From: Phaeodactylibacter xiamenensis
Lineage (GTDB): Bacteria > Bacteroidota > Bacteroidia > Chitinophagales > Saprospiraceae
Length of the DNA stretch: 64,000 bases
Direction: 5' to 3'
Assembly: GCF_000759025.1 (NCBI RefSeq)
Contig: NZ_JPOS01000075.1
Location: 1 to 64,000, forward strand
Of this stretch, positions 1 through 64,000 are shown one piece after another. The notes below the pieces were generated by a model. That model saw nothing but the letters and a program-made list of their open reading frames with translations, had not been told where the DNA came from and did no database searches. The translations under genes and the position numbers were made by a program. Within the stretch, counting starts at the first letter, position 1; every line of letters starts with the position of its first letter.

Positions 1-2
1 TA

Positions 3-776
3 GGCTGGGTGGGCAATCTGGACTTCCTGAGCTCCCCGAACGGCTATCTGATCAACCTGAGCGAGGCGGGCACGCTCACCTACCCGGAGAGCTTCAACGG
101 TCCTAATGAGGAAGCCTTCCGCAGCAATGAGGGCATCGAAGGTCGCAGCACTGGACAGTGGGAGGTAGACCCGCATCAGTATGAGCACAGTATGAACCTG
201 ATTGCTTTAGTCACGGATGCCGAAACGGGCAACCTGCTGCACGAAGGGGACGAGGTCGGTGCCTTCATCAACGGTGAGGTACGCGGCAGCGCGCAGCCGA
301 TCTACGTTGAGGCGGTGGATGCTTACCTGCTCTTTATGACCGTCTACGGCAACGCCGAGGGGGGCACGGTCACCTTCAAGTACTACGACGGTACAGACGG
401 TGAAATCAAGGCCGTGGAAGAGTCCTTTGTTTTCATTGCAAACGACATCCTGGGCACGGTCAACCTGCCGGAGCCGCTGACGCTGCAGAGCGTGACGGAT
501 GCTGCTGCCCTTACCGGCACGGCGCCCCGCTTCGAGCTCTTCCCCAACCCGGCCACAGAGCGGGTGTACCTAAGCTTCGATGCACCTGCTGCTGCTGAGA
601 TTATCGTGGTCGTCAGCGATGCAACGGGCCGGGAAGTGGCACGTATCGAGACAGAAGCTGCTGCCGGAGGCAACTTGTTGGAATGGCGGCCTAATAACCT
701 GGCTGCCGGGCTGTACTTCGTTACCCTGCACAGTAATGGCCAGGTACAGTCTGCGAAATTGAATCTACGACCTTAA
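3..776 (+). CDS. C-terminal part of a T9SS-exported protein
   Basis: The reading frame is open from base 3, so the gene begins left of the window; the GTG at base 9 is only the first start-like codon. The visible 255 or so residues contain a beta-rich domain with the motif GAFINGEVRG, which recurs twice in the next gene. The last 80 residues or so form a typical type A T9SS sorting domain (FPNPATERVYLSF, then LAAGLYFVTL). The family route is Sec export, then passage through the outer membrane by the T9SS with release or surface anchoring. It probably forms a pair with the following gene, which has the same orientation and domain type. Function of the cargo part is unknown. Confidence 0.85.
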   Translation, partial: GWVGNLDFLSSPNGYLINLSEAGTLTYPESFNGPNEEAFRSNEGIEGRSTGQWEVDPHQYEHSMNLIALVTDAETGNLLHEGDEVGAFINGEVRGSAQPIYVEAVDAYLLFMTVYGNAEGGTVTFKYYDGTDGEIKAVEESFVFIANDILGTVNLPEPLTLQSVTDAAALTGTAPRFELFPNPATERVYLSFDAPAAAEIIVVVSDATGREVARIETEAAAGGNLLEWRPNNLAAGLYFVTLHSNGQVQSAKLNLRP

Positions 777-837
777 ATAAGCCTGCTGCCTGTCGCGGGG
801 TTACCTTGCGCGGGCAGCAGCTCAAAAGCATCATCCA

Positions 838-3711
838 ATGCGATATATATATTTTATCCTATTGATGGCTGTTGCCTTCAGGGCATCCGCGGGCCCGCCC
901 GACTGGACAGCACCGGAGCCCGGGGTGTACGGCTACTCGGCAAGCATCAATGCAGCCCTGGTCATCGATGGAGCGCTGACGGCGAATGCCAATGACCTCA
1001 TTGCTTTCTTCTCCAACGGGGAGCTGCGGGGCGTGAGCACGCCGGTAAGCATAGGAAATCAGGTCTTCCACCTGTCTACGGTTTTCTCCAATACTGCTAT
1101 AGGGGAGGAGCTACAGGTGCGGGTCTACCATGCGGCTACCGATGGGGTTTACATCGCGCAGCAGCCCTACGCTTTCGTCCATCAGGGCGTGAGCGGCAGT
1201 TTTGATGCGCCCTACGAAATTGAAGTCTTCACAGACGGTGATGCGCCCATCGGGCTTCAGGCATTGCCGGCACAACAGACCTTGCAGGGCGTGCCCTTCG
1301 CGCCCCTGGGCCTGCAGCCTTTTCTGGAGCGGCAGGACAACGACGGCATTACCTGGTCGGCGGATTTCAACCCGCACGTCCTGACCTTTTTTAATGGGGC
1401 AGAGCTGACGCTGATCCCAACAGACCCCGCCTGGTTTGGTTCCACCACAGTCACGGTGCGCGCCACCGAGCAGACGCCCAACGCTTACTTTGCCACCGCA
1501 GAACTCAGCGTCACCGTTGAGGAAGCCTACGCCGGGCCGCAGTGGGAGGATATCCCAACACAGAGCGCGGAGCCGCAGGCCGGCTTTGAGCTGCTGAGCC
1601 TGCCCGGCTTCGAGGCGGGCTATGGCGGCCCCTGCCTGGACTACAGCCTGACGCCTGTACTGGCTACGGCAGGCAGCCAGCCACAGTTGCCCGCCAGCTG
1701 GAGCACTCCTCTTTTGCAACAGCCGTTCAGCATGAACCTCTCTGCCCGGGCACAGTATACGCCTTGGCTGCCGTTGGGCGATGAAGCCGACCGCCTGGCT
1801 TTCTTCATCAACGGCCAGCTGAGCGGCACAGCCGCCCCGGAGCTGGTCAACGGGCAGGCGTACTACTTTGCCACCGTTTACCATGCCATGCCGGAAGGGG
1901 AAATGGAGGTGCGCTACTACAGCGCAGCCCACGAAGCCCTCTTCACCTTGCCTGTCACGCTCAGTTTTGGCGGTAACGGCCAGCTGGGCAGCCCGGACGA
2001 GCCGCTGTTGCTCGATTTCTCCCCTTTCTTCTTTGAGCTGGACGAAGCCGGGCAGCTGGGCATCGCCCCACAGGACACGGCCTTCCGGGGGGCGCACCCG
2101 TACACCTTCCTGGCAGCAGACTGCGACTATCCGGAGGCGCTGCAGGACACGGTGTCCACGCAGCTGTGCTACGATATTGACAGCGATCAGGACGGGCTGT
2201 GCAATACGCTCGACCCGGCGCCCTTCGACCCCTGCTTCCCGGATTACGAAGCGCCGCCCCTGCAGGTGCTTGATAGCAATGGGGACACGCTCACGAGCAA
2301 AGGCATGCTTGAAGTGGGCACCGACTCCGGCGATTGCCACTACTCGGCTATCTGGCGGGCTTTTTCCATAGAAGACTGCTCGGGCGTGACGGTAGAGGCT
2401 GCCCTGGAAAACCAGAATGGCCCCTCGGCCGGGCAGCTGGAAACGGTGCTGCTTGATGCGGCCACCGGGCAGTATGCCCTCTACCTCACCGTACCTCAGG
2501 GCACCTACGAGCTGGAAGTCGTTGCCACCGATGATTATGGCAATGCGGAGGATTTTACCTACACTTTTATTGTAACAGATGAGGGAGCGCCGCAGCTGTC
2601 CTGCCTTGATGTAGAAGTAGCCCTGAGCTACGACGGCACCGGAGAGCTGCTGGCCGACGAGGTGCTGGACTTTACCAACAGCAGCGACAACTGCGGGCTG
2701 GACTACAGCACGCTGATGATCAGCCAGACAGCTTTTGACTGCAGCGATCTGGGCATACAGAGCCTAGAGCTGACGGCCTCTGACATACATGGCAACAGCA
2801 GCAGCTGCACTGCGCAGGTGGAAGTGCTCATCAGTGAGGACATCCCGCCGCCCTGGGGCACTGCCGATATCGGCATGGTGCCGGGCAGCAGCGCCTATGC
2901 TTATGACCCCTGTGCCACGGGCAACCCGTCCAAAGGGCATTTCACCCTCAACAGCCCGGGCTACAACCCCATTTCGGGGGGTACGGACCAGCTGGCGGGC
3001 GTGGTAAAGGAGCTGTGCGAAGGGTCCGGCATCCGCGCAGAGGTACAGTCGGTGGGCCCGGATACGTATGCGGGCATATTCATGCGCAACAGCAGCGCGG
3101 CCGGGTCGCCCATGGCGGGGCTGTTCACCAACCTGACGCCTGTGCTGCGCTGGGAGAGTCGCCTTCAGCCGAACGGCAGCAAGAGCTTTACGCCCTTTCA
3201 GGCGGTAGCAGCCCCGGCAACGCTGGGCATGCGGCGGCACAATGGCCTGCTGCAGGCTGTGTACCGCACCCCCGGCGGGAGCGGCTGGCAGTTGATCACA
3301 CAGATACAAGACCACCTGGAGGAGTGTGTGGAAGTAGGCTTTGGCGCCTTCAGTAACGACCCGGGCGGAGCGGCTACCGCCGTTATTGGCCCGGTGAGCA
3401 CCATAGGGGCTCCCAACAGCACCGAATTTGGGGGCAGCCCGGCCATGGAGCTTACAGGCAATTCTGGCACCGGGCAGCTGGCGCTTTGGCCCAACCCGGC
3501 CTCCCGGTCGGCCACTTTATCGCTGGGCGCACCGCTGGAAGCACCGGCGCAGGCCCGCCTGATGGACGGGCTGGGGCAGGCTGTGAGGGCCTGGTCTCTT
3601 GAGGCGGGCTTAACGGAGCATCCGCTGGCCGTAAGCGGCCTGCCGAATGGCTTATACTGGTTAAAGGTTGACGGGCAGCCGGGCGCACAGCGGTTGCTGA
3701 TCAGCCGGTAA
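838..3711 (+). CDS. Large T9SS-exported adhesin-like protein
   Basis: The 957-residue protein starts with a signal peptide (cleavage likely after RASA, near residue 19). Two copies of the FINGExRG-type beta domain found in the preceding gene lie at about residues 30-130 and 300-400. A short Asp-rich DIDSDQDGLCNTLDP segment (about 445-460) resembles a thrombospondin type 3 calcium-binding repeat. HYR/Ig-like stretches follow. The C terminus (LALWPNPASRSATLSL, then LPNGLYWLKV) is a T9SS type A sorting domain. No catalytic motif is visible, so a surface-structural or adhesive role is inferred. It lies 61 bp downstream of its relative and is followed by a hairpin terminator. Confidence 0.85.
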   Translation: MRYIYFILLMAVAFRASAGPPDWTAPEPGVYGYSASINAALVIDGALTANANDLIAFFSNGELRGVSTPVSIGNQVFHLSTVFSNTAIGEELQVRVYHAATDGVYIAQQPYAFVHQGVSGSFDAPYEIEVFTDGDAPIGLQALPAQQTLQGVPFAPLGLQPFLERQDNDGITWSADFNPHVLTFFNGAELTLIPTDPAWFGSTTVTVRATEQTPNAYFATAELSVTVEEAYAGPQWEDIPTQSAEPQAGFELLSLPGFEAGYGGPCLDYSLTPVLATAGSQPQLPASWSTPLLQQPFSMNLSARAQYTPWLPLGDEADRLAFFINGQLSGTAAPELVNGQAYYFATVYHAMPEGEMEVRYYSAAHEALFTLPVTLSFGGNGQLGSPDEPLLLDFSPFFFELDEAGQLGIAPQDTAFRGAHPYTFLAADCDYPEALQDTVSTQLCYDIDSDQDGLCNTLDPAPFDPCFPDYEAPPLQVLDSNGDTLTSKGMLEVGTDSGDCHYSAIWRAFSIEDCSGVTVEAALENQNGPSAGQLETVLLDAATGQYALYLTVPQGTYELEVVATDDYGNAEDFTYTFIVTDEGAPQLSCLDVEVALSYDGTGELLADEVLDFTNSSDNCGLDYSTLMISQTAFDCSDLGIQSLELTASDIHGNSSSCTAQVEVLISEDIPPPWGTADIGMVPGSSAYAYDPCATGNPSKGHFTLNSPGYNPISGGTDQLAGVVKELCEGSGIRAEVQSVGPDTYAGIFMRNSSAAGSPMAGLFTNLTPVLRWESRLQPNGSKSFTPFQAVAAPATLGMRRHNGLLQAVYRTPGGSGWQLITQIQDHLEECVEVGFGAFSNDPGGAATAVIGPVSTIGAPNSTEFGGSPAMELTGNSGTGQLALWPNPASRSATLSLGAPLEAPAQARLMDGLGQAVRAWSLEAGLTEHPLAVSGLPNGLYWLKVDGQPGAQRLLISR

Positions 3712-3739
3712 GGCCGCAGCGGCCATTCAAAAGATACCG

Positions 3740-3771
3740 AAAGGGGACAGTGATGAGCACTGCCCCCTTTT
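3740..3771 (+). terminator. Intrinsic terminator after the exported protein
   Basis: Stem AAAGGGGACAGTG with CACTGCCCCCTTTTG (one imperfect position) around a short loop, starting about 28 bases after the stop codon and ending in a T-rich stretch. Confidence 0.65.
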
Positions 3772-3879
3772 GTTTGTCATAATAGCATGTCACAATAATG
3801 TTTACCCCGTGCTATGGATCGTTCACGGCAATTGTTAAGGCATTCGCCACATATTTCAAATTCCCTTTCTCTTCTTCTG

Positions 3880-3887
3880 TAAATTTG
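3880..3887 (+). promoter_or_regulatory. Candidate -7 box upstream of the putative small RNA
   Basis: TAAATTTG matches the Bacteroidota -7 consensus TAnnTTTG exactly. No convincing TTG-type -33 box lies 17-23 bases upstream. No open reading frame follows; instead the next strong signal is a hairpin terminator about 125 bases downstream. Confidence 0.35.
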
Positions 3888-3893
3888 AGTTAT

Positions 3894-4051
3894 CGAAACG
3901 ATCCCACCTACCGATTAATGAAGCTAAACCCAGATGGGCCATTTCAAGTAGAAGGTCCATACAGTTGGCATACTTAACCTTTAGCCTTAAGAATTTTATG
4001 GGGAACCTTTACGCTACAGCCCTTAACGGGTTGTTAGGGCTGTAGCTTTTT
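3894..4051 (+). ncRNA. Candidate structured small RNA (unclassified)
   Basis: The gene-free interval 3712-4297 holds a perfect -7 box followed by a strong terminator, with no good ORF between them. This implies a transcript of roughly 155-160 nt. Inside it are a local hairpin at about 3938-3962 (TGGGCC paired with GGTCCA through a G-U) and a CTTAA/TTAAG stem-loop near 3975-3995. I could not match it to RNase P, SRP RNA or tmRNA by their conserved motifs. A 6S-like or trans-acting RNA is possible. The rest of the interval (4052-4206) shows nothing recognisable. Confidence 0.3.
4013..4050 (+). terminator. Strong intrinsic terminator without an upstream ORF
   Basis: GCTACAGCCC-T-TAAC pairs with GTTAGGGCTGTAGC (14 pairs and one bulged T), followed at once by TTTTT. 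Only the plus-strand side has the T run, so it should end a rightward transcript, although no gene lies immediately to the left. Confidence 0.65.
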
Positions 4052-4206
4052 CACCCAAAAACAAACACTACACATATCCCGGTAATTAGACATTAGGGGA
4101 ATATGCACGGGCGTTTATCGCCGATGAACAAACACCACATTCAAACACAATAACAACACGAACGGGATTAATTAAGTGCCTTAGGGCCTTCAATGGATAT
4201 TTAGGA

Positions 4207-4236
4207 AAAAGGCTGCGGTAATCCCCGCAGCCTTTT
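4207..4236. terminator. Bidirectional terminator downstream of porT
   Basis: Perfect 12-bp inverted repeat AAAAGGCTGCGG / CCGCAGCCTTTT with a 6-base loop. Read leftward it sits about 60 bases after the porT stop and ends in a T run. Confidence 0.7.
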
Positions 4237-4297
4237 CTATTGTGCCGACAGAGCGTATATCGCTAAGGCTTGCTTTTACTGCCCCCGAAACCAGCTT

Positions 4298-5044
4298 TTA
4301 CCCCTCAAAGTGGAAGGAAAGCGTAAAGGTCCGGGAAAGTATCTTTTCCAGAACGGTAGACTCCTCGATATTTTCATTATAGATCAGCGTATTGCCGATG
4401 CCATGGGATATCTTGATTTCAGGAGAAAAGATGAAGAATGGGAAGAAGAACTGCACGCCTGCGCCATACTCCAGTGCGAATTCATTGGGGGCTATGCGCA
4501 CGAGGGTCTCCGCCTGCCGGGTTTGCGAATCACTGGCCACATCAAAGGCATACTTCACACCAGCAATGACAAAAAGCCGCATATCCTTGTAGGGGGCCGA
4601 CTTGTAGCGCAGGTGGAAAGGCATTTCCACGAGGACAGACTCTACCCGCCGTTCAGAAAAATTAGACCGCCGCCCAAAACGGGTGTAGCTAATCGTCCGC
4701 TCAGCAAAAGATAGGGTGGGGAGGAAGCGAAAATCGAAATGATCGCCCATTTTCAGGTTGGTGACAATACCAAGATTGAAGCCCGGCCCTGAGGCGGACT
4801 CGACCACGCGGATGGAGTCGCTTTGCAGGAACTGATCAGAGTTGAAGGGCGTGAACCGGGAGGAGTTGTACCCCAGCGTAATGCCGAAATAGTAAGGCTT
4901 TTGCTGGAAGTCAAAAAAGTTGTAATTGCCGGTAGGCTGGGCAGACATTTTCTGAGCCGGCAGCAGAAAAAGCAGGGCGCAGGCTAAGCCTAAGCTTTGC
5001 CACCGGAATAAATCGCGCAAACGCCAAGAGTTAGTGGTATGCAT
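4298..5044 (-). CDS. porT: T9SS outer-membrane protein PorT
   Basis: The 248-residue protein has an N-terminal hydrophobic signal segment (LACALLFLLPA, processing before AQPTG) followed by a short beta-barrel pattern of alternating aromatic strands ending in SRTFTLSFHFEG, as in the PorT/SprT family. PorT is required for secretion by the type IX system. Location directly behind ubiE supports the call, because I recall the same ubiE-porT order in other Bacteroidota. The ATG used here lies inside ubiE and gives a 55-nt overlap; no later Met precedes the signal segment. Translation coupled to ubiE is likely. The hairpin at 4207-4236 ends the operon. Confidence 0.75.
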   Translation of the reverse strand: MHTTNSWRLRDLFRWQSLGLACALLFLLPAQKMSAQPTGNYNFFDFQQKPYYFGITLGYNSSRFTPFNSDQFLQSDSIRVVESASGPGFNLGIVTNLKMGDHFDFRFLPTLSFAERTISYTRFGRRSNFSERRVESVLVEMPFHLRYKSAPYKDMRLFVIAGVKYAFDVASDSQTRQAETLVRIAPNEFALEYGAGVQFFFPFFIFSPEIKISHGIGNTLIYNENIEESTVLEKILSRTFTLSFHFEG

Positions 5045-5721
5045 TGATTTGATTTGAAGCCAATTTTGCTAAGAATGTCGGTAAACTGTTCGCGGTCAGG
5101 AAATGCCTGCACCGATTCGTAAAGGTAACTGTAAGCCCTGGGGTCCTTAGAAGTCAGCCGGCCCACGGTGGGCAGGATGTTCCGGAAATAAAAGTTGTAC
5201 AGTTGCTTGAACGGGAAAACCCGGGGTTTGGAAAACTCCAGTACCACAAGCTTGCCGCCCGGCTTTAGCACCCGATGCATTTCTTCGAGCCCCTTTTCCA
5301 GGTGTTCAAAATTGCGCACACCAAAAGCAACGGTGATGGCATCAAACGTATTGTCTGAAAACGGCAAATTCTCTGAGTCGCCCTGCTGCAGCTCAATGGT
5401 GGTGCTTAAGCCACGTTTATCGATTTTAGTCCGGCCAATTTCAAGCATCTCATTGGCAATATCAATGCCGATGATTTTCTCAGGCTGCAATTGCCGTGCG
5501 GTCTCCAGTGCCACATCTGCCGTGCCGGTAGCCACATCGAGCACCACCTTAGGCGCATCCTCCTTCAACAGCTTGATGGCCCGCTTGCGCCAGTACACAT
5601 CAATACCCAGAGACAACAGGCGGTTCAGGAAATCATAGTAGGGCGCGATGCCATCAAACATCTTCGAGACCTGCTCTTTCTTACTGCCCGACTGATCATA
5701 CGGCTTTACTTCCTCTGCCAT
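4990..5721 (-). CDS. ubiE: Demethylmenaquinone methyltransferase
   Basis: A class I SAM-dependent methyltransferase of 243 residues that makes menaquinone from demethylmenaquinone (MenG/UbiE family). The start is set at the Met of MAEEVKPYDQ, because the 21 upstream residues of the ORF lie over a promoter box and are not family-like. Visible motifs are the family signature FDGIAPYYDFLNRLLSLG, the SAM-binding VLDVATGTADVAL, and VAFGVRNFEHLEKGLEEMHRVLKPGG with LVVLEFSKP. The C terminus (PLTLGVCAIYSGGK) is complete even though it overlaps the porT start. It is transcribed divergently from gyrA. Confidence 0.95.
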   Translation of the reverse strand: MAEEVKPYDQSGSKKEQVSKMFDGIAPYYDFLNRLLSLGIDVYWRKRAIKLLKEDAPKVVLDVATGTADVALETARQLQPEKIIGIDIANEMLEIGRTKIDKRGLSTTIELQQGDSENLPFSDNTFDAITVAFGVRNFEHLEKGLEEMHRVLKPGGKLVVLEFSKPRVFPFKQLYNFYFRNILPTVGRLTSKDPRAYSYLYESVQAFPDREQFTDILSKIGFKSNQCIPLTLGVCAIYSGGKA

Positions 5722-5740
5722 AGTAATTTCAAAATTTTTG

Positions 5741-5748
5741 CAAAGATA
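5741..5748 (-). promoter_or_regulatory. -7 box of the ubiE-porT operon
   Basis: On the minus strand TATCTTTG matches TAnnTTTG exactly and ends 19 bases before the chosen ubiE ATG, implying a very short leader. This also supports the shortened ubiE start. No clear -33 TTG is seen. Confidence 0.5.
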
Positions 5749-5800
5749 TATTTTGGGAAGGGAGTGGCCGTCATAGTAAAGCAAAATCCTGTTTTTTTCT

Positions 5801-5808
5801 TATCTTTG
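5801..5808 (+). promoter_or_regulatory. -7 box of gyrA
   Basis: TATCTTTG, an exact TAnnTTTG match, lies 47 bases before the gyrA ATG and about 55 bases from the divergent ubiE box carrying the same octamer. Confidence 0.5.
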
Positions 5809-5855
5809 CCTGTCTTTGAAAAAAGGGCAAGAAAATACAAGAATAAACCGCTTAC

Positions 5856-8444
5856 ATGTCTTTGAAACAGCGAATTATCCCCGTTAATATCGAGGACCAA
5901 ATGAAGTCGGCCTACATCGATTACTCTATGTCAGTAATCGTTTCCCGGGCGCTTCCGGATGTACGGGACGGCCTCAAGCCGGTGCACCGACGGGTCCTGT
6001 ACGGTATGTCAGATTTAGGGCTAACCTACAACAAAAGCTATAAAAAGTCAGCGCGTATCGTTGGAGAGGTGCTGGGTAAATACCACCCTCATGGTGACTC
6101 TTCCGTATACGACACGATGGTCCGTATGGCACAGCACTGGTCTCTGCGCTACCCGCTGGTAGACGGTCAGGGCAATTTTGGCTCTATGGATGGCGACAGC
6201 CCGGCCGCCATGCGTTATACCGAGGCTCGCCTGGAGCGTATCTCTGATGAAATGCTGGCAGATATCGGTAAGGAAACCGTCGATTTTGCCTTCAACTTTG
6301 ATGATACGCTGAAGGAACCAACGGTACTGCCTGCCAGAATCCCAAACCTGCTGGTCAACGGCGCCTCTGGTATCGCTGTAGGTATGGCGACCAATATGCT
6401 GCCGCACAACCTCACAGAAGTGGTCGATGGCATCGTGGCGCAAATTGCCAATCCGGATATTACCATCGAAGAATTGATGCAATACATCAAAGCGCCGGAT
6501 TTCCCAACCGGTGGCATTATCTATGGTACGAGCGGTGTGCGCGAAGCATTCGAAACCGGCCGTGGCCGGGTCGTGGTCCGGGGCCGGGCCGAGATTCAGG
6601 TGGCTGATAATGGCAGAGAAACCATTGTGGTAACAGAAATCCCCTATCAGGTCAATAAAGCCAACCTGGTCGCCAAGATCGCCGAGCTGGTGAATGACAA
6701 AAAGATCATCGGTATCAGCGATATCCGGGATGAGTCCGACCGCGATGGCCTGCGCATCGTAGTGGATGTGAAGCGGGATGCTATGGCCAGCGTTGTGCTG
6801 AGCATGCTGTACAAGTACACTGCTTTGCAGACTTCCTACGGTGTCAATAACGTAGCCCTGGTTAATGGCCGGCCTGAGCTGCTCAACCTGAAAGATATCA
6901 TCGCGGAGTTTATCAAGTTCCGCATCGAGGTTATCGTGCGCCGTACGCAGTATGATTTGCGCAAAGCGATTGCCCGTGCGCATATCCTGGTCGGCCTGCT
7001 CATTGCGCTGGACTACATAGATATGGTCATTGACCTCATCCGTGGCTCTGCTACGCCGGAGGATGCCCGCAATGGTTTGATGGCAGGAGCCTTTATCGAG
7101 GATATGGATAAGTTCTGGAAGCAGTTTGGCCCGCTGATTGAGCAGGCGGACACCGATGAATATCCGAGAGAAGAGGGCAATGCGCTTTCAGAAGCTCAGG
7201 CGCGCGCGATTCTGGATATGCGGCTGCAAAAGCTGACTGGCCTGGAGCGGGATAAGGTGAAAGAGGAGTACGATGAACTGCAGGAGCGTATCGCCTATTT
7301 GAAATCTATCCTGGAAAGCGAAGAGCTGCAGCGTGAAATTGCCGCAGAAGAATTGCAGGAGATCAAAGAAAAATACGGAGATGAACGCCGTACTGATATC
7401 ACAGCTGCGGATGGCGAAATCAGCATTGAAGACCTGATTGCCAATGAGGAGGTTGTGGTTACGATTTCCAGTTTAGGCTACATCAAGCGGACACCGGTCT
7501 CTGAATACCGTAAGCAAAGCCGGGGCGGGCGTGGCTCCCGTGGCAGTAAGACCCGGGATGCGGATTTTGTGGAGCACTTGTTCATTGCAAGTACCCACAA
7601 CTACCTGCTGCTCTTCACGGAGTCCGGGCGTTGTCATTGGTTAAGAGTCTATGAAATACCGGAAGCGAATAAGACCTCAAGCGGCCGGGTGATTCAGAAT
7701 ATCCTGGCTATTCCAAAAGACGATAGTATCAAAGCCTATATTAATATTCAGGACCTGACGGATGAGGAGTTCATCAACAATAACAATATTGTTTTCTGCA
7801 CCCGCAATGGCCTGATCAAGAAGACGCTGGTCGAAGCCTACTCCCGTCCACGGGCAGGTGGCATTAACGCTATTACCATCAACGAAGGCGATCAGCTGAT
7901 AGAGGCGAAACTAACCAACGGTAACCAAGAGGTATTTATCGCCAGCCGTTCCGGGCGGGCGATCCGCTTTGAAGAATCCAAAGTGCGGGCTATGGGCCGT
8001 ACCGCTGCCGGTGTCCGGGGCATTAGCCTGAATGAAGATGGCAAAGATATCGCGGTAGGCATGGTCATCATTGATCCGGAAGAAGCCGAAACAGCCATTA
8101 TGGTCCTTTCTGAAAAGGGGATGGGCAAACGTACGTTGTACAGTGACTATCGTTTGACCAACCGCGGTGGTAAGGGGGTCAAGAATATGCAAATCACAGA
8201 TAAAACAGGTGGGGTGTTCTCCATCAAAGCAGTGAGCGAGGATAGTGACCTGATGATCACCACTCGTGATGGCATCGTGATTCGTATGGCCGTTAGCGAT
8301 ATCAGGGTGATGGGCCGTGCCACACAGGGTGTGCGCCTCATTAAGCTGGATAAGCACGATGAAATGGCCGATATCGCCGTGATTCATAAGTCAGAGGATG
8401 AAGATGAGCCAACGACGCCTCCGGCATTCGATGAAGAGGAATAG
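5856..8444 (+). CDS. gyrA: DNA gyrase subunit A
   Basis: The 862-residue breakage-reunion subunit of gyrase. The catalytic tyrosine is Tyr121 (AMRYTEARL). The quinolone-resistance region reads [10 protein letters not shown], with Ser82 and Asp86 matching E. coli Ser83 and Asp87, so the usual resistance substitutions are absent. The C-terminal beta-pinwheel contains the gyrase-specific box NRGGKGVKN, which separates it from ParC. The tail is acidic ([16 protein letters not shown]). Length fits Bacteroidota GyrA. It stands alone, divergent from ubiE. Confidence 0.97.
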
Positions 8445-8593
8445 GAACTGGTTTTAACATTTTGTAAATACCGATTCTTTCCGGAAATTCGTCTAATAGA
8501 GTGAAAAATTGGGGATTTTGGGGTCTTTTTTGATCTTAAGCCCCGTTTTTCGGGTTATTTGAATACAAACCAAAAATGAAAATTGCATACAAC

Positions 8594-9931
8594 ATGAAAA
8601 AACTGATCTTAGCACTGACTGCTGTATTGATGGTATTTGCAGTACAGGCACAGGACGGTAAGAAGGCGGTTCGTAAGGCATCAAGTGCTCTGGGTGCTTT
8701 TAATCTGGACCCTACCAACAACAAAGAAAAGCTGCAAGAGGCTATTGACCTTATCGAGGAGGGCGCTTCAGATCCGGAATCCTCAAAGGAGGCCAAAACT
8801 TTCCTGACTAAAGGTGAGATCTACAATGAAATCGCGAATCAGTATCTGATTGCAAGCCAGCTAGGAGACACGGTAGCAGCGAAAAAACTTCCACAAGTTG
8901 ACGATCCTGCTATGATCGCTGCTGAAGCTTTCCTTAAGGCTTATGAGCTGGCCGAGAAAAAATGGGAAACCAAAGACGCTACCAAAGGAATGGCACAGGC
9001 TCAGGGCCACCTTTCCAACAGCGGTGTGATGGCTTTTCAGGATGAGCAGAACTATGAGAAGGCTTACAATGACTTCAAAATGGTGCTTGACCTGCACAAG
9101 GTCCTGACTGATGAGAAAGAGGATAGTAACCTGAAGAGCGAAGACGACTACCTCAATCAGTTGTACATCACCGGGCTTTCTGCGATCAACGCTAATGAGA
9201 TGGACGCAGCAAAGGGCTATTTTGACCAGCTCTACGAAAAGAAATATGACAAGCCTGTCATTTACGAATCGCTGTACAAAATTACAGCAACGGATGAATC
9301 CAAAATGGACGAAGCCTATGCCTATCTTGAAGAGGGCCGTAAGCTGTTCCCGGACGATGTATCTCTGCTGTTCGCAGAAATCAACCACTTCCTCCGTATT
9401 GGCAAACTCGATGTGCTGATTACCAAGCTGCAAACGGCTATTGAAAAAGAGCCGGACAACGTTTCGCTTTACTCTACTTTGGGTAACGTCTACGACAACC
9501 TCTACCAAAAGGCACTAAAGGCCAACGATGAAGCAGCCGCAAAGGAGAACTTCGACAGCGCAATGAAGTACTATCAGCAGGCGGTCAATAAGGACGCCGA
9601 TTACGTTGATGCGATCTACAGTATCGGTGCCCTGTATTACAACAAGGCAGCGGTTATGACACAGGACCTCAATAAGTACGCTGATGACTACTCCAAGGAA
9701 GGCCTGAAGAAGTACGAAGAGCTCAAGAAGAATATCTTCGAGGAGTTTGATAACGCACTGCCATTCTTCCAGAAGGCGGAGTCGATTAACCCAAGCGACT
9801 TGAACACGCTGATTGCCCTCAAGGAAATCTACGCACGTAAAGACGACCTGGAGAAGTCCAATGTCTTCAAGGAGCGTATCGACCGCATTCAGGCGGGTGA
9901 GACAATCGAAGATGCCTACTTTGATAAGTAA
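8594..9931 (+). CDS. Exported TPR-repeat protein
   Basis: The ORF opens at 8576, but the second Met at 8594 begins a clean signal peptide (MKKLILALTAVLMVFAVQAQ), so that start is preferred, giving 445 residues. The mature part is helical. TPR-like units are clear at about residues 285-360 of the ORF (SLYSTLGNVYDNLYQKAL, then AMKYYQQAVNKDADYVDAIYSIGALYYNKA) and continue to the end (KAESINPSDLNTLIALKEIYARK). It is probably a periplasmic or outer-membrane-associated scaffold. No partner gene is adjacent; a strong terminator follows. Confidence 0.85.
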   Translation: MKKLILALTAVLMVFAVQAQDGKKAVRKASSALGAFNLDPTNNKEKLQEAIDLIEEGASDPESSKEAKTFLTKGEIYNEIANQYLIASQLGDTVAAKKLPQVDDPAMIAAEAFLKAYELAEKKWETKDATKGMAQAQGHLSNSGVMAFQDEQNYEKAYNDFKMVLDLHKVLTDEKEDSNLKSEDDYLNQLYITGLSAINANEMDAAKGYFDQLYEKKYDKPVIYESLYKITATDESKMDEAYAYLEEGRKLFPDDVSLLFAEINHFLRIGKLDVLITKLQTAIEKEPDNVSLYSTLGNVYDNLYQKALKANDEAAAKENFDSAMKYYQQAVNKDADYVDAIYSIGALYYNKAAVMTQDLNKYADDYSKEGLKKYEELKKNIFEEFDNALPFFQKAESINPSDLNTLIALKEIYARKDDLEKSNVFKERIDRIQAGETIEDAYFDK

Positions 9932-9953
9932 GTTAGCTTTTATAGGGTAACAT

Positions 9954-9991
9954 AAAATGCCCGGGCAACGCTGTTGTTGTCCGGGCATTTT
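9954..9991. terminator. Bidirectional terminator between convergent genes
   Basis: AAAATGCCCGGGCAAC pairs with GTTGTCCGGGCATTTT (15 Watson-Crick pairs and one G-T) around GCTGTT, then TTT. It ends directly at the stop codon of the leftward acetyltransferase gene. Confidence 0.8.
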
Positions 9992-10564
9992 TTATACGTC
10001 GTCTTGCTGGTCAATGGCCCGAATGACCCGGCAGGGGTTCCCCGCGGCAAAGCTATCTGCCGGAATATCACGGGTGACCACGCTCCCGGCTCCAATCACT
10101 GCCCGGTCGCCAATCGTCACGCCAGGGCACACGATAACACCGCCCCCCAGCCACACATCATCCCCGATGCGGATCGGCTTGGCATACTCTTTTCCACTGC
10201 TTCGGGCTTCTGCGTTCAGCGGATGAGTAGCCGTGTATAGCTGCACATTGGGGGCGCACATGACCCGGCTGCCGATGTACACCGGTGCCACATCCAGCAC
10301 CACGCAGTTGAAATTGAAAAAGACCCGCTCGCCGGCATAAATGTTATAGCCGTAGTCACAGTAGAACGGCGGTTCAATCCAGAGGTCAGGCTGACTGTTG
10401 GGCAGCAGTTGTTGCAGAATTTCCTGACGCTTGTCTTTTTCGTCATCCCCGGTCTCGTTCAGGGCTTTGAACAAAAGGCGGGCTTTTTGGCGTTCTTCAG
10501 TGAGGGTCGGGTCAAGGGGTACATACATTTCCCCGGCGATCATTTTCTCTTTTTCTGTACGCAT
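9992..10564 (-). CDS. Maltose O-acetyltransferase-like enzyme
   Basis: A left-handed beta-helix acetyltransferase of 190 residues from the Met of MRTEKEKMIAGEMY, the usual N terminus of the Maa/LacA/NodL family; the 31 upstream ORF residues are not family-like. It has the N-terminal Mac domain (MIAGEMYVPLDPTLTEERQKARLL). The hexapeptide core follows: PPFYCDYGYNIYAGERVFFNFNC, the catalytic-His segment TATHPLNAEARSSG, WLGGGVIVCPGVTIGDRAVIGAGSVV, and the ending AAGNPCRVIR. It transfers acetyl from acetyl-CoA to a sugar hydroxyl; the true acceptor cannot be told from sequence. Confidence 0.9.
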   Translation of the reverse strand: MRTEKEKMIAGEMYVPLDPTLTEERQKARLLFKALNETGDDEKDKRQEILQQLLPNSQPDLWIEPPFYCDYGYNIYAGERVFFNFNCVVLDVAPVYIGSRVMCAPNVQLYTATHPLNAEARSSGKEYAKPIRIGDDVWLGGGVIVCPGVTIGDRAVIGAGSVVTRDIPADSFAAGNPCRVIRAIDQQDDV

Positions 10565-10676
10565 GTTGTAAAAAATGAGGAAGTGAAAGAAATAGGCAGA
10601 CGCTATTGCCTGATATTTTTTACCTTGCGCAATTTCTGAAAATTTTGATGTAACCAATTAATACAGTTCGATAATC

Positions 10677-11990
10677 ATGAAGCGTCCAGTTCGGGTTTTT
10701 AAATTTGGAGGATCCTCACTCAAAGATGCAGCGGCTATTCAAAATGTAGCTAATATCCTTCGTGACTTTAAAGACGAAAGCCTGGTGGTGGTGGTTTCTG
10801 CAATGGGCAAAACGACCAATGCCATGGAAACCGTAGTCGAAGCCCATGCCGCTCAGAACGGTAAAGCCTTTGATCTGCTCAACGAAATCAAAGCCCAGCA
10901 TTACCGGATTATGGACGAGCTTTTCCCTTCTCAAAATGAGGAGGTCTATGCTGCGGTTAATGATGTATTCGTAGAAGTGGAGTGGGTGCTGGAAGAACCG
11001 CCGCATGACAACTACGACTACATGTATGATCAGATTGTCTCGATCGGCGAACTGGTCTCCTCCAAAATTGTGAGTGCTTTCCTGAATCAAATGGAATTGC
11101 CGACCGCCTGGCTCGATGCAAGAGACGTGATTCTGACCGACGATATCTTCCGGGAAGGCTGGGTACAGTGGGAACAAACACAGGAACGCGCCACAAAACT
11201 GGTAACCCCACTACTGGAAAAGCCGGGCTTTGTGCTGACACAGGGCTTCATAGGCAGTACTACTGAAAATTTCACCACTACTCTCGGACGGGAAGGCTCC
11301 GACTATACCGCTGCGATTTTTAGCTTTTGCATGGATGCCCAGGATATGACCATATGGAAGGATGTCCCCGGTGTCCTGACGGCAGATCCCCGAAAGTTCG
11401 AGAATGTTACCCTTCTCGACCGCCTCTCCTACAAGGAAGCCATCGAGATGACCTACTACGGTGCTAAGGTCATTCACCCCAAGACCATCAAGCCGCTTCA
11501 GAACAAGAGCATCCCGCTGATGGTGAAGTCTTACATCAACCCGGAAGGCGCGGGCACCTATATTTCCGATGAGGTAGAGGATAACTATCCGCCAATGGTC
11601 GCCATCGAAGGCGATCAGGTATTGCTGCAGATCAGCACCCGCGATTTTTCCTTCGTTGCAGAGCACCACATCCGGGAACTGTTCAACATTATCGCTGATC
11701 TTCGCATTCAGGTGAATATGATGCAAAACTCAGCCATCAGTTTCAGCCTGTGCGTCAATGATGTGGACGATAAAGCCGACCGTTTCGCCCAGCGCATTGA
11801 GCAGGACTTCAAAGTGATGATGGACCGCGGGCTCGAACTCATTACTGTTCGGCATCATCAACCCGCTATTATGGAAGAACTGCGCAAAGGCAAAATTGTC
11901 CTGCTGGAAGAACGCATTAAGGACACCACCATTCAAATGGTAGTGAAGGATGTGCCGGTCATGCGCCGTAAGAAGGTGCCCACAGCATAA
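10677..11990 (+). CDS. lysC: Aspartate kinase (monofunctional)
   Basis: The 437-residue enzyme phosphorylates aspartate, the first step to lysine, methionine, threonine and diaminopimelate. Visible features are the N-terminal nucleotide-binding KFGGSSLKDAAAIQNV, VVVVSAMGKTTNAM, the substrate region TLGREGSDYTAAI, WKDVPGVLTADPR and EMTYYGAKVIHPKTI. ACT-like regulatory domains follow from about residue 310. There is no homoserine dehydrogenase domain, so it is not a ThrA fusion. The ACT domains suggest allosteric feedback, but the effector is not visible. Confidence 0.95.
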   Translation: MKRPVRVFKFGGSSLKDAAAIQNVANILRDFKDESLVVVVSAMGKTTNAMETVVEAHAAQNGKAFDLLNEIKAQHYRIMDELFPSQNEEVYAAVNDVFVEVEWVLEEPPHDNYDYMYDQIVSIGELVSSKIVSAFLNQMELPTAWLDARDVILTDDIFREGWVQWEQTQERATKLVTPLLEKPGFVLTQGFIGSTTENFTTTLGREGSDYTAAIFSFCMDAQDMTIWKDVPGVLTADPRKFENVTLLDRLSYKEAIEMTYYGAKVIHPKTIKPLQNKSIPLMVKSYINPEGAGTYISDEVEDNYPPMVAIEGDQVLLQISTRDFSFVAEHHIRELFNIIADLRIQVNMMQNSAISFSLCVNDVDDKADRFAQRIEQDFKVMMDRGLELITVRHHQPAIMEELRKGKIVLLEERIKDTTIQMVVKDVPVMRRKKVPTA

Positions 11991-12024
11991 ACTTGCCGGA
12001 AAGTGGTTTTTATCGGATTGACTC

Positions 12025-12050
12025 CCAACCCTCCGGGCTGGTTTTTCGTC
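12025..12050 (+). terminator. Possible terminator after aspartate kinase
   Basis: CCAACCC-TCC-GGGCTGG (one A-C mismatch, three-base loop) followed by TTTTT. Confidence 0.4.
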
Positions 12051-12072
12051 TGTACACGAAAACAATCATCCG

Positions 12073-12519
12073 ATGAAAGTCCTAAAAATTTTGACTGCCG
12101 TGTTGATCTTCTCCACCCTTTTTGGGGCTTGTGAGCAGTCAGAGGGCGATGGATTAATCCTTTGCCCAACAGGAACCTGTGAGGATCATGTACAGGTGAG
12201 TGACGACCTTTATGAGGATGGGCCGGACGACGAACACATGATTTCCAACGCCTTCATTTTTGACGATTGCCTGGACGTGACCTTCCGATACGGAGGTGGA
12301 TGCGGAGAAGTGGAAGCTCACCTGTTTGCCAGTACAGGTGAAGGTGAGAGCCTGCCACCCACCCGTTTCATCAGGGTAGGTTTTCAGGACGATGATGACT
12401 GCGAGGCGTTGCTTGTCTACACCAAGACTTTTGACTTGACGCCTCTTCGCTCCGGGGCGCATTCTACCGTCCTTCTTCAGTTGGAAGGGTACGAGGAAGT
12501 GCTTGAATATAACTATTAA
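12073..12519 (+). CDS. Small putative lipoprotein, function unknown
   Basis: A 148-residue protein with a hydrophobic N terminus and a lipobox-like end, TLFGAC, giving a predicted lipidated Cys at about residue 20. The mature part is acidic, carries several cysteines (CPTGTC, DDC, GGGC, DDDC) and is predicted beta-rich. The central FDDCLDVTFRYGGGCGEVEAHLF resembles small Bacteroidota lipoproteins seen without known function. It lies 37 bases ahead of another lipoprotein gene on the same strand. Confidence 0.7.
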   Translation: MKVLKILTAVLIFSTLFGACEQSEGDGLILCPTGTCEDHVQVSDDLYEDGPDDEHMISNAFIFDDCLDVTFRYGGGCGEVEAHLFASTGEGESLPPTRFIRVGFQDDDDCEALLVYTKTFDLTPLRSGAHSTVLLQLEGYEEVLEYNY

Positions 12520-12556
12520 AGAAAAGCCTTAACTTACTGAATAAAAAAGACTGCAC

Positions 12557-13066
12557 ATGAAAAAACAACTTCCCTCGCTGTTCCTGCTCTTAGTATTGGC
12601 TTTATCCTGCGGGCAGGGGCCTGTGGAGACCGCTTCCGAAACACCGGCAAGCCCCGAAGAAGCCAACCGGCCGGTGGGTGCCGCTTACGACAGTCTGCTC
12701 GCTCAGGAGCTGGGTGCGGATGACTACGGTATGAAGGTCTACGTGATGGCTTTTCTGTACCGGGGAGAGGCTACAGGACTGGATTCCCTGCAACGGGCTG
12801 AGCTGCAGCGCGCCCATCTCGATAATATTACCCGCATGGCAGAAGCCGGCGACCTGGTCCTGGCCGGCCCGTTTATGGATGGGCAGGATCTTCGGGGCAT
12901 CTACGTATTTGACGTCAGAACCGTTGCTGAAGCGGAGGCGCTGACCAATACAGATCCGGCAATTAAGGCAGGGACGCTGCGCATGGAACTCCGGCCCTGG
13001 TATGGTTCGGCAGCCTTAATGAAAGTCAATGAGCTGCACGAACAGGTGGCCAAGATTGATATTTAG
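12557..13066 (+). CDS. YciI-domain lipoprotein
   Basis: The N terminus is a lipoprotein signal (LLLVLALSC, lipidated Cys at residue 18) followed by a Pro/Ala/Glu linker. From about residue 60 to the end is a YciI-like alpha-beta domain: KVYVMAFLYRG, AHLDNITRMAEAGDLVLAGPF, LRGIYVFDV, AEALTNTDPAIKAG, ELRPWYGSAAL. YciI domains are usually small cytosolic proteins with proposed His/Asp chemistry; export as a lipoprotein is less usual. It converges with the GNAT gene, with 6 bp between stops. Confidence 0.8.
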   Translation: MKKQLPSLFLLLVLALSCGQGPVETASETPASPEEANRPVGAAYDSLLAQELGADDYGMKVYVMAFLYRGEATGLDSLQRAELQRAHLDNITRMAEAGDLVLAGPFMDGQDLRGIYVFDVRTVAEAEALTNTDPAIKAGTLRMELRPWYGSAALMKVNELHEQVAKIDI

Positions 13067-13072
13067 CAAGGG

Positions 13073-13627
13073 TCAAAAGATAGGGCCCAAAAAGTCGACT
13101 AATCCTTCTTTCCAATGTTTATCCCCTAACGGCTTGACCATCAGGGAGTGTTTCACTGAGCGCCGCGTCAGCCCCATAGACTGCTCACCGGAGATCATCA
13201 TCCACACGCAGGGGTTGCTTACAAGCTGGAAACCATTGTCCAGGTAAAGCTGGTGCTGACTGGCTAGCAGTACCAAAAAGTCTATCTGATGAGCCTGCCC
13301 AAGTGCGGAGAGTTGATTCAAAAGGTAGCTCGCTATGCGCCGGCGTTGAAAAAGTGGATCCACACAAAGATCAATGACCCCAAAAACAGGATATACCTGC
13401 CCTGCATTGTGCATGAGGCGGTGCTCAACAGCCATGTGCGCCATCAAATGACCTTCCTGATAGCCGAGATAGCGGAAATCAGGCAGCTGCCGGTAGAATG
13501 TCCGGTCCGGATAACCCGGGAAAGCCATCTTCAACAGCTGTTGAAGATGCTGATGCTGAAGGTTGGTCAGCGCAAACTCTTCCACCCGTTCCAGTTGTAT
13601 TCCCTCAGGTAATTTAGTAGTACTCAC
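13073..13627 (-). CDS. GNAT-family N-acetyltransferase
   Basis: The 184-residue protein has a GNAT core: HLMAHMAVEHRLM (strand 2-3), VFGVIDLCVDPLFQRRRIASYLLNQL (strand 4 and the acetyl-CoA loop, where the usual Q/R-x-x-G-x-G/A reads QRRRIA), and FLVLLASQHQLYLDNGFQL. Acceptor unknown. Its start overlaps the end of cdaA by 14 nt, so the two are likely translationally coupled and form the last gene of a three-gene operon (S9-like protein, cdaA, GNAT). Confidence 0.8.
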   Translation of the reverse strand: MSTTKLPEGIQLERVEEFALTNLQHQHLQQLLKMAFPGYPDRTFYRQLPDFRYLGYQEGHLMAHMAVEHRLMHNAGQVYPVFGVIDLCVDPLFQRRRIASYLLNQLSALGQAHQIDFLVLLASQHQLYLDNGFQLVSNPCVWMMISGEQSMGLTRRSVKHSLMVKPLGDKHWKEGLVDFLGPIF

Positions 13628-14408
13628 TCAATAACGATTTCAGTTCCTGCTCATCAAGTTTGCGGCGCAGCTCGCCCTCTGCGGCAATAGATATTTGCCC
13701 GGTTTCTTCTGAGACGATAAAAGCCGCTACATTCGCCCGCTCCGTGATGCCCACTGCTGCCCGGTGCCGTAAGCCCGCACTGCTCGGCAGGTTAGGGTTT
13801 TCGGATACCGGCAGGACACAGCTGGCAGATTGCAGCCGGCCATTGCTCACAATAACAGCTCCATCGTGCAGAGGGCTGTGTTTATTAAAGATACTTTCCA
13901 GCAAGGGCTCCGTAATATCTGCATCCATAGCCACTCCGGAGCTGACCAGCCCGTCAAGGTCAAGATTGCCGGCCAGTACGATCAGTGCTCCTGTTTTGCG
14001 CTTGCTCATGCGCACTATTGCAGAGCGCAGGGCGCGCAACTGCCGCACTTTTTCCTCCGTACTTTCCAGGTTGCGATCCAGAATCCGCCCCAGAAAGTTA
14101 GAGCGTTGCCGAAGTGTGGTATTGCCCAGGAATAACAAAAAGCGCCTCACCTCAGGCTGGAAAATAATGATGATTATGATGACGCCCACGCTCACAAACT
14201 GGTCCAGAACTGCCGAAAGCAGGTCCATTTCCAGCTGATTGACCAGCCACCATACCACATACAGGGTTAGTACCCCCACAAAGATATTGAAGGCAATATT
14301 GCCGCGCAGCAACTTGTAAATCTGGTACATCAGGTACCCGACAATGATGATGTCGAGCACATCCCAGATTCTGACTGGCAAAAAACCAATATCGAAGAGG
14401 TAAATCAT
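13614..14408 (-). CDS. cdaA: Diadenylate cyclase CdaA (c-di-AMP synthase)
   Basis: A membrane-anchored cyclase of 264 residues that condenses two ATP into c-di-AMP. Three N-terminal hydrophobic segments (about residues 15-90) are followed by the DAC domain. Diagnostic motifs are intact: GALIVLAGNLDLDGLVSSG, the DGA motif in SPLHDGAVIVSNGRL, and the RHR motif in SAGLRHRAAVGI. It lies 9 bp after the S9-like lipoprotein gene. The window also encodes PgpH, the matching hydrolase class. Confidence 0.95.
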   Translation of the reverse strand: MIYLFDIGFLPVRIWDVLDIIIVGYLMYQIYKLLRGNIAFNIFVGVLTLYVVWWLVNQLEMDLLSAVLDQFVSVGVIIIIIIFQPEVRRFLLFLGNTTLRQRSNFLGRILDRNLESTEEKVRQLRALRSAIVRMSKRKTGALIVLAGNLDLDGLVSSGVAMDADITEPLLESIFNKHSPLHDGAVIVSNGRLQSASCVLPVSENPNLPSSAGLRHRAAVGITERANVAAFIVSEETGQISIAAEGELRRKLDEQELKSLLSEYY

Positions 14409-14417
14409 GTACGCGGT

Positions 14418-16541
14418 TTAATCCCGTACGGGCGTTTTCAAGTGGTACAATAGAAACGCCATTATATCTGCTGCTGTTTCATCAAATGCTTGTGCCTGCG
14501 GTACCGGGTAAATGATTGCCGGTGCCTGGGCAGTTTGTTGATACTGTAACGCAGCACCCATTTTCCAGGTATGCACAGGCATTACAACATCACTGTTGAG
14601 ATGTGCAGCGAGCATCGTGGCCGGATACTGGTCTGCCGGTAGTTTATGCACAGGCGAATAGGCGAAAATAGGATCAAACTGATTGGGGGCATCGGGGGCT
14701 CCAAATTCAGGTAGCCACTTCCACCCGGACCCAAACTCCGGATAACGGAGCAGGTCATAGAGCCCGTCAATGCCTGCAACAGCTCCGAAGAGATCAGGGC
14801 GTTGCGCCAGGCTTGCACTGGCAATCAGCCCGCCATGGCCTTCGCCGTATACCCCAAGGCGGCTTGCCGTTGTGTATTGATTGGCGATCAGATACTCGGC
14901 AGCTGCCTGGAAGTCGTCAAACGTATTTTGCTTATATTCCCGCTGTCCTGCCCGGCGGAGTTTGGTGTTCAGTGCACTGCCCCCTCTGAGGGCGGGAATC
15001 GCACAAATGCCGCCCTGCCTCAGCATGAGCTGTGCCATCAGCCGTTCCTGCGTATTGTACATGGGCGCAAAAGGCCCCTCCTGACGCCCGCCGGCGAAAA
15101 TAAGGGTGGGGTGCTGGCCATTCAGCTTTAGCTCTCTCGTGTGAATCACGTACATGCTGATTGGTGTCCCATCGTAACTTTCCAAACGCACCAGGCGGGT
15201 TTCAAAATTACCGGGCTTCAGGATAGTGACGGGGGTATGGAAAGCCGTCATCCGTTCTGCTTCAAGATCGAGGTGGTAAACCTGAGGCGGCTCCAGAATA
15301 TTACCATAGCTAATGAAAACATTTGGGTCATCATACTGACTGCTGATATCAAGTATATGGCCGTTTTCAGGCAGTTTCGGGCGTTTGAGCAGCTTACCTT
15401 TCGTATCGTATATCGCCATGGCGCTGCCGGCTTCTCCCTGATATACAGCCAGAAGGTTGCCATTTACCCAATGCACGGATGACAGTGGTGAGGAGCTTGC
15501 CGGCAAAATAGTCTCCCAGTAGTTAGGGGCAGACAGATCTGGGTCAACCCGTATCAGGCGGCGGTTCGGGGCATCAAGGTTGGTAATAAGATAAAACCCG
15601 GCTGCATCAGCTCCTGCCCATTCCAGTTGATGTTCCAGCCCCTCAGCAATGGTTGTAAAGCCCGCGTCTGTTTCCCCGGCAGGCCGCCCGTATATCGCCT
15701 GATGCCCATCGGCATCAGTGGACAGTAGTACCAGGTAGTCCTGCACCGGGCTCAGGTGCACCTCAAACCTGAACCTGGGGTCGCTGCGATCTGCATAAAT
15801 GAGCTCGTCTTCTGATTGGTCAGTGCCCGGTCGATGGTAGCAGACCTGCTGGAAAAGATAAGGCTCGGTGGGGCTGCCCGGGCGGGCGTAGCGGCTGTAG
15901 AAAAAACCGCTGCCGTACCAGGTGATATTGCTGTGGCGAACAAACCGAAGGGTGTCTGAAATGAACTTCTCTTGCTCAAGATCGAACAGGAGAAGATCTT
16001 CCCATTCAGAATGGGCTAAGGACCGCTTCAGGGCCAGTAATGTGCCATCCGGAGAAGGTGTAAAGCTGGTAATGTCAGATGCGGTTGGCCAGCCCAGGCT
16101 TTGCGGGTTGATTAGTTGTTTTTCCGGAGCATTTAGGCTGTCTCTACGGAAAAGGCCTTTGCACACGCCTCGCTCTGACTTGAGGTAATAGTAGGCACCT
16201 TTGATAAGCCGGGGCGGGCTGATTGAGGTATAGTCGCTCAGCTGTGCGATTTCCTGTCTCAGTAAATCACGCCCCGGTAGCTGACTGAGATAGGCACGGG
16301 CTACCTCTGACTGGGCGGCAGTCCATGCTTTCGTTTGCGCAGAATCGGATTGTTCCAGCCACTGGTAAGGCGCGGGCACTTTATAACCAGAAAAATCATT
16401 GATCGCGGCTGTATCTCTTGGCGTATCGGGGTAGCTAACCGGGATGTGCGGAAAATCATAAGCCTGATCTGGTGAGCTGGATTGACAACCAAATAGCAGC
16501 AATGCTGTGCAACATAAAAGCAATAAGCCCGTATTTTTCAT
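14418..16541 (-). CDS. Prolyl-oligopeptidase-like lipoprotein lacking catalytic Ser and His
   Basis: A 707-residue S9A-type protein with a lipoprotein signal (TALLLFGC, Cys at about residue 19), a seven-bladed propeller (about 90-430) and an alpha/beta-hydrolase domain. Alignment by eye to prolyl oligopeptidase is clear (FDDFQAAAEYLI, QRPDLFGAV, YSPVHKLP). However, the nucleophile motif GGSNGG reads GEGHGG, with Gly568 in place of Ser, confirmed in the DNA. The C-terminal segment that should hold the His (YPVPQAQAFDETAADIM) has none. The Asp region LNSDVVMPVH is kept. It is probably a non-hydrolytic binding protein. First gene of the operon with cdaA. Confidence 0.88.
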   Translation of the reverse strand: MKNTGLLLLCCTALLLFGCQSSSPDQAYDFPHIPVSYPDTPRDTAAINDFSGYKVPAPYQWLEQSDSAQTKAWTAAQSEVARAYLSQLPGRDLLRQEIAQLSDYTSISPPRLIKGAYYYLKSERGVCKGLFRRDSLNAPEKQLINPQSLGWPTASDITSFTPSPDGTLLALKRSLAHSEWEDLLLFDLEQEKFISDTLRFVRHSNITWYGSGFFYSRYARPGSPTEPYLFQQVCYHRPGTDQSEDELIYADRSDPRFRFEVHLSPVQDYLVLLSTDADGHQAIYGRPAGETDAGFTTIAEGLEHQLEWAGADAAGFYLITNLDAPNRRLIRVDPDLSAPNYWETILPASSSPLSSVHWVNGNLLAVYQGEAGSAMAIYDTKGKLLKRPKLPENGHILDISSQYDDPNVFISYGNILEPPQVYHLDLEAERMTAFHTPVTILKPGNFETRLVRLESYDGTPISMYVIHTRELKLNGQHPTLIFAGGRQEGPFAPMYNTQERLMAQLMLRQGGICAIPALRGGSALNTKLRRAGQREYKQNTFDDFQAAAEYLIANQYTTASRLGVYGEGHGGLIASASLAQRPDLFGAVAGIDGLYDLLRYPEFGSGWKWLPEFGAPDAPNQFDPIFAYSPVHKLPADQYPATMLAAHLNSDVVMPVHTWKMGAALQYQQTAQAPAIIYPVPQAQAFDETAADIMAFLLYHLKTPVRD

Positions 16542-16796
16542 TAGGTTATAATTTTGGTTTGTCCTTTTTGCCTGACCCGAATCTCAATTAATAGCTATCT
16601 TGAGCTTTCCAGGCTGCAGGCTGGTGATTGTGTCCCGGGCTTGACTCGTACCCGGTTGAAACATTGGGGCTACATGGGCCATCCATAGCAGACAGCAAAG
16701 CCGTAGCCTGCCCGTTTTATTCGTTTCGCTATTAGCAATATAGGGAGGAAAGCTCAATCTTTCAGACCATTTGCAACGGCATAAAAACTTCATAGC

Positions 16797-17957
16797 ATGC
16801 AAATTAAAGCATTTTTCGCCATCCTGATGTTTTCCGGGCTGCTAATCAGCAATGCTTATGCTCAGGATGAGGTTTTATATGATGAAAAAGAACGGCCTTA
16901 TGTGCTGAATAAGGAAGGCAAACGTGCGTACCTCGTGCCTATCCCGGAAGGAGAAGCAGTGGGCCCTGACCATGCTGTACTTGACGTTGAGGTAACTCCT
17001 CTGCCCGGAGCCACAGTTATCACTTCTGAAGATTTGCGCCGTATTGCAGACCGGAAAGCTCAACTTGCGCAGCAGGCTGCTGCAATCGCCCGTCAGCGTG
17101 CAGACGAGGCACGGGACCATACCCTTTCTCTTCAGGAGCAGCTGGACTCAGCTATGACAAGGGAAAATAATACAGAACAAATCCTGCAACTGGAGGAACG
17201 GCTGAAAAATGCCCGGGAAATCGAATCGATTGCCATCAGGGAGGCCCGTATGGCACAGCAGGAAGCCGCTAATGCCAGGCAGATTCGAGATAATCAAACC
17301 TATGTGGAAGCTTATCAGCGCGAGCAGGACCGCAAAAGGCTGGAACTGCAGCAATTTGAAGGGATGGATGTGATCTCTTCGGATTCCTACGAAAATGTAC
17401 TGCTTGATGATGACTACCGCCCCTTCGGCCATACCAATGAAGTGGTGCAATTCCCCAACTACAACTGCGTCTTTGAGTTTGAGGGCGTCAACTCCGGCGG
17501 AAAGTACCAGGTCAGCCAAAAGGAAGAGTTGTTGTTTACTCATACCCCAACCGAGCGCCTCCGGCCAGTGTTGGGAGGAAAGGAGTACCTCACCTGCCGG
17601 GCAGCTTTCAATCAGCTGGGCGGCTACCGGTATATCTCTATGGATTTCACCTTCGCCATGGACAATGCCAAACAGTTGTACGGCACGATTCAGAAGAGCT
17701 CCTTCCTGGTGATGATGACACTCAACAATCAGTATGTTAAGCTGCTGGCCGGCAACGGGAGCAGTGGTGTGCTCAACGAAAAGACCGGTGAGCTGACCTA
17801 TCGGGTTATCTATCCGATAGACCAAAGCCAAATGAATTTGCTGAAACGTTTTGAGCTGGATAAGATCATTCTGGGGTGGAGCAGTGGCTATGAAGAGTAT
17901 GAAACTTACCATCCGGGTCTGTTTATGCATCAGATTCAGTGCCTGGAGTCTCGTTGA
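16797..17957 (+). CDS. Secreted coiled-coil protein of unknown function
   Basis: The 386-residue protein has a signal peptide ending in NAYAQ (about residue 23). A long charged, Ala/Gln/Arg-rich helix follows at about residues 80-190, with a heptad-like coiled-coil pattern (AQQAAAIARQRADEARD, EARMAQQEAANARQIR). The C-terminal 190 residues form a beta-rich domain (FEFEGVNSGGKYQVSQKEELLFTH, YISMDFTFAMDNAKQLYGTIQKSSFLVMM) that I cannot place in a family. The 255-bp gap upstream (16542-16796) shows no gene; a 72-residue antisense ORF there looks spurious. Confidence 0.75.
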   Translation: MQIKAFFAILMFSGLLISNAYAQDEVLYDEKERPYVLNKEGKRAYLVPIPEGEAVGPDHAVLDVEVTPLPGATVITSEDLRRIADRKAQLAQQAAAIARQRADEARDHTLSLQEQLDSAMTRENNTEQILQLEERLKNAREIESIAIREARMAQQEAANARQIRDNQTYVEAYQREQDRKRLELQQFEGMDVISSDSYENVLLDDDYRPFGHTNEVVQFPNYNCVFEFEGVNSGGKYQVSQKEELLFTHTPTERLRPVLGGKEYLTCRAAFNQLGGYRYISMDFTFAMDNAKQLYGTIQKSSFLVMMTLNNQYVKLLAGNGSSGVLNEKTGELTYRVIYPIDQSQMNLLKRFELDKIILGWSSGYEEYETYHPGLFMHQIQCLESR

Positions 17958-17962
17958 TTGGC

Positions 17963-17970
17963 TATATTTG
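17963..17970 (+). promoter_or_regulatory. -7 box of miaE
   Basis: TATATTTG, an exact TAnnTTTG match, 28 bases before the miaE ATG. It begins just after the upstream stop codon. Confidence 0.45.
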
Positions 17971-17998
17971 CAGCCCGCAATAATCATGATACCCGCTT

Positions 17999-18622
17999 AT
18001 GGACGTTAGAACCCGCGAAGAAGAACTGAGAGCCGTGCAAATGCTTGGGCTGAAGCTGCCTACCGATCCCCGTTGGGTCAATATGGCGGAAATGGAACTT
18101 GAGGAAATCCTTACCGATCACGCTTACTGCGAACAGAAGGCCGCCACTTCCTGCATCTCCCTGATTCAGGGCTACCCGGAACATGAGGACCTGGTCCGGG
18201 AACTGGCCCCCATCGTTACTGAGGAGTGGGGGCATTTCCGCATGGTCCTCAAAGAGTTGGACAAGCGTGGGCTTAAGCTCGGCCGTCAGCGCAAAGACGA
18301 ATACGTCAATAAACTACTGGCTTTTCACAAAAAGGGCGGAAGCAGAGAAGACCGCCTGCTGGATAAACTCCTCACCTGCGCACTGATTGAAGCCCGCAGC
18401 TGTGAACGCTTTCGCCTGCTTTCCCTGAATATCCGGGAAGAAGAATTGAAAGAGTGGTACCACAAATTCATGGTGGCTGAAGCCGGGCATTACCGCTTGT
18501 TTATTGACTTAGCCAAACAATACTGCGATGAAGCCAAAGTCCGTGCCCGCTGGAAGGAATTCCTGGAGCGCGAAGCAGAGATTATGGAAGAGCTGGACCT
18601 GCGGGGCGACCGCATGCATTAG
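17999..18622 (+). CDS. miaE: tRNA-(ms2io6A) hydroxylase
   Basis: A di-iron monooxygenase of 207 residues (MiaE family) that hydroxylates the isopentenyl group of ms2i6A at position 37 of tRNAs. The ferritin-like four-helix core shows the expected ligands: HAYCEQKAA, the first ExxH in EEWGHFRMV, EARSCERF, and the second ExxH in EAGHYRLF. Length is normal. It is a single gene; the 246 bp after it hold nothing I can recognise. Confidence 0.93.
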   Translation: MDVRTREEELRAVQMLGLKLPTDPRWVNMAEMELEEILTDHAYCEQKAATSCISLIQGYPEHEDLVRELAPIVTEEWGHFRMVLKELDKRGLKLGRQRKDEYVNKLLAFHKKGGSREDRLLDKLLTCALIEARSCERFRLLSLNIREEELKEWYHKFMVAEAGHYRLFIDLAKQYCDEAKVRARWKEFLEREAEIMEELDLRGDRMH

Positions 18623-18868
18623 TCATTATCTCTGTGCGGCAGATTTTCTTTTCTCAGCAGATATGCTTATTATCGCTTTCCCTACCATAAGACCAAAGCA
18701 GGAAATCCGGTAGCATAGCTGCACAAAGACAGTGCGCGTGCCGTTTCCTATCCGAAGACCGCAATGAAATCATTGATGATGGCAAAGGGGCAGGTGCTAT
18801 CCTGTCCTGTACCCAAAAGGTCTGTGATTTTAGGCAATTCCATCTTAAAACCGCACTAATTTAACTTC

Positions 18869-21800
18869 ATGCCGCAGCAAAACAAGACACCGCAGGACCC
18901 CCTCTGGTTTAAGGACGCCATCATTTACGAACTCCACATTAAAGCCTTTCAGGACAGCAACGCCGATGGGATCGGCGACTTTAACGGGCTAATACAGCGG
19001 CTGGATTACCTGCAGGACCTTGGTATTACTGCTATCTGGCTCTTGCCCTTTTATCCGTCACCTCAACGGGACGGCGGCTACGATATCTCAGATTATTACT
19101 CCATCAATCCCGACTACGGCACGGTCCGGCAATTTAAAACACTGCTGGATGAAGCCCACAAACGCGGGCTGAAGGTGATTACAGAGCTGGTCATCAACCA
19201 TACCTCCGATCAGCACCCCTGGTTTCAGCGCGCACGCAAGGCACCGGCCGGCAGCCCCGAGCGCGACTATTACGTTTGGAGCGAAACGACCGACCGGTAC
19301 AAAGATGTCCGGATCATTTTCCAGGATTTTGAAAAGTCTAACTGGACCTGGGACGATCAGGCACAAGCCTACTATTGGCACCGCTTTTACAGCCATCAGC
19401 CCGACCTGAATTTTGACAATCCCGCCGTGCAGGGGGAAATCTTTAAGATGATTGACTTCTGGACGGACATGGGCGTAGATGGCTTCCGCCTCGATGCCAT
19501 CCCTTACCTGTTTGAACGGGACGGGACCAATTGCGAAAACCTGCCGGAGACCCATGTTTTCCTGAAAAAACTTCGCGCCCACGTTGAAGCCCGCAACCCC
19601 AACGTTATGCTTCTGGCAGAAGCCAATATGTGGCCGGAAGACTCTGCCTCTTACTTCGGGGATGGGGACGAATGCCATATGAACTACCACTTCCCCATCA
19701 TGCCCCGCATGTTTATGGCGATTAAGATGGAGGACCGGTATCCGATCATCGATATCATCGAACAGACACCGGAAATTCCGGAAAACTGCCAGTGGGGCAT
19801 TTTCCTGCGCAACCACGATGAGCTTACGTTGGAAATGGTGACCGATGAAGAGCGGGACTACATGTACCGGGCTTACAATAAAGATTCTGCTTCCCGCATC
19901 AATCTGGGGATCCGTCACCGCCTGGCCCCACTGCTGGACAACAACCGGCAGAAGATTGAGCTGATGAATTCCCTGCTCCTCAGCCTGCCCGGCACGCCGG
20001 TCCTGTACTACGGCGATGAAATTGGCATGGGCGACAACGTCCACCTGGGCGACCGGGACGGGGTGCGTACGCCTATGCAGTGGAATGTGGACCGCAATGC
20101 CGGATTTTCCAATACCCATCCGCACAAACTTTACCTCCCCCTGATCAACGACCCCGAGTACCAGTATTCCACCATCAACGTGGAGGTACAGCAAAACAAT
20201 TCCTCATCGCTGCTTTGGTGGATGAGGCGCATTATTAACGTGCGGCGACGGTACAAAGCCTTCGGGCGTGGGGACATCAAATTCCTTTCGCCGGAAAATG
20301 CGAAGGTGCTGGCTTTCACCCGTTCGTTTGAAGACGAGCATTTGCTGGTTATTGCCAACCTGTCGAGGCATGCCCAGGCAGTCGACCTCGAGCTTCCCGA
20401 GTTTGAGCGCTATCAGCCAATCGAAACCTTCGGGCAGGCACAGTTCCCGCCCATTACCCGCGGGCAGAATCGCTTCACTATCGGGCCATTTGGCTACTAT
20501 TGGTTTGAATTGGAACCGGCCTACCAGAATGGCCGCTCCAACGTTAATATACCGGAGTTGCAGTGGAGCCCTGAGCGATGGACGGATTTTATTCAGGACA
20601 AGAAGTACCATCCGGAATTCCGGGAGGTGGTACGCAAATTCCTTAGCCGGACCCAGAAATACAACATCGATGGGCGTAAGCTGGACAGTGTGGAAATCGT
20701 CAAGGTAGACCCGCTTCGCTACGAAGGTGGCCGTTCCCTGCTGATGATCCTGCGGACCCACTACACGGAAGGTTTTCCTGAGTTGTACTTCATGCCACTG
20801 GCTATGCGCAAAGGCGACTATCAGCGGCAGCCCAACGCTCCGGCAGCCAATCAAATTCTTTGCTGCCTCACCGGCATGGAGCAGGAAGGCTATATTTTTG
20901 AAGCTGATGAGAGCACCGGTTTCCGAAACTACCTGCTGCGCTATCTGCTCGAAGACAAAACAGAGCTCCCTGAAGGCTTTAGCTTCCAGCTGAGCAATCG
21001 TCTGAATGGCGATACTTCCGATCAGCCGCTGCCGCCCGCCCGGGTCATTGCCACTCAAAGCAATCACCGGGCCCTGGCCTTTGGCGACCAGTACTTCCTG
21101 AAGGTGTTCCGCCGGTTGGAAGACACGCCCAACCCGGAACTGGAAATCAACAAATACGGGCATGACTCTGACTTGCCGGTGCCAGGCTATTTGAGCCACC
21201 TGGAGTATCAGGACAAAAATAAACACCCTTATGTCCTCGCGGTCCTGGAGCCTTATGTAGCCAATCAGGGTACAGCCTGGACGTATTTTTATGATAATGC
21301 CAGGCGCTTCCTGGAATACATCAGCGTGGAGCGGGAGAACCTGCCACCTTTGAACGAAGGAATTCAGGCACAATTCTTTGGGGATATCCCCCTGACCCGC
21401 GCCCACTTGCTGGGGCAAACCGTGGCGGCCTTCCACAAAGGGCTAACAGAAAATGACCTGCCTGACTTTCAACCGGAGGCCTTCTCGCTCCACTACCAGC
21501 GGTCGCTGTTTTCGGCATGGAACTCTCAATTGCGGTCTGGGTTTCAGTTAATGAATAAGTCCAACCGGATGCCCGACCACCAAAAGGTCATGCTGCTGGA
21601 GCATAAAAAACGAATCACAGACGAGCTGCGCCAGATTTACGACCACAAACTCGATGCAGTAAAAATCCGGGTACACGGCGACCTGCAGCTGGAAAAAGTC
21701 CTGTTTACGGGTAATTCCTTTGTGCTGTTTAATTTTGAAGGGGACCGGACGCGCAGTTTTAGCGAACTTCGGCTCCGGAAGTCTCCTGTCCGTGACCTGG

Positions 21801-22123
21801 CCAGTCTGTCGAGCTCACTCTACTATGCTGCTCTGGGAGCTCTGATTACCCAGATTAAGCCCGTGCAGCCCAACGAAAGTCAATTGCTGGCGTATGCAGA
21901 GGCCTGGTATGATGCGATCCACAGTGCCTTCCTGGAAGGGTATTTGCCAGTGGCCCGGGAGGCCGGGCTCCTGCCATCCTCAGATGAAGACTGGGAGCTG
22001 CTCATGCATACTTTCCAGTTGGAGCGGCACCTCTACGAACTGGGCTTCGAGCTTCAACAGAACCGGGGATGGGAAGCTATTCCTTACTGTGGGCTGCTGC
22101 GGCAAATTGGTGCAAAAAGATAG
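18869..22123 (+). CDS. treS: Trehalose synthase-maltokinase fusion
   Basis: A 1084-residue fusion. The N-terminal GH13 part (1-550) interconverts maltose and trehalose. Its catalytic residues are intact: Asp209 (DGFRLDA), Glu251 (LLAEANMWPED), Asp317 (RNHDE). The C-terminal half (about 570-1084) is a maltokinase (Mak/Pep2) domain that in relatives makes maltose 1-phosphate for GlgE. Its Brenner motif is HGDLQLEKV (Asp938 kept, but Lys943 where GQ[VT] is usual). The metal-site motif usually read as DFEGE is NFEGD (Asn955), confirmed in the DNA. Kinase activity is therefore doubtful. No glgE or glgB is in the window. Confidence 0.93.
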   Translation: MPQQNKTPQDPLWFKDAIIYELHIKAFQDSNADGIGDFNGLIQRLDYLQDLGITAIWLLPFYPSPQRDGGYDISDYYSINPDYGTVRQFKTLLDEAHKRGLKVITELVINHTSDQHPWFQRARKAPAGSPERDYYVWSETTDRYKDVRIIFQDFEKSNWTWDDQAQAYYWHRFYSHQPDLNFDNPAVQGEIFKMIDFWTDMGVDGFRLDAIPYLFERDGTNCENLPETHVFLKKLRAHVEARNPNVMLLAEANMWPEDSASYFGDGDECHMNYHFPIMPRMFMAIKMEDRYPIIDIIEQTPEIPENCQWGIFLRNHDELTLEMVTDEERDYMYRAYNKDSASRINLGIRHRLAPLLDNNRQKIELMNSLLLSLPGTPVLYYGDEIGMGDNVHLGDRDGVRTPMQWNVDRNAGFSNTHPHKLYLPLINDPEYQYSTINVEVQQNNSSSLLWWMRRIINVRRRYKAFGRGDIKFLSPENAKVLAFTRSFEDEHLLVIANLSRHAQAVDLELPEFERYQPIETFGQAQFPPITRGQNRFTIGPFGYYWFELEPAYQNGRSNVNIPELQWSPERWTDFIQDKKYHPEFREVVRKFLSRTQKYNIDGRKLDSVEIVKVDPLRYEGGRSLLMILRTHYTEGFPELYFMPLAMRKGDYQRQPNAPAANQILCCLTGMEQEGYIFEADESTGFRNYLLRYLLEDKTELPEGFSFQLSNRLNGDTSDQPLPPARVIATQSNHRALAFGDQYFLKVFRRLEDTPNPELEINKYGHDSDLPVPGYLSHLEYQDKNKHPYVLAVLEPYVANQGTAWTYFYDNARRFLEYISVERENLPPLNEGIQAQFFGDIPLTRAHLLGQTVAAFHKGLTENDLPDFQPEAFSLHYQRSLFSAWNSQLRSGFQLMNKSNRMPDHQKVMLLEHKKRITDELRQIYDHKLDAVKIRVHGDLQLEKVLFTGNSFVLFNFEGDRTRSFSELRLRKSPVRDLASLSSSLYYAALGALITQIKPVQPNESQLLAYAEAWYDAIHSAFLEGYLPVAREAGLLPSSDEDWELLMHTFQLERHLYELGFELQQNRGWEAIPYCGLLRQIGAKR

Positions 22124-22202
22124 GTGAAAGGTGCAGGTTTTAATCAAATGGTGTAACTTTATTGGCGATAGAGTTCCATTATTTTGTTGATAACCTATTG
22201 TT

Positions 22203-23570
22203 ATGCCAGACGAATTATTGCTGAGCCTTCTGTTTTTGCTCATCGGGCTGTTTGCTGGTGGGCTGGTGGGCTGGCTTGCTGCCAAATTACGGTTTCAGCG
22301 CGATACTTTCTCTCAGGAGGACGTAGATGCGCAATACGTACATCGCAGCTTGTACCAACAGCTGGAGCAGCAGTCCGATGCGCAACGGGAAGACCTGTTT
22401 GAGCTACAGGAAGCCTACCGCCTGGCATCCGAAAAAGCTGCCCGCCTGGAGCAGGCTAACCTGCAGCTGGAAGATACCCTTCGCCACCAAAAGGAAGAGT
22501 CGGTGCAGTTGCAGCAACGCTTCCAGGCTGAATTTGAAAACCTGGCCAACCGCCTGCTGGAGGAAAAGAGCCGGAAGTTTACCGTACAAAACCATCAGCA
22601 GCTGGATCAGTTGCTGTCCCCACTCAGGGAACGTATTAAAACCTTTGAGGAGGGGATCGAAAAGCGGTTCGTGGAAGAAACCCGGGACCGCATCAGCCTG
22701 AAAAAGGAAATTGAAGGGCTGCGGGCACTCAATCAGCAACTGAGCGAAGATGCCAACAACCTGGCCAGCGCACTCAAGGGAGACAACAAAGCGCAAGGCG
22801 ACTGGGGAGAAATACAGCTGGAACTCCTGCTGGAAAAAGCAGGGCTACAGAAAAACGTACACTTCCAGGTGCAGCCTACTTTCCGGGATGAAAATGGCAA
22901 AGCGAAACGCCCTGACTTTATTATCAATCTGCCAGAAGATAAAACCCTGATTATCGACTCCAAGGTTTCCCTGAAAGCCTATGACCGCTGCTTCAGTACC
23001 GAGGACAAACAGGAAAGGGAGCGCCATCTGAAAGCCCATATTGACAGCATACGGCGCCATATCCGTGACCTTAGCAGTAAGAATTACACCAATCTGTACC
23101 AGGTCCACACACCGGATTACCTCTTGCTTTACATTCCCATAGAACCAGCTTTCGCCCTGGCTGTGCAGCAGGACCCACAGCTATTTGTGGATGCCCTAGA
23201 TGCCAACGTGGTGGTCGTATCGAATTCCACCTTACTGGCCACGATGCGCACCGTTAGTTATATCTGGAAACAGGAGAAACAGAAAAGTAGCGTGTTGGAG
23301 ATTGCCCGGCAGAGCGGTATGCTCTACGATAAGTTTGTCAACTTTGTGGATGACCTGAAAGGGGTGGGGCAGCGCATTCAACAGGCACAACACGCCTACG
23401 ATGATGCCATGAACAAACTCGTGGATTCAAAAAAGTACGGTGACACATTAGTAGGCCGGGCAGAACGCATCCGGGAACTGGGGGCCCGGACTTCCCGGCA
23501 GCTGCCTGAAGATATCGTGGAAGCTGCCCGGTCATCTGAGCTGGAGCCTCCTAAATCTGACGATGATTGA
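22203..23570 (+). CDS. rmuC: DNA recombination protein RmuC
   Basis: The 455-residue protein has an N-terminal membrane anchor (LLLSLLFLLIGLFAGGLVGWLAA), a long coiled coil (about 50-200), and the RmuC nuclease-like domain: GDNKAQGDWGEIQLELLLEKAGL, PDFIINLPEDKTLIIDSKVSLKAYDR, and YLLLYIPIEPAFALA. The D...DSK pattern fits a PD-(D/E)XK fold. The family limits inversions at short inverted repeats. Its last 20 bases overlap the convergent aspartyl protease gene. Confidence 0.95.
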   Translation: MPDELLLSLLFLLIGLFAGGLVGWLAAKLRFQRDTFSQEDVDAQYVHRSLYQQLEQQSDAQREDLFELQEAYRLASEKAARLEQANLQLEDTLRHQKEESVQLQQRFQAEFENLANRLLEEKSRKFTVQNHQQLDQLLSPLRERIKTFEEGIEKRFVEETRDRISLKKEIEGLRALNQQLSEDANNLASALKGDNKAQGDWGEIQLELLLEKAGLQKNVHFQVQPTFRDENGKAKRPDFIINLPEDKTLIIDSKVSLKAYDRCFSTEDKQERERHLKAHIDSIRRHIRDLSSKNYTNLYQVHTPDYLLLYIPIEPAFALAVQQDPQLFVDALDANVVVVSNSTLLATMRTVSYIWKQEKQKSSVLEIARQSGMLYDKFVNFVDDLKGVGQRIQQAQHAYDDAMNKLVDSKKYGDTLVGRAERIRELGARTSRQLPEDIVEAARSSELEPPKSDDD

Positions 23571-24441
23571 TCTCTGAACCGTGGGGCCAGAAGTAGATGG
23601 TTTTCTTGTGGTAGTTGATTGCAAAGCGGTAACGTGCCAAAAACTCCAGCCCCAGAATACCATCAATATTCGAGGATATCCCTTTTTTTAGGGTAGCGAA
23701 AACGAAGGTGGTCGCATCAAAAGGCCGGTCTTCGATTTCCATTCCTGACACTGGTGCTTTGTCGAAGTAGTCCGGCATATTGGCAAAGTCCAGCAACTTT
23801 TGTTGCGTCGCCCGGCCCAAAACTTCTTTGGGAAGTTGTGGCAGGAGGTGCTCCCGCATCAGGTTGTAACGGCCACCGATGTCCAGCCCCAGCCGATAGG
23901 TTTTCCCACCAATTTCAGCTTGCAGTACCGGCAGCCCCTGTTCAAGGTCAAAAGGCAGGCTAAACTGTGGTTTGTGTTGTTCGTGCAGCCAGGTGTCCCT
24001 GCGGTCATAGAGCAGGACGACCTGATTGCGGAAGTCAAACATAACTTCAGATTGCCGCAACAGCTCTGCCCCAATAATCCCCATGATCTCCTGATTGGCC
24101 GTTGACTCAAGATGGCTGATGTTCATCGCCACGGCTTTCATGTCCTGACGTTCCATGCCTGCCCATTCAAATTGGTCCACACTTACCGGAATACCGCTAA
24201 ACACAGACCGCTGCTGTTGGGCCGGAACCCTTACCAGGCCATTTACTTGTTGGGGGTTGACTACCGATTGGGGGAAGCCGGTATCCAGGATAAAGCTGCC
24301 CGTTTCTCCATTCATACGGGCTTCTACAATGACCATGTTATTGACCAGGCGAAAAGGTATCTTTTTGAAGTCGTTGCTTTGTGGAAGTACAGTATGGCTA
24401 CAGAACGCAGCAAATATTAGTGTGGTAAGTAGTTTCTTCAT
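23551..24441 (-). CDS. Exported retropepsin/pepsin-like aspartyl protease
   Basis: The 296-residue protein has a signal peptide (LIFAAFCSHTVLPQ). It holds two clan AA half-sites: GSFILDTGFPQSVVN (Asp53, canonical DTG) and YRLGLDIGGRYNLM (Asp187, DIG). It also has hydrophobic-Gly motifs IMGIIGAELLRQ and IDGILGLEFLARY. A single chain with two halves suggests a pepsin-like active site formed within one molecule, although the second triad is non-canonical. Probably periplasmic. Substrate unknown. Convergent with rmuC. Confidence 0.85.
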   Translation of the reverse strand: MKKLLTTLIFAAFCSHTVLPQSNDFKKIPFRLVNNMVIVEARMNGETGSFILDTGFPQSVVNPQQVNGLVRVPAQQQRSVFSGIPVSVDQFEWAGMERQDMKAVAMNISHLESTANQEIMGIIGAELLRQSEVMFDFRNQVVLLYDRRDTWLHEQHKPQFSLPFDLEQGLPVLQAEIGGKTYRLGLDIGGRYNLMREHLLPQLPKEVLGRATQQKLLDFANMPDYFDKAPVSGMEIEDRPFDATTFVFATLKKGISSNIDGILGLEFLARYRFAINYHKKTIYFWPHGSEINHRQI

Positions 24442-24600
24442 CTCTTCTTATCTTTTCCACACGTTGCCCTGTCCAAAAACACCAGCAGGGTAACGTTAAA
24501 TTAATAGTAAGTTAACATACAGTTAACATTAAACGTTTGTCTGTGGAGATAAGTTTCCTGTTCAGCAATATTTCCCATATTTGCGGCAGAACTTAATGAA

Positions 24601-25182
24601 ATGGGAAAGCGACTTGCAGAATTTTTGCTCGGGTTGTCCGGCTGGCGCCTAAACCCTTCCGTGCCTGAGGAGGTCAGCCACTGCGTAATCATTGCGGCGC
24701 CGCATACGTCCAACTGGGATATCTACTATGCCCGGCTGGGTTTTTACGTCATGGGCGTGCCCCTGAAGTTTACCATCAAACGGGAGTGGATGCGTTTTCC
24801 GCTCAACCTGATTATTGGCCCGCTCGGAGGCTTAGCCATCGACCGCCGGCCGCGGGGAGCTTCCGGCGAACGGCCCAGCTACACTCAGTTGATGGCAGAG
24901 CTGTTGGAAAAGCACGATAAAATTGCCATCATGGTCACACCGGAGGGGACCCGCGCAAAGCGCGATAAGTGGAAAACAGGCTTTTACTACGCTGCCCTTC
25001 AGGCCAAAGCACCCATATGCCTGGGCTATCTCGACTATGTCAAAAAAGAAGCTGGTGTTGGCGGCACGGTTTATCCATCCGGTGACATCGAAGCAGACCT
25101 GAAAAAAATCATGGATTTTTACAAAGATATTTCTGGTAAGCACCCGGAGCAGTTTGCGCTGGATCAGCGGTATGCCGGATAG
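24601..25182 (+). CDS. PlsC-type 1-acyl-glycerol-3-phosphate acyltransferase
   Basis: A 193-residue acyltransferase with the HX4D motif in AAPHTSNWD and the phosphate-binding block VTPEGTRAK, the hallmarks of the LPLAT superfamily. The motif between them is LGGLAIDRRPRG. Short members like this are common in Bacteroidota and may acylate lysophosphatidate or another lipid. There is no clear membrane segment beyond a hydrophobic N terminus. It ends 18 bp before the convergent subtilase gene. Confidence 0.88.
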   Translation: MGKRLAEFLLGLSGWRLNPSVPEEVSHCVIIAAPHTSNWDIYYARLGFYVMGVPLKFTIKREWMRFPLNLIIGPLGGLAIDRRPRGASGERPSYTQLMAELLEKHDKIAIMVTPEGTRAKRDKWKTGFYYAALQAKAPICLGYLDYVKKEAGVGGTVYPSGDIEADLKKIMDFYKDISGKHPEQFALDQRYAG

Positions 25183-25200
25183 TGGCCAATAGCCATCAAA

Positions 25201-27879
25201 TTATTCTGCTGAATGGTGCAGGACAGGCTGGCGGAAGACTTGGGTGCCCACATTTGCGCGAAGCAGGTACCAGCCCCGGGGCAAGGATGGAGGTATGGGT
25301 AAACGGACCGGTTGATCGGAGCGCAGGCGCATTGTCCTTTGCAAAATTAGCCGGCCATCCACACCAAGTAATTGTATCTCTGCCTCTGGCGCAGCAGTAG
25401 TAACTTTCAGTTGCAATTGGCTTCCAAAGGGGTTGGGCCAGGCTTGCAGTGCATTTCCGGTTCTTTTCGGCGCATCTGCACTACTGATCAGCGGTTGCTC
25501 CTGAATATCCACACAATAATCTTCCACTTCTCCAAAGTGGATATGAGGCTCACAGGGCTGGGGGCGCATGCTGCCAAAACCGGCCCATTTAAGGCTAATA
25601 CGCATCAGGGTATTGCCGGTCGCTGCACCGTCAGGGATAAACAGTTCTGTGCCCAGACTGTCATATCCCGGAAGTAGTATGGTATCTACCAAGAGCTCAG
25701 CAGTTGGTGCAAAGTGCCCGTCCTGATTCAGGTCAATCCAGATCCGAATGTATTCCGGATAGGCGATATGCTGAAACCCCGGGCGTACACTAACCGGGAC
25801 GATCTGCCCACGTGAAGCTGAAAAGCCCGCTCCCGGAAATAAGGGGTTACCTTCATTCAGCCCACTGTGGTGGTATTGTGTACCGAAACTCACCGCATCG
25901 ATCCATTCCGTGCCGGAGGTACCACCGTAGGAAGTACAGTACTCAAAGTCGGTACAACTACCGCAACCTGTGGTCACAAAACGTAAACTGGAAAAGCTGT
26001 TGCTGTCTTCTGCACAAGTTGTAGTCAGGTAGGCTTCGTAAGCGGTGCAGGGGGAGAGCCCACTCAGCTGCAGGCTATGCCCACTGTGGGTGGTGTTGAA
26101 AATCCAGCCTGAGTCATCCTGCACCCGAATTTGGTAGGCCGTATTGTTTTCAGAAACTTCCCAGCTTAGGGCGGCACTGGTATTGCCAACTGATGTGGCA
26201 GTGAGTTGGGCAGGAGGAAGGCAGCATCCCTGCGTGCGTACCTCAGCTATCGGAGATACTGAAGTCAGGCCGTCTGTACATTGGCGGACCAGCCTGACTT
26301 CATATCCGGTGCAGGTGTCCAGGCCGGTCAGCAGGAATGGGGAAGATGCATTAGGGGCTGATTCCCATTCGGCAGAACCAGCAGGGCGCCAATCGAGGGT
26401 AACCGAAAGGCTGCTGTCTGCGGTAGTCCATTGGGCGAGGGCTTCCTGTGTTCCATTGGGGGTAAGGTTCAGATTGTAAACCGGAGCACAAGGGGCACAG
26501 TTGAGCGCAAGCTCCTGAAGGGCCCGGAAGGTATTAAGCCGTCCTCCGGTAACTGTTTGTCCGGCCATAGAAGGCAGGGCATCCGTGGTGTTGAGCAGTA
26601 TAGACTTGGCTTCCAGTGCTGCAGCGCCGGGATCAGTATGGGCAAGGCTGCTTAAGTCAGGGCAGGTGGCACTGTACAGCAACCCGATGGTGCCTGCGGC
26701 GATAGGGCTGGCAAAGGAAGTGCCGGAGCTCCAGCCGTAACTTCCGCCCGGGTGTGTGGTGAAAACTTCTTTTCCAGGTGCTGCCAGGTCTACAGACACC
26801 GGGCCATAGGCACCTGTGCATTCATCCATGCGGTCAGAAGCAGTGACGGTAATCAGATAGGGGCTGCTGCAGGCGGTAGGCATATCACCTACTTCGTCAA
26901 TGTTCCAGCCTGAGTTGGAAGTAGCGGCACAATTTAGGATACCTGCTTCCCCCAGGTCATCGTAAATCTGACACCAAACCGGCGCTTCCGAGGGAGAAAG
27001 GCCGTTGACGCCCCATGATGTATTAGTGGCTACTACAAATGCGCCAGCTTCCCCTTGTGTTTCGTTGTAGCGTAGTCTTTGTTCCAGTACATACGCATAG
27101 GCGGCGATAGCATCTGCTTCAGTTTGGCTGCTGCCGGCTACCACCATGATTTTAATCTGAGGAGCTATGCCTGTGCCTCCGTTGCCATTTTGCCAGGCGG
27201 CACCAATCATACCTGCTACCGGTGTGCCGTGGTGCCCCTGATGGATGTGGTCGCTTTCCAAAACAGGGTTCCAGCCATGGTAATCGTCTACGTAGCCGTT
27301 TTGGTCGTCATCGATATGGTTATTAGGTATTTCCTTCCGGTTATGCCATAGCTTAGGGGCAAGGTCAGGGTGGTTGGCCTGAATGCCATCGTCCAGCATA
27401 GCGATGACGATGGTGTCCCCAAATGCTGTAGCCGGGCCATAGGAGGGGAGGCTCCAGGCTAGTTCGGCGTCTACATCTGCATCGGGCACGCTGTTTTGGG
27501 CGGACAGGTTTTGCCATTGCCACTGCTGCGGAAAGAACGGATCAGCGGGTATAGTGTCCCGGATTTGCAAGCGGTGGTTGAGTTGTACAAGGTTTACGTC
27601 AGGAGATTTGGAGAGCTGCTGAATGGCTTCGGCCGGACCGTAGTGCAGGGTGTCATAAGCCAGCAGGTGTATGAAAGTACGCCGGGAAAGCGTTTTTTTG
27701 TAAACGAAGCCTGTGGGGAAAGCGTCTTTGTTCAGGGCCTTTTCGCTGTTCAACTGCACGATGAGTTCACCGGGCACACGCTGTCCGTAAGCGGAAGCAA
27801 ATAGCACGCAACAGATCAGAAAACAGTAATTTTTTTTGCGCCGGGCGCATCTCATAGGCCAGTCAGATTTTGTGAACAC
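25201..27879 (-). CDS. T9SS-exported subtilisin-like protease
   Basis: An S8 serine protease of 892 residues. A second Met, MRCARRKKNYCFLICCVLFASAYGQ, gives a better signal peptide and may be the real start (27855). An N-terminal propeptide-like region precedes the catalytic domain with an intact triad: IAMLDDGIQANHPDL (Asp), QGHHGTPVAGMIGA (His), WSSGTSFASPIAAGTIG (Ser). Two fibronectin type III-like domains follow (about 470-640), then a GEVED domain (YIRIWIDLNQDG, then IHFGEVEDYCVDI). The end is a T9SS sorting domain (LQAWPNPFGSQLQLKV, LPRGWYLLRA). Role: extracellular proteolysis. Confidence 0.92.
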   Translation of the reverse strand: MFTKSDWPMRCARRKKNYCFLICCVLFASAYGQRVPGELIVQLNSEKALNKDAFPTGFVYKKTLSRRTFIHLLAYDTLHYGPAEAIQQLSKSPDVNLVQLNHRLQIRDTIPADPFFPQQWQWQNLSAQNSVPDADVDAELAWSLPSYGPATAFGDTIVIAMLDDGIQANHPDLAPKLWHNRKEIPNNHIDDDQNGYVDDYHGWNPVLESDHIHQGHHGTPVAGMIGAAWQNGNGGTGIAPQIKIMVVAGSSQTEADAIAAYAYVLEQRLRYNETQGEAGAFVVATNTSWGVNGLSPSEAPVWCQIYDDLGEAGILNCAATSNSGWNIDEVGDMPTACSSPYLITVTASDRMDECTGAYGPVSVDLAAPGKEVFTTHPGGSYGWSSGTSFASPIAAGTIGLLYSATCPDLSSLAHTDPGAAALEAKSILLNTTDALPSMAGQTVTGGRLNTFRALQELALNCAPCAPVYNLNLTPNGTQEALAQWTTADSSLSVTLDWRPAGSAEWESAPNASSPFLLTGLDTCTGYEVRLVRQCTDGLTSVSPIAEVRTQGCCLPPAQLTATSVGNTSAALSWEVSENNTAYQIRVQDDSGWIFNTTHSGHSLQLSGLSPCTAYEAYLTTTCAEDSNSFSSLRFVTTGCGSCTDFEYCTSYGGTSGTEWIDAVSFGTQYHHSGLNEGNPLFPGAGFSASRGQIVPVSVRPGFQHIAYPEYIRIWIDLNQDGHFAPTAELLVDTILLPGYDSLGTELFIPDGAATGNTLMRISLKWAGFGSMRPQPCEPHIHFGEVEDYCVDIQEQPLISSADAPKRTGNALQAWPNPFGSQLQLKVTTAAPEAEIQLLGVDGRLILQRTMRLRSDQPVRLPIPPSLPRGWYLLRANVGTQVFRQPVLHHSAE

Positions 27880-28005
27880 AACAAAACAAAAAGGGCGGCC
27901 GTTATGCTGCTGGGCTGATTTCTGTCGATAAACCCCTGTTGATGCTTAGAATGCGACATTTTGAAAAAGTGTTCAACAAAAGCAGTAGGGGGAATATGGC
28001 ACAAA

Positions 28006-28034
28006 TTGTGATATTTAATTTTTCTTTACCTTTG
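28006..28034 (+). promoter_or_regulatory. Bacteroidota promoter of the PorE-like gene
   Basis: TTG (in TTGTG) lies 18 bases upstream of TACCTTTG. Both boxes and the spacing fit the Bacteroidota sigma-ABfr promoter. The ATG follows 49 bases after the -7 box. This is the best complete promoter seen in the window. Confidence 0.65.
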
Positions 28035-28082
28035 ATTGCAGACTTTCGGCATCCTCAAATCCGAAATTGAAAACACACGACT

Positions 28083-30527
28083 ATGAAACTATTGCTCAAT
28101 GCCCTAACGGCAGCCTTTTTATTGACAGCTATTTTGCCGGCAGAGGCACAACTGGGGCGGGCGAACAAAGACTACGAATTAGGCGCCTTCAACCTGGCTG
28201 TCCGTTCTTACCTGGAATTGCTGGAAAAGCGCCCGGCTAATTACGAAGCTATGGTGAAGCTGGCAGACTCCTACCGGTACCTCAACCAAATGGAAGAAGC
28301 CCGTAGCTGGTTCGAGAAGGTCATCCGCGAGCATCGGCTGGAAGGCGAACAGATGTTTCAGTATGCGCAGGTGCTAAAGGCGCTGGGGAGCTACGAAAAG
28401 GCTGAACAGTGGTTCCTTGCCTATGCCCGTGCCAATAAAGATGACCAGGAACGGGGCAACCATTTTGCCCAGAGTTGCCGCTTTGCCCGCAATCAGATCG
28501 GGCAGTCCTCCTCCTATTTGGTAAGCAATGAGTTTATCAATTCCAATGCCTCAGATTTTGCACCAACCTTTTACGGCGATCAGGTGGTTTTTTCTTCCGC
28601 GCGCAATAACCGGCAGCAGCCGGGAGCGTCCTGGACCGGGCGTTCTAATAATCAGCTCTACATGGCCCGCCTGGGGGGCAACGGCTTCCTGGAAGCCGAA
28701 GTGCCTCTGCAGAGCCGCATGCGGGAAAATTTCGTCAACCTCGGCCCGCTTACCTATGGGCCTGAATTGAGGGAAGTGGTCTATACCAAAAACAACTTTA
28801 TCGATGGTACCCGCCACATGCCAACCGGAGGGCTGGAATTAAGCATGGCCATGTCGCCCATTAATCAGAATGGTGAATGGACAGAGGAAATGCCTTTTCC
28901 CTACAACGGCTCGGGCTTCTCCACTGGCTGGCCTAACATCTCTCCGGATGGAAATACACTTTATTTTGCTTCTGACCGTCCCGATGGCTTTGGTGGGTTC
29001 GACATCTACGTCTCCTACCGGATGGGCAACACCTGGAGCGCACCTGAAAATCTCGGCCCGGTCGTGAATTCGCCCGGCGATGAGATTTCTCCTTTCCATG
29101 ATGGAGACTATCTGTACTTCTCCAGCAACTACCATCAGGGCATGGGAGGGTACGATATCTTCCGTGCTGAACAAGCCAATGGCCGGTATGCCAGGATTTT
29201 CCACCTCGGCAATTTAATCAATAGCAGCCGCGACGATTATGGCTTCATCTACGATGGTTTCCGCAACCTGGGCTATATGGTGTCCAACCGCCCTGGTGGG
29301 CGCGGGCATGAGGATATCTATAAAGTTTTCAAATCGGCTGACAATATTGTGTTGAAAGTTCGCAACGCCTCCGATGGCACGCCTATCCCTTACGCTACTA
29401 TCGACTTCATCAATTGTGGGGAAGGGCTCTTCAAGGCAGACAGCCGGGGGCAATACAGCTTTCAGGCGGTCGAAGGGCTGGACTGTGAGATCGTAGTCCG
29501 TGCTGATGGTTACTCCGATGCGGTGTTTCGGGTGTCTACATTAGGCTTACGCCAAAACCGGGAGCATGATATTATGCTGGCTAAGCAAGGTGAGCAGTAC
29601 GGGGGGCAGGTGCTAAACTATCAGTCGCGTATGCCGGTGGCTGGCGTACAGGTTACCGCTACCAATCTGGCCACTAATACCAGTATGGAAGCACAAACTG
29701 ATGCCAACGGGGAGTATGCCCTGGCACTCAGCCCTAATTCGGCTTACAGCGTGCGGTACTCCCGGCCTGGTTTCCGGGACATCAACCGCAACATCAATAC
29801 CAATGAAGGGAATGACCGTTCTATTCTGGGGGTTATTTCCATCCTGCCAACCGACTCAGCCCCTGCAGCCCCTATGCAGCCCGGTATCGATACCCGCCCG
29901 GGTACTCAGGCAGAAGGCCCTGAGGATGCCTTGCCCACCACAAGTGGCTTTTCGGTACAGGTAGCTGCCTTAAGCAAGCCTGGCCTGGATCAGTTTAGCG
30001 AGCTTACTTCAATCGGGCAGGTCTATTCCAAGGTAGAGAATGGCGTATACAAAATCAGAGTGGGCGTGTTCAGCACCCGTGCTCAGGCTGATCAGGCGCT
30101 AAAGTCTATCAAGACAGAGGGCTATAAGGAAGCCTTCATCGTTACCGAGCAGGGCACCGGGCAGAGCATCCGTCCCAAAGGCTATGATGCACCGGGTACG
30201 GGCTTTACCCCAAGAGGAAATACCCCTCCACAGTCCTATAATCAAAACCCTCCGGCACGTGCCGCTGAAGCCCGGCCTGCTACCGGTGATTACATGATCC
30301 AACTGGCCGCCTATCAGGATATCCGCTGGTTTGACCCGGCTACAGTTCGTGGTCTGGGGGAAATCCGGCAGTCCCGAAGAGATGATGGACTGACAGTCAT
30401 GTATCTCTCAGGGTATACGACTATGGAGCAGGCTATTCGGGCCTGGCAGCAAGTCAAGTCTAACGGTTACAATACCGCCTATGTCGTCCGGGATACGAAT
30501 GGCAGCCTGGAGAAGGTTTATCCATAG
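28083..30527 (+). CDS. PorE-like TPR/PD40 protein with tandem SPOR domains
   Basis: The 814-residue protein has a signal peptide (TAILPAEAQ), TPR units (about 25-135), PD40/WD40-like blades (ISPDGNTLYFASDRPDGFGGFDIYVS, then GDYLYFSSNYHQGMGGYDIF) and carboxypeptidase-regulatory-like repeats (about 420-580). Two SPOR domains (SGFSVQVAALSKPGLDQF at about 624-695 and DYMIQLAAYQDIRWF at about 738-805) replace the OmpA peptidoglycan-binding domain of PorE. The TPR-PD40-CRD order is that of T9SS PorE. SPOR binds denuded peptidoglycan, so it may anchor a T9SS or division-site complex. Assignment to the T9SS is inferred. Confidence 0.8.
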   Translation: MKLLLNALTAAFLLTAILPAEAQLGRANKDYELGAFNLAVRSYLELLEKRPANYEAMVKLADSYRYLNQMEEARSWFEKVIREHRLEGEQMFQYAQVLKALGSYEKAEQWFLAYARANKDDQERGNHFAQSCRFARNQIGQSSSYLVSNEFINSNASDFAPTFYGDQVVFSSARNNRQQPGASWTGRSNNQLYMARLGGNGFLEAEVPLQSRMRENFVNLGPLTYGPELREVVYTKNNFIDGTRHMPTGGLELSMAMSPINQNGEWTEEMPFPYNGSGFSTGWPNISPDGNTLYFASDRPDGFGGFDIYVSYRMGNTWSAPENLGPVVNSPGDEISPFHDGDYLYFSSNYHQGMGGYDIFRAEQANGRYARIFHLGNLINSSRDDYGFIYDGFRNLGYMVSNRPGGRGHEDIYKVFKSADNIVLKVRNASDGTPIPYATIDFINCGEGLFKADSRGQYSFQAVEGLDCEIVVRADGYSDAVFRVSTLGLRQNREHDIMLAKQGEQYGGQVLNYQSRMPVAGVQVTATNLATNTSMEAQTDANGEYALALSPNSAYSVRYSRPGFRDINRNINTNEGNDRSILGVISILPTDSAPAAPMQPGIDTRPGTQAEGPEDALPTTSGFSVQVAALSKPGLDQFSELTSIGQVYSKVENGVYKIRVGVFSTRAQADQALKSIKTEGYKEAFIVTEQGTGQSIRPKGYDAPGTGFTPRGNTPPQSYNQNPPARAAEARPATGDYMIQLAAYQDIRWFDPATVRGLGEIRQSRRDDGLTVMYLSGYTTMEQAIRAWQQVKSNGYNTAYVVRDTNGSLEKVYP

Positions 30528-30551
30528 GATTTCTCAGGTACTCGATACCAG

Positions 30552-30589
30552 CAAATGCCCCGGGAGACAAAGATCTGCCGGGGCATTTG
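30552..30589. terminator. Bidirectional terminator
   Basis: Perfect 12-bp inverted repeat CAAATGCCCCGG / CCGGGGCATTTG between the convergent PorE-like and TonB-receptor genes. Confidence 0.75.
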
Positions 30590-30608
30590 TAGGTTTAGGG
30601 CGGGGCGC

Positions 30609-32993
30609 TTACTCAAAATGCACCTTTACACCGGCAAAAAAAGTCCTCGGGCGTACTGGTCCGTACACGTACCCGGCATCGCGGTCAGCCCCCCGGTCAA
30701 AGTCTTCCTGGAAGCTGTTGAAGATGTTTTGGACGCCCCCGAAAATATCAAGGTGGAAGCGGTCATCGAGCTTCAGTTCGTAAGTGATCTTGGAGTTTAG
30801 CTCAAAAAATGAAGGCGTGCTTTCCAATACGGTAAATTCAGTTTCCGGGTTTATGATATGCGGCACGTCCATGGTACCTGTAAAGATACCGGACAGGGAC
30901 AGCTGCAGGGGCTGTACCGGATTGTAATTGGCCATGAAATAGCCATAAGCTGCAGGGGTACGTAGCAAGTATCCGGAGGAGACTATACTATCCTGATTGG
31001 TATCATTGACTTCTTCCGGTGCCCAGATTTCTTCCGGCGTGTCATACTGCGCAGTTTGCAGGGTGCCACCCATTTGAAGCATCCATTTGGGGCCGAAAGC
31101 AAGGTTGGCCTCAAAATTGGCTCCGGCTACAGTAGCACCGTCACCATTGCGCTTGGTCACGGTAGCGACGCCGCTTGGGAGTTCCATGGCATTAGCCGTG
31201 ATGAAAGGATTGTCCAGCCGGGTAAAAAAGCCATCCACTACAAAGTTGGATTCAAAGCTTCCCGCGCGGTAGGTGTAATCCAGCGCTGCACTGTAGCTGT
31301 GCGAACGTTCCTCCTGAAGGTCTGGGGATAAACGGGTGAACAGGGCTGCTCCCCCTACGGTTTCAATATGCAGATCCTCGTCAAAAGCCTGCGGCGCCCG
31401 GTAGCCCTGAGCGTAGGAAAGCCGTAGCTTCAGGTCCGGATTGATGAAATACATAGCCGTCGCTCTGGGCACAAAAATGCTGAAGTCCTGGTCTGCCCTC
31501 AGGTCTTCCACGCCAAGGCGGTACATACCGTCAATTCGGAGGTTGTCATATCGCCCCCCCGCCAGCAGCGACCATTTGTCCGTAGGCTTCCATTCTAACT
31601 GTGCGTAGGTGCCCCAGGTGCTTACCTGTTGGTCGATCTCCCGGTTGTAGCCGGGCATGGCGTCCAAAACATCATTGTATTGATACTCGGTTCCGGCGGT
31701 AAGCATCCATTCCGAACTGATGTTGTAGGTGTATTGCACGCCAGATGCCAGCGACAGATCCTCCGATTCGCCATAGGCATTGAGCGCCAGAATATCGCTT
31801 TCAGTCAGCGTATCCTGAGGGCCCAGCACCCGGCCCCCGCCACCGTAATAGCTCTGCCGGTTGACGTGAGTCGCAGAACCGTAAAGTGCAACTTTGTGCC
31901 GCTTGTCTCTTGAAAACTGCTCGTATGAGAGCCCGCCCCCCAGAATGTGGTGGTCCAGTTGCTCAGTAATATCTGTTTGGTGGGGTGGCAGGTCAAATTG
32001 GTTGCCTCCTCTCCTGAATTCGCTGATATTGAATAAGTTGACTTTGATCTTGCTCAGCTCCGTAGGGTTGTAGAAGGCATCTAATCCAAAGGTGGTGTTT
32101 TGTAATTGCGTGATTTCGGAAAAACCATCACCATTGGCATCCCAGGGGTCGCGGTTGCGGTTGAAGGCGAAAAAGCTCATGCCCTTTTTGAGTTGTTCGT
32201 CCACTACAGTCCCATTGGCAGAGAGGGTATACTCAGGTGTTTCACCGTTGATTAGCGACAGGTTTGTGCCTGCCTCAAAAGTATTGTCCGTAGGGTCTTT
32301 GGTGATGATATTGACCGTGCCGGCAATCGCATTGCCCCCGAATAAGGCGGAACCACCGCCCCGGACTACTTCCACCCGGTCAACCATATTGGAGGGGATC
32401 ATCTCCAGCCCGTAGACCCCGGCGAGGGCGGAGAAAACCGGGCGGCTGTTGATGAGAATTTGGGTGTACGGTCCATCCAGCCCATTCATTCTTAATTGAG
32501 TAAAGCCACAGTTCTGGCAGTTGTTTTCCAACCGCAGCCCGGGCGAAAAGCTCAGCCCTTCGGACAGGCTCAGCGATTGGGTTTGTTCAAAAATTCGGTC
32601 ATCGATGCGGTTGACCATAACCGGCGCGCGGTGAGCCGGTACGCCATTTCGGGTAGCCGAAACCACGATGTCCTCCAGCCGCAGCACATCTTTTTCCAGC
32701 TCTACCGACAGGGCTTGAGTTTGCCCCTTTTCCAGAAATAGCTCCACCTCTTTAGTACGGTAGCCCAGGTAGGAAAAGCGGAGGCGGGCGGGGCCGGCCG
32801 GCAGGTTGGTCAATTGGTAATTGCCGTGTTCGTCAGTAACAGTGCCATTGGAAGTGCCTAATAGTAGTACCTGTACGCCCGCGAGCGGTCCGTCGCTGCT
32901 TATAATCGTACCGGACACCCGGCTGTCCTGAGCATGTACTGACAACACTCCAAGGAGCATAAAACTCATACAAAATCCAATCCATTTATCCAT
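30609..32993 (-). CDS. TonB-dependent outer-membrane receptor
   Basis: The 794-residue receptor has a signal peptide (GVLSVHAQ), an N-terminal CarboxypepD_reg-like domain (SGTIISSDGPLAGVQVLL, about 26-100), a plug domain with LEDIVVSATR and VEVVRGGGSALFGGNAIAGTVNIIT, and a 22-strand barrel ending in RTFFAGVKVHFE. A CxxC pair in the plug (ENNCQNCGFTQLRMNG, Cys159 and Cys162) marks a subgroup of Bacteroidota receptors and may bind metal or form a disulfide. The ligand is not shown by context. Divergent from the broken sensor kinase; the 263 bp between them are AT-rich without an obvious element. Confidence 0.93.
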   Translation of the reverse strand: MDKWIGFCMSFMLLGVLSVHAQDSRVSGTIISSDGPLAGVQVLLLGTSNGTVTDEHGNYQLTNLPAGPARLRFSYLGYRTKEVELFLEKGQTQALSVELEKDVLRLEDIVVSATRNGVPAHRAPVMVNRIDDRIFEQTQSLSLSEGLSFSPGLRLENNCQNCGFTQLRMNGLDGPYTQILINSRPVFSALAGVYGLEMIPSNMVDRVEVVRGGGSALFGGNAIAGTVNIITKDPTDNTFEAGTNLSLINGETPEYTLSANGTVVDEQLKKGMSFFAFNRNRDPWDANGDGFSEITQLQNTTFGLDAFYNPTELSKIKVNLFNISEFRRGGNQFDLPPHQTDITEQLDHHILGGGLSYEQFSRDKRHKVALYGSATHVNRQSYYGGGGRVLGPQDTLTESDILALNAYGESEDLSLASGVQYTYNISSEWMLTAGTEYQYNDVLDAMPGYNREIDQQVSTWGTYAQLEWKPTDKWSLLAGGRYDNLRIDGMYRLGVEDLRADQDFSIFVPRATAMYFINPDLKLRLSYAQGYRAPQAFDEDLHIETVGGAALFTRLSPDLQEERSHSYSAALDYTYRAGSFESNFVVDGFFTRLDNPFITANAMELPSGVATVTKRNGDGATVAGANFEANLAFGPKWMLQMGGTLQTAQYDTPEEIWAPEEVNDTNQDSIVSSGYLLRTPAAYGYFMANYNPVQPLQLSLSGIFTGTMDVPHIINPETEFTVLESTPSFFELNSKITYELKLDDRFHLDIFGGVQNIFNSFQEDFDRGADRDAGYVYGPVRPRTFFAGVKVHFE

Positions 32994-33256
32994 TTTGCTT
33001 TCTGCTTTTTATGGGATACTACACCTTCAAAGTGGGATAGGTTCGCGGATTGGCTTTGTTTTTTAGCAAAATCTAATAAAGTTATGTGTTTAGCTTAATA
33101 AAAAATTTAGATGAATCTAAAAAAAACCTGCGAGTTGTTTTTTAACCGCAAAGTGAAAAAACTAATGAAAGAATCAGGTGGCTTACCCGTAAAAACAGCT
33201 ATATCCAAAGATTCTTTGTTTGTTTTTTTTAGTTTTATAAAAATATTCCTTTTTGG

Positions 33257-34270
33257 ATGAAGCAAGGCTGTACTAAACGACCCAGTGTACTCCGCTCCCT
33301 TTCCATTTTCCTTATATGGTGCTTAATTGGGGCCCATACGCCCGTTTATAACCAGGACTTTATCATTGATGATGTCAATCTGCGGCCGCTCAATGGGCGG
33401 ATTGCACAGACAATCTTTAAAGATGACCTTGGGTTCATCTGGATTGGCACCAATGCCGGGTTGTTTCGGTACGATGGGTTTGATGTCAAGTCTTTTTTTA
33501 ATATCACAAATGATTCCACCTCTATTTCTGCCAATCATGTGCATTCGATTTGCCAGGATGATGACGGAATAATGTGGATGGGGACCTTAGCCGGCGGGCT
33601 CTGCCGGTTTGATCCCAAAACAGAAGCCTTTCGGTCTTTCCAGGCGGATCCGGATGATGAGACGTCCATATCGAACAATAATATTTTCGGGCTTGACATC
33701 GACCAGGACGGGAACATTTGGATGGCGACCAATGGCGGAGGGATATCCATACTTCCTGCCAGCGAAAAAAGTAAGCCTAATCCCAAATTTGAAACCCTGG
33801 AAGTGCTGACTGGCACCCGTTTGTTCTCCATCATGGTAGACAGCCGCAACTGCTTTTGGACAGGCGTTACAGATGGTAGCATCATAAAAGGGCATATCAA
33901 CCGGAAAGACCTTAAGGCCTCTAAGATTGAGCGGGAATACGACTGTGCGGGCCCGGGCGATTCACCGCAGCGGGGCAATTTTATTTATAGTATCGCTGAA
34001 GATGAGGCTGGGAATGTCTGGGTAGCCACTACCCGGTATGGCGTAAAGAAGATCAGCCCCGGGAGCCTGGAGATGCAGCACTGCGGGCTTGTGAACCCCG
34101 GTTCGCCCCGTGCACCGGAAAATTACATTGCTTCTCTGGAAGCTCATCCGGATGGCTTCCTGTTGCTGGGAACGGAGAGGGGAGGCTATCAATTACGAGA
34201 AACAGTATCAGGAGCATTTGAGATTGAACTTGTAAAGGGAACAGAAGACTATCAGGTCAGTTCTGCCTAA
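33257..34270 (+). pseudogene. Broken sensor kinase, fragment 1 (signal peptide and propeller)
   Basis: This fragment holds the signal segment (SIFLIWCLIGAHTPVYNQ) and the first Reg_prop propeller repeats (FKDDLGFIWIGTNAGLFRYDG, QDDDGIMWMGTLAGGLCRFDP, IDQDGNIWMATNGGGISIL) of a periplasmic-sensor histidine kinase. It ends at TAA (34268-34270). The next codon, in the same frame, continues the propeller without a gap (MDREENLWVALSEGRIKKL). A single-base change to a sense codon would rejoin the parts, so this is read as a nonsense mutation rather than a natural gene end. Confidence 0.85.
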
Positions 34271-36091
34271 ATGGACCGTGAAGAGAACCTCTGGGTGGCC
34301 CTTAGTGAGGGGCGCATCAAAAAACTGACCTTGAACAGGAAAGTCGATTTTGTGCCTACCAATACCGAAAAGGATGCTTTACAGGGAAAGTGGGTGAAGT
34401 CTCTGGTGCAGGCTCCGAATGGCCGGTTATGGCTGGGTACCTGGATCAATGGCGGTTTGTTTGAATGGGATGTCAATCCTTCAGAAAAGCCGGAACAATC
34501 TGAAATAATCAGGTTGCTGCAGGAAGGGTTGGATGTGGCTCAGCTTTATCTGGACCCTGATCAGGAGTTATGGATTAGCACTTTTGATGACGGGCTGCTG
34601 CGCTGGAAGTATGGAGATGAAAACCCAAGGCCTGTCCCGGTAGGCACGAGAGAACAGGAGGGGTTAAGCAGTAATTTTGTGCAGGGAGTCATCAAAGACC
34701 CTCATCGAAAAGGGTATTGGATTGGAACGGAAAAGGGGCTGGATTACTACGACCCGCAGGCACAGTATTGGGAGCACTACAAGCAGGACCCATCCAATCC
34801 CGGTTCACTTTCAGATAACCGCATACAAAGCAATGCAATGGCCTTTGATGCAGACAACCGGCTTTGGCTGGGGACATGGGGCGGAGGAATCAATTGCCTG
34901 CTGCCTGGCGATACGACATTCCGGGTATGGAAAACAGAACGGGGAGACCCGCGCACGATTCCCAAAAACGAAGTGACCTCTCTGCTTGTAGATCACTCCG
35001 GCGCCCTTTGGGTTGGTACTTTTGAAGGCGGTCTGGCAAAAGCTATAGCCAGAGATTCGGCCGGGCTGCCTGCGGTTTTCCGCCGCTTCAGTATTTCGGA
35101 TGGCCTGCCGGGCAACCGGATTTTTTCCCTGGTTGAGGACCAGAAGGGGCGCATATGGGGGAGTACTAATTTTGGGCTGTTCAGCATCGATTCCACGTAC
35201 ACCATTCGCAGCTTCGATAAAGAGGATGGTATTGGCGTGGTGGATTTCTTCTTCTGCGGAGGGCGCGCCCTTGAAGATGGGCGGATTGCCTTTGGTGGCA
35301 CCTTTGGCATGGTCGTTTTTCATCCGGACAGTTTAATGAGCAACAACTACAAAGGCAAGGTAGTGCTCACGGATTTCAGCATACCCAATAGCGCTACTGT
35401 GATGGACAGCGCGATCACCTATCTAAACGAGATTACCTTGTCTCATCCGGACAATGCCTTTACCATTGGCTTTTCTGAGCTGAATTTCCAGCAGTACAAT
35501 TATCGCAACTTCACCTATAAGTTATCAGGCGTAGACGAAGACTGGAACCGGATGATTGGCCAGAATCAGGTGACCTACCTTAATTTGCCGTATGGAGAAT
35601 TTACTTTTGAAGTATTCAGTGGTGACCGCTCAGGAGAAGGGCGGCAGTTGAAAGTGAAGGTCATTCCACCATGGTGGAAAAGCCGTCCATTCCAGTTTTT
35701 AGTGGTTTTGCTGGGGCTTATTTTGCCATTTCTGCTTGTTCTGCTGCATAACCGGAATGTGAGGATTCAAAATACGAGGCTGGAAGCAAAGATCAATCAG
35801 CGGACTGAAGAAATCGAGGAGTTGAATGAACTGCTTCAAAACCAGAATGATGAATTGGAGCGGCAGGTGCAGGCCCGTACCCAAGCCCTGGAGGAAAACA
35901 ACCGCAGCCTGATGCAGAAGAATGCCGAAATGGAGCGTTTTAACTACATTGCTTCCCATGACCTGAAAGAACCCCTGCGCAACATATCTAGTGCCTCCGG
36001 CACTAGAAAAGCGTATTTTATTTCTTTCGGTCAAAGCCTTGGAATTTCCACTTCAGAGGCTTTGCCAGATAGGAATTGTAATATTCGGTAA
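34271..36091 (+). pseudogene. Broken sensor kinase, fragment 2 (propeller, Y_Y_Y, TM, HisKA start)
   Basis: Same frame as fragment 1. It holds the rest of the propeller, a Y_Y_Y domain (SGVDEDWNRMIGQNQVTYLNLPYG), one membrane segment (FLVVLLGLILPFLLVLL), a coiled coil (RTEEIEELNELLQNQNDELER), and the start of the HisKA dimerisation domain with its phospho-acceptor His (NYIASHDLKEPLRNIS). The reading frame then enters the IS at 35991 and adds about 30 foreign residues (ASGTRKAYFIS...). The ATG after the stop would give a protein without a signal peptide, so independent function is unlikely. Confidence 0.85.
35991..36007 (+). repeat. IS630 left terminal inverted repeat
   Basis: GTGCCTCCGGCACTAGA. 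With the flanking target bases it reads CTAGTGCC-TCC-GGCACTAG, so the end is itself a palindrome. Confidence 0.9.
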
Positions 36092-36668
36092 AGTTTTCGA
36101 TTCTGGCTATCAAGCTTTCAATAGAATCGAAGCTTTGATGATTAAGTGCTTTTCGCTGAAGGTGCCCAAACCAGTTTTCGATGGGATTGAGCCATGAACA
36201 GTGCTTAGGCGTGAAAAGAAATCGAATGGCATGATGGTCAACTTCGAGGAAAGCTTTACGAGTGCTCTTTGATTTGAGTACCCCACTTTTGCCTTTAACG
36301 CCCAAGTCTCCCACATAACCAATTTGAGAAGCCACCCACTCGACCAAAGATGCTGACATATGGGTGTTGAGCTGGTCAACAAGAAAGACGGCCTGTTGGC
36401 CTTCCTGCAACACAGCAGTAGTACGCTGAATAAAGCATAGAAAGTCCAGTTCGGTACGAGTAGGATGAATGCGGTAACTGATTAGTTGTCCGGTAGCGAC
36501 ATCCTGAGCCGCCATCAGCGTGGTAGTGCCATGGCGTTTGTATTCATACTCTACACGCCGGTCTCTGCCTGGCCTAAGAGGCTGGCTCTTACGCTCTAAT
36601 GCCTGGATGCCTGTTTTCTCGTCTACACTGAACAGGCGTATGTCCTTGTTCAGCCCTGAGATGACCAA
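36018..36668 (-). CDS. IS630 transposase, catalytic (DDE) part
   Basis: The listed 216 residues start at a TTG, but the same frame is open further upstream and reads REVRPHKNRYWLFPHIDDWEA before it, so the true protein is the downstream part of a fused transposase. DDE motifs are visible: LFSVDEKTGIQ (first Asp), VFLVDQLNTHMS (second Asp) and TPKHCSWLNPIENWFGHLQRKAL (Glu). It is in the +1 frame relative to the upstream ORF, with the switch at an A7 tract (36772-36778). Fusion would need slippage that removes one A, or the element is inactive. Confidence 0.88.
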   Translation of the reverse strand: MVISGLNKDIRLFSVDEKTGIQALERKSQPLRPGRDRRVEYEYKRHGTTTLMAAQDVATGQLISYRIHPTRTELDFLCFIQRTTAVLQEGQQAVFLVDQLNTHMSASLVEWVASQIGYVGDLGVKGKSGVLKSKSTRKAFLEVDHHAIRFLFTPKHCSWLNPIENWFGHLQRKALNHQSFDSIESLIARIENFTEYYNSYLAKPLKWKFQGFDRKK

Positions 36669-36750
36669 TAGGATTAGCTTGCAGATCGTTCGTACCCGTT
36701 GGGCGAAGGCCTCCCAATCGTCGATGTGGGGGAAGAGCCAATAACGGTTC

Positions 36751-37299
36751 TTATGCGGACGTACCTCCCGATTTTTTTAAAATGTTCCTCACATGACTGG
36801 GGGAAATCTTATCTACTATTTTTTGTTCCATGGCCATTTGGGCGAGCGTGTCTCTAGTCCAGGCCCCTTGAGGAAGCCCATAATCAGAGGGCTTTTTACA
36901 CGCCAGAGCGACAATTTGTTCCTTTTGCGCTTGAGTGATGCGTGGCTTCACCCCGCTACGTGCACGGTCAGAAAGGACTAAATCCATTTGTTTGCCTAGT
37001 TCATGGTCGCTGATTGGTTTTCCAGCGCAATCCACTTCCAGGGCTTCGAGCCGCCCCTGATTGTCTGCCCATCGAGTATACCAGCGTATGCCTACATCCG
37101 CACGCAGCCCTAGGTCCTTAGCTGAGCTAAAGGCACTTTTGCCCTCTAGCATACCGTGGAGGAGAGCATAGCGTTGATGCAGCCGATGGCTAAGATGACC
37201 TTGCTTTAGGCGTTTGCTTACCAACGAACGCTGTCTTGGACTTGCTTCTAAGGGTGGGAGTGCTTTTGCCATACTTGAATTATCTTTATGATTGAGCAT
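36751..37299 (-). CDS. IS630 transposase, N-terminal DNA-binding part
   Basis: The 182-residue ORF has helix-turn-helix regions: LSHRLHQRYALLHGMLEGKSAFSSAKDLGLRADVGIRWYTRWADN and a second, winged-helix-like part (RITQAQKEQIVALACKKPSDYGLPQGAWTRDTLAQMA). These are the paired HTH domains of IS630 transposases. An inner Met (MAKALPPLEAS) may be the start. The frame ends just after the A7 run at ILKKSGGTSA, where the catalytic part continues in another frame. Confidence 0.85.
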   Translation of the reverse strand: MLNHKDNSSMAKALPPLEASPRQRSLVSKRLKQGHLSHRLHQRYALLHGMLEGKSAFSSAKDLGLRADVGIRWYTRWADNQGRLEALEVDCAGKPISDHELGKQMDLVLSDRARSGVKPRITQAQKEQIVALACKKPSDYGLPQGAWTRDTLAQMAMEQKIVDKISPSHVRNILKKSGGTSA

Positions 37300-37321
37300 A
37301 AAGATAATTCAAATACTATAA

Positions 37322-37338
37322 TCTAGTGCCGGAGGCAC
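37322..37338 (-). repeat. IS630 right terminal inverted repeat
   Basis: TCTAGTGCCGGAGGCAC, the exact reverse complement of the left repeat. Confidence 0.9.
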
Positions 37339-37340
37339 TA

Positions 37341-37948
37341 GTTTTGCCGGCCTGCTGAGCCGGCACCTGCCTAATCCCAAGGCTCAGGCCCGGGAGTACC
37401 TGCAGATCATCCAAAGCAATGCGAAGCGGATGAACACGCTGATTGAAGACCTTCTGGAATACAGCCGGGTGGCTAATATTGATCATCTTAAGGAACGGGT
37501 GGATTTGCATGCCGTTTTGGAGGAAGTTCGCACTTTAATCAGGGAAGGAGAGCCCACAGGAGGCGCGATCGTTGAGACAGAAAAGCTGCCCGTCATTACC
37601 GGCAATAAAACTCAACTCTTTCTCCTGTTTAAAAATCTGATTTCTAATGGGCTGAAATACAATTCGGCTCCTGATCCGGAAGTACAGTTGAGTTATGAAA
37701 AAAGCAGCTGCTGGCACATCCTGAAGTTTGCAGATAATGGTATTGGTATTGAGCCCCAATATCAGCAAAAGGTATTCGAAATGTTCACCCGGCTTCACGA
37801 CCGGTCGAAGTACGAGGGTTCAGGGCTTGGCCTGGCGATATGCCGGAATATAGTCCATCGGCATAATGGGACCATTGAGTTGGAAAGCCAGATAGGCAAT
37901 GGGAGTGTTTTTACGGTGAAATTGCCAGTCGTGGGGGAGGAGGGGTGA
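37341..37948 (+). pseudogene. Broken sensor kinase, fragment 3 (HisKA end and ATPase)
   Basis: After the IS the kinase continues in the original frame: SFAGLLSRHLPNPKAQAREYLQIIQ, then the HATPase_c domain with the N box (LFKNLISNGLKYN), the G1 box (FADNGIGIEPQYQQKVFEMF) and the G2 box (SKYEGSGLGLAICRNIVHRHNG). Without the IS and the premature stop the gene would code for about 1113 residues. There is no receiver or HTH domain, so it is not a hybrid regulator. Its TGA stop lies inside the repeat at 37944-37997. The ORF beginning at 37430 is only an internal Met. Confidence 0.88.
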
Positions 37949-37997
37949 TCCCGGCAGTGTTGGCTGCGCCCTTCCTTTGGGCTCCGAGGTCAAAAAC
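37944..37997 (+). repeat. Left copy of the tRNA-Arg-linked direct repeat
   Basis: The 54 bases align with 39431-39484 with four differences. The first 18 bases resemble the tRNA-Arg 3' end (GGTGATCCCGGtAGgGTT). The last 30 bases (GCCCTTCCTTTGGGCTCC onward) also recur at 39279-39308, so the two-gene cassette between them is bounded by direct repeats. Confidence 0.85.
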
Positions 37998-38086
37998 TTA
38001 ACCTAGGAAAATCACTACTAAACCAGTTTGTGCTACAATTTGCGAACCTTCCAAAAAAATGTAGTTTTAAGTCCTAATTTTAAGTC

Positions 38087-38632
38087 ATGTTGAAAGCTAC
38101 ATTAGACCAGCTCAAAGAGGGATTTCCTGCGATTTCAAAAAATATCGGACAGTATCTGGCAGAGGGAGGCGCGTTCTGTCTAGAAGCTCACGGGCACAAG
38201 TCTGGTGTAGCTCTGGAAATCCTGGGCGATTATCCGAAAACTGTTGAGCTCTATTGGAGCAATGTTGTAGATACACAGGTTACAAGAGCTTGGAATGACA
38301 GTCAAGAAGCAACTGAATACGGAGCCGTAGCAATTGCCATTGTCATTCTTTCTAAACTGACATCTTATTCCATTATCGAACGATCTTTCAAAGGAACAGG
38401 TTTTGATTATTGGCTTGGTGATGGAGAATACGACGAAAATTTGCTACCTTTTCAACAGCGAAAGGCAAAGCTGGAAGTTTCAGGTATCTGGAAAGAAGCA
38501 GAAACCAATACAGTTGATTCCAGAGTTAATCTGAAACGTCGGCAAATTGATTCTCATGGTGAGGATAATTTTCCAGCAATAATCATTGTAGTGGAATTTG
38601 GAACACCCAAAGCAAAAATGATCGATCAATGA
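38087..38632 (+). CDS. Unknown protein, first gene of two-gene cassette
   Basis: A 181-residue soluble protein, no signal peptide or membrane span. The notable block is FKGTGFDYWLGDGEYDENLLPFQQRKAKLEVSGIW. Its spaced Asp and Glu inside predicted strands recall, without proving, a PD-(D/E)XK-like core; the usual Lys is not obvious. The end DNFPAIIIVVEFGTP looks like a core strand. I do not recognise a named family. The stop overlaps the start of the next gene (ATGA), so the two are translationally coupled. Base composition is low in GC (25 of 60 in one hand-counted line, against 33 of 60 in ung), which suggests transfer. Confidence 0.8.
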   Translation: MLKATLDQLKEGFPAISKNIGQYLAEGGAFCLEAHGHKSGVALEILGDYPKTVELYWSNVVDTQVTRAWNDSQEATEYGAVAIAIVILSKLTSYSIIERSFKGTGFDYWLGDGEYDENLLPFQQRKAKLEVSGIWKEAETNTVDSRVNLKRRQIDSHGEDNFPAIIIVVEFGTPKAKMIDQ

Positions 38633-39177
38633 ATATTGTAACAGTGCTTCACAATAAGGCTATGGAGTTTGCGGATGAGGCCCTTCTGGCAAAGATGGAA
38701 GGGAATCGAGATGTTTCCCATTCTTTATTTGAGAAGGCCTTTTCCCTTGAGAAGGAGGCTACGACGTTAATCGATCAAAAAAATGATTCCTGGTATATTC
38801 TGGTTCGAAGTGCTGCTTCTCTGGCACTTAATTGCGGTAGGTTTCAGGATGCAGAATCATTAATTCAAATGGGCTTATCTGGCACTCCTCCCAGTTTTAT
38901 TGTTAAGGAATTGAAAGACTTGAGCAATACTTTGTCAGATGCTAATAAGAAAAAAGTTAGTGAAGTGGACGTGATTGGAATAATAACCTATGCTAATGCT
39001 GAAGAAAGTCAAATCCGGTTGCAAGATCTAAAGTCCAAGGAAATTTATATCATTTCTGTTCCCAGCCACTTAATCAACGAAATTGTAAAATCCTATTGGG
39101 CAGATGTGGTTCAGGTAAAGGCACAGAGAAAAGCAACGGGTATCATTGTTTTGAATGAGATAACTAAGGCGGCCTAG
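38629..39177 (+). CDS. Unknown helical-repeat protein, second gene of cassette
   Basis: A 182-residue soluble protein in two parts. Residues 1-105 are helical with a TPR- or MIT-like hairpin pattern (HNKAMEFADEALLAKMEGNRDVSHSLFEKAFSLEKEA, then VRSAASLALNCGRFQDAESLIQMGL). Residues 110-180 are predicted beta-rich (DVIGIITYANAEESQIRLQD, SYWADVVQVKAQRK, GIIVLNEIT), perhaps a small barrel. No catalytic motif is visible. The 4-nt overlap and shared low GC (23 of 60 in one counted line) mark it as the partner of the first gene. A scaffold or regulator for the first protein is a guess. Confidence 0.8.
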   Translation: MNIVTVLHNKAMEFADEALLAKMEGNRDVSHSLFEKAFSLEKEATTLIDQKNDSWYILVRSAASLALNCGRFQDAESLIQMGLSGTPPSFIVKELKDLSNTLSDANKKKVSEVDVIGIITYANAEESQIRLQDLKSKEIYIISVPSHLINEIVKSYWADVVQVKAQRKATGIIVLNEITKAA

Positions 39178-39278
39178 GTAGCCTTAGCAGTGGACATCAG
39201 GACTTGATTCTAACTTCGACATTGCTAAGGTTGAAATAAACACAAAACATAATAGGGTTTTCATTAAGGTAGGCTATT

Positions 39279-39624
39279 GCCCTTCCTTTGGGCTCCAAGG
39301 TCAAAAACCTGCAGCCTGCTCGCTGCGCTCGTGCAGGCTATTGCATTTGTCTGCTCCTGCAAAAGGGTTTTGCACCGCTGCCAAATACAACAGCCTGCAC
39401 CCCTCTGGGGCACAGGCTGCTGCTTTCTCTGGTGATCCCGGTAGGGTTGGCTGCGCCCTTCCTTTGGGCTCCAAGGTCAAAAACCTGCAGCCTGCTCGCT
39501 GCGCTCGTGCAGGCTGTTGCATTTGTCCGCTCCTGCAAAAAGGTTTTGCACCGCTGCCAAATACAACAGCCTGCACCCCTCTGGGGCACAGGCTGCTGCT
39601 TTCTCTGGTGATCCCGGTAGGGTT
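39279..39624. repeat. Tandem 176-bp repeat abutting tRNA-Arg
   Basis: Two copies, 39279-39454 and 39455-39624 (the second joins the tRNA), with period 176 and only about three differences seen. Each contains GC-rich inverted repeats and finishes with GGTGATCCCGGTAGGGTT, identical to the 3' end of the tRNA-Arg gene. The ORFs called across it on both strands are repeat artefacts. With 39178-39278, where I see nothing, this fills the gene-free gap. Confidence 0.9.
39567..39595 (-). terminator. Hairpin downstream of tRNA-Arg
   Basis: CAGCCTGTGCCCC-AGA-GGGGTGCAGGCTG read on the minus strand (two non-Watson-Crick positions), about 14 bases after the tRNA, followed by TTGTATTT. The same hairpin recurs 176 bases further on in the other repeat copy. 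Confidence 0.5.
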
Positions 39625-39682
39625 CGAACCCACGACCTGCGGATTAGAAGTCCGCCGCTCTATCCAACTGAGCTACGGGACC
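39609..39682 (-). tRNA. tRNA-Arg (anticodon TCT)
   Basis: A 74-nt cloverleaf. Acceptor arms are GGTCCCG and CGGGATC (one G-U) with discriminator A. The D arm is GCTC-AGTTGGATA-GAGC. The anticodon arm GCGGA-CTTCTAA-TCCGC has anticodon TCT. The T arm is GTGGG-TTCGAAC-CCTAC. CCA is not encoded. It reads AGA/AGG codons. It lies 28 bases downstream of the HEPN gene on the same strand, and its 3' end is copied in the neighbouring repeats. Confidence 0.96.
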
Positions 39683-39710
39683 GGTACTGGACTGCAAATA
39701 AAACAAAAAA

Positions 39711-40559
39711 TTAGTATAGTTCAGCTTCTATATTTACTTTTTCCCGCCTTTTCAATCCTTTTAAACCGTAGTTTTGATGGATGAATTCCCAAAGGCGTTC
39801 TTTTTCTGGTAAGTTGCCAATGCTTTTAAGCTCATCAAGTTCATGCTTCACTTCATTGAGCCGAAGGCGCTTGTCTGTTGCCTTCTGATCAATGGCCTTT
39901 GCAATATGTTCCGCAGAAGCAAGAGCGTCTTTTAGCTCCTTCCAGCTTAATCCTATGGGATGATGAAGGGGAGAGGTGAGATCCGGGATGTCTTTCAAAG
40001 TCCTTGCAGTAACCATGCCGCCATTGTGTGCCGCTGCACACCGCAGTTTATAAAACCTCTGCCATTTGGTCAGGTTTGTTCCAAAATCGAGATGAAAAAG
40101 CAATTGTGCATATTTAAGAGGTTCAGGCAAGGAAGACCTGCTCAAAATAGGCCGACCAATAGCATTCCCTATGGCATCGAGCTTTTTCGCGTTTTTGCTC
40201 TTATACCCATTGCTGTATAGATGCCAAAACGTTATTTCTTTTAGATAGCTTTCAAGATTAGCAGCACAAATAACCAGTAAATGAAGCCTTGACCGATTAA
40301 GGTATTCTGGCGCCCACTGTTTGGTTTCTTCCACAGTATGGAAGTGTCGCATTGCAGGAATATCCATATTGAGAGCATTGAGGGTCTGGGTTGCTTTGTC
40401 TTTCATTTCCAGTACCTGCCCGAGTGCTTCGTGGCTGATCACCTGTGTCCAATATAAACGGTTGAGCTCATATTGCTTACCCTGAAACCTCCTGAAGGCA
40501 AGACTTGGAGCCCATTCTTTTGTCATTGAGGAGGTTGAAGGTGGGGTGTTTTCAAACAT
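39711..40559 (-). CDS. HEPN-domain protein (RiboL-PSP-HEPN-like)
   Basis: A 282-residue soluble, helical protein. The central part ([24 protein letters not shown], then [17 protein letters not shown]) matches HEPN organisation, and Arg173-Cys-Ala-Ala-Ala-His178 is the R-x4-H motif that forms the metal-independent RNase site in this superfamily. HEPN proteins are frequent in toxin-antitoxin and anti-phage systems and in RNA processing. No nucleotidyltransferase (MNT) partner is adjacent. Moderately low GC and a position beside the tRNA and repeats suggest accessory DNA. RNase activity is inferred from the motif only. Confidence 0.75.
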
Positions 40560-40684
40560 TACTTTTCTTAGAATGTTAATTCAATGGTGTAAATCTATTA
40601 AATAAAGATAAAGTGGTCAATTAGAGGTCAGATCAATAGTGAAAAAAACTTTATCAATACAATTAGCTTATAATTGGACATCCC

Positions 40685-41605
40685 GTGAAAAAAATCGTTA
40701 AGAAGAAAAGAATCTACTTTTCCTTCGCATTCCTCCTCCTCCTCATTTATGGATATGACTTTATGGAAATGCGGATCAGTACGCCCACTTACCAGAAAAT
40801 TTTGGCTGAAAACCCACTTGGTCTGCAGGCCGAATTTGGTACACTCTCTACTGAGGACCGTGAATTGCGTTATCTGGAAATTGGGCAGGACTCCCTTCCC
40901 TTAGTCGTTTTTATCCACGGTGCGCCCAGTTCTTCTTCTTTTTGGCGGACTTTTCTAAAAGACACGAGCCTTTTGGCAAAAGCCAAGCTGATGGCAGTTG
41001 ACCGGCCAGGCTATGGTTATTCCGGTTACGGAAAGCCTGAAATATCAGTAAAGAAACAGGCGGCTCTGATCGCCGAAGTGATCAGAGAAAAGCGGGGGCA
41101 GCATCCCTCGGTTATTCTGCATGGTTCGAGTTACGGTGGTACCGTGGCGGCTCGTATTGCTATGGATTTCCCGGACCTCGTTGATGGAATTCTGCTGCAA
41201 TCGGCATCTCTCATGCCCGGTAAGGAAAAGACTTTCACCTTCACCCATATCACTAAGCACTGGCCATTTCGCTGGCTTTTGCCTGGCTCCATTCACGTGG
41301 CAAACATGGAAAAGCTGAGCCATAAGATGCAGCTGGATTCGATGGCCGGGCTATGGGATCGTATTAAAAGCGCAGCTATCATCCTGCACGGCGATGCCGA
41401 CAACCTCATCTATCCCGAAAATGCTATATTCGCCAACGAGCGGCTGGTCAATGCGTCGTTTTTAGAATTCAAACTGCTGGAGGGGCGCAAGCATGACCTG
41501 CTTTGGACCAAACGGCAATTGCTGGAGCAGTCGCTGGAGAAACTTATACAGATCACTTCCGGAAAATATGCCGGAATAGACGGATTATCTTCCGTGCAGG
41601 ACTAA
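40685..41605 (+). CDS. Membrane-anchored alpha/beta hydrolase
   Basis: The 306-residue protein starts at GTG (40685); a basic stretch and one membrane segment follow (KKKRIYFSFAFLLLLIYGYDF). The hydrolase fold shows the oxyanion block VVFIHGAPSSSSFWR, AVDRPGYGYSG, the nucleophile elbow LHGSSYGGTVA (Ser in G-x-S-x-G), the Asp strand IILHGDADNLIYPE and the C-terminal His in EGRKHDLLW. The triad is complete. The substrate is unknown; esterase or lipase activity is possible. It precedes ung by 19 bp. Confidence 0.9.
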   Translation: MKKIVKKKRIYFSFAFLLLLIYGYDFMEMRISTPTYQKILAENPLGLQAEFGTLSTEDRELRYLEIGQDSLPLVVFIHGAPSSSSFWRTFLKDTSLLAKAKLMAVDRPGYGYSGYGKPEISVKKQAALIAEVIREKRGQHPSVILHGSSYGGTVAARIAMDFPDLVDGILLQSASLMPGKEKTFTFTHITKHWPFRWLLPGSIHVANMEKLSHKMQLDSMAGLWDRIKSAAIILHGDADNLIYPENAIFANERLVNASFLEFKLLEGRKHDLLWTKRQLLEQSLEKLIQITSGKYAGIDGLSSVQD

Positions 41606-41624
41606 ACAATGATCAGCTAAGCGC

Positions 41625-42302
41625 ATGAGCCAGGTAAAAATCGAAGAAAGTTGGAAAGCAGTCCTGGAGCAGGAGTTCCAACAACCTTATTTCCAAAGTA
41701 TTGCCACTTTTTTGAAAAAGGAAAAGGCCGCCGGGAAAAAGATTTATCCGCCCGGAAGTCTCATCTTCAATGCCTTTAATACCACGCCTTTCGATAAAGT
41801 CAAAGTAGTGATTTTGGGGCAGGACCCCTACCACAACCCGGGGGAAGCTATGGGGCTGTCATTCTCAGTGCCTAAAGGCGTCCGGGTGCCGCCTTCCCTG
41901 CGCAATATTTACAAAGAACTGCAGTCCGATCTTGGCATTGCTCCGCCCAGTCACGGCGACCTGACGGCATGGGCAGCGCAGGGCGTCTTCCTGCTGAACG
42001 CCATGCTGACTGTAGAGCATAAAACGGCCGGCGCACACCAGAAAATTGGCTGGCAGGATTTTACAGATGCGGTCATCCGTAAATTATCAGAAAAGCGCGA
42101 GGGGCTGGTATTTATGCTGTGGGGTGGTTTTGCCCGCAAGAAAAAAACGCTGATTGACGCGGACAAACACCTGGTCCTTGAAGCTGCACACCCTTCTCCG
42201 CTTGCAGGAGGTGCTTACTTTGGCAGCGCCCACTTTTCCAAAGCCAATGAATACCTCAAGTCGAAAGGTAAAAACCCTGTCGACTGGCGAATCAGCGAAT
42301 AA
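41625..42302 (+). CDS. ung: Uracil-DNA glycosylase
   Basis: A family 1 UDG of 225 residues that removes uracil from DNA. The water-activating motif is VVILGQDPYHNPGEAMGLSFSV (catalytic Asp in GQDPYH). The uracil-binding Asn region is FLLNAMLTVE. The DNA-intercalation motif is AAHPSPLAGGAYFG, where HPSPLS is usual. Full length. Confidence 0.96.
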   Translation: MSQVKIEESWKAVLEQEFQQPYFQSIATFLKKEKAAGKKIYPPGSLIFNAFNTTPFDKVKVVILGQDPYHNPGEAMGLSFSVPKGVRVPPSLRNIYKELQSDLGIAPPSHGDLTAWAAQGVFLLNAMLTVEHKTAGAHQKIGWQDFTDAVIRKLSEKREGLVFMLWGGFARKKKTLIDADKHLVLEAAHPSPLAGGAYFGSAHFSKANEYLKSKGKNPVDWRISE

Positions 42303-42309
42303 ACCCGCT

Positions 42310-42600
42310 CGCTGGCAGGAGTCAGATTGTCGCGATCCTTTGTATTTTTTTGGCTTGTTAGGCATCCATCGATTCTATCTCGGACATTTTTACAGATGTT
42401 TAGGCATGGAGCGTTCGGTATCCGGGCAAGTGTAGACTCCTTCCGAATCCTTTTTAGAGATTTACGGTCTGTGTACGAGTTGCATGATGATTATGCGCAA
42501 TACGAAGTGGTCACCGACGATAAATGTCGGGATCTTGGATTTGTGACATCGCGGGCAAACCACTTAATCGTCAGTATAAACCTTGCAGGAAATGAGTTTA
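42310..42600 (+). pseudogene. Decayed TM2-domain gene
   Basis: In frame 1, CRDPLYFFGLLGIHRFYLGHF is a recognisable first half of a TM2 domain. The expected second half continues in frame 3 as GAFGIRASVDSFRIL (compare the usual GxFGIWxLVDLF), so a frameshift lies near 42385. No good start codon in frame precedes the first half, and the last helix has lost hydrophobicity. Two short ORFs in the track are its pieces. Identity rests on about 35 residues. Confidence 0.5.
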
Positions 42601-43200
42601 CTGCGGAGTGATTTTTAGCTTGCTAAGAATGGTAGAGTGGTCCAGCGCTTTGACCTGCCCGGGGGGCAACCCGCTAAGGTTCAGCTGTTGAATCTGGGTA
42701 CGGACAAGGCGCAGTACCGGAAACCCAACCGCCGCACACATCCGCCGCACCTGACGATTCTTACCCTCAGTCAGTTGGATGGACAGCCAGCTATCCGGCA
42801 CGGTTTTGCGGAATCGGACGGGCGGGTCGCGTTCCGGGAGGGGAGGAGGAGAGGTGAAAAGCTCTACTCTGGCAGGCCGCGTGCGGTGGGTTTGCTTTTT
42901 GATGCGTATGGCAACGCCCTTTCGCAATTGAGACAACGCTTCGCGGTCCGGAATACCTTCGACCTGCACCCAGTAAGTGCGGGGGTGCTCAAATTTTGGG
43001 TCAAGCAGCCGGTGGGTCAGTGCCTTGTCATTGGTAATGATGAGCAAGCCTTCGCTGTCCTTATCAAGCCGCCCTACCGGATAAACATCCCCGGGGAAAT
43101 CATAGAGGTCCCCGAGCACGCGATGATCAGGGTGCTCCCGCGTAAACTGACTGAGCACCCCGTAAGGTTTATTAAGGATATAGTATCGGAGGTCGGACAT
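42598..43200 (-). CDS. RsuA/RluE-family pseudouridine synthase
   Basis: The 200-residue protein isomerises a specific uridine in rRNA. It has the family start YYILNKPYGVLSQF, the catalytic block VYPVGRLDKDSEGLLIITND (catalytic Asp in GRLD) and the C-terminal LTEGKNRQVRRMCAAVGFPVLRLVR. It lacks an N-terminal S4 domain and fits the RluE (23S rRNA, U2457) subgroup best. Its ATG overlaps the ychF stop by one base (TAATG), so translation is coupled. Confidence 0.92.
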   Translation of the reverse strand: MSDLRYYILNKPYGVLSQFTREHPDHRVLGDLYDFPGDVYPVGRLDKDSEGLLIITNDKALTHRLLDPKFEHPRTYWVQVEGIPDREALSQLRKGVAIRIKKQTHRTRPARVELFTSPPPLPERDPPVRFRKTVPDSWLSIQLTEGKNRQVRRMCAAVGFPVLRLVRTQIQQLNLSGLPPGQVKALDHSTILSKLKITPQ

Positions 43201-44297
43201 TATACGTTGAAACGGAAGTGCATGACATCGCCATCGGTTACCACGTACTCTTTGCCTTCCACTGCCATTTTGCCAGCTTCCTTGACCGCCTGCTCTGAGC
43301 CCAGGCTTACATAGTCGTTGTACTTGATAACCTCGGCCCGGATGAAGCCTTTTTCAAAATCGGTGTGAATGACGCCTGCTGCCTGTGGGGCTTTCCAGCC
43401 ATCCTGAATGGTCCAGGCACGGACTTCTTTAACACCGGCAGTAAAGTAAGTGATGAGGTTGAGGAGCTTATAGGTGGCACGAATCACCCGGTTAACACCC
43501 GGCTCGTCCAGCCCCATGTCGTTTAGAAACTCAAGGCGCTCTTCTTTGGTTTCCAGTTCAGCAATATCAGCTTCAATAGCCGCACTGACGAGAATGACCT
43601 CCGCAGGCTCACCGGCTACAGCCGCTTTAAAACGCTCGGAGTGCTCATTGCCATCATTCACAGCGTCCTCTTCCACGTTGCACACGTAAAGGATAGGTTT
43701 AGCCGTAAGCAGGAACATCTCCTTCAGCAGGGCTTGTCCGGCTTCGTCCAGCTCAATAGCCCGGGCAGGTTTTTCATCCTCCAGGTGGGCCAGTATTTTC
43801 TGGCTAATTTCCAGGTTCCTCAGGTCTTCCTTATTATTGCTTTTAGCCTGCCGCTTGAAGCGGTCTACCTGTTTTTCGACAGTCTCAATATCCTTGAGCA
43901 GCAGCTCAGTATCAATTGTTTCCTTATCGCGCACCGGGTCTACATTGCCATCCACGTGGACCACATTGCCTTCATCAAAGCAGCGCACCACATGCACTAT
44001 CGCATCCACTTCCCGGATATTGGCCAGGAACTGATTGCCCAGGCCTTCCCCCTGACTCGCGCCTTTGATCAGGCCGGCAATATCAACAATCTCAATCGTG
44101 GTAGGCTGTACCTTTTGTGGATTGACCAGCTCCGCCAGTTTGTCAAGGCGGGGGTCAGGAACAGTGATGATGCCCACGTTGGGGTCTTTGGTTGCGAATG
44201 GATAATTGGCTGCCAGTGCTTTGGCTGAGGTCAGCGCATTAAACAGGGTAGATTTTCCAACATTGGGAAGCCCCACGATACCCGCCTTTAGTGCCAT
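43200..44297 (-). CDS. ychF: Redox-regulated ATPase YchF
   Basis: An Obg-family P-loop protein of 365 residues (start at [12 protein letters not shown]; the ORF's first 12 residues are not conserved). Motifs are G1 [13 protein letters not shown]3 [20 protein letters not shown], a G4 region with YVCNVEEDA in place of NKxD (the reason YchF prefers ATP), and the C-terminal TGS-like domain [16 protein letters not shown], ending [11 protein letters not shown]. It interacts with ribosomes in other bacteria. Upstream in the operon from the pseudouridine synthase. Confidence 0.96.
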
Positions 44298-44389
44298 ATG
44301 CTGTATTTGATTGAAAGTAAACGTAACTGGCAACCGGCATTACCGCCGCCTGCCCAATATTTAACAAGGCCGCAAAGGTAAGCAATTGG

Positions 44390-45040
44390 TTAGAATAAAC
44401 CGTGCAGCTCTCCGTTAACCTGATTGACAATATTGCCCATATCCTCCGGATTGCGCATAAAGTCAATATGATCAGCGTTGATGACGAGGAGCCTTCCCTC
44501 TTTGTAGCTGCTGATCCAGTTTTCGTAGCGTTCGTTGAGCCGCTTGAGGTAATCCAGGCTCATATTGCCTTCGTAGTCCCGGCCACGCTCCTGAATATGC
44601 TCCACAAGGGTGGGAATACTGGCTTTAAGGTAAATCAGCAGGTCTGGCGGCTGAATCTGTGAAGACATGGTCTTGAACAGATCAAAGTAATTTTGGAAGT
44701 CCCGGGTGGACATCAGCCCCATATCGTGCAGGTTGGGCGCAAAGATATAGGCATCTTCGTAAATGGTGCGGTCCTGTACTACGGTGCGGTCACCGGACAG
44801 GATTTTCAGGACCTGCTGGTAACGGTTATTCAGGAAAAACACCTGCAGATTGAAGGACCACCGCTGCATGTCTTCGTAAAAATCGCTCAGGTAGGGGTTG
44901 TCGTTGGCAGATTCGTAGTGGACATCCCAGCCAAAATGATGGCCCAATTTTTCTGAAAGGGTGGTTTTGCCCGCTCCGATGTTACCCGCTATAGCAATAT
45001 GTTTTATATTTGGCGGCGACTTCGCGCTGTTTTCGCTCAT
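44390..45040 (-). CDS. Deoxynucleoside kinase
   Basis: A 216-residue dNK-family enzyme that phosphorylates deoxynucleosides for salvage. It shows the P-loop HIAIAGNIGAGKTTLSEKL, the substrate region YESANDNPYLSDFY, the DR[ST]-type motif VVQDRTIYEDAYIFA and the lid segment IQERGRDYEGNMSLDYL. Which base it prefers (dA/dG or dC) cannot be read. Divergent from gatC. Confidence 0.93.
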   Translation of the reverse strand: MSENSAKSPPNIKHIAIAGNIGAGKTTLSEKLGHHFGWDVHYESANDNPYLSDFYEDMQRWSFNLQVFFLNNRYQQVLKILSGDRTVVQDRTIYEDAYIFAPNLHDMGLMSTRDFQNYFDLFKTMSSQIQPPDLLIYLKASIPTLVEHIQERGRDYEGNMSLDYLKRLNERYENWISSYKEGRLLVINADHIDFMRNPEDMGNIVNQVNGELHGLF

Positions 45041-45160
45041 TTTCTTCAGGATTTCCTGCGAAAATATAAAAGATAGCGGAAATAATCGGGACCAATCCGC
45101 TCCTTCGATGGTAAATGGTTGTTTACCGATGATTTAGCGCCAAACATCTAATATTTTATC

Positions 45161-45457
45161 ATGAAAATTGACGAGTCCTTAATATTGAAGCTGGAACAAC
45201 TGGCTCGTTTGCAATTATCCACTGCTGAGCGCACGGCCATTCAGGAGGATTTGAACCGGATCCTGGAGATGGTCGAAAAGCTGGAAGAACTGGATACCGA
45301 AGGCATTGAGCCCCTGACCTACATCAATGAGGACGTAAATGTCCTGCGGGAAGATGTGGTACGCGGGCAAACCGGTCGTGCTGATGCGCTCCGGAACGCA
45401 CCGGATCAGGACAGCGAGTATTTTCGGGTACCCAAAGTGATACCTTCAAAAAAATAA
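45161..45457 (+). CDS. gatC: Glu-tRNA(Gln) amidotransferase subunit C
   Basis: A 98-residue small subunit of the GatCAB amidotransferase, which converts misacylated Glu-tRNA(Gln) or Asp-tRNA(Asn). It has the typical pattern KLEQLARLQLSTAERTAIQEDLNRILEMVEKLEELDTEGIEPL and the end RNAPDQDSEYFRVPKVI. gatA and gatB are elsewhere. Only 6 bp separate it from the ABC ATPase gene. Confidence 0.95.
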   Translation: MKIDESLILKLEQLARLQLSTAERTAIQEDLNRILEMVEKLEELDTEGIEPLTYINEDVNVLREDVVRGQTGRADALRNAPDQDSEYFRVPKVIPSKK

Positions 45458-45463
45458 AAATTT

Positions 45464-46195
45464 ATGCAGCCCATCATCGCCGTTAAGGGACTTACCAAAA
45501 CCTATACCATGGGTACCACCAAGGTCCATGCCCTGCGCGGTGTAGATCTGGATATCCAAGCCAATGAATACCTGGCCTTAATGGGGCCTTCCGGTTCGGG
45601 AAAGTCTACCCTGATGAATTTGCTGGGCTGCCTCGATACGCCTACAAGTGGCGAATACTGGCTCAACAGCACGAATGTATCCACTATGGACGATGATGAG
45701 CTTGCCGAAGTCCGTAATAAGGAGATTGGCTTCGTTTTCCAGACCTTCAACCTGCTCCCGCGATTGTCAGCTTTGGAGAATGTAGCGCTGCCTCTGGTAT
45801 ACGCCGGGCAATCCAAGTCTGCCCGTCTTGACCGCGCCCGTGAGGTCCTCACTGAAGTAGGGCTGGGCGACCGGGTGGACCATAAGCCCAATGAGCTCTC
45901 CGGCGGTCAGCGGCAGCGGGTCGCTATTGCCAGGGCGCTGGTAAACAGGCCTTCCATCATTCTCGCGGATGAGCCTACCGGTAACCTCGACACGAAAACC
46001 TCCATTGAGATTATGGGCATCTTCGAGCGCATCCATGAAATGGGCAACACCGTGATTCTCGTCACCCACGAACCTGATATTGCCGAGCACTGCCATCGTA
46101 TGGTCCGTCTTCGGGACGGTGAAGTGGAAGTCGATCAGCGCAACGAAAATATTGTTAAAGCCAGCGATCCTACCCACCGCTACAACCAAGAATGA
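45464..46195 (+). CDS. ABC transporter ATP-binding protein (LolD/MacB type)
   Basis: A 243-residue ATPase with Walker [11 protein letters not shown]-loop [22 protein letters not shown], signature [15 protein letters not shown], Walker [11 protein letters not shown] and switch His VTHEPD. The family drives LolCDE lipoprotein release or MacB-like and FtsX-like permeases. No permease is adjacent, so the partner is unknown. Probably co-transcribed with gatC. Confidence 0.93.
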
Positions 46196-46254
46196 TATTT
46201 TTTTAAAACCTCCGGCTCCTGCTGCTTGTTGACCCATGAAAACGACAACCAATT

Positions 46255-46812
46255 ATGGGTTTCAAAATCTATACAAAAACAGGTGATGCCGGCACCACTG
46301 GCCTTTTCGGTGGCAAACGCCTGCCTAAGAGCCACCTCCGAATTGAAGCATACGGTACTGTTGATGAACTGAATGCGCACATTGGTATGGTCCGGGATCA
46401 GTTCACAGAGCCTGCTGTACGGGCATTGCTCAAAGACATTCAGGACCGCCTGTTCACCATCGGGGCCAACCTGGCTTCCGATCCGGATAAAGATATGCCC
46501 GTGCCCGATATTCAGGCTACCGATATTGAAGCCCTGGAAAAGGCTATGGATGAAATGGACGAAGTGCTTCCTGAACTAAAGAACTTCATTCTGCCGGGTG
46601 GGCACCCTGCCGTTTCGAGTGCGCACATCGCCCGCTGTGTCTGTCGCCGGACAGAGCGACTCGTGGTAGCCCTGTCTCAGGAATCCCGGGTAGAGCCTGT
46701 TGTTGTGCAGTACCTCAACCGCCTGTCGGACTACCTGTTTATCCTGGCCCGTTTTATTGGCTACTCCAAAGGGATTGATGAGGTGGTGTGGGCACCGCGT
46801 AAAAAAGGTTGA
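46255..46812 (+). CDS. Cob(I)alamin adenosyltransferase (PduO type)
   Basis: A 185-residue PduO/MMAB-type enzyme that makes adenosylcobalamin from cob(I)alamin and ATP. It has the N-terminal ATP-binding IYTKTGDAGTTGLFGGKRLPKSHLRIEAYGTVDELNAHIG, and FILPGGHPAVSSAHIARCVCRRTER (B12-binding and ATP arginines). Other B12 genes are absent here, so it probably serves scavenged cobalamin. Confidence 0.95.
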   Translation: MGFKIYTKTGDAGTTGLFGGKRLPKSHLRIEAYGTVDELNAHIGMVRDQFTEPAVRALLKDIQDRLFTIGANLASDPDKDMPVPDIQATDIEALEKAMDEMDEVLPELKNFILPGGHPAVSSAHIARCVCRRTERLVVALSQESRVEPVVVQYLNRLSDYLFILARFIGYSKGIDEVVWAPRKKG

Positions 46813-46880
46813 CCGGAGCGCGCCGCCCTACATTGAGCAAAGGCGTGGTTCATAAGCCCTAAAACCGTATCTTTACCCCT

Positions 46881-48968
46881 ATGAGTGCATGGAAAACGAC
46901 GATAGAAGGGCTTCCTACATTGGTCAAATACCTCATGGTGGCTGGTGTGGTAGCCATCATCAGCTTCCTGTTCCCGAACAATGTAAAGTTCAAATACGAA
47001 TTTGACAAGGGGCAGCGCTGGCGCTATGAGGACCTTCGGGCACCCTTTGACTTCGCTATTCTCAAACCGGACCAGGAAATTGAACAAGAGAGAGCCCGTA
47101 TAAAGGATAGCTTTTCACCTTATTACGAGCAGCTGCCTTCCATCACTGAAATGCAGATTACGGGCTTTGAGGACCGGTTTACGGCGCAATTGGAGGAAAT
47201 CAACGAAGAGCAGTTTCCGGATGTCACCCGCAATCCGGATAAATACCGTACCTACGGCAAAAACCTGCTGCAGGATTTGTATAAGGCAGGCATCGCAGAG
47301 CTGGACAAAGCGCACAAAGACAAACCGGCGGACTTTGTAGTGAATGTGCTTAGGGGCAATACCACTCACCCCCAGACTTTGGAAAACCTGACTACGGTGC
47401 CGGAAGCAGAAGCCTCTCTGTCGGAGTCCTTGCCGTACAGTAAACTGGCGGAGTCTGACTTTCTCTACGGCCTGCTGGAGTCGTCTATCGCTCCCAATGT
47501 TATCTACAATGACACTCTTAGCCAGCGCTTGCTGGCAGAAGAGCTAAGCCAGGTGGGCCTCTACCGGGGACGAGTATCCAAGGGCGACCTCATCGTAACC
47601 GAAAACGGCTATATCACTGAAGAAATCTATCTAAAGCTCCAATCCTTCAAAGCCAAGTACCGGGAGGAAGTAACGGAGGAGCAGTCTTATACTGGTGTTC
47701 TGGCAGGATACGCCCTGCTGTCCACTCTTATTATTGGCATCTTCCTGTTGTATGTGCGCTTGTATGCTCAGGCGGTCTTCTCCCGCTTCAATAAGCTGGT
47801 CTTCATCATGCTCTGGCTGGTGGCGTTCAGTTATCTGGTGTACGCAGTAGAACAGGTGGCATTGCTCAGTACCTACATGATCCCGTTTTGTATCGTACCG
47901 ATTGTCATCAAAAACTTTTATGATGAGCAGCTGGCTTTATTCACCCATCTGGTGGTGATATTACTGGCGAGTTTCCTGTCTTCTCTGGGGTATGAGTTTA
48001 CTTTCCTTCAGATTCTTGCCGGTATTGTCGTACTGCTCAGCGATGTGGACACGAGGGACTGGACCCGGTTCTTCTATTCCATCCTGTATATTTTTGTAGT
48101 GTACCTGCTCGGATATGTCGGGCTCTCACTAATTCAGGAAGGTAATTATCAGGATATTGACTTGTCGGTATTGTCCTGGTTAGCGATCAGCGCGTTCATG
48201 ACCCTGCTGGCCTATCCGCTCATCCCGTTGCTGGAACGGTTCTTTGGTTTTACTTCATCGATCTCGCTGGTGGAGTTGTCTGATATGAACCGGCCGTTGC
48301 TCCGGCAGTTAGCCAATAAAGCACCGGGCACCCTTCAGCATTCCCTTCAGGTCGCTAACTTATCAGAAGAAGCCGCCCGTGCCATCGGTGCAAACCACCT
48401 GCTGGTGAAAGTCGCTGCCCTGTACCACGATATAGGAAAGACCCTACAGCCTTCCTTTTTTATTGAAAACCAAAGTAATAAAAGCCCGCACCTGGATATT
48501 TCTGATAAGGAAAGTGCTGAAATCATTATCAGCCACGTCACAGAGGGCGTGAAAATGGCTAAAAAAGCCCGCCTCCCCAACGTTTTAATCGACTTCATCA
48601 CCTCCCATCACGGCACGACCCGGGTAGAATACTTCTACCGCAATTACATTAAAGATCATCCGGACGAGGAAGTGGACGAACAGGATTTTCGCTATCCCGG
48701 CCCCAAGCCCGTCACCAAGGAAGAGACCATTCTCATGCTGGCGGACAGTATAGAGGCGGCTTGCAAAAGCCTGAAAAACCCAACAGAGGAGGCACTGCTG
48801 GAACTGATCGATAAAATCATAGCCGGTAAAATGGCGATGGGGCAACTGGAAGACTCTGAGCTGACCTTCTCTGAGCTGGAAACCTGCAAAACGGTTTTTC
48901 AGCAACTCATGCGCAGTGTACACCATGTGCGCATTGAGTACCCGGAAGAGCAGCAATCTGAGGAATAG
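46881..48968 (+). CDS. pgpH: 7TM-HD protein PgpH, probable c-di-AMP phosphodiesterase
   Basis: The 695-residue protein has an N-terminal membrane segment, an extracytoplasmic 7TMR-HDED domain (about 45-265), seven membrane spans (about 270-465) and a C-terminal HD domain. HD motifs are LQHSLQVANLSEEAA, VAALYHDIGKTLQPSFFIENQ, IISHVTEGVKMAKK and FITSHHGTTRVEYFY. PgpH homologues cleave c-di-AMP to pApA. The window's cdaA makes the same nucleotide, but the two genes are 32 kb apart and not co-transcribed. A near-match -7 box (TATCTTTA) precedes it. Confidence 0.93.
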   Translation: MSAWKTTIEGLPTLVKYLMVAGVVAIISFLFPNNVKFKYEFDKGQRWRYEDLRAPFDFAILKPDQEIEQERARIKDSFSPYYEQLPSITEMQITGFEDRFTAQLEEINEEQFPDVTRNPDKYRTYGKNLLQDLYKAGIAELDKAHKDKPADFVVNVLRGNTTHPQTLENLTTVPEAEASLSESLPYSKLAESDFLYGLLESSIAPNVIYNDTLSQRLLAEELSQVGLYRGRVSKGDLIVTENGYITEEIYLKLQSFKAKYREEVTEEQSYTGVLAGYALLSTLIIGIFLLYVRLYAQAVFSRFNKLVFIMLWLVAFSYLVYAVEQVALLSTYMIPFCIVPIVIKNFYDEQLALFTHLVVILLASFLSSLGYEFTFLQILAGIVVLLSDVDTRDWTRFFYSILYIFVVYLLGYVGLSLIQEGNYQDIDLSVLSWLAISAFMTLLAYPLIPLLERFFGFTSSISLVELSDMNRPLLRQLANKAPGTLQHSLQVANLSEEAARAIGANHLLVKVAALYHDIGKTLQPSFFIENQSNKSPHLDISDKESAEIIISHVTEGVKMAKKARLPNVLIDFITSHHGTTRVEYFYRNYIKDHPDEEVDEQDFRYPGPKPVTKEETILMLADSIEAACKSLKNPTEEALLELIDKIIAGKMAMGQLEDSELTFSELETCKTVFQQLMRSVHHVRIEYPEEQQSEE

Positions 48969-49007
48969 CTCCCAATTTTTGCACCCGGATGATCAGGGAT
49001 GGCTTGT

Positions 49008-49015
49008 TACCTTTG
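49008..49015 (+). promoter_or_regulatory. -7 box of the M1 peptidase gene
   Basis: TACCTTTG, an exact TAnnTTTG match, 39 bases before the ATG. The nearest TTTTTG upstream is 26 bases away, a little too far for a standard -33 box. Confidence 0.45.
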
Positions 49016-49054
49016 CCAATGACTTAGGCTTTAGAAACACAATCAATTGACTAT

Positions 49055-50896
49055 ATGAAAATTTGGTATTCTCTTTTTTTCTGTTGCATCACAGTAGCCG
49101 CCCTGCAGGCACAACCCGACCGATGGCAGCAGGCTGCAAAATATACGATGGATATCGACTTTGATGTCAAGAAACATCAGTTCGATGGTAAACAAACATT
49201 GGTCTACACCAATAATTCACCAGATACCCTGCACCGGGCCTTTTATCACCTGTACTTCAATGCGTTCCAGCCGAACAGCATGATGGATGTACGCTCCCAA
49301 AACCTGAAGGACTCGGACCCACGGGTAGGAGGCCGGATTGGTGAGTTGGAGCCGGATGAGATCGGCTACCATGAAATCAACAGCCTTACCGTGGATGGGA
49401 AAAAGGCCACCTTTGAAGTCGTGGGCACCATCCTGGAAGTACAATTGCCTCAGCCCATTCTGCCTAATTCGAAAGCCGTTTTTGAAATGGAGTTCGAGTC
49501 GCAGGTGCCGGTACAAATCCGCCGTTCCGGACGCGATAATGCCGAGGGGATTTCCTACTCCATGGCTCAGTGGTACCCCAAGATGGCAGAATACGACTAT
49601 CAGGGGTGGCATGCCAATCCCTATGTAGGCCGGGAGTTTTACGGCATCTGGGGCGATTTTGACGTGACCATTCATATCGACAGCGAGTACATCATCGGTG
49701 CTACGGGCTACCTGCAAAATCCGAAAGAAATCGGTCACGGGTATACCGATAAAGCTGTGAAGGTGAAAAAAGGCAAAAAACTTTCCTGGAATTTTGTCGC
49801 TCCGGATGTGCACGACTTTGTCTGGGGTGCCGATCCTGACTATACCCATACCACCTACGAGCGGGAAGATGGTATGGTGATGCACTTCTTCTACCAGGAG
49901 AACGAGCGCACCAAAGAGAACTGGGAAGCCCTGCCCGCTATCATGGACGAGGCATTTGCATTCATCAATGAAAACTACGGGCAGTACCCTTACGAACAAT
50001 ACTCCTTCATTCAGGGAGGCGATGGCGGTATGGAATATCCAATGGCGACCCTGATTACCGGCGAGCGCAGCCTGCCCAGTCTGGTAGGCGTATCGGTACA
50101 CGAGCTCATGCATAGCTGGTACCAAATGCTGCTGGGTACCAACGAAGCCCTGTACGCCTGGATGGACGAAGGCTTCACCAGCTGGGCCAGTAGTAATGTG
50201 ATGAACCACCTGCGCGAAAAGGGTTTGATTCCCGGCGAAGCTTCCGATAATCCTCACCTGGGCTCCTACATGGGCTACGCTAATTTCTCCCAAAGCGGGC
50301 TGGAGGAACCCCTGATCACCCATTCGGACCACTTTAATACTAATTCCGCTTACGGCGTGGCTTCCTATGTGAAAGGCGCTGTTTTCCTGGAGCAACTCAA
50401 GTACATCATCGGGGAAGATGCCTTCGATCAGGGCATGCTCCGCTACTTTGATACCTGGAAGTTCAAGCACCCCAACTCCAATGACTTCATCCGTATCATG
50501 GAGAAGCAATCCATGATAGAGCTGGACTGGTACCGCGAATATTGGATTAACACCACACATACCATAGACTACGGCATTGAGAACGTGAAGGTCGATGGGC
50601 GTACCGCCGTAGCTGTACTGAACCGGGTAGGCATTATACCTATGCCTGTGGAGGTGGAAGTGGTGCTTACCGATGGCACGAGCAAGCGGATACTCGTGCC
50701 GCTGCGTATCATGCGTGGCCACAAACCACTGAATGATATGGAGCTGGCTGAAGACTGGCCATGGACGCACCCTCAGTATGAGCTGGACCTGGGTGTGAAA
50801 GCCAAAGACATCGAAAAGGTGGTGATCGATCCCGATTTTGGCATGGCCGATATTGACCGGGAGAACAACACTTACGAAATGATCAGCGACGAATAA
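49055..50896 (+). CDS. Exported M1-family metallopeptidase
   Basis: A 613-residue gluzincin aminopeptidase with a signal peptide (FCCITVAALQAQ). The N-terminal saddle domain is followed by the exopeptidase-like GGMEYPMATL motif and the zinc site His349-Glu350-x-x-His353 (HELMHSWYQ), with the third ligand Glu372 (WMDEGFTSW), exactly HEXXH-X18-E. The C-terminal helical domain of larger M1 enzymes is missing, which fits the short Bacteroidota secreted subgroup. Role: peptide trimming in the periplasm or outside. A strong hairpin ends the gene. Confidence 0.93.
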   Translation: MKIWYSLFFCCITVAALQAQPDRWQQAAKYTMDIDFDVKKHQFDGKQTLVYTNNSPDTLHRAFYHLYFNAFQPNSMMDVRSQNLKDSDPRVGGRIGELEPDEIGYHEINSLTVDGKKATFEVVGTILEVQLPQPILPNSKAVFEMEFESQVPVQIRRSGRDNAEGISYSMAQWYPKMAEYDYQGWHANPYVGREFYGIWGDFDVTIHIDSEYIIGATGYLQNPKEIGHGYTDKAVKVKKGKKLSWNFVAPDVHDFVWGADPDYTHTTYEREDGMVMHFFYQENERTKENWEALPAIMDEAFAFINENYGQYPYEQYSFIQGGDGGMEYPMATLITGERSLPSLVGVSVHELMHSWYQMLLGTNEALYAWMDEGFTSWASSNVMNHLREKGLIPGEASDNPHLGSYMGYANFSQSGLEEPLITHSDHFNTNSAYGVASYVKGAVFLEQLKYIIGEDAFDQGMLRYFDTWKFKHPNSNDFIRIMEKQSMIELDWYREYWINTTHTIDYGIENVKVDGRTAVAVLNRVGIIPMPVEVEVVLTDGTSKRILVPLRIMRGHKPLNDMELAEDWPWTHPQYELDLGVKAKDIEKVVIDPDFGMADIDRENNTYEMISDE

Positions 50897-50905
50897 AAAA
50901 CCATC

Positions 50906-50935
50906 ACCGGGCGGTGGCATTAACCGCCCGGTTTT
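50906..50935 (+). terminator. Terminator after the M1 peptidase
   Basis: ACCGGGCGGT / ACCGCCCGGT perfect inverted repeat with a 7-base loop followed by TTT, nine bases after the stop. Confidence 0.75.
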
Positions 50936-50949
50936 ATCCCCTACTTACT

Positions 50950-51318
50950 ATGCATCCTATTCATAAGCAGCTACAGTCCATTGCTTCCTTTACAGCCGGA
51001 GACGACACCGAAATCCGGGAAGTCCTGCACCCCAAGAACGATGGAGTTGACTTTGGCTTCAGTCTGGCACACGCCGCTTTGCAGCCCGGAGAAGCTTCCC
51101 GGCCACACGTCCTGCACGGGCGTTCAGAGACTTACATCATAGTGCAGGGACAGGGTAAGGCCTTCGTTGCCGGGCAAATCATGGAAGCCCGACCAGGCAG
51201 CGTCATTTTCATTCCACCCGGAGCTGAGCAATACATTAAAAACACGGGCGAAGAACCGCTCCACTTCTGGTGCGTGGTCTGCCCACCCTGGACCGCAGAA
51301 ACAGAAGAGGTCGATTGA
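50950..51318 (+). CDS. Small cupin-domain protein
   Basis: 122 residues from the Met of MHPIHKQLQ; the ORF track's GTG start lies inside the terminator stem and is rejected. It has a single cupin barrel: motif 1 RPHVLHGRSETYIIVQGQGKAFV and motif 2 GSVIFIPPGAEQYIKNTGEEPLHFWCVV. Metal ligands His, His, Glu of motif 1 appear present. The function is open (isomerase, dioxygenase or sugar-binding types are all known). The C terminus PPWTAETEEVD is typical of one phosphomannose-isomerase-like subgroup. Confidence 0.85.
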   Translation: MHPIHKQLQSIASFTAGDDTEIREVLHPKNDGVDFGFSLAHAALQPGEASRPHVLHGRSETYIIVQGQGKAFVAGQIMEARPGSVIFIPPGAEQYIKNTGEEPLHFWCVVCPPWTAETEEVD

Positions 51319-51339
51319 TGTCCTGTTGCTTACGCCCTT

Positions 51340-51425
51340 TGCCCTACCTCTCCGCGTCTTTGCGAGCCCTTTCTCTTGTACTCTTTGCGCCCTTTGCGCT
51401 CCCCCTCCGCTTCTTTGCGTGCAAT
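51340..51425. repeat. CTTTGCG-type intergenic repeat
   Basis: Short, imperfect direct repetitions of CTCCGC-x-TCTTTGCG and CTTTGCGCCCTTTGCG. Similar strings are familiar as dispersed intergenic repeats in many bacterial genomes. No coding sense; overlapping ORFs in this stretch are spurious. Confidence 0.5.
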
Positions 51426-51476
51426 CCATACCCCAAAGCCCAAGCCATATTCACCCCGCATTTTGGAAAAAAACGT

Positions 51477-51484
51477 TATTTTTG
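51477..51484 (+). promoter_or_regulatory. Candidate -7 box of the GT4-GT2-ribB-VTC operon
   Basis: TATTTTTG, an exact TAnnTTTG match, 129 bases before the GT4 ATG, implying a leader of about 120 nt. No well-spaced -33 box. Confidence 0.4.
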
Positions 51485-51613
51485 CAGACCTTTGACCGCC
51501 AGTGAAGCGAGTCTGAATTTTTACTGGCTGTCGGCCCACCACTGTTGCCAGGCCCCACATGTTGAGCTATTTACGAATCAATTCCAGGTCAAGCCGCCGG
51601 AAAAAAAGGATGA

Positions 51614-52831
51614 ATGAGAATTCTTCAGCTGTGTAAAAAATTTCCTTTTCCGCTAAAAGATGGTGAATCTATCGCCGTGACCGCCCTGAGCCGGTCAATG
51701 AAAGCACTTGGGCACGAAGTGCATCTGTTGGCTATGAATACGAGCAAGCACTATTTTCCAAAAGAGAAATTGCCAAAGGCTTTTAATCATTACGCCAGTA
51801 TTCACGATGTGAAAGTCGACAACCGGGTGAAGCCTCTGCAGGCATTGTGGCACCTTCGGGGTACAGCGTCCTATCATATTGCCCGTTTTTGTTCTTCTGA
51901 CTTTGAAAAAAAACTAGTAAAACTGCTCCGGCAAACCGAGTTCGATGTTATACAGCTTGAAACACCCTATTTATCGCCCTACATTCCGGCTATTCGAAAA
52001 TATTCGGATGCGGTAGTGAGCATGCGGGCGCATAACGTAGAATTTGAAATCTGGGAGCGCATCAGCCAAAATACAGCCCTCTGGCCCAAGCGATGGTACC
52101 TCCGCCATCTGACCGGGCGGCTTCGGCAATACGAAATCAGCCAACTGAAAGCCTATGACCACCTGGCCGCTATTACCCGGGGAGACCTGGAGCGTTTCCG
52201 GGAACTGGGCTACGAGGGGTCAGCTACGATCACGCCAATCGGGGTGGACAGCCAATCTTATCAGCCAGACTATTCCAGTTTTCAGAAGCCATTGTCCCTT
52301 TCTTTCATTGGTTCTCTGGACTGGATGCCTAATCTGGAAGGTTTGCAGTGGTTTTTGGACAAGGTCTGGCCGCTGGTACAGGCGCAACAGCCGGGCCTGA
52401 CGCTCCATATTGCCGGTCGGAATACGCCCAAATGGCTATACCGGATGAACCGCCCGGGAATCGTAGTAGAAGGAGAAGTCCCAAGTGCAAGCGCCTTCAT
52501 CAATCAGCACAGCCTGATGGTGGTGCCTTTGCTTTCCGGTAGCGGCATGCGTGCCAAAATTCTGGAAGGTATGGCTCTGGGCAAAGCGGTCCTTAGTACG
52601 CAAATGGGGATGGAAGGCATTAGCGCGGAGCCAGGTATCCACGCCCTGATCGCTAACAGCCCTGAGGAATTCGCCCGGCAGATAGCAGAAGCTTCCAAGC
52701 TTCAGGAGCAAAAAGAACTCGAAACCCTCGGGCGTGAAGCCCGCCGCTTCGTACTGGAAGAGTATGACAGCATGGAGGTGGCCCGCCGTTTGGTACAGGC
52801 TTATGCGGAATTAAGCGTTGAAGCGCTCTGA
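51614..52831 (+). CDS. Family 4 glycosyltransferase
   Basis: A 405-residue GT-B enzyme. The N-terminal acceptor domain has RILQLCKKFPFPLKDGESIAV. The donor domain has the typical strand LSFIGSLDWMPNLEGLQWFLDKVWP, LHIAGRNTPKWL, VEGEVPSASAFI and the nucleotide-sugar site VVPLLSGSGMRAKILEGMALGKAVLST (E-x7-E type). The sugar and acceptor are unknown. First gene of a tight four-gene operon; the next start is 3 bp away. Probably makes a surface glycan together with the neighbouring GT2. Confidence 0.92.
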   Translation: MRILQLCKKFPFPLKDGESIAVTALSRSMKALGHEVHLLAMNTSKHYFPKEKLPKAFNHYASIHDVKVDNRVKPLQALWHLRGTASYHIARFCSSDFEKKLVKLLRQTEFDVIQLETPYLSPYIPAIRKYSDAVVSMRAHNVEFEIWERISQNTALWPKRWYLRHLTGRLRQYEISQLKAYDHLAAITRGDLERFRELGYEGSATITPIGVDSQSYQPDYSSFQKPLSLSFIGSLDWMPNLEGLQWFLDKVWPLVQAQQPGLTLHIAGRNTPKWLYRMNRPGIVVEGEVPSASAFINQHSLMVVPLLSGSGMRAKILEGMALGKAVLSTQMGMEGISAEPGIHALIANSPEEFARQIAEASKLQEQKELETLGREARRFVLEEYDSMEVARRLVQAYAELSVEAL

Positions 52832-52834
52832 TGC

Positions 52835-54040
52835 ATGGGGCAATGGGCGCTACATATCATGGTTGGGCTGAGCGCACTGGCGCTGTTACATACATACCTG
52901 ATTTACCCTTCGCTGATGCGCTGGCTGGCACGCGGGAAATCACCCAATCAGGATGTCTACCATCCCGAATCTAACTGGCCGCAGGTAGCGGTGATCATGT
53001 CGGCCTACAATGAGGAAGCAGTTATCGAAGAGAAAATGGCTCACCTGCTTGACCTTCGTTATCCGGAGGGGCGGCTGTCCATTTTTATTGGTTCGGACTG
53101 TTCAGATGACCGCACAAATGATATCATTGCGCCCATCGCTGCGGAGAAAAAGCACATCCACTTTTTCCCGTTTCAGCAAAGGCGGGGCAAACCCGAAGTT
53201 ATCAATGAACTGGCAGGGTACGCCCGGCAGCAATTTGTATCGGACGGTATCGACCCCATTTTTGTGGTAACGGATGCAAGCGTTATGCCTGCTCCCGAGG
53301 TGCTGTTCAAGCTCGTACAGCACTTCCAAAATCCGGAAATCGGGCTGGTCGATGCACACATATTGCATACGGGTATGCAGCAACAGGGCATTTCCGAAGC
53401 GGAGAATACTTACATCTCCGGTGAGGTCCGCCTGAAACACTACGAAGGGCTGGTCTGGGGTCGAATGATGGGCCCCTTTGGCGGCTTTTATGCGATCCGG
53501 GCCCGCTATTTCAGCAGAGTGCCTCCAACCTATCTGGTGGATGACTTTTACATCACCATGCGTATGTTTGAGCAGGGCGGGCTAGCCATTAACGAACTGG
53601 ACGCCATCTGTTACGAAGCTGTTTCTCATGAAATACAAGAGGAATACCGCCGGAAAGCCCGTATCTCAGCCGGCAATTTTCAAAACCTGACGACATTCCC
53701 GCATTTGTGGTGGCCACCGGTAAATCCGCTGCAGTTTGCGTTTTTTTCTCATAAAGCCCTTCGGTGGCTTGGCCCGTTTTTCCTACTTTTGATCCTGGCG
53801 GGCAGTGCTGTCCTCGCAGCATTGGGCAACTTATTCTGGCAGTGGTTGTTTGCCGTATTGACGGGTGGTATCATCCTGGTGCCCGTCCTGGATCAGCTGC
53901 TTCGGAAAGCAGGCTTGCATTGGCTGCCCCTGCGGGGTGCCCATTATTTTTTGGCAATGAACCTGGCTTTGCTTACCGGTTTTTTCAAATTTATTAAAGG
54001 AGTACGCTCAAATGTCTGGCAACCAACTAAACGTAACTAA
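52835..54040 (+). CDS. Membrane family 2 glycosyltransferase
   Basis: A 401-residue processive-type GT2. An N-terminal membrane segment precedes the GT-A domain (VAVIMSAYNEEAVIEEKM, FIGSDCSDDRTNDI, FVVTDASVMPAPE, VSHEIQEEYRRKARISAGNFQ, where the usual Q/RxxRW reads YRRKAR). At least three membrane spans follow in the last 120 residues (GPFFLLLILAGSAVLAALG and others). This is the architecture of synthases that polymerise and export polysaccharide. Its end overlaps the ribB start by 29 nt. Confidence 0.92.
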   Translation: MGQWALHIMVGLSALALLHTYLIYPSLMRWLARGKSPNQDVYHPESNWPQVAVIMSAYNEEAVIEEKMAHLLDLRYPEGRLSIFIGSDCSDDRTNDIIAPIAAEKKHIHFFPFQQRRGKPEVINELAGYARQQFVSDGIDPIFVVTDASVMPAPEVLFKLVQHFQNPEIGLVDAHILHTGMQQQGISEAENTYISGEVRLKHYEGLVWGRMMGPFGGFYAIRARYFSRVPPTYLVDDFYITMRMFEQGGLAINELDAICYEAVSHEIQEEYRRKARISAGNFQNLTTFPHLWWPPVNPLQFAFFSHKALRWLGPFFLLLILAGSAVLAALGNLFWQWLFAVLTGGIILVPVLDQLLRKAGLHWLPLRGAHYFLAMNLALLTGFFKFIKGVRSNVWQPTKRN

Positions 54041-55172
54041 GCAACAGGGTTTTCAACTCAATACCATTGATGAGGCCATCCGTGATATTAAAGCGGGAAA
54101 GGTAATCATTGTGGTGGATGACGAAGACCGCGAAAATGAAGGCGATTTTATCTGTGCAGCCGAGTGTGTGACGCCAGAGATCATTAATTTTATGGCCACT
54201 CATGGGCGTGGGTTGATCTGTTCGCCTATTGATGAAAAGCGGGCAGATGAGCTGGACCTCAAAATGATGGTCTCTTCCAATACCGCCCTGCATGAAACGG
54301 CTTTTACCGTATCGATCGACCTGATTGGGCATGGTTGTACTACAGGTATTTCGGCTTACGACCGGGCTACCGGTATCCGAAAATTAGTGGACCCGGCTAC
54401 CAAGTCTACTGATTACGCCCGCCCGGGGCATATTTTCCCGCTGCGGGCCAAGACCGGGGGCGTCCTCCGCCGTACCGGGCATACTGAAGCAGCCATCGAC
54501 CTGGCTCGTCTTGCCGGCTTTGAGCCAGCAGGTGTACTGGTGGAGATCCTTAACGAAGACGGGACGATGGCCCGCCTGCCGGAACTCATGAAAATTGCAG
54601 AGCGCTTCGACCTCAAAGTCATCGCCATCAAAGATTTGGTGGCTTACCGGATGCGCAACGAGCGCCTGATCAAGCGGGAGCTATCTGTTTCCATTGATAC
54701 CCAATACGGGCCCTTCGAAGTCATCGCATTCCGCCAACTCACCACGGATGATATCCACCTGGCTATAAAAAGAGGCGACTGGAAAGTAAATGACCCCGTC
54801 CTGGTACGTGTGCATTCCTCTACCGAAACTGGTGAAATTTTGGGCGGTCTTTTCAATAGCTACGGTGTACAGCTGCAAAAAGCCGTTGAGATGATTGCTG
54901 AAGAAGATCAGGGTTTGCTGCTCTACATGCGCCACAGCGAGAAATCAGATGCTATTCTTCACCACCTTGCAGATTATCAGAAGCGGCAGTATAATGGCGA
55001 AAACCCTGAGCTCAGCAAACGAGCCGAAATGACCCAGCGGGACTTTGGTGTAGGTGCACAAATCCTGCACGATATGAATGTGACCAAGCTGCGGCTCATC
55101 ACCAATACGCCCCGTAAACGGGTGGGACTGATCGGGTACGGTTTGGAAGTAGTGGAGAATATTACGATGTAG
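54012..55172 (+). CDS. ribB: 3,4-dihydroxy-2-butanone-4-phosphate synthase with degenerate GCH II domain
   Basis: A 386-residue RibBA-like protein. The N-terminal RibB half (1-215) is intact: [68 protein letters not shown]. It makes the four-carbon precursor of riboflavin from ribulose 5-phosphate. The C-terminal half has the GTP cyclohydrolase II fold, but the three zinc cysteines are Thr271, Asn282 and Tyr284 ([13 protein letters not shown]), and the catalytic YLRQEGRGIG reads [10 protein letters not shown]. Only RibB activity is expected, as in RibBX-type proteins; a separate GCH II must exist elsewhere. Confidence 0.93.
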
Positions 55173-55174
55173 GT

Positions 55175-55813
55175 ATGCGGTACGAACGCAAGTACCGCAT
55201 AGAGCATGCTCACCCGCAGGTGGTCCAGGTGGTCATCCGGCAGCACCCGGCGGGCTTTCGGCCGCTGTTCCCACCCCGGCAGATTAATAATTTATATTTT
55301 GATACGCCTGATTTTGCTGCTTTTCAGGATAATGTCACCGGTACGCCCCAACGCCTGAAGTATCGCCTTCGCTGGTACGGGGACGATTTCTCCTGCATCC
55401 GCAATCCGGTGCTGGAGGTAAAAATCAAAGACAATCTGGTAGGGTGGAAAAAGCATTACCCCTTACCGGAAGGCAGGTACAGTGCTTTGGACTGGGAAAA
55501 GCTGGTCAGCCTGTGCCGGGAAACCCTGGGAAAGGGACTGGACTTACAACCCGTTTTGTTCAATACTTACCAGCGTTCTTACTGGGGGGCACCCGCGCTG
55601 CCTTTCCGGCTCACAATGGATACCGGGCTGCGGTTCGGGCCCTATCAGGCGCACCGGGAGCCTGCCCTGCCTTTTACGGATTCCGCTACTGTAATTGAAG
55701 TCAAATACGATCAGCAGGAAGACGAGGGTACGGCATTCATCCTGCAGCACTTGCCTTTCCGGTTGAGTAAGAACTCCAAATTTGTAACCGGCATCAACCT
55801 CTGTTACGGTTAA
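55175..55813 (+). CDS. VTC-domain polyphosphate polymerase-like protein
   Basis: A 212-residue tunnel-fold protein of the VTC/triphosphate tunnel family. Visible are RYERKYRI, NNLYFDTPDFAAFQDN, LKYRLRWYGDD, NPVLEVKIKDN, VIEVKY and the closing SKNSKFVTGI. Basic and acidic residues at these points bind phosphate and metal in yeast Vtc4, which makes polyphosphate. A bacterial role is not established. It starts 2 bp after ribB and ends the operon, overlapping the convergent PorP gene by 4 bp. Confidence 0.88.
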   Translation: MRYERKYRIEHAHPQVVQVVIRQHPAGFRPLFPPRQINNLYFDTPDFAAFQDNVTGTPQRLKYRLRWYGDDFSCIRNPVLEVKIKDNLVGWKKHYPLPEGRYSALDWEKLVSLCRETLGKGLDLQPVLFNTYQRSYWGAPALPFRLTMDTGLRFGPYQAHREPALPFTDSATVIEVKYDQQEDEGTAFILQHLPFRLSKNSKFVTGINLCYG

Positions 55814-56850
55814 AACTTAGGGCAAAGCACCACCTCGTCCTCGTACTCGCCCAGATAAGCCAGAGAGAGCTCAAAAGCGCCCCGTTGTTTGCGCAGGGAG
55901 CCTATACCGTCAATGCGGGCATCATAGCTCAGCCCCAGCAGGAAGTTGCTGAACTCAATACCTACCATGCCCACAACGGCATCGAGCATGAAGTTATCCA
56001 GCTCGTCCCGGACCGGGCGTACCCAGCCTCCGGTATGCAGGGCTACGCCTGAAATTTCATCAATCAGGAAGCGGATATTGCTGCCCGCATTAGCCGCCAG
56101 GTGAGGGCCCTGTGCATACAGCAGCGCCCGTGGCTGAATCTGAATACCCAGGCCTACCGGGATATTCACATTGACATAAGCGGTGTATTTGCGGTGCAGA
56201 AAGTCGGAATTGCCCAGTTCGGGCTGATCCTCGTTATAAAAGAAACTGATCTGCGGCTCCAAAATATGGTGCATTGCGGCACCCGCATAGACAGAAACAC
56301 CTTTCTTGGGCGCATAGGTGTAATTAATACCCGCCGAAATATCGCCATAGGCAAAGTTATTGGCAGGAAGGATTTCAGCGCTTGGATTGGTATACCCATC
56401 ATCGCCACCGAACTGATCTTCAAAATTGAAGCGCTCGTAGCCGAAGTTGCGCTGTGCCAGCCCTGCCTGGAAGCCGGCGCTTAAGAACTGATCGTTGGAT
56501 TTGCTCAGGCTTTTGTGAAAAGCCCCGGCGACATTGATCTGATTATTGGAAAAGCCGAATTTTGGTACCCGGTCATTGTAAAAAACCACACCCACACCAA
56601 AGGCATCCTTATACCGCTTGCCGATGCTGTTGAGCCCGAAGCGCAGGTCAACTGCTCCGGCATAAGTCTGATACGGGTTTTGGTCCCGGTAGACGAGCGC
56701 CACCCGGTATTTCCCGTTGAAGGTGCCGCTCAGAGCCGGGTTAAGGGTGAGCGGTGCTGCAAAGAATTGAGTAAAGTGCTGGTCTTGCGCGGTAAGGCGC
56801 AGGCCACTCAGCAAAGTAAAACAAAAAAGGAGCAGGAATAGCTTCTTCAT
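55810..56850 (-). CDS. PorP/SprF-family T9SS outer-membrane protein
   Basis: A 346-residue beta-barrel with a signal peptide (LLSGLRLTAQ) and the family opening DQHFTQFFAAPLTLNPALSGTF, RVALVYRDQNPYQTYAG. Barrel strands run to AFELSLAYLGEYEDEVVLCPKF. PorP/SprF proteins help secrete or anchor T9SS cargo, often a partner encoded next door. No large adhesin lies next to it here, so its cargo is unknown. Confidence 0.93.
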   Translation of the reverse strand: MKKLFLLLFCFTLLSGLRLTAQDQHFTQFFAAPLTLNPALSGTFNGKYRVALVYRDQNPYQTYAGAVDLRFGLNSIGKRYKDAFGVGVVFYNDRVPKFGFSNNQINVAGAFHKSLSKSNDQFLSAGFQAGLAQRNFGYERFNFEDQFGGDDGYTNPSAEILPANNFAYGDISAGINYTYAPKKGVSVYAGAAMHHILEPQISFFYNEDQPELGNSDFLHRKYTAYVNVNIPVGLGIQIQPRALLYAQGPHLAANAGSNIRFLIDEISGVALHTGGWVRPVRDELDNFMLDAVVGMVGIEFSNFLLGLSYDARIDGIGSLRKQRGAFELSLAYLGEYEDEVVLCPKF

Positions 56851-56958
56851 AGAATCGGTTCATGTGATTGTGCGGCCAAAGTTAAACAGGCCGCCGGACT
56901 AAAACGAGTATTTCGCGCTGATAAGTCAGAAATAGGAACGGAATTGGCTGATATTTAT

Positions 56959-56966
56959 TATTTTTG
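56959..56966 (+). promoter_or_regulatory. -7 box of the NlpC/P60-like gene
   Basis: TATTTTTG, an exact TAnnTTTG match, 31 bases before the ATG. Confidence 0.45.
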
Positions 56967-56997
56967 AAAATATCTTGATTTCCGTAAACCCGCATGC

Positions 56998-57849
56998 ATG
57001 CCCTCTTACGCTATTTGCCCATTGAGCAACGTGCCTATCCGGAGCAATTCTTCGGACAAGAGCGAGATCGTGTCCCAACTACTGTTTGGTGAGCTGGCTG
57101 AGGTGCTGGAAACCAAAGGCCGGCAATGGGCAAAAATACGCTGTATCTGGGACAATTACGTTGGCTGGGTGGCTGCCAATCAGCTCAAAGCCATTACACC
57201 CAGTGAATTGTCGGTTTTCCGGGAGCACTTTGCCTACAGCCTGGAGCTTTTTCAACCTCTAATGGCGGATAATGAAGTGATACCTGTGGTTATGGGCGCA
57301 CGTCTGCCCAACTTCGATGGCATGCGCTTCGCACTTGACAATACGGTCTATACCTTCAGTGGCCAGGCAGTTTTTCCGGAGCACATCAAGCCTTCTGCCG
57401 AATTTATCCTCAAAATTGCGCGGCGTTATCTGCATGCGCCCTTCCTCCACGGTGGGCGTTCCCCCATGGGTATAGATGCTGCCGGCTTCACACAAATGGT
57501 GTTCAAAATTGCCAATATTGCTTTGCCCCGTGAAGCAGCCCAACAGGTCTACATCGGTACAGCCGTAGATTTTGTAGAGCAGTCTATGCCTGGTGATGTG
57601 GCTTTCTTTGAAAACCGTACCGGGCGTATTACCCATTGCGGTATCATTTTGCCGGATGCGGAGGTCATTCACGCTTTCGGCAGTGTGCGTATTGACAAGA
57701 TTGACCACTACGGTATCTACGACCGGTCTGAAAAACGATACACGCACCGCCTGCGCGTCGTCCGCAGAATGCTGAAGACGGAGGCCACTCCCAAGCAGGT
57801 GAAACGCCGGGTGAGCGGGCATATCCCCAATCAGGTGGAGCTCTTTTAG
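56998..57849 (+). CDS. NlpC/P60-fold protein without catalytic cysteine
   Basis: A 283-residue protein of the YkfC-like type: two N-terminal SH3b-like domains (about 1-130), then an NlpC/P60 domain. The segment that normally reads GIDCSGFTQ is GIDAAGFTQ, with Ala161 in place of the nucleophilic Cys (GATGCTGCC in the DNA). The two downstream histidines are kept at the usual 12-residue spacing (His213 in ITHCGIIL and His225 in VIHAFGSVRID). There is no signal peptide. Peptidoglycan-peptide cleavage is not expected; a binding or regulatory role is inferred. Confidence 0.88.
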   Translation: MPSYAICPLSNVPIRSNSSDKSEIVSQLLFGELAEVLETKGRQWAKIRCIWDNYVGWVAANQLKAITPSELSVFREHFAYSLELFQPLMADNEVIPVVMGARLPNFDGMRFALDNTVYTFSGQAVFPEHIKPSAEFILKIARRYLHAPFLHGGRSPMGIDAAGFTQMVFKIANIALPREAAQQVYIGTAVDFVEQSMPGDVAFFENRTGRITHCGIILPDAEVIHAFGSVRIDKIDHYGIYDRSEKRYTHRLRVVRRMLKTEATPKQVKRRVSGHIPNQVELF

Positions 57850-57895
57850 ACGATGTTGGAGGACGCGCTCTAAAAACGAATCCCCCAAAACAGCC

Positions 57896-59254
57896 TTACA
57901 CCGCCCGGATAATATCGTACTGCGTCAGAATGTGCAGGGTCCCCGCCTTGTCCTTCGCAATAACAGCCGGAATAGTCCGGTCTACATACTTGCTCAGCTG
58001 AGAAAAAGGCAGATCTTCCTCTACCAGTGGGAACGGAGCGCCCATGATGGCCGCAACGGTTTGCTCAGCGTGGTTCATGGGATTTTCCAATAAGTAGGAC
58101 AAGACAGCAGTTTCCGTGATCGAGCCGACCATTTCACCTTCCCGCATGACTGGCAACTGAGAAATATCGTGGTCCTTCATCATTTTGAAGGCAGCCTGAA
58201 CGGTATCCGTTTCGCTAAGGGTGATGAAACGGTCGTCATGCTTCATATTCAGCAAGTCGCGCACACAAAGTTCGCGCTCCAGGAAGCCCCGTTCCCGCAT
58301 CCATTCATCATTATAGATTTTACCGACGTAGCGGCTTCCGTGATCGTGGATAACCACCACCACCACATCTTCGGGCGTAAGTTCATCCTTAAGCTGCAAC
58401 AGTCCGGCAACAGCAGAACCTGCAGAATAGCCCAGCAGCAGGCCTTCTTCGCGGGCCAGGCGCCGGGCCATGAGAGCACCGTCCTTATCGGTCACCTTTT
58501 CGAAGCGGTCAATTACTTTGAAGTCCACATTCTCGGGGATAATATCTTCGCCTATGCCTTCTGTGATATAAGGGTAGATTTCCTTTTCGTCAAACTCGCC
58601 CGTCTCGTGGTACTTCTTAAAAACGGAGCCATAAGTGTCAATGCCCCAGATTTTAACATCCGGGTTTTGCTCCTTGAGGTAGCGCCCGGTGCCGGAAATG
58701 GTGCCGCCGGTGCCTACACCCACTACCATGTGAGTGATTTTACCATCGGTCTGTTTCCAGATTTCAGGGCCGGTGCTTTCGTAGTGAGCGGTGCGGTTGG
58801 ACAGATTGTCATACTGATTGCACCAGTAGCTGTTAGGGATTTCCGTGCTCAGGCGGCGGGCTACGCTGTAGTAAGAACGAGGGTCATCGGCCTCTACATT
58901 AGTAGGGCAAACAATGACTTCGCCACCCACTGCGCGGAGGAGGTCTATTTTTTCCTTCGACTGCTTATCGGTGGTGGTGAAAATACATTTGTAGCCTTTG
59001 ACTGCTGCCGCGAGGGCCAGGCCCATGCCCGTATTGCCGGAAGTACATTCAATGATGGTCCCTCCGGGTTTGATGTCCCCCCGGGCTTCTGCATCTTGTA
59101 GCATCTTCATCGCCATCCGGTCTTTGATAGAGTGTCCCGGATTGAAGGTCTCCACTTTCATCAGTACCGTTGCCGGGATGTCTTTAACGACTTTATGGAG
59201 CTTGACAAGCGGTGTATTTCCAATGGTATGCAGGATATTTTCGTAGTATTCCAT
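57896..59254 (-). CDS. Cystathionine beta-synthase
   Basis: A 452-residue PLP enzyme that joins serine and homocysteine. The catalytic domain has GNTPLVKL, the PLP lysine in NPGHSIKDRMA, ECTSGNTGMGLAL, the phosphate-binding VGVGTGGTISGTG, and GYSAGSAVAG. A C-terminal CBS-domain pair follows (about 330-450: FITLSETDTVQAAFKMMKDHDISQLPVM, and the last repeat). The vertebrate N-terminal heme domain is absent. The CBS pair may bind an adenosyl ligand. A cysteine synthase role is possible, but the CBS pair favours this call. Confidence 0.9.
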   Translation of the reverse strand: MEYYENILHTIGNTPLVKLHKVVKDIPATVLMKVETFNPGHSIKDRMAMKMLQDAEARGDIKPGGTIIECTSGNTGMGLALAAAVKGYKCIFTTTDKQSKEKIDLLRAVGGEVIVCPTNVEADDPRSYYSVARRLSTEIPNSYWCNQYDNLSNRTAHYESTGPEIWKQTDGKITHMVVGVGTGGTISGTGRYLKEQNPDVKIWGIDTYGSVFKKYHETGEFDEKEIYPYITEGIGEDIIPENVDFKVIDRFEKVTDKDGALMARRLAREEGLLLGYSAGSAVAGLLQLKDELTPEDVVVVVIHDHGSRYVGKIYNDEWMRERGFLERELCVRDLLNMKHDDRFITLSETDTVQAAFKMMKDHDISQLPVMREGEMVGSITETAVLSYLLENPMNHAEQTVAAIMGAPFPLVEEDLPFSQLSKYVDRTIPAVIAKDKAGTLHILTQYDIIRAV

Positions 59255-59288
59255 GGGTTTTACTTGGTTTGCCGCAAAGGTATAAAAT

Positions 59289-60194
59289 TCATCGATGGTA
59301 TTTCACCTTCACGAAGAATCGGGGGTCGATGGCGCCCAGCAACTTTGCCACGAGGGGAGAGACGACCACGATCACATCATCCTTGTAAACCGTGTCGGGT
59401 ATCCGGCCTACCACTTTAGCGTAAACGGTACGGCGGCTCATCGGGTTGTAGATGGACACCACCGATCCAATCTCTGCCTTTCGGTGCATCGCCATGAGGT
59501 CTGTTTCATCCTTCATGTCTTTTGGCCAGAAGGCTACCCCCTGATGCTCCCGCTCCCGTTCGCCCGCCATGTCATATTGAAAAAGCTTACGGTAGGCAGC
59601 GTTGCGTTTGCCCAGCTCCCCACCTGCGTAGGCACGGAGGCTGTCCGGAATGCCGTTGAGGCTCAGCCAGCCTACATGCAGGATTTGGTTACTTTTCAGG
59701 GTATGATCCAGCAAGCCATTGCGCATCATAATTTCCTCCATGGGGATATCAAAGTAGGATTTGGATATTTTATAGAGGGTATCGCCCTTGCGTACCACAT
59801 AGTACACCGGTGCGAACCGGCCGGGTATGATGTCCTTCTCCTGATACTGTTCAATGGCCTGTTTGGGGATAGGGATACGGACCGGCATGCCCACCCGCAT
59901 CGTCTGAGGGCTAAGCCCCGGGTTATGAAAATAGAGCTCCTCAAGGGAAAGCCCGTAAAATTTTGCCAGCGAAAACAACGTCTGCTTTGGCTCCAGGTAG
60001 TGGTTGAAGTATTTTTCATTAAACTGGCCCACCGACAGAAATATGGTATCTTTGGGGGTAAGGTAACTGAGGCTGTCCCCGGTAGCTTTGGCCAGCAGCG
60101 GCAGGCTCAGGAAAGCGCACAGCACAGTGGCTTTAATTATGAATGGGGCAAGGCCAGTCCCTGCCAGTATAGTCGCACTAGTCGTTTTCCTCAT
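59289..60194 (-). CDS. LysM peptidoglycan-binding protein
   Basis: The 301-residue exported protein (hydrophobic segment ATVLCAFLSLPLLA) has two LysM domains: about 65-110 (EPKQTLFSLAKFYGLSLEEL) and about 131-175 (YYVVRKGDTLYKISKSYF). The C-terminal 90 residues (EIGSVVSIYNPMSRRTVYAKVVGRIPDTVYKDDVIVVVSPLVAKLLGA) look like an RlpA-type double-psi barrel. It probably sits in the periplasm bound to the cell wall. It is divergent from kdsB. Confidence 0.88.
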   Translation of the reverse strand: MRKTTSATILAGTGLAPFIIKATVLCAFLSLPLLAKATGDSLSYLTPKDTIFLSVGQFNEKYFNHYLEPKQTLFSLAKFYGLSLEELYFHNPGLSPQTMRVGMPVRIPIPKQAIEQYQEKDIIPGRFAPVYYVVRKGDTLYKISKSYFDIPMEEIMMRNGLLDHTLKSNQILHVGWLSLNGIPDSLRAYAGGELGKRNAAYRKLFQYDMAGEREREHQGVAFWPKDMKDETDLMAMHRKAEIGSVVSIYNPMSRRTVYAKVVGRIPDTVYKDDVIVVVSPLVAKLLGAIDPRFFVKVKYHR

Positions 60195-60256
60195 AGTTTA
60201 GGTTCCTGTTTGGGGTTCATGTTTTGCTGAACCAGAAGAGCAATATAAACAAATAT

Positions 60257-61006
60257 ATGAAATCAATTGCGGTGATTCCAGCCCGTTATGCAAGTACGCG
60301 TTTTCCCGGCAAACCTCTGGCTTTGCTGGGAGGCAAACCTGTGATACAGCATGTCTACGAACGGGCGCAAAAGGCCCGCCAAATCGATGAGGTATGCATC
60401 GCCACTGATGACGAGCGTATCCTGGAAGCTGCTGCACGGTTTGGGGGCAAAGCCGTCCTGACCGATGCCAGCCACCTTAGCGGGACCGACCGTTGTGCGG
60501 AAGTGGCCCTGCAATACCCGGAAGGTAGCCTGATTGTCAATATACAGGGAGATGAGCCGTTTATCGACCCGGCGCAGATCGATCTAGTGGTGGCACCGCT
60601 GATGGGCAATGATCCGGCAGATATCAGTACCCTTGTCGTCCGGCTCAGAGATGCGGAGGCCCTGCACAACCCCAACGTCGTGAAGGCGGTAAAGTCCGCT
60701 ACCGGGCAGGCCTTGTATTTCAGCCGTTCGCCCATCCCCTACCTGAGGGGCGTACCCGCTGAACAATGGATGGAACAGGGTGTTTTTTTCAAGCATTTGG
60801 GCATTTACGGGTTTCAACGGTCTGTTTTGCTAGAGGTTGCCCAACTGCCACCCGGGCATTACGAACAAATGGAGTCGCTGGAACAACTCCGCTGGCTGGA
60901 AGCTGGCTATCGCATTCACATTGGCACTACCCGGACCGAAACAGTGGGCATAGACACCCCCGAAGACCTGGAAGCTGCCGAACGCCTTTGGAACGAAAGC
61001 AATTAA
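60257..61006 (+). CDS. kdsB: CMP-Kdo synthetase
   Basis: A 249-residue cytidylyltransferase from MKSIAVIPARYAST; the ORF's first 11 residues are dropped because they precede the conserved start. It activates Kdo for lipopolysaccharide. It has the nucleotide-binding VIPARYASTRFPGKPLALLGGKPVIQHVYERA, TDASHLSGTDRCAEVA, VNIQGDEPFIDP, and YFSRSPIPYLR with HLGIYGF. Full length. It heads a small operon with a membrane protein and a NUDIX enzyme. Confidence 0.96.
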   Translation: MKSIAVIPARYASTRFPGKPLALLGGKPVIQHVYERAQKARQIDEVCIATDDERILEAAARFGGKAVLTDASHLSGTDRCAEVALQYPEGSLIVNIQGDEPFIDPAQIDLVVAPLMGNDPADISTLVVRLRDAEALHNPNVVKAVKSATGQALYFSRSPIPYLRGVPAEQWMEQGVFFKHLGIYGFQRSVLLEVAQLPPGHYEQMESLEQLRWLEAGYRIHIGTTRTETVGIDTPEDLEAAERLWNESN

Positions 61007-61007
61007 T

Positions 61008-61256
61008 ATGGATAAACAAAAATACTATCGCCGCTGGCTGCTCCGCGCGCCCATCGGATTGGTGCTCATTGGTTTTGGTGCCTGCCTGATTGCCGAAGCC
61101 GCTATGGACAAATATGATGGCGCTTCTACCTGGCATTGGGTAGCCTATGGGACACTGGCCCTGGTGGTCTTCAACAGCGGACTGAGCATCTTTGGCGATG
61201 CTATATTGCAGCGGGTAAGGTACGAGCGAGCCCTGGAAAAAGAGATGGAAGCATGA
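61008..61256 (+). CDS. Small two-span membrane protein
   Basis: An 82-residue protein with two hydrophobic segments (APIGLVLIGFGACLIAEAAM and WHWVAYGTLALVVFNSGLSIFG) and charged ends. Starts one base after the kdsB stop and overlaps the NUDIX gene by ATGA, so it is translated within the operon. Function unknown. Confidence 0.8.
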   Translation: MDKQKYYRRWLLRAPIGLVLIGFGACLIAEAAMDKYDGASTWHWVAYGTLALVVFNSGLSIFGDAILQRVRYERALEKEMEA

Positions 61257-61816
61257 ATTATTGCAGCCACTGTGGGTCTGACAGGCTAAGGTTTACCATT
61301 CCAAACGGAGATAACCGCCCACGCTATGTATGCGGCAGCTGCGGCCGTATTCACTACTCCAATCCCAAAATTGTAGCGGGCTGCCTGCCCATTTGGGAAG
61401 ACAAAGTGCTTCTGGCAAAGCGCTCTATTGAGCCCCGCCTTGGCTACTGGAATGTTCCCAGCGGCTACATGGAAAATGGCGAAACGGTGGAAGAAGGCGC
61501 GCTGCGGGAAGTACGCGAAGAAGCCAGGGCGCAGGTGAAAATTACCGGCATGCACACCATATATAGTATACCCCACATCAATCAGGTGTATATGCACTTT
61601 CTGGGCGAGCTGCAGGGGCCAGATGCCTTTGGAGTGGGAGAGGAGAGCCTGGAGGTACGCTTATTTACCGAAGCGGAAATCCCCTGGGATGAAATCGCAT
61701 TCACTTCTTCAATATTTAGTTTGCAACGCTACTTCGCCGATCGCAAACGGGGGCACCATCAGTTGCACTTAGGCCAGCTGGACTACCCCGGCTCTGCTAC
61801 AAAAAATCGCGATTGA
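61253..61816 (+). CDS. NUDIX hydrolase with N-terminal zinc ribbon
   Basis: 187 residues from MNYCSHCGSD; the longer ORF start lies within the preceding gene. An N-terminal CxxC...CxxC ribbon (CSHCGSDRLRF, YVCGSCGRIHYSNPK) precedes the Nudix box GYMENGETVEEGALREVREEARAQ (GX5EX7REUXEE). This arrangement resembles NADH-pyrophosphatase-like and ADP-ribose-type family members. It hydrolyses a nucleoside diphosphate linked to X; the substrate is not clear. Its end overlaps the convergent cdd by 20 bp. Confidence 0.92.
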   Translation: MNYCSHCGSDRLRFTIPNGDNRPRYVCGSCGRIHYSNPKIVAGCLPIWEDKVLLAKRSIEPRLGYWNVPSGYMENGETVEEGALREVREEARAQVKITGMHTIYSIPHINQVYMHFLGELQGPDAFGVGEESLEVRLFTEAEIPWDEIAFTSSIFSLQRYFADRKRGHHQLHLGQLDYPGSATKNRD

Positions 61817-62279
61817 AACCCACGGGCAAAAGAGCCTGCCCGCTTTCCACCTCGTAAACCGTGCTATCGTCACCCTGCATAAGAATACGGATGGGCTGCT
61901 GTTGCCGGTCTTCCATTTCAGAGATAGCCTGCCGGCAGGAGCCACATGGGGCAGCGGGTTCCGGCACCGCTTTATTTTCGTTGCGTACACGGATCGCAAT
62001 GACTTCCAGTTTTTGCTCCGGGTAGTTGAGGGAGGCGTTGCCCAAAGCCACCCGCTCGGCACACAGGCACATGGGATAAGCCGCGTTTTCCTGATTGGCA
62101 CCCTGTACGATGGTCCCGTTGGATAGTTGTGCAGCGGCACCAACTTTAAAGTTAGAATAAGGAGCATAAGCCAAATCCATGGCCTGGCCTGCCGATTGCA
62201 GCAATGTCTGATCTGCTGCTGATAACTCATCAACACTATCGTAGATACGGATATTGGTTTCCAGCTTTCGAAGTCGCAT
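61797..62279 (-). CDS. cdd: Cytidine deaminase
   Basis: A 160-residue homotetrameric-type enzyme that deaminates cytidine and deoxycytidine. Zinc site: CLCAERVALGNA (Cys and catalytic Glu) and PAAPCGSCRQAISE (two Cys). Substrate segment: YAPYSNFKVGAAAQL. Full length. Confidence 0.95.
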   Translation of the reverse strand: MRLRKLETNIRIYDSVDELSAADQTLLQSAGQAMDLAYAPYSNFKVGAAAQLSNGTIVQGANQENAAYPMCLCAERVALGNASLNYPEQKLEVIAIRVRNENKAVPEPAAPCGSCRQAISEMEDRQQQPIRILMQGDDSTVYEVESGQALLPVGFNRDFL

Positions 62280-62389
62280 AGCGTTATATACAATTTGGAA
62301 TTTAGCGGCAGGACCCGCTTTACAGTTTCAGGCAAAGTTTTATCTTGCGCGAATCGGCAAATTACCTCAATAAACAGAAAAAACCAACC

Positions 62390-63727
62390 ATGACTAATAT
62401 ATTGATCATCGGAGCCGGACGCTCTTCCAGTGCCTGTATCAATTATGTGCTTGGACAGGCACTGGAAAAAAACTGGTTTGTGACCGTTGCAGATGCAGAC
62501 CCGCAGCTGGCTGAGGCGCGGGTAAAAGGGCACCCCAACGGCCGCCCCGCCTGGCTTGATGTTACCAAAGTAAATGACCGCCGCGACCTGATCGGGCGTG
62601 CCGATTTGGTGGTCTCTCTCCTGCCTGCCCACCTGCACCTTGAGGTGGCTCACGATTGCATTAAGCTCAAAAAACACCTCATTACAGCTTCTTATGTCTC
62701 CCAGGAACTCTACCGCCTTGGGGATGAAGCCCGCGACCGGGAGCTCATCTTCATGGGGGAAATGGGGCTGGACCCTGGCATCGATCATATGTCGGCCATG
62801 CGGCAAATTAATGAGATTAAGGAAAAGGGCGGGAAAATCACGGCTTTCCGGTCTTATACAGGAGGACTGATTGCGCCCGAAAGCGACAATAACCCCTGGC
62901 ACTATAAATTTACATGGAACCCACGCAACGTAGTCCTCGCCGGGCAGGGTACTGCACAGTACCTGGAAAACGGCAAGTACAAGTACATTCCCTACAACCG
63001 CCTATTTAAGGAATACCGGGTGGTTGATATTCCCGGTATGGGCGAGTTCGAAGTTTACGCCAACCGTGATTCCCTGCTCTACCGTGAGGTTTACGGGCTT
63101 TCAGATATTCCCAACATCCTTCGGGGCACCATCCGCTACCGGGGGTTCTGTGATGCATGGAATGCCCTGGTGAAGATTGGGCTGACCGATGGTTCTTATC
63201 CCATTCTGGAAAGTGAGCAGGTGAGCTACCACGAACTGATGGAAGGCTATCTCAGCCCTCAGAATAAGTCAGGATCCGTGCGCGACCGTATTGCTGATCT
63301 GCTGAAGCTGGACCCCGATGATGAGGTTATGCAGAAGCTGGACTGGCTGGGGCTTTTCCGCAAGAAGAAAGTAGGGCTGGCTAACGCGACGCCGGCGCTG
63401 ATTCTGGAAAACCTGCTCATGGAAAAGTGGAAGCTCGAACCCAGGGATAAGGACATGATTATCATGCAGCACGAGTTTGAATACGAGCTGGAGGGTAAAA
63501 AGAAAGAACTGATCTCCACTTTGGTAATGAAGGGGACGAATTCCAACGATACCGCCATGGCCAAACTGGTAGGATTGCCCCTGGGCATATTCGTTAAGCT
63601 GGTCATGGAAGGCCGTATTGAGTCCAAAGGCGTGAATATCCCGGTTATCCCTGAAGTATACGAGCCCGTATTGGATGAGCTGGAACAGTTCGGGGTGGTA
63701 TTTAAGGATGAGGTCCGGGACCTCTAA
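62390..63727 (+). CDS. Saccharopine dehydrogenase-family protein
   Basis: 445 residues from MTNILIIGAGRSSS; the ORF's 15 earlier residues are excluded because the conserved Rossmann start follows. It has the NAD(P) fold ILIIGAGRSSSACINYVL, VVSLLPAHLHLEVAHDCIKLKKHLITASY, the catalytic-domain start MGEMGLDPGIDHMSAM, and a C-terminal saccharopine dehydrogenase domain. It probably works in lysine turnover, forming or splitting saccharopine with glutamate; a spermidine-type dehydrogenase is the alternative. Confidence 0.9.
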   Translation: MTNILIIGAGRSSSACINYVLGQALEKNWFVTVADADPQLAEARVKGHPNGRPAWLDVTKVNDRRDLIGRADLVVSLLPAHLHLEVAHDCIKLKKHLITASYVSQELYRLGDEARDRELIFMGEMGLDPGIDHMSAMRQINEIKEKGGKITAFRSYTGGLIAPESDNNPWHYKFTWNPRNVVLAGQGTAQYLENGKYKYIPYNRLFKEYRVVDIPGMGEFEVYANRDSLLYREVYGLSDIPNILRGTIRYRGFCDAWNALVKIGLTDGSYPILESEQVSYHELMEGYLSPQNKSGSVRDRIADLLKLDPDDEVMQKLDWLGLFRKKKVGLANATPALILENLLMEKWKLEPRDKDMIIMQHEFEYELEGKKKELISTLVMKGTNSNDTAMAKLVGLPLGIFVKLVMEGRIESKGVNIPVIPEVYEPVLDELEQFGVVFKDEVRDL

Positions 63728-63733
63728 GCCCGG

Positions 63734-64000
63734 ATGTTGAAGGCGCTGTTCCAAATTGATAACGTAAGGGCTATGCAGGGCAATGCTTTGTCCCGGCAGG
63801 GCAGCGCCATCCTAATCTCTATTCTACTGGCCAAAACAGCATTGCCCAAGGAAAGCATTGGCTGGTACGAGCAGTTATTGTACCTGGGCTATGTGCTCAC
63901 CTCTTTTTGGGTAACGGGGTTCATGCAGGCCCTGCTGTCCCGCTTCAGCAAAGTGGAAACAGGACAGCGGGCAGTTTTCCTAACCAATGTAGCCCTGATT
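63734..64000 (+). CDS. N-terminal part of an oligosaccharide flippase-like protein
   Basis: Not in the ORF track because it runs off the right edge. From ATG at 63734 the frame stays open for 89 codons: MLKALFQIDNVRAMQGNALSR, then hydrophobic segments (GSAILISILLAKTALP, LLYLGYVLTSFWVTGFMQALLS) with the charged break SRFSKVETGQRAVF. This pattern fits the start of a Wzx/MATE-like polysaccharide exporter. It starts 6 bp after the preceding gene. Confidence 0.7.
   Translation, partial: MLKALFQIDNVRAMQGNALSRQGSAILISILLAKTALPKESIGWYEQLLYLGYVLTSFWVTGFMQALLSRFSKVETGQRAVFLTNVALI

Follow-up and report, generated by a model that had tools for sequence, protein, structure and literature searches.

Layout of the locus and its repeat array

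A pair of small overlapping genes, ORF1 and ORF2, lies between 30-bp direct repeats next to a tRNA-Arg gene in the window, i.e., the whole 64,000-nucleotide stretch of DNA analysed. The features of the locus are the following:

37944-37961, plus strand: incomplete tRNA-Arg 3'-end copy (GGTGATCCCGGCAGTGTT), which overlaps a kinase fragment at its stop codon
37944-37997: third, partial copy of a 176-bp repeat unit
37968-37997, plus strand: left 30-bp direct repeat (GCCCTTCCTTTGGGCTCCGAGGTCAAAAAC), from repeat comparison
37998-39278, plus strand: insert between the repeats, 1281 bp, GC 0.397, missing from the uninterrupted unit of two same-genus genomes
38087-38632, plus strand: ORF1, 181 aa, predicted to be restriction-endonuclease-like (PD-(D/E)XK-like) from structure model and alignment
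38629-39177, plus strand: ORF2, 182 aa, its start overlapping the ORF1 stop (ATGA); predicted TPR-like helical N-terminus (about residues 1-108) and C-terminal OB-like barrel (about 111-180)
39279-39308, plus strand: right 30-bp direct repeat, with A for G at one base, opening a complete 176-bp unit
39279-39454, plus strand: 176-bp repeat unit 2, with a copy of the tRNA-Arg 3' end at its end
39455-39624, plus strand: 176-bp repeat unit 1, adjoining and taking in the true 3' end of tRNA-Arg; it is an intact paralogue of the site that holds the insert
39606-39682, minus strand: tRNA-Arg, anticodon TCT, an integration hotspot

These coordinates bear out the original prediction of two genes overlapping at ATGA between 30-bp repeats with a single difference (29/30 identity of left and right copies), and the copy of the tRNA-Arg 3' end anticipated at the left repeat is that found at 37944-37961. 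The 30-bp repeats are not a simple pair but part of a 176-bp tandem unit. Specifically, the units at 39279-39454 and 39455-39624 stand in tandem and are 98% identical over 170 nt, the final ~18 nt of the tRNA-Arg gene recur at the unit edges, and with 1311 bp taken out the array has three units at an even spacing of 176 bp. The locus thus carries att-like direct repeats at a tRNA end, in the form of 30-bp repeats inside units that bear tRNA-Arg 3'-end copies. Searching the 7.87-Mb genome with the 28-nt core of the repeat (up to 3 mismatches) returned three sites, all at the window locus, and the reversed-pattern control gave zero matches genome-wide; a dispersed-repeat origin of the 30-mer was rejected on the same search, which recovered no copy outside this locus. 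None of 50 sliding control positions in the window was flanked by similar repeats.

ORF1 and ORF2 are the sole genes between the 30-bp repeats, and neither an integrase nor a transposase occurs there, as expected for the cassette without integrase that had been proposed. Base composition likewise agreed with the proposal of a lower GC than that of core genes: besides the low GC of the insert as a whole (0.397), GC3 was 0.32 for ORF1 and 0.39 for ORF2 versus 0.43-0.65 in seven neighbouring coding stretches.

Several other features were observed around the cassette. An IS630-type element (window 35993-37337), encoding a DDE_3 protein (36018-36668) and an HTH_32 protein (36751-37299) on the minus strand, splits a sensor histidine kinase gene (34271-36091 and 37338-37948) that is uninterrupted in the sister genome G004. 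On the far side of tRNA-Arg, a 282-aa gene (39711-40559, minus strand, GC 0.44), for which no Pfam, NCBIfam or PADLOC family was matched, is also found beside tRNA-Arg in the genomes G002 and G003. Positions 1-3500 of the window have a GC of 0.58-0.64 versus about 0.50 over the remainder.

Comparison with same-genus genomes revealed empty versions of the site. In G004, a single 1118-aa open frame encodes the histidine kinase and runs directly into an uninterrupted unit, followed by the contig end; another contig of this genome (C222, L127) begins inside the 176-bp unit and continues into DNA related to an island of G002. The order in G002 is kinase remnant, a single uninterrupted unit, a 9.5-kb stretch and tRNA-Arg. 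This 9.5-kb island (L126 (G002:C6:84000-103000), 3037-12587), located between tRNA-Arg and its repeat unit, encodes a tyrosine recombinase (Phage_integrase, E 2e-17), a CHC2/Toprim primase-like protein and an STIV_B116-like protein. The integrase island in G002 and the related island DNA in G004 therefore mark tRNA-Arg as an integration hotspot, and together with the uninterrupted units of both genomes they uphold the earlier claim of an insertion beside such a site.

The pair is absent from 2/2 informative same-genus sisters, and its gain in this genome is a simpler reading than its loss in the sisters, the two not being strictly separable because excision across the 30-bp repeats leaves an identical empty site. 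Alternatively, the pair could be old at this position and the sisters could have lost it across the 30-bp repeats, with no recent insertion, a history that would be compatible with any function. Deletion across the repeats would indeed yield exactly the structure of the sisters, but we consider such a history quite unlikely, given a GC3 far under that of the neighbouring genes, nearest relatives that reside in other genera on contigs of about 39-43% GC, and the emptiness of both sampled sisters.

Predicted folds and conservation of the pair

The AF2 model of ORF1 (pLDDT 94.4) comprises a helix (72-91), three strands (96-99, 108-111 and 127-134), a second helix (143-156) and a further strand (164-170), an order of core elements that in this confident model is predicted to be restriction-endonuclease-like, in line with the initial guess of a nuclease-like effector. 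Residues D107, E130, S132, K150 and Q153 are invariant in 37 aligned sequences. In the model, the motif II Asp (D107) lies beside strand 108-111, the motif III Glu (E130) falls within strand 127-134, and K150 and Q153 are placed in the helix after the third core strand. The motif III lysine is missing from its canonical place in ORF1, which is occupied instead by the invariant Ser132 in the 37 aligned members. By analogy, the invariant K150 in the following helix could stand in for it, since the motif III lysine has moved to the motif IV helix in other families of the superfamily (PMC1913061).

Foldseek matches of ORF1 in the PDB were weak (all E > 0.001; best E 0.0025, TM 0.2-0.4) and mostly of restriction-endonuclease-like fold; those of this fold type were tRNA splicing endonucleases, the SPARDA effector, CinB, MGME1 and HincII. 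Structure matches in a viral library included an endonuclease, RecU and Holliday-junction resolvases. Because the canonical ExK lysine is absent and the Foldseek matches are weak, catalysis by ORF1 is a guess. At the sequence level, ORF1 had no Pfam or NCBIfam match above noise, its profile matched none of the sequences of solved structures, and its one weak PHROG match (E 0.006) is to a family of unknown function. A single-sequence match to KcsA (E 0.6-0.74) was taken as noise.

The ORF2 model (pLDDT 96.3) consists of five helices followed by a five-stranded barrel. A structure search matched the helical part to TPR and the barrel to RPA/SSB-type OB folds, so the helical-repeat partner originally suggested would be a TPR-like protein with a C-terminal OB barrel. 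Homologues fall into three size classes: a short form of about 105-155 aa with just the TPR part, seen in most cyanobacteria; the window type of about 180-200 aa, in which OB follows TPR; and a long form of about 365-400 aa with a middle domain between TPR and OB. ORF2 had no Pfam, NCBIfam or PADLOC match above noise and no recognisable DNA-binding repressor domain, and a comparison of both proteins with the PADLOC 2023 models returned 0 families at E ≤ 1.

Beyond the original prediction, the pair is a widespread operon. ORF2 is adjacent to ORF1 in 92 of 94 ORF1 genes, overlapping it in 85 and by exactly 4 nt in 69; the two ORF1 genes without an adjacent ORF2 (L063 and L073) are both at contig ends. 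The distance matrices of the two proteins correlate (r 0.64; best of 1000 shuffles, 0.29). Homologues of ORF1 were found in 12/100 relatives, some with 2-3 copies, in 5/396 genomes sampled across the phylum and in at least 130 stretches of a species-level genome collection, 80 of which were kept. Such scarcity, together with the lack of matches to a known family, is not that of a conserved core gene or housekeeping family, the outcome that would have told against the original prediction. The pair is distributed patchily over Bacteroidota, Cyanobacteria, Chloroflexota, Planctomycetota, Nitrospirota and other phyla, and ORF1 homologues also occur in four plasmid records and two viral contigs, with no match in the phage records searched. 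Low GC was rejected as a general trait of the pair (mean difference from flanks of -0.022 over 83 copies).

Two individual copies deserve description. The closest ORF1 relative (L022:852-1396, 64% identity), from an uncultured Lewinella MAG, has one in-frame stop and looks either interrupted or affected by an assembly error. At L101:8257-11590, two tandem copies of the pair enclose a partial ORF2, with repeats derived from the module itself.

Repeat-flanked copies and shared insertion sites

Repeat-flanked bare copies of the pair recur elsewhere, at several unrelated loci. In a strict test that required a repeat of at least 25 bp within 300 bp of the pair on each side, direct repeats flanked 11/88 pairs (leaving 77/88 without) versus 16/514 control units in the same loci (odds ratio 4.4, P 6e-4, an approximate value because some loci, e.g., L041 and L057, are related). 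A protein-level test gave 14/88 flanked pairs versus 9/278 controls. The flanking direct repeats range from 27 to 309 bp, and bare-pair inserts measure 1281 (window), 1081 (L049), 1024 (L084), 1087 (L041), 1121 (L057), 1083 (L086) and 1393 bp (L015). A terminal motif common to the inserts was sought by eye in nine copies, and none was seen.

The repeats are often gene ends, namely those of genes for an alpha-2-macroglobulin-like protein (L049 and L032), an aminotransferase (L084), comM (L015) and an MFS transporter (L034), and correspond at L041 and L057 to the 5' part of a caspase-domain gene; gene names were read from translations, except where a family search was made. Duplicated ends were 158 bp long and 98.7% identical for the Nostoc alpha-2-macroglobulin-like gene, 183 bp and 85% for the aminotransferase of a Planctomyces MAG, and 264 bp and 83% for comM in G025. 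Between the two comM copies, 27 codon differences are synonymous and 6 nonsynonymous, a bias suggestive of two functional alleles that have been maintained separately; the other loci gave no clear pattern of this kind.

Bare pairs between gene-end duplications (Nostoc alpha-2-macroglobulin-like gene, Planctomyces MAG aminotransferase, G025 comM) call to mind a selfish, homing-like element: ORF1, with the help of ORF2, would cut the empty allele, and repair would copy in the pair together with the donor gene end, displacing the native end downstream. The excess of synonymous changes in comM is what two functional alleles would be expected to give, and fungal mobile ORFs with carboxy-terminal duplications provide a precedent (PMC3630166). 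Against this, a PIN-domain toxin-antitoxin-like cassette at L049 is flanked alike, between two further copies of the alpha-2-macroglobulin-like gene end, and therefore the repeat pattern does not need ORF1; the targets are unrelated between loci, the inserts have no common end sequence, and the window repeat is non-coding. On balance, a homing-like element seems unlikely. We would give still less credence, as a decidedly improbable proposition, to the pair being the smallest mobile unit, driving its own insertion at gene ends, copying 30-300 bp of target, swapping 3' ends and doubling as a defence or addiction system. If that were true, the self-mobile pair would be to bacteria what the C-terminus-swapping endonuclease elements are to fungal mitochondria.

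In two Nostoc stretches (L049:10955-12116 and L032:13265-14458), three copies of the alpha-2-macroglobulin-like 3' end separate small cassettes, the pair first and then the PIN module, an arrangement that resembles an accreted cassette array. Insertion sites are shared with other modules as well. A ParE cassette is found at L034 at a site shared with the pair, AbiV and a type II methylase lie upstream of the pair at L020, and in G491 a gene for a full-length PD-Lambda-4_A protein (E 6e-293; L152 (G491:C544), 1589-5470, minus strand) has the pair on one side and a displaced 3' fragment of comM on the other, making the comM 3' end a defence hotspot in the genus of G491. Genes neighbouring the pair are for the most part ordinary, and a PADLOC scan of 101 near versus 100 far neighbours gave no clear separation or excess of defence genes near the pair; the defence reading accordingly draws on single cases and analogy. 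A conserved third gene was also looked for and dismissed, the commonest neighbour families being weakly linked large families or reflecting synteny of related cyanobacteria.

Alternatively, the pair might be purely passive cargo, its insertions and repeats owed entirely to integrases or to RecA-mediated recombination at hotspots formed by tRNAs and gene 3' ends, with a function outside defence (e.g., DNA or RNA repair). The integrase island at tRNA-Arg in G002 and the related island DNA in G004 are compatible with such a route, the predicted fold is common to repair and resolvase enzymes, and many neighbours are ordinary. We nonetheless deem this rather unlikely, as conflict accounts better than housekeeping for a patchy, multi-copy distribution and for insertion sites held in common with toxin-antitoxin and defence genes.

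Proposed role and relation to known systems

Collectively, these findings make it probable that the pair is a horizontally acquired mobile accessory nuclease module residing in a tRNA-associated repeat array, with a likely role in defence or addiction. In its mobility, patchiness, multiple copies, tight coupling and sites common with toxin-antitoxin and defence genes, it behaves like accessory conflict cargo. In the mechanism that we propose, ORF1 and ORF2 would form one accessory two-protein module that was acquired horizontally and inserted into the array. ORF1 would be the nuclease effector and ORF2 its obligate partner, the TPR part docking ORF1 and the OB barrel, where present, binding nucleic acid. 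ORF2 might either restrain ORF1 or aim it, the role of the whole being likely anti-invader defence or addiction. What moves would be the two genes by themselves, some 1.0-1.4 kb, and homologous recombination or integrases acting in trans would set them down between duplicated stretches of local sequence, in many cases gene 3' ends. Two genes that have no Pfam, NCBIfam or PADLOC entry, occur in many phyla and include a predicted nuclease-like fold are promising candidates for a defence or addiction system that has so far escaped recognition, and bare pairs between long, variable repeats raise the question of how small modules with neither integrase nor transposase spread between gene-end hotspots.

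The pair differs from transposons and insertion sequences in that no transposase lies between the repeats, neither protein matches a family, and terminal inverted repeats with a short fixed target duplication are replaced by repeats of 27-309 bp with no shared ends in nine copies. As with integrase-borne tRNA islands, tRNA 3'-end copies flank the region, and a real integrase island is present at tRNA-Arg in G002; unlike ICEs and IMEs, the unit has no integrase, and the position of the pair is within the 30-bp repeat of a downstream unit rather than at the tRNA end. Among PD-(D/E)XK nucleases, DUF506, DUF790 and DUF1626 are families with a migrated lysine (PMC1913061); ORF1 is distinguished by a motif III position that holds an invariant serine instead of lysine throughout the 37-member alignment, by the lack of a Pfam sequence match and by its constant pairing with a TPR/OB protein. 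Endonuclease mobile ORFs of fungal mitochondria come with carboxy-terminal gene duplications (PMC3630166), and, in a similar way, the pair with its nuclease-like gene separates a complete gene (comM, alpha-2-macroglobulin-like gene, aminotransferase) from another, possibly displaced copy of that gene's 3' end. It departs from them in being bacterial, in having two genes and in belonging to neither the LAGLIDADG nor the GIY-YIG type; moreover, its mobility is an inferred one, and the window copy lies in a non-coding array. Finally, although ORF1 and ORF2 have no match among toxin and antitoxin families and ORF2 lacks a recognisable repressor domain, the pair resembles type II toxin-antitoxin systems such as VapBC and ParDE in being a small, overlapping two-gene operon that is patchy, multi-copy and found on plasmids, in its translationally coupled organisation (exactly 4 nt of overlap in 69/94) and in having insertion sites in common with PIN and ParE modules.
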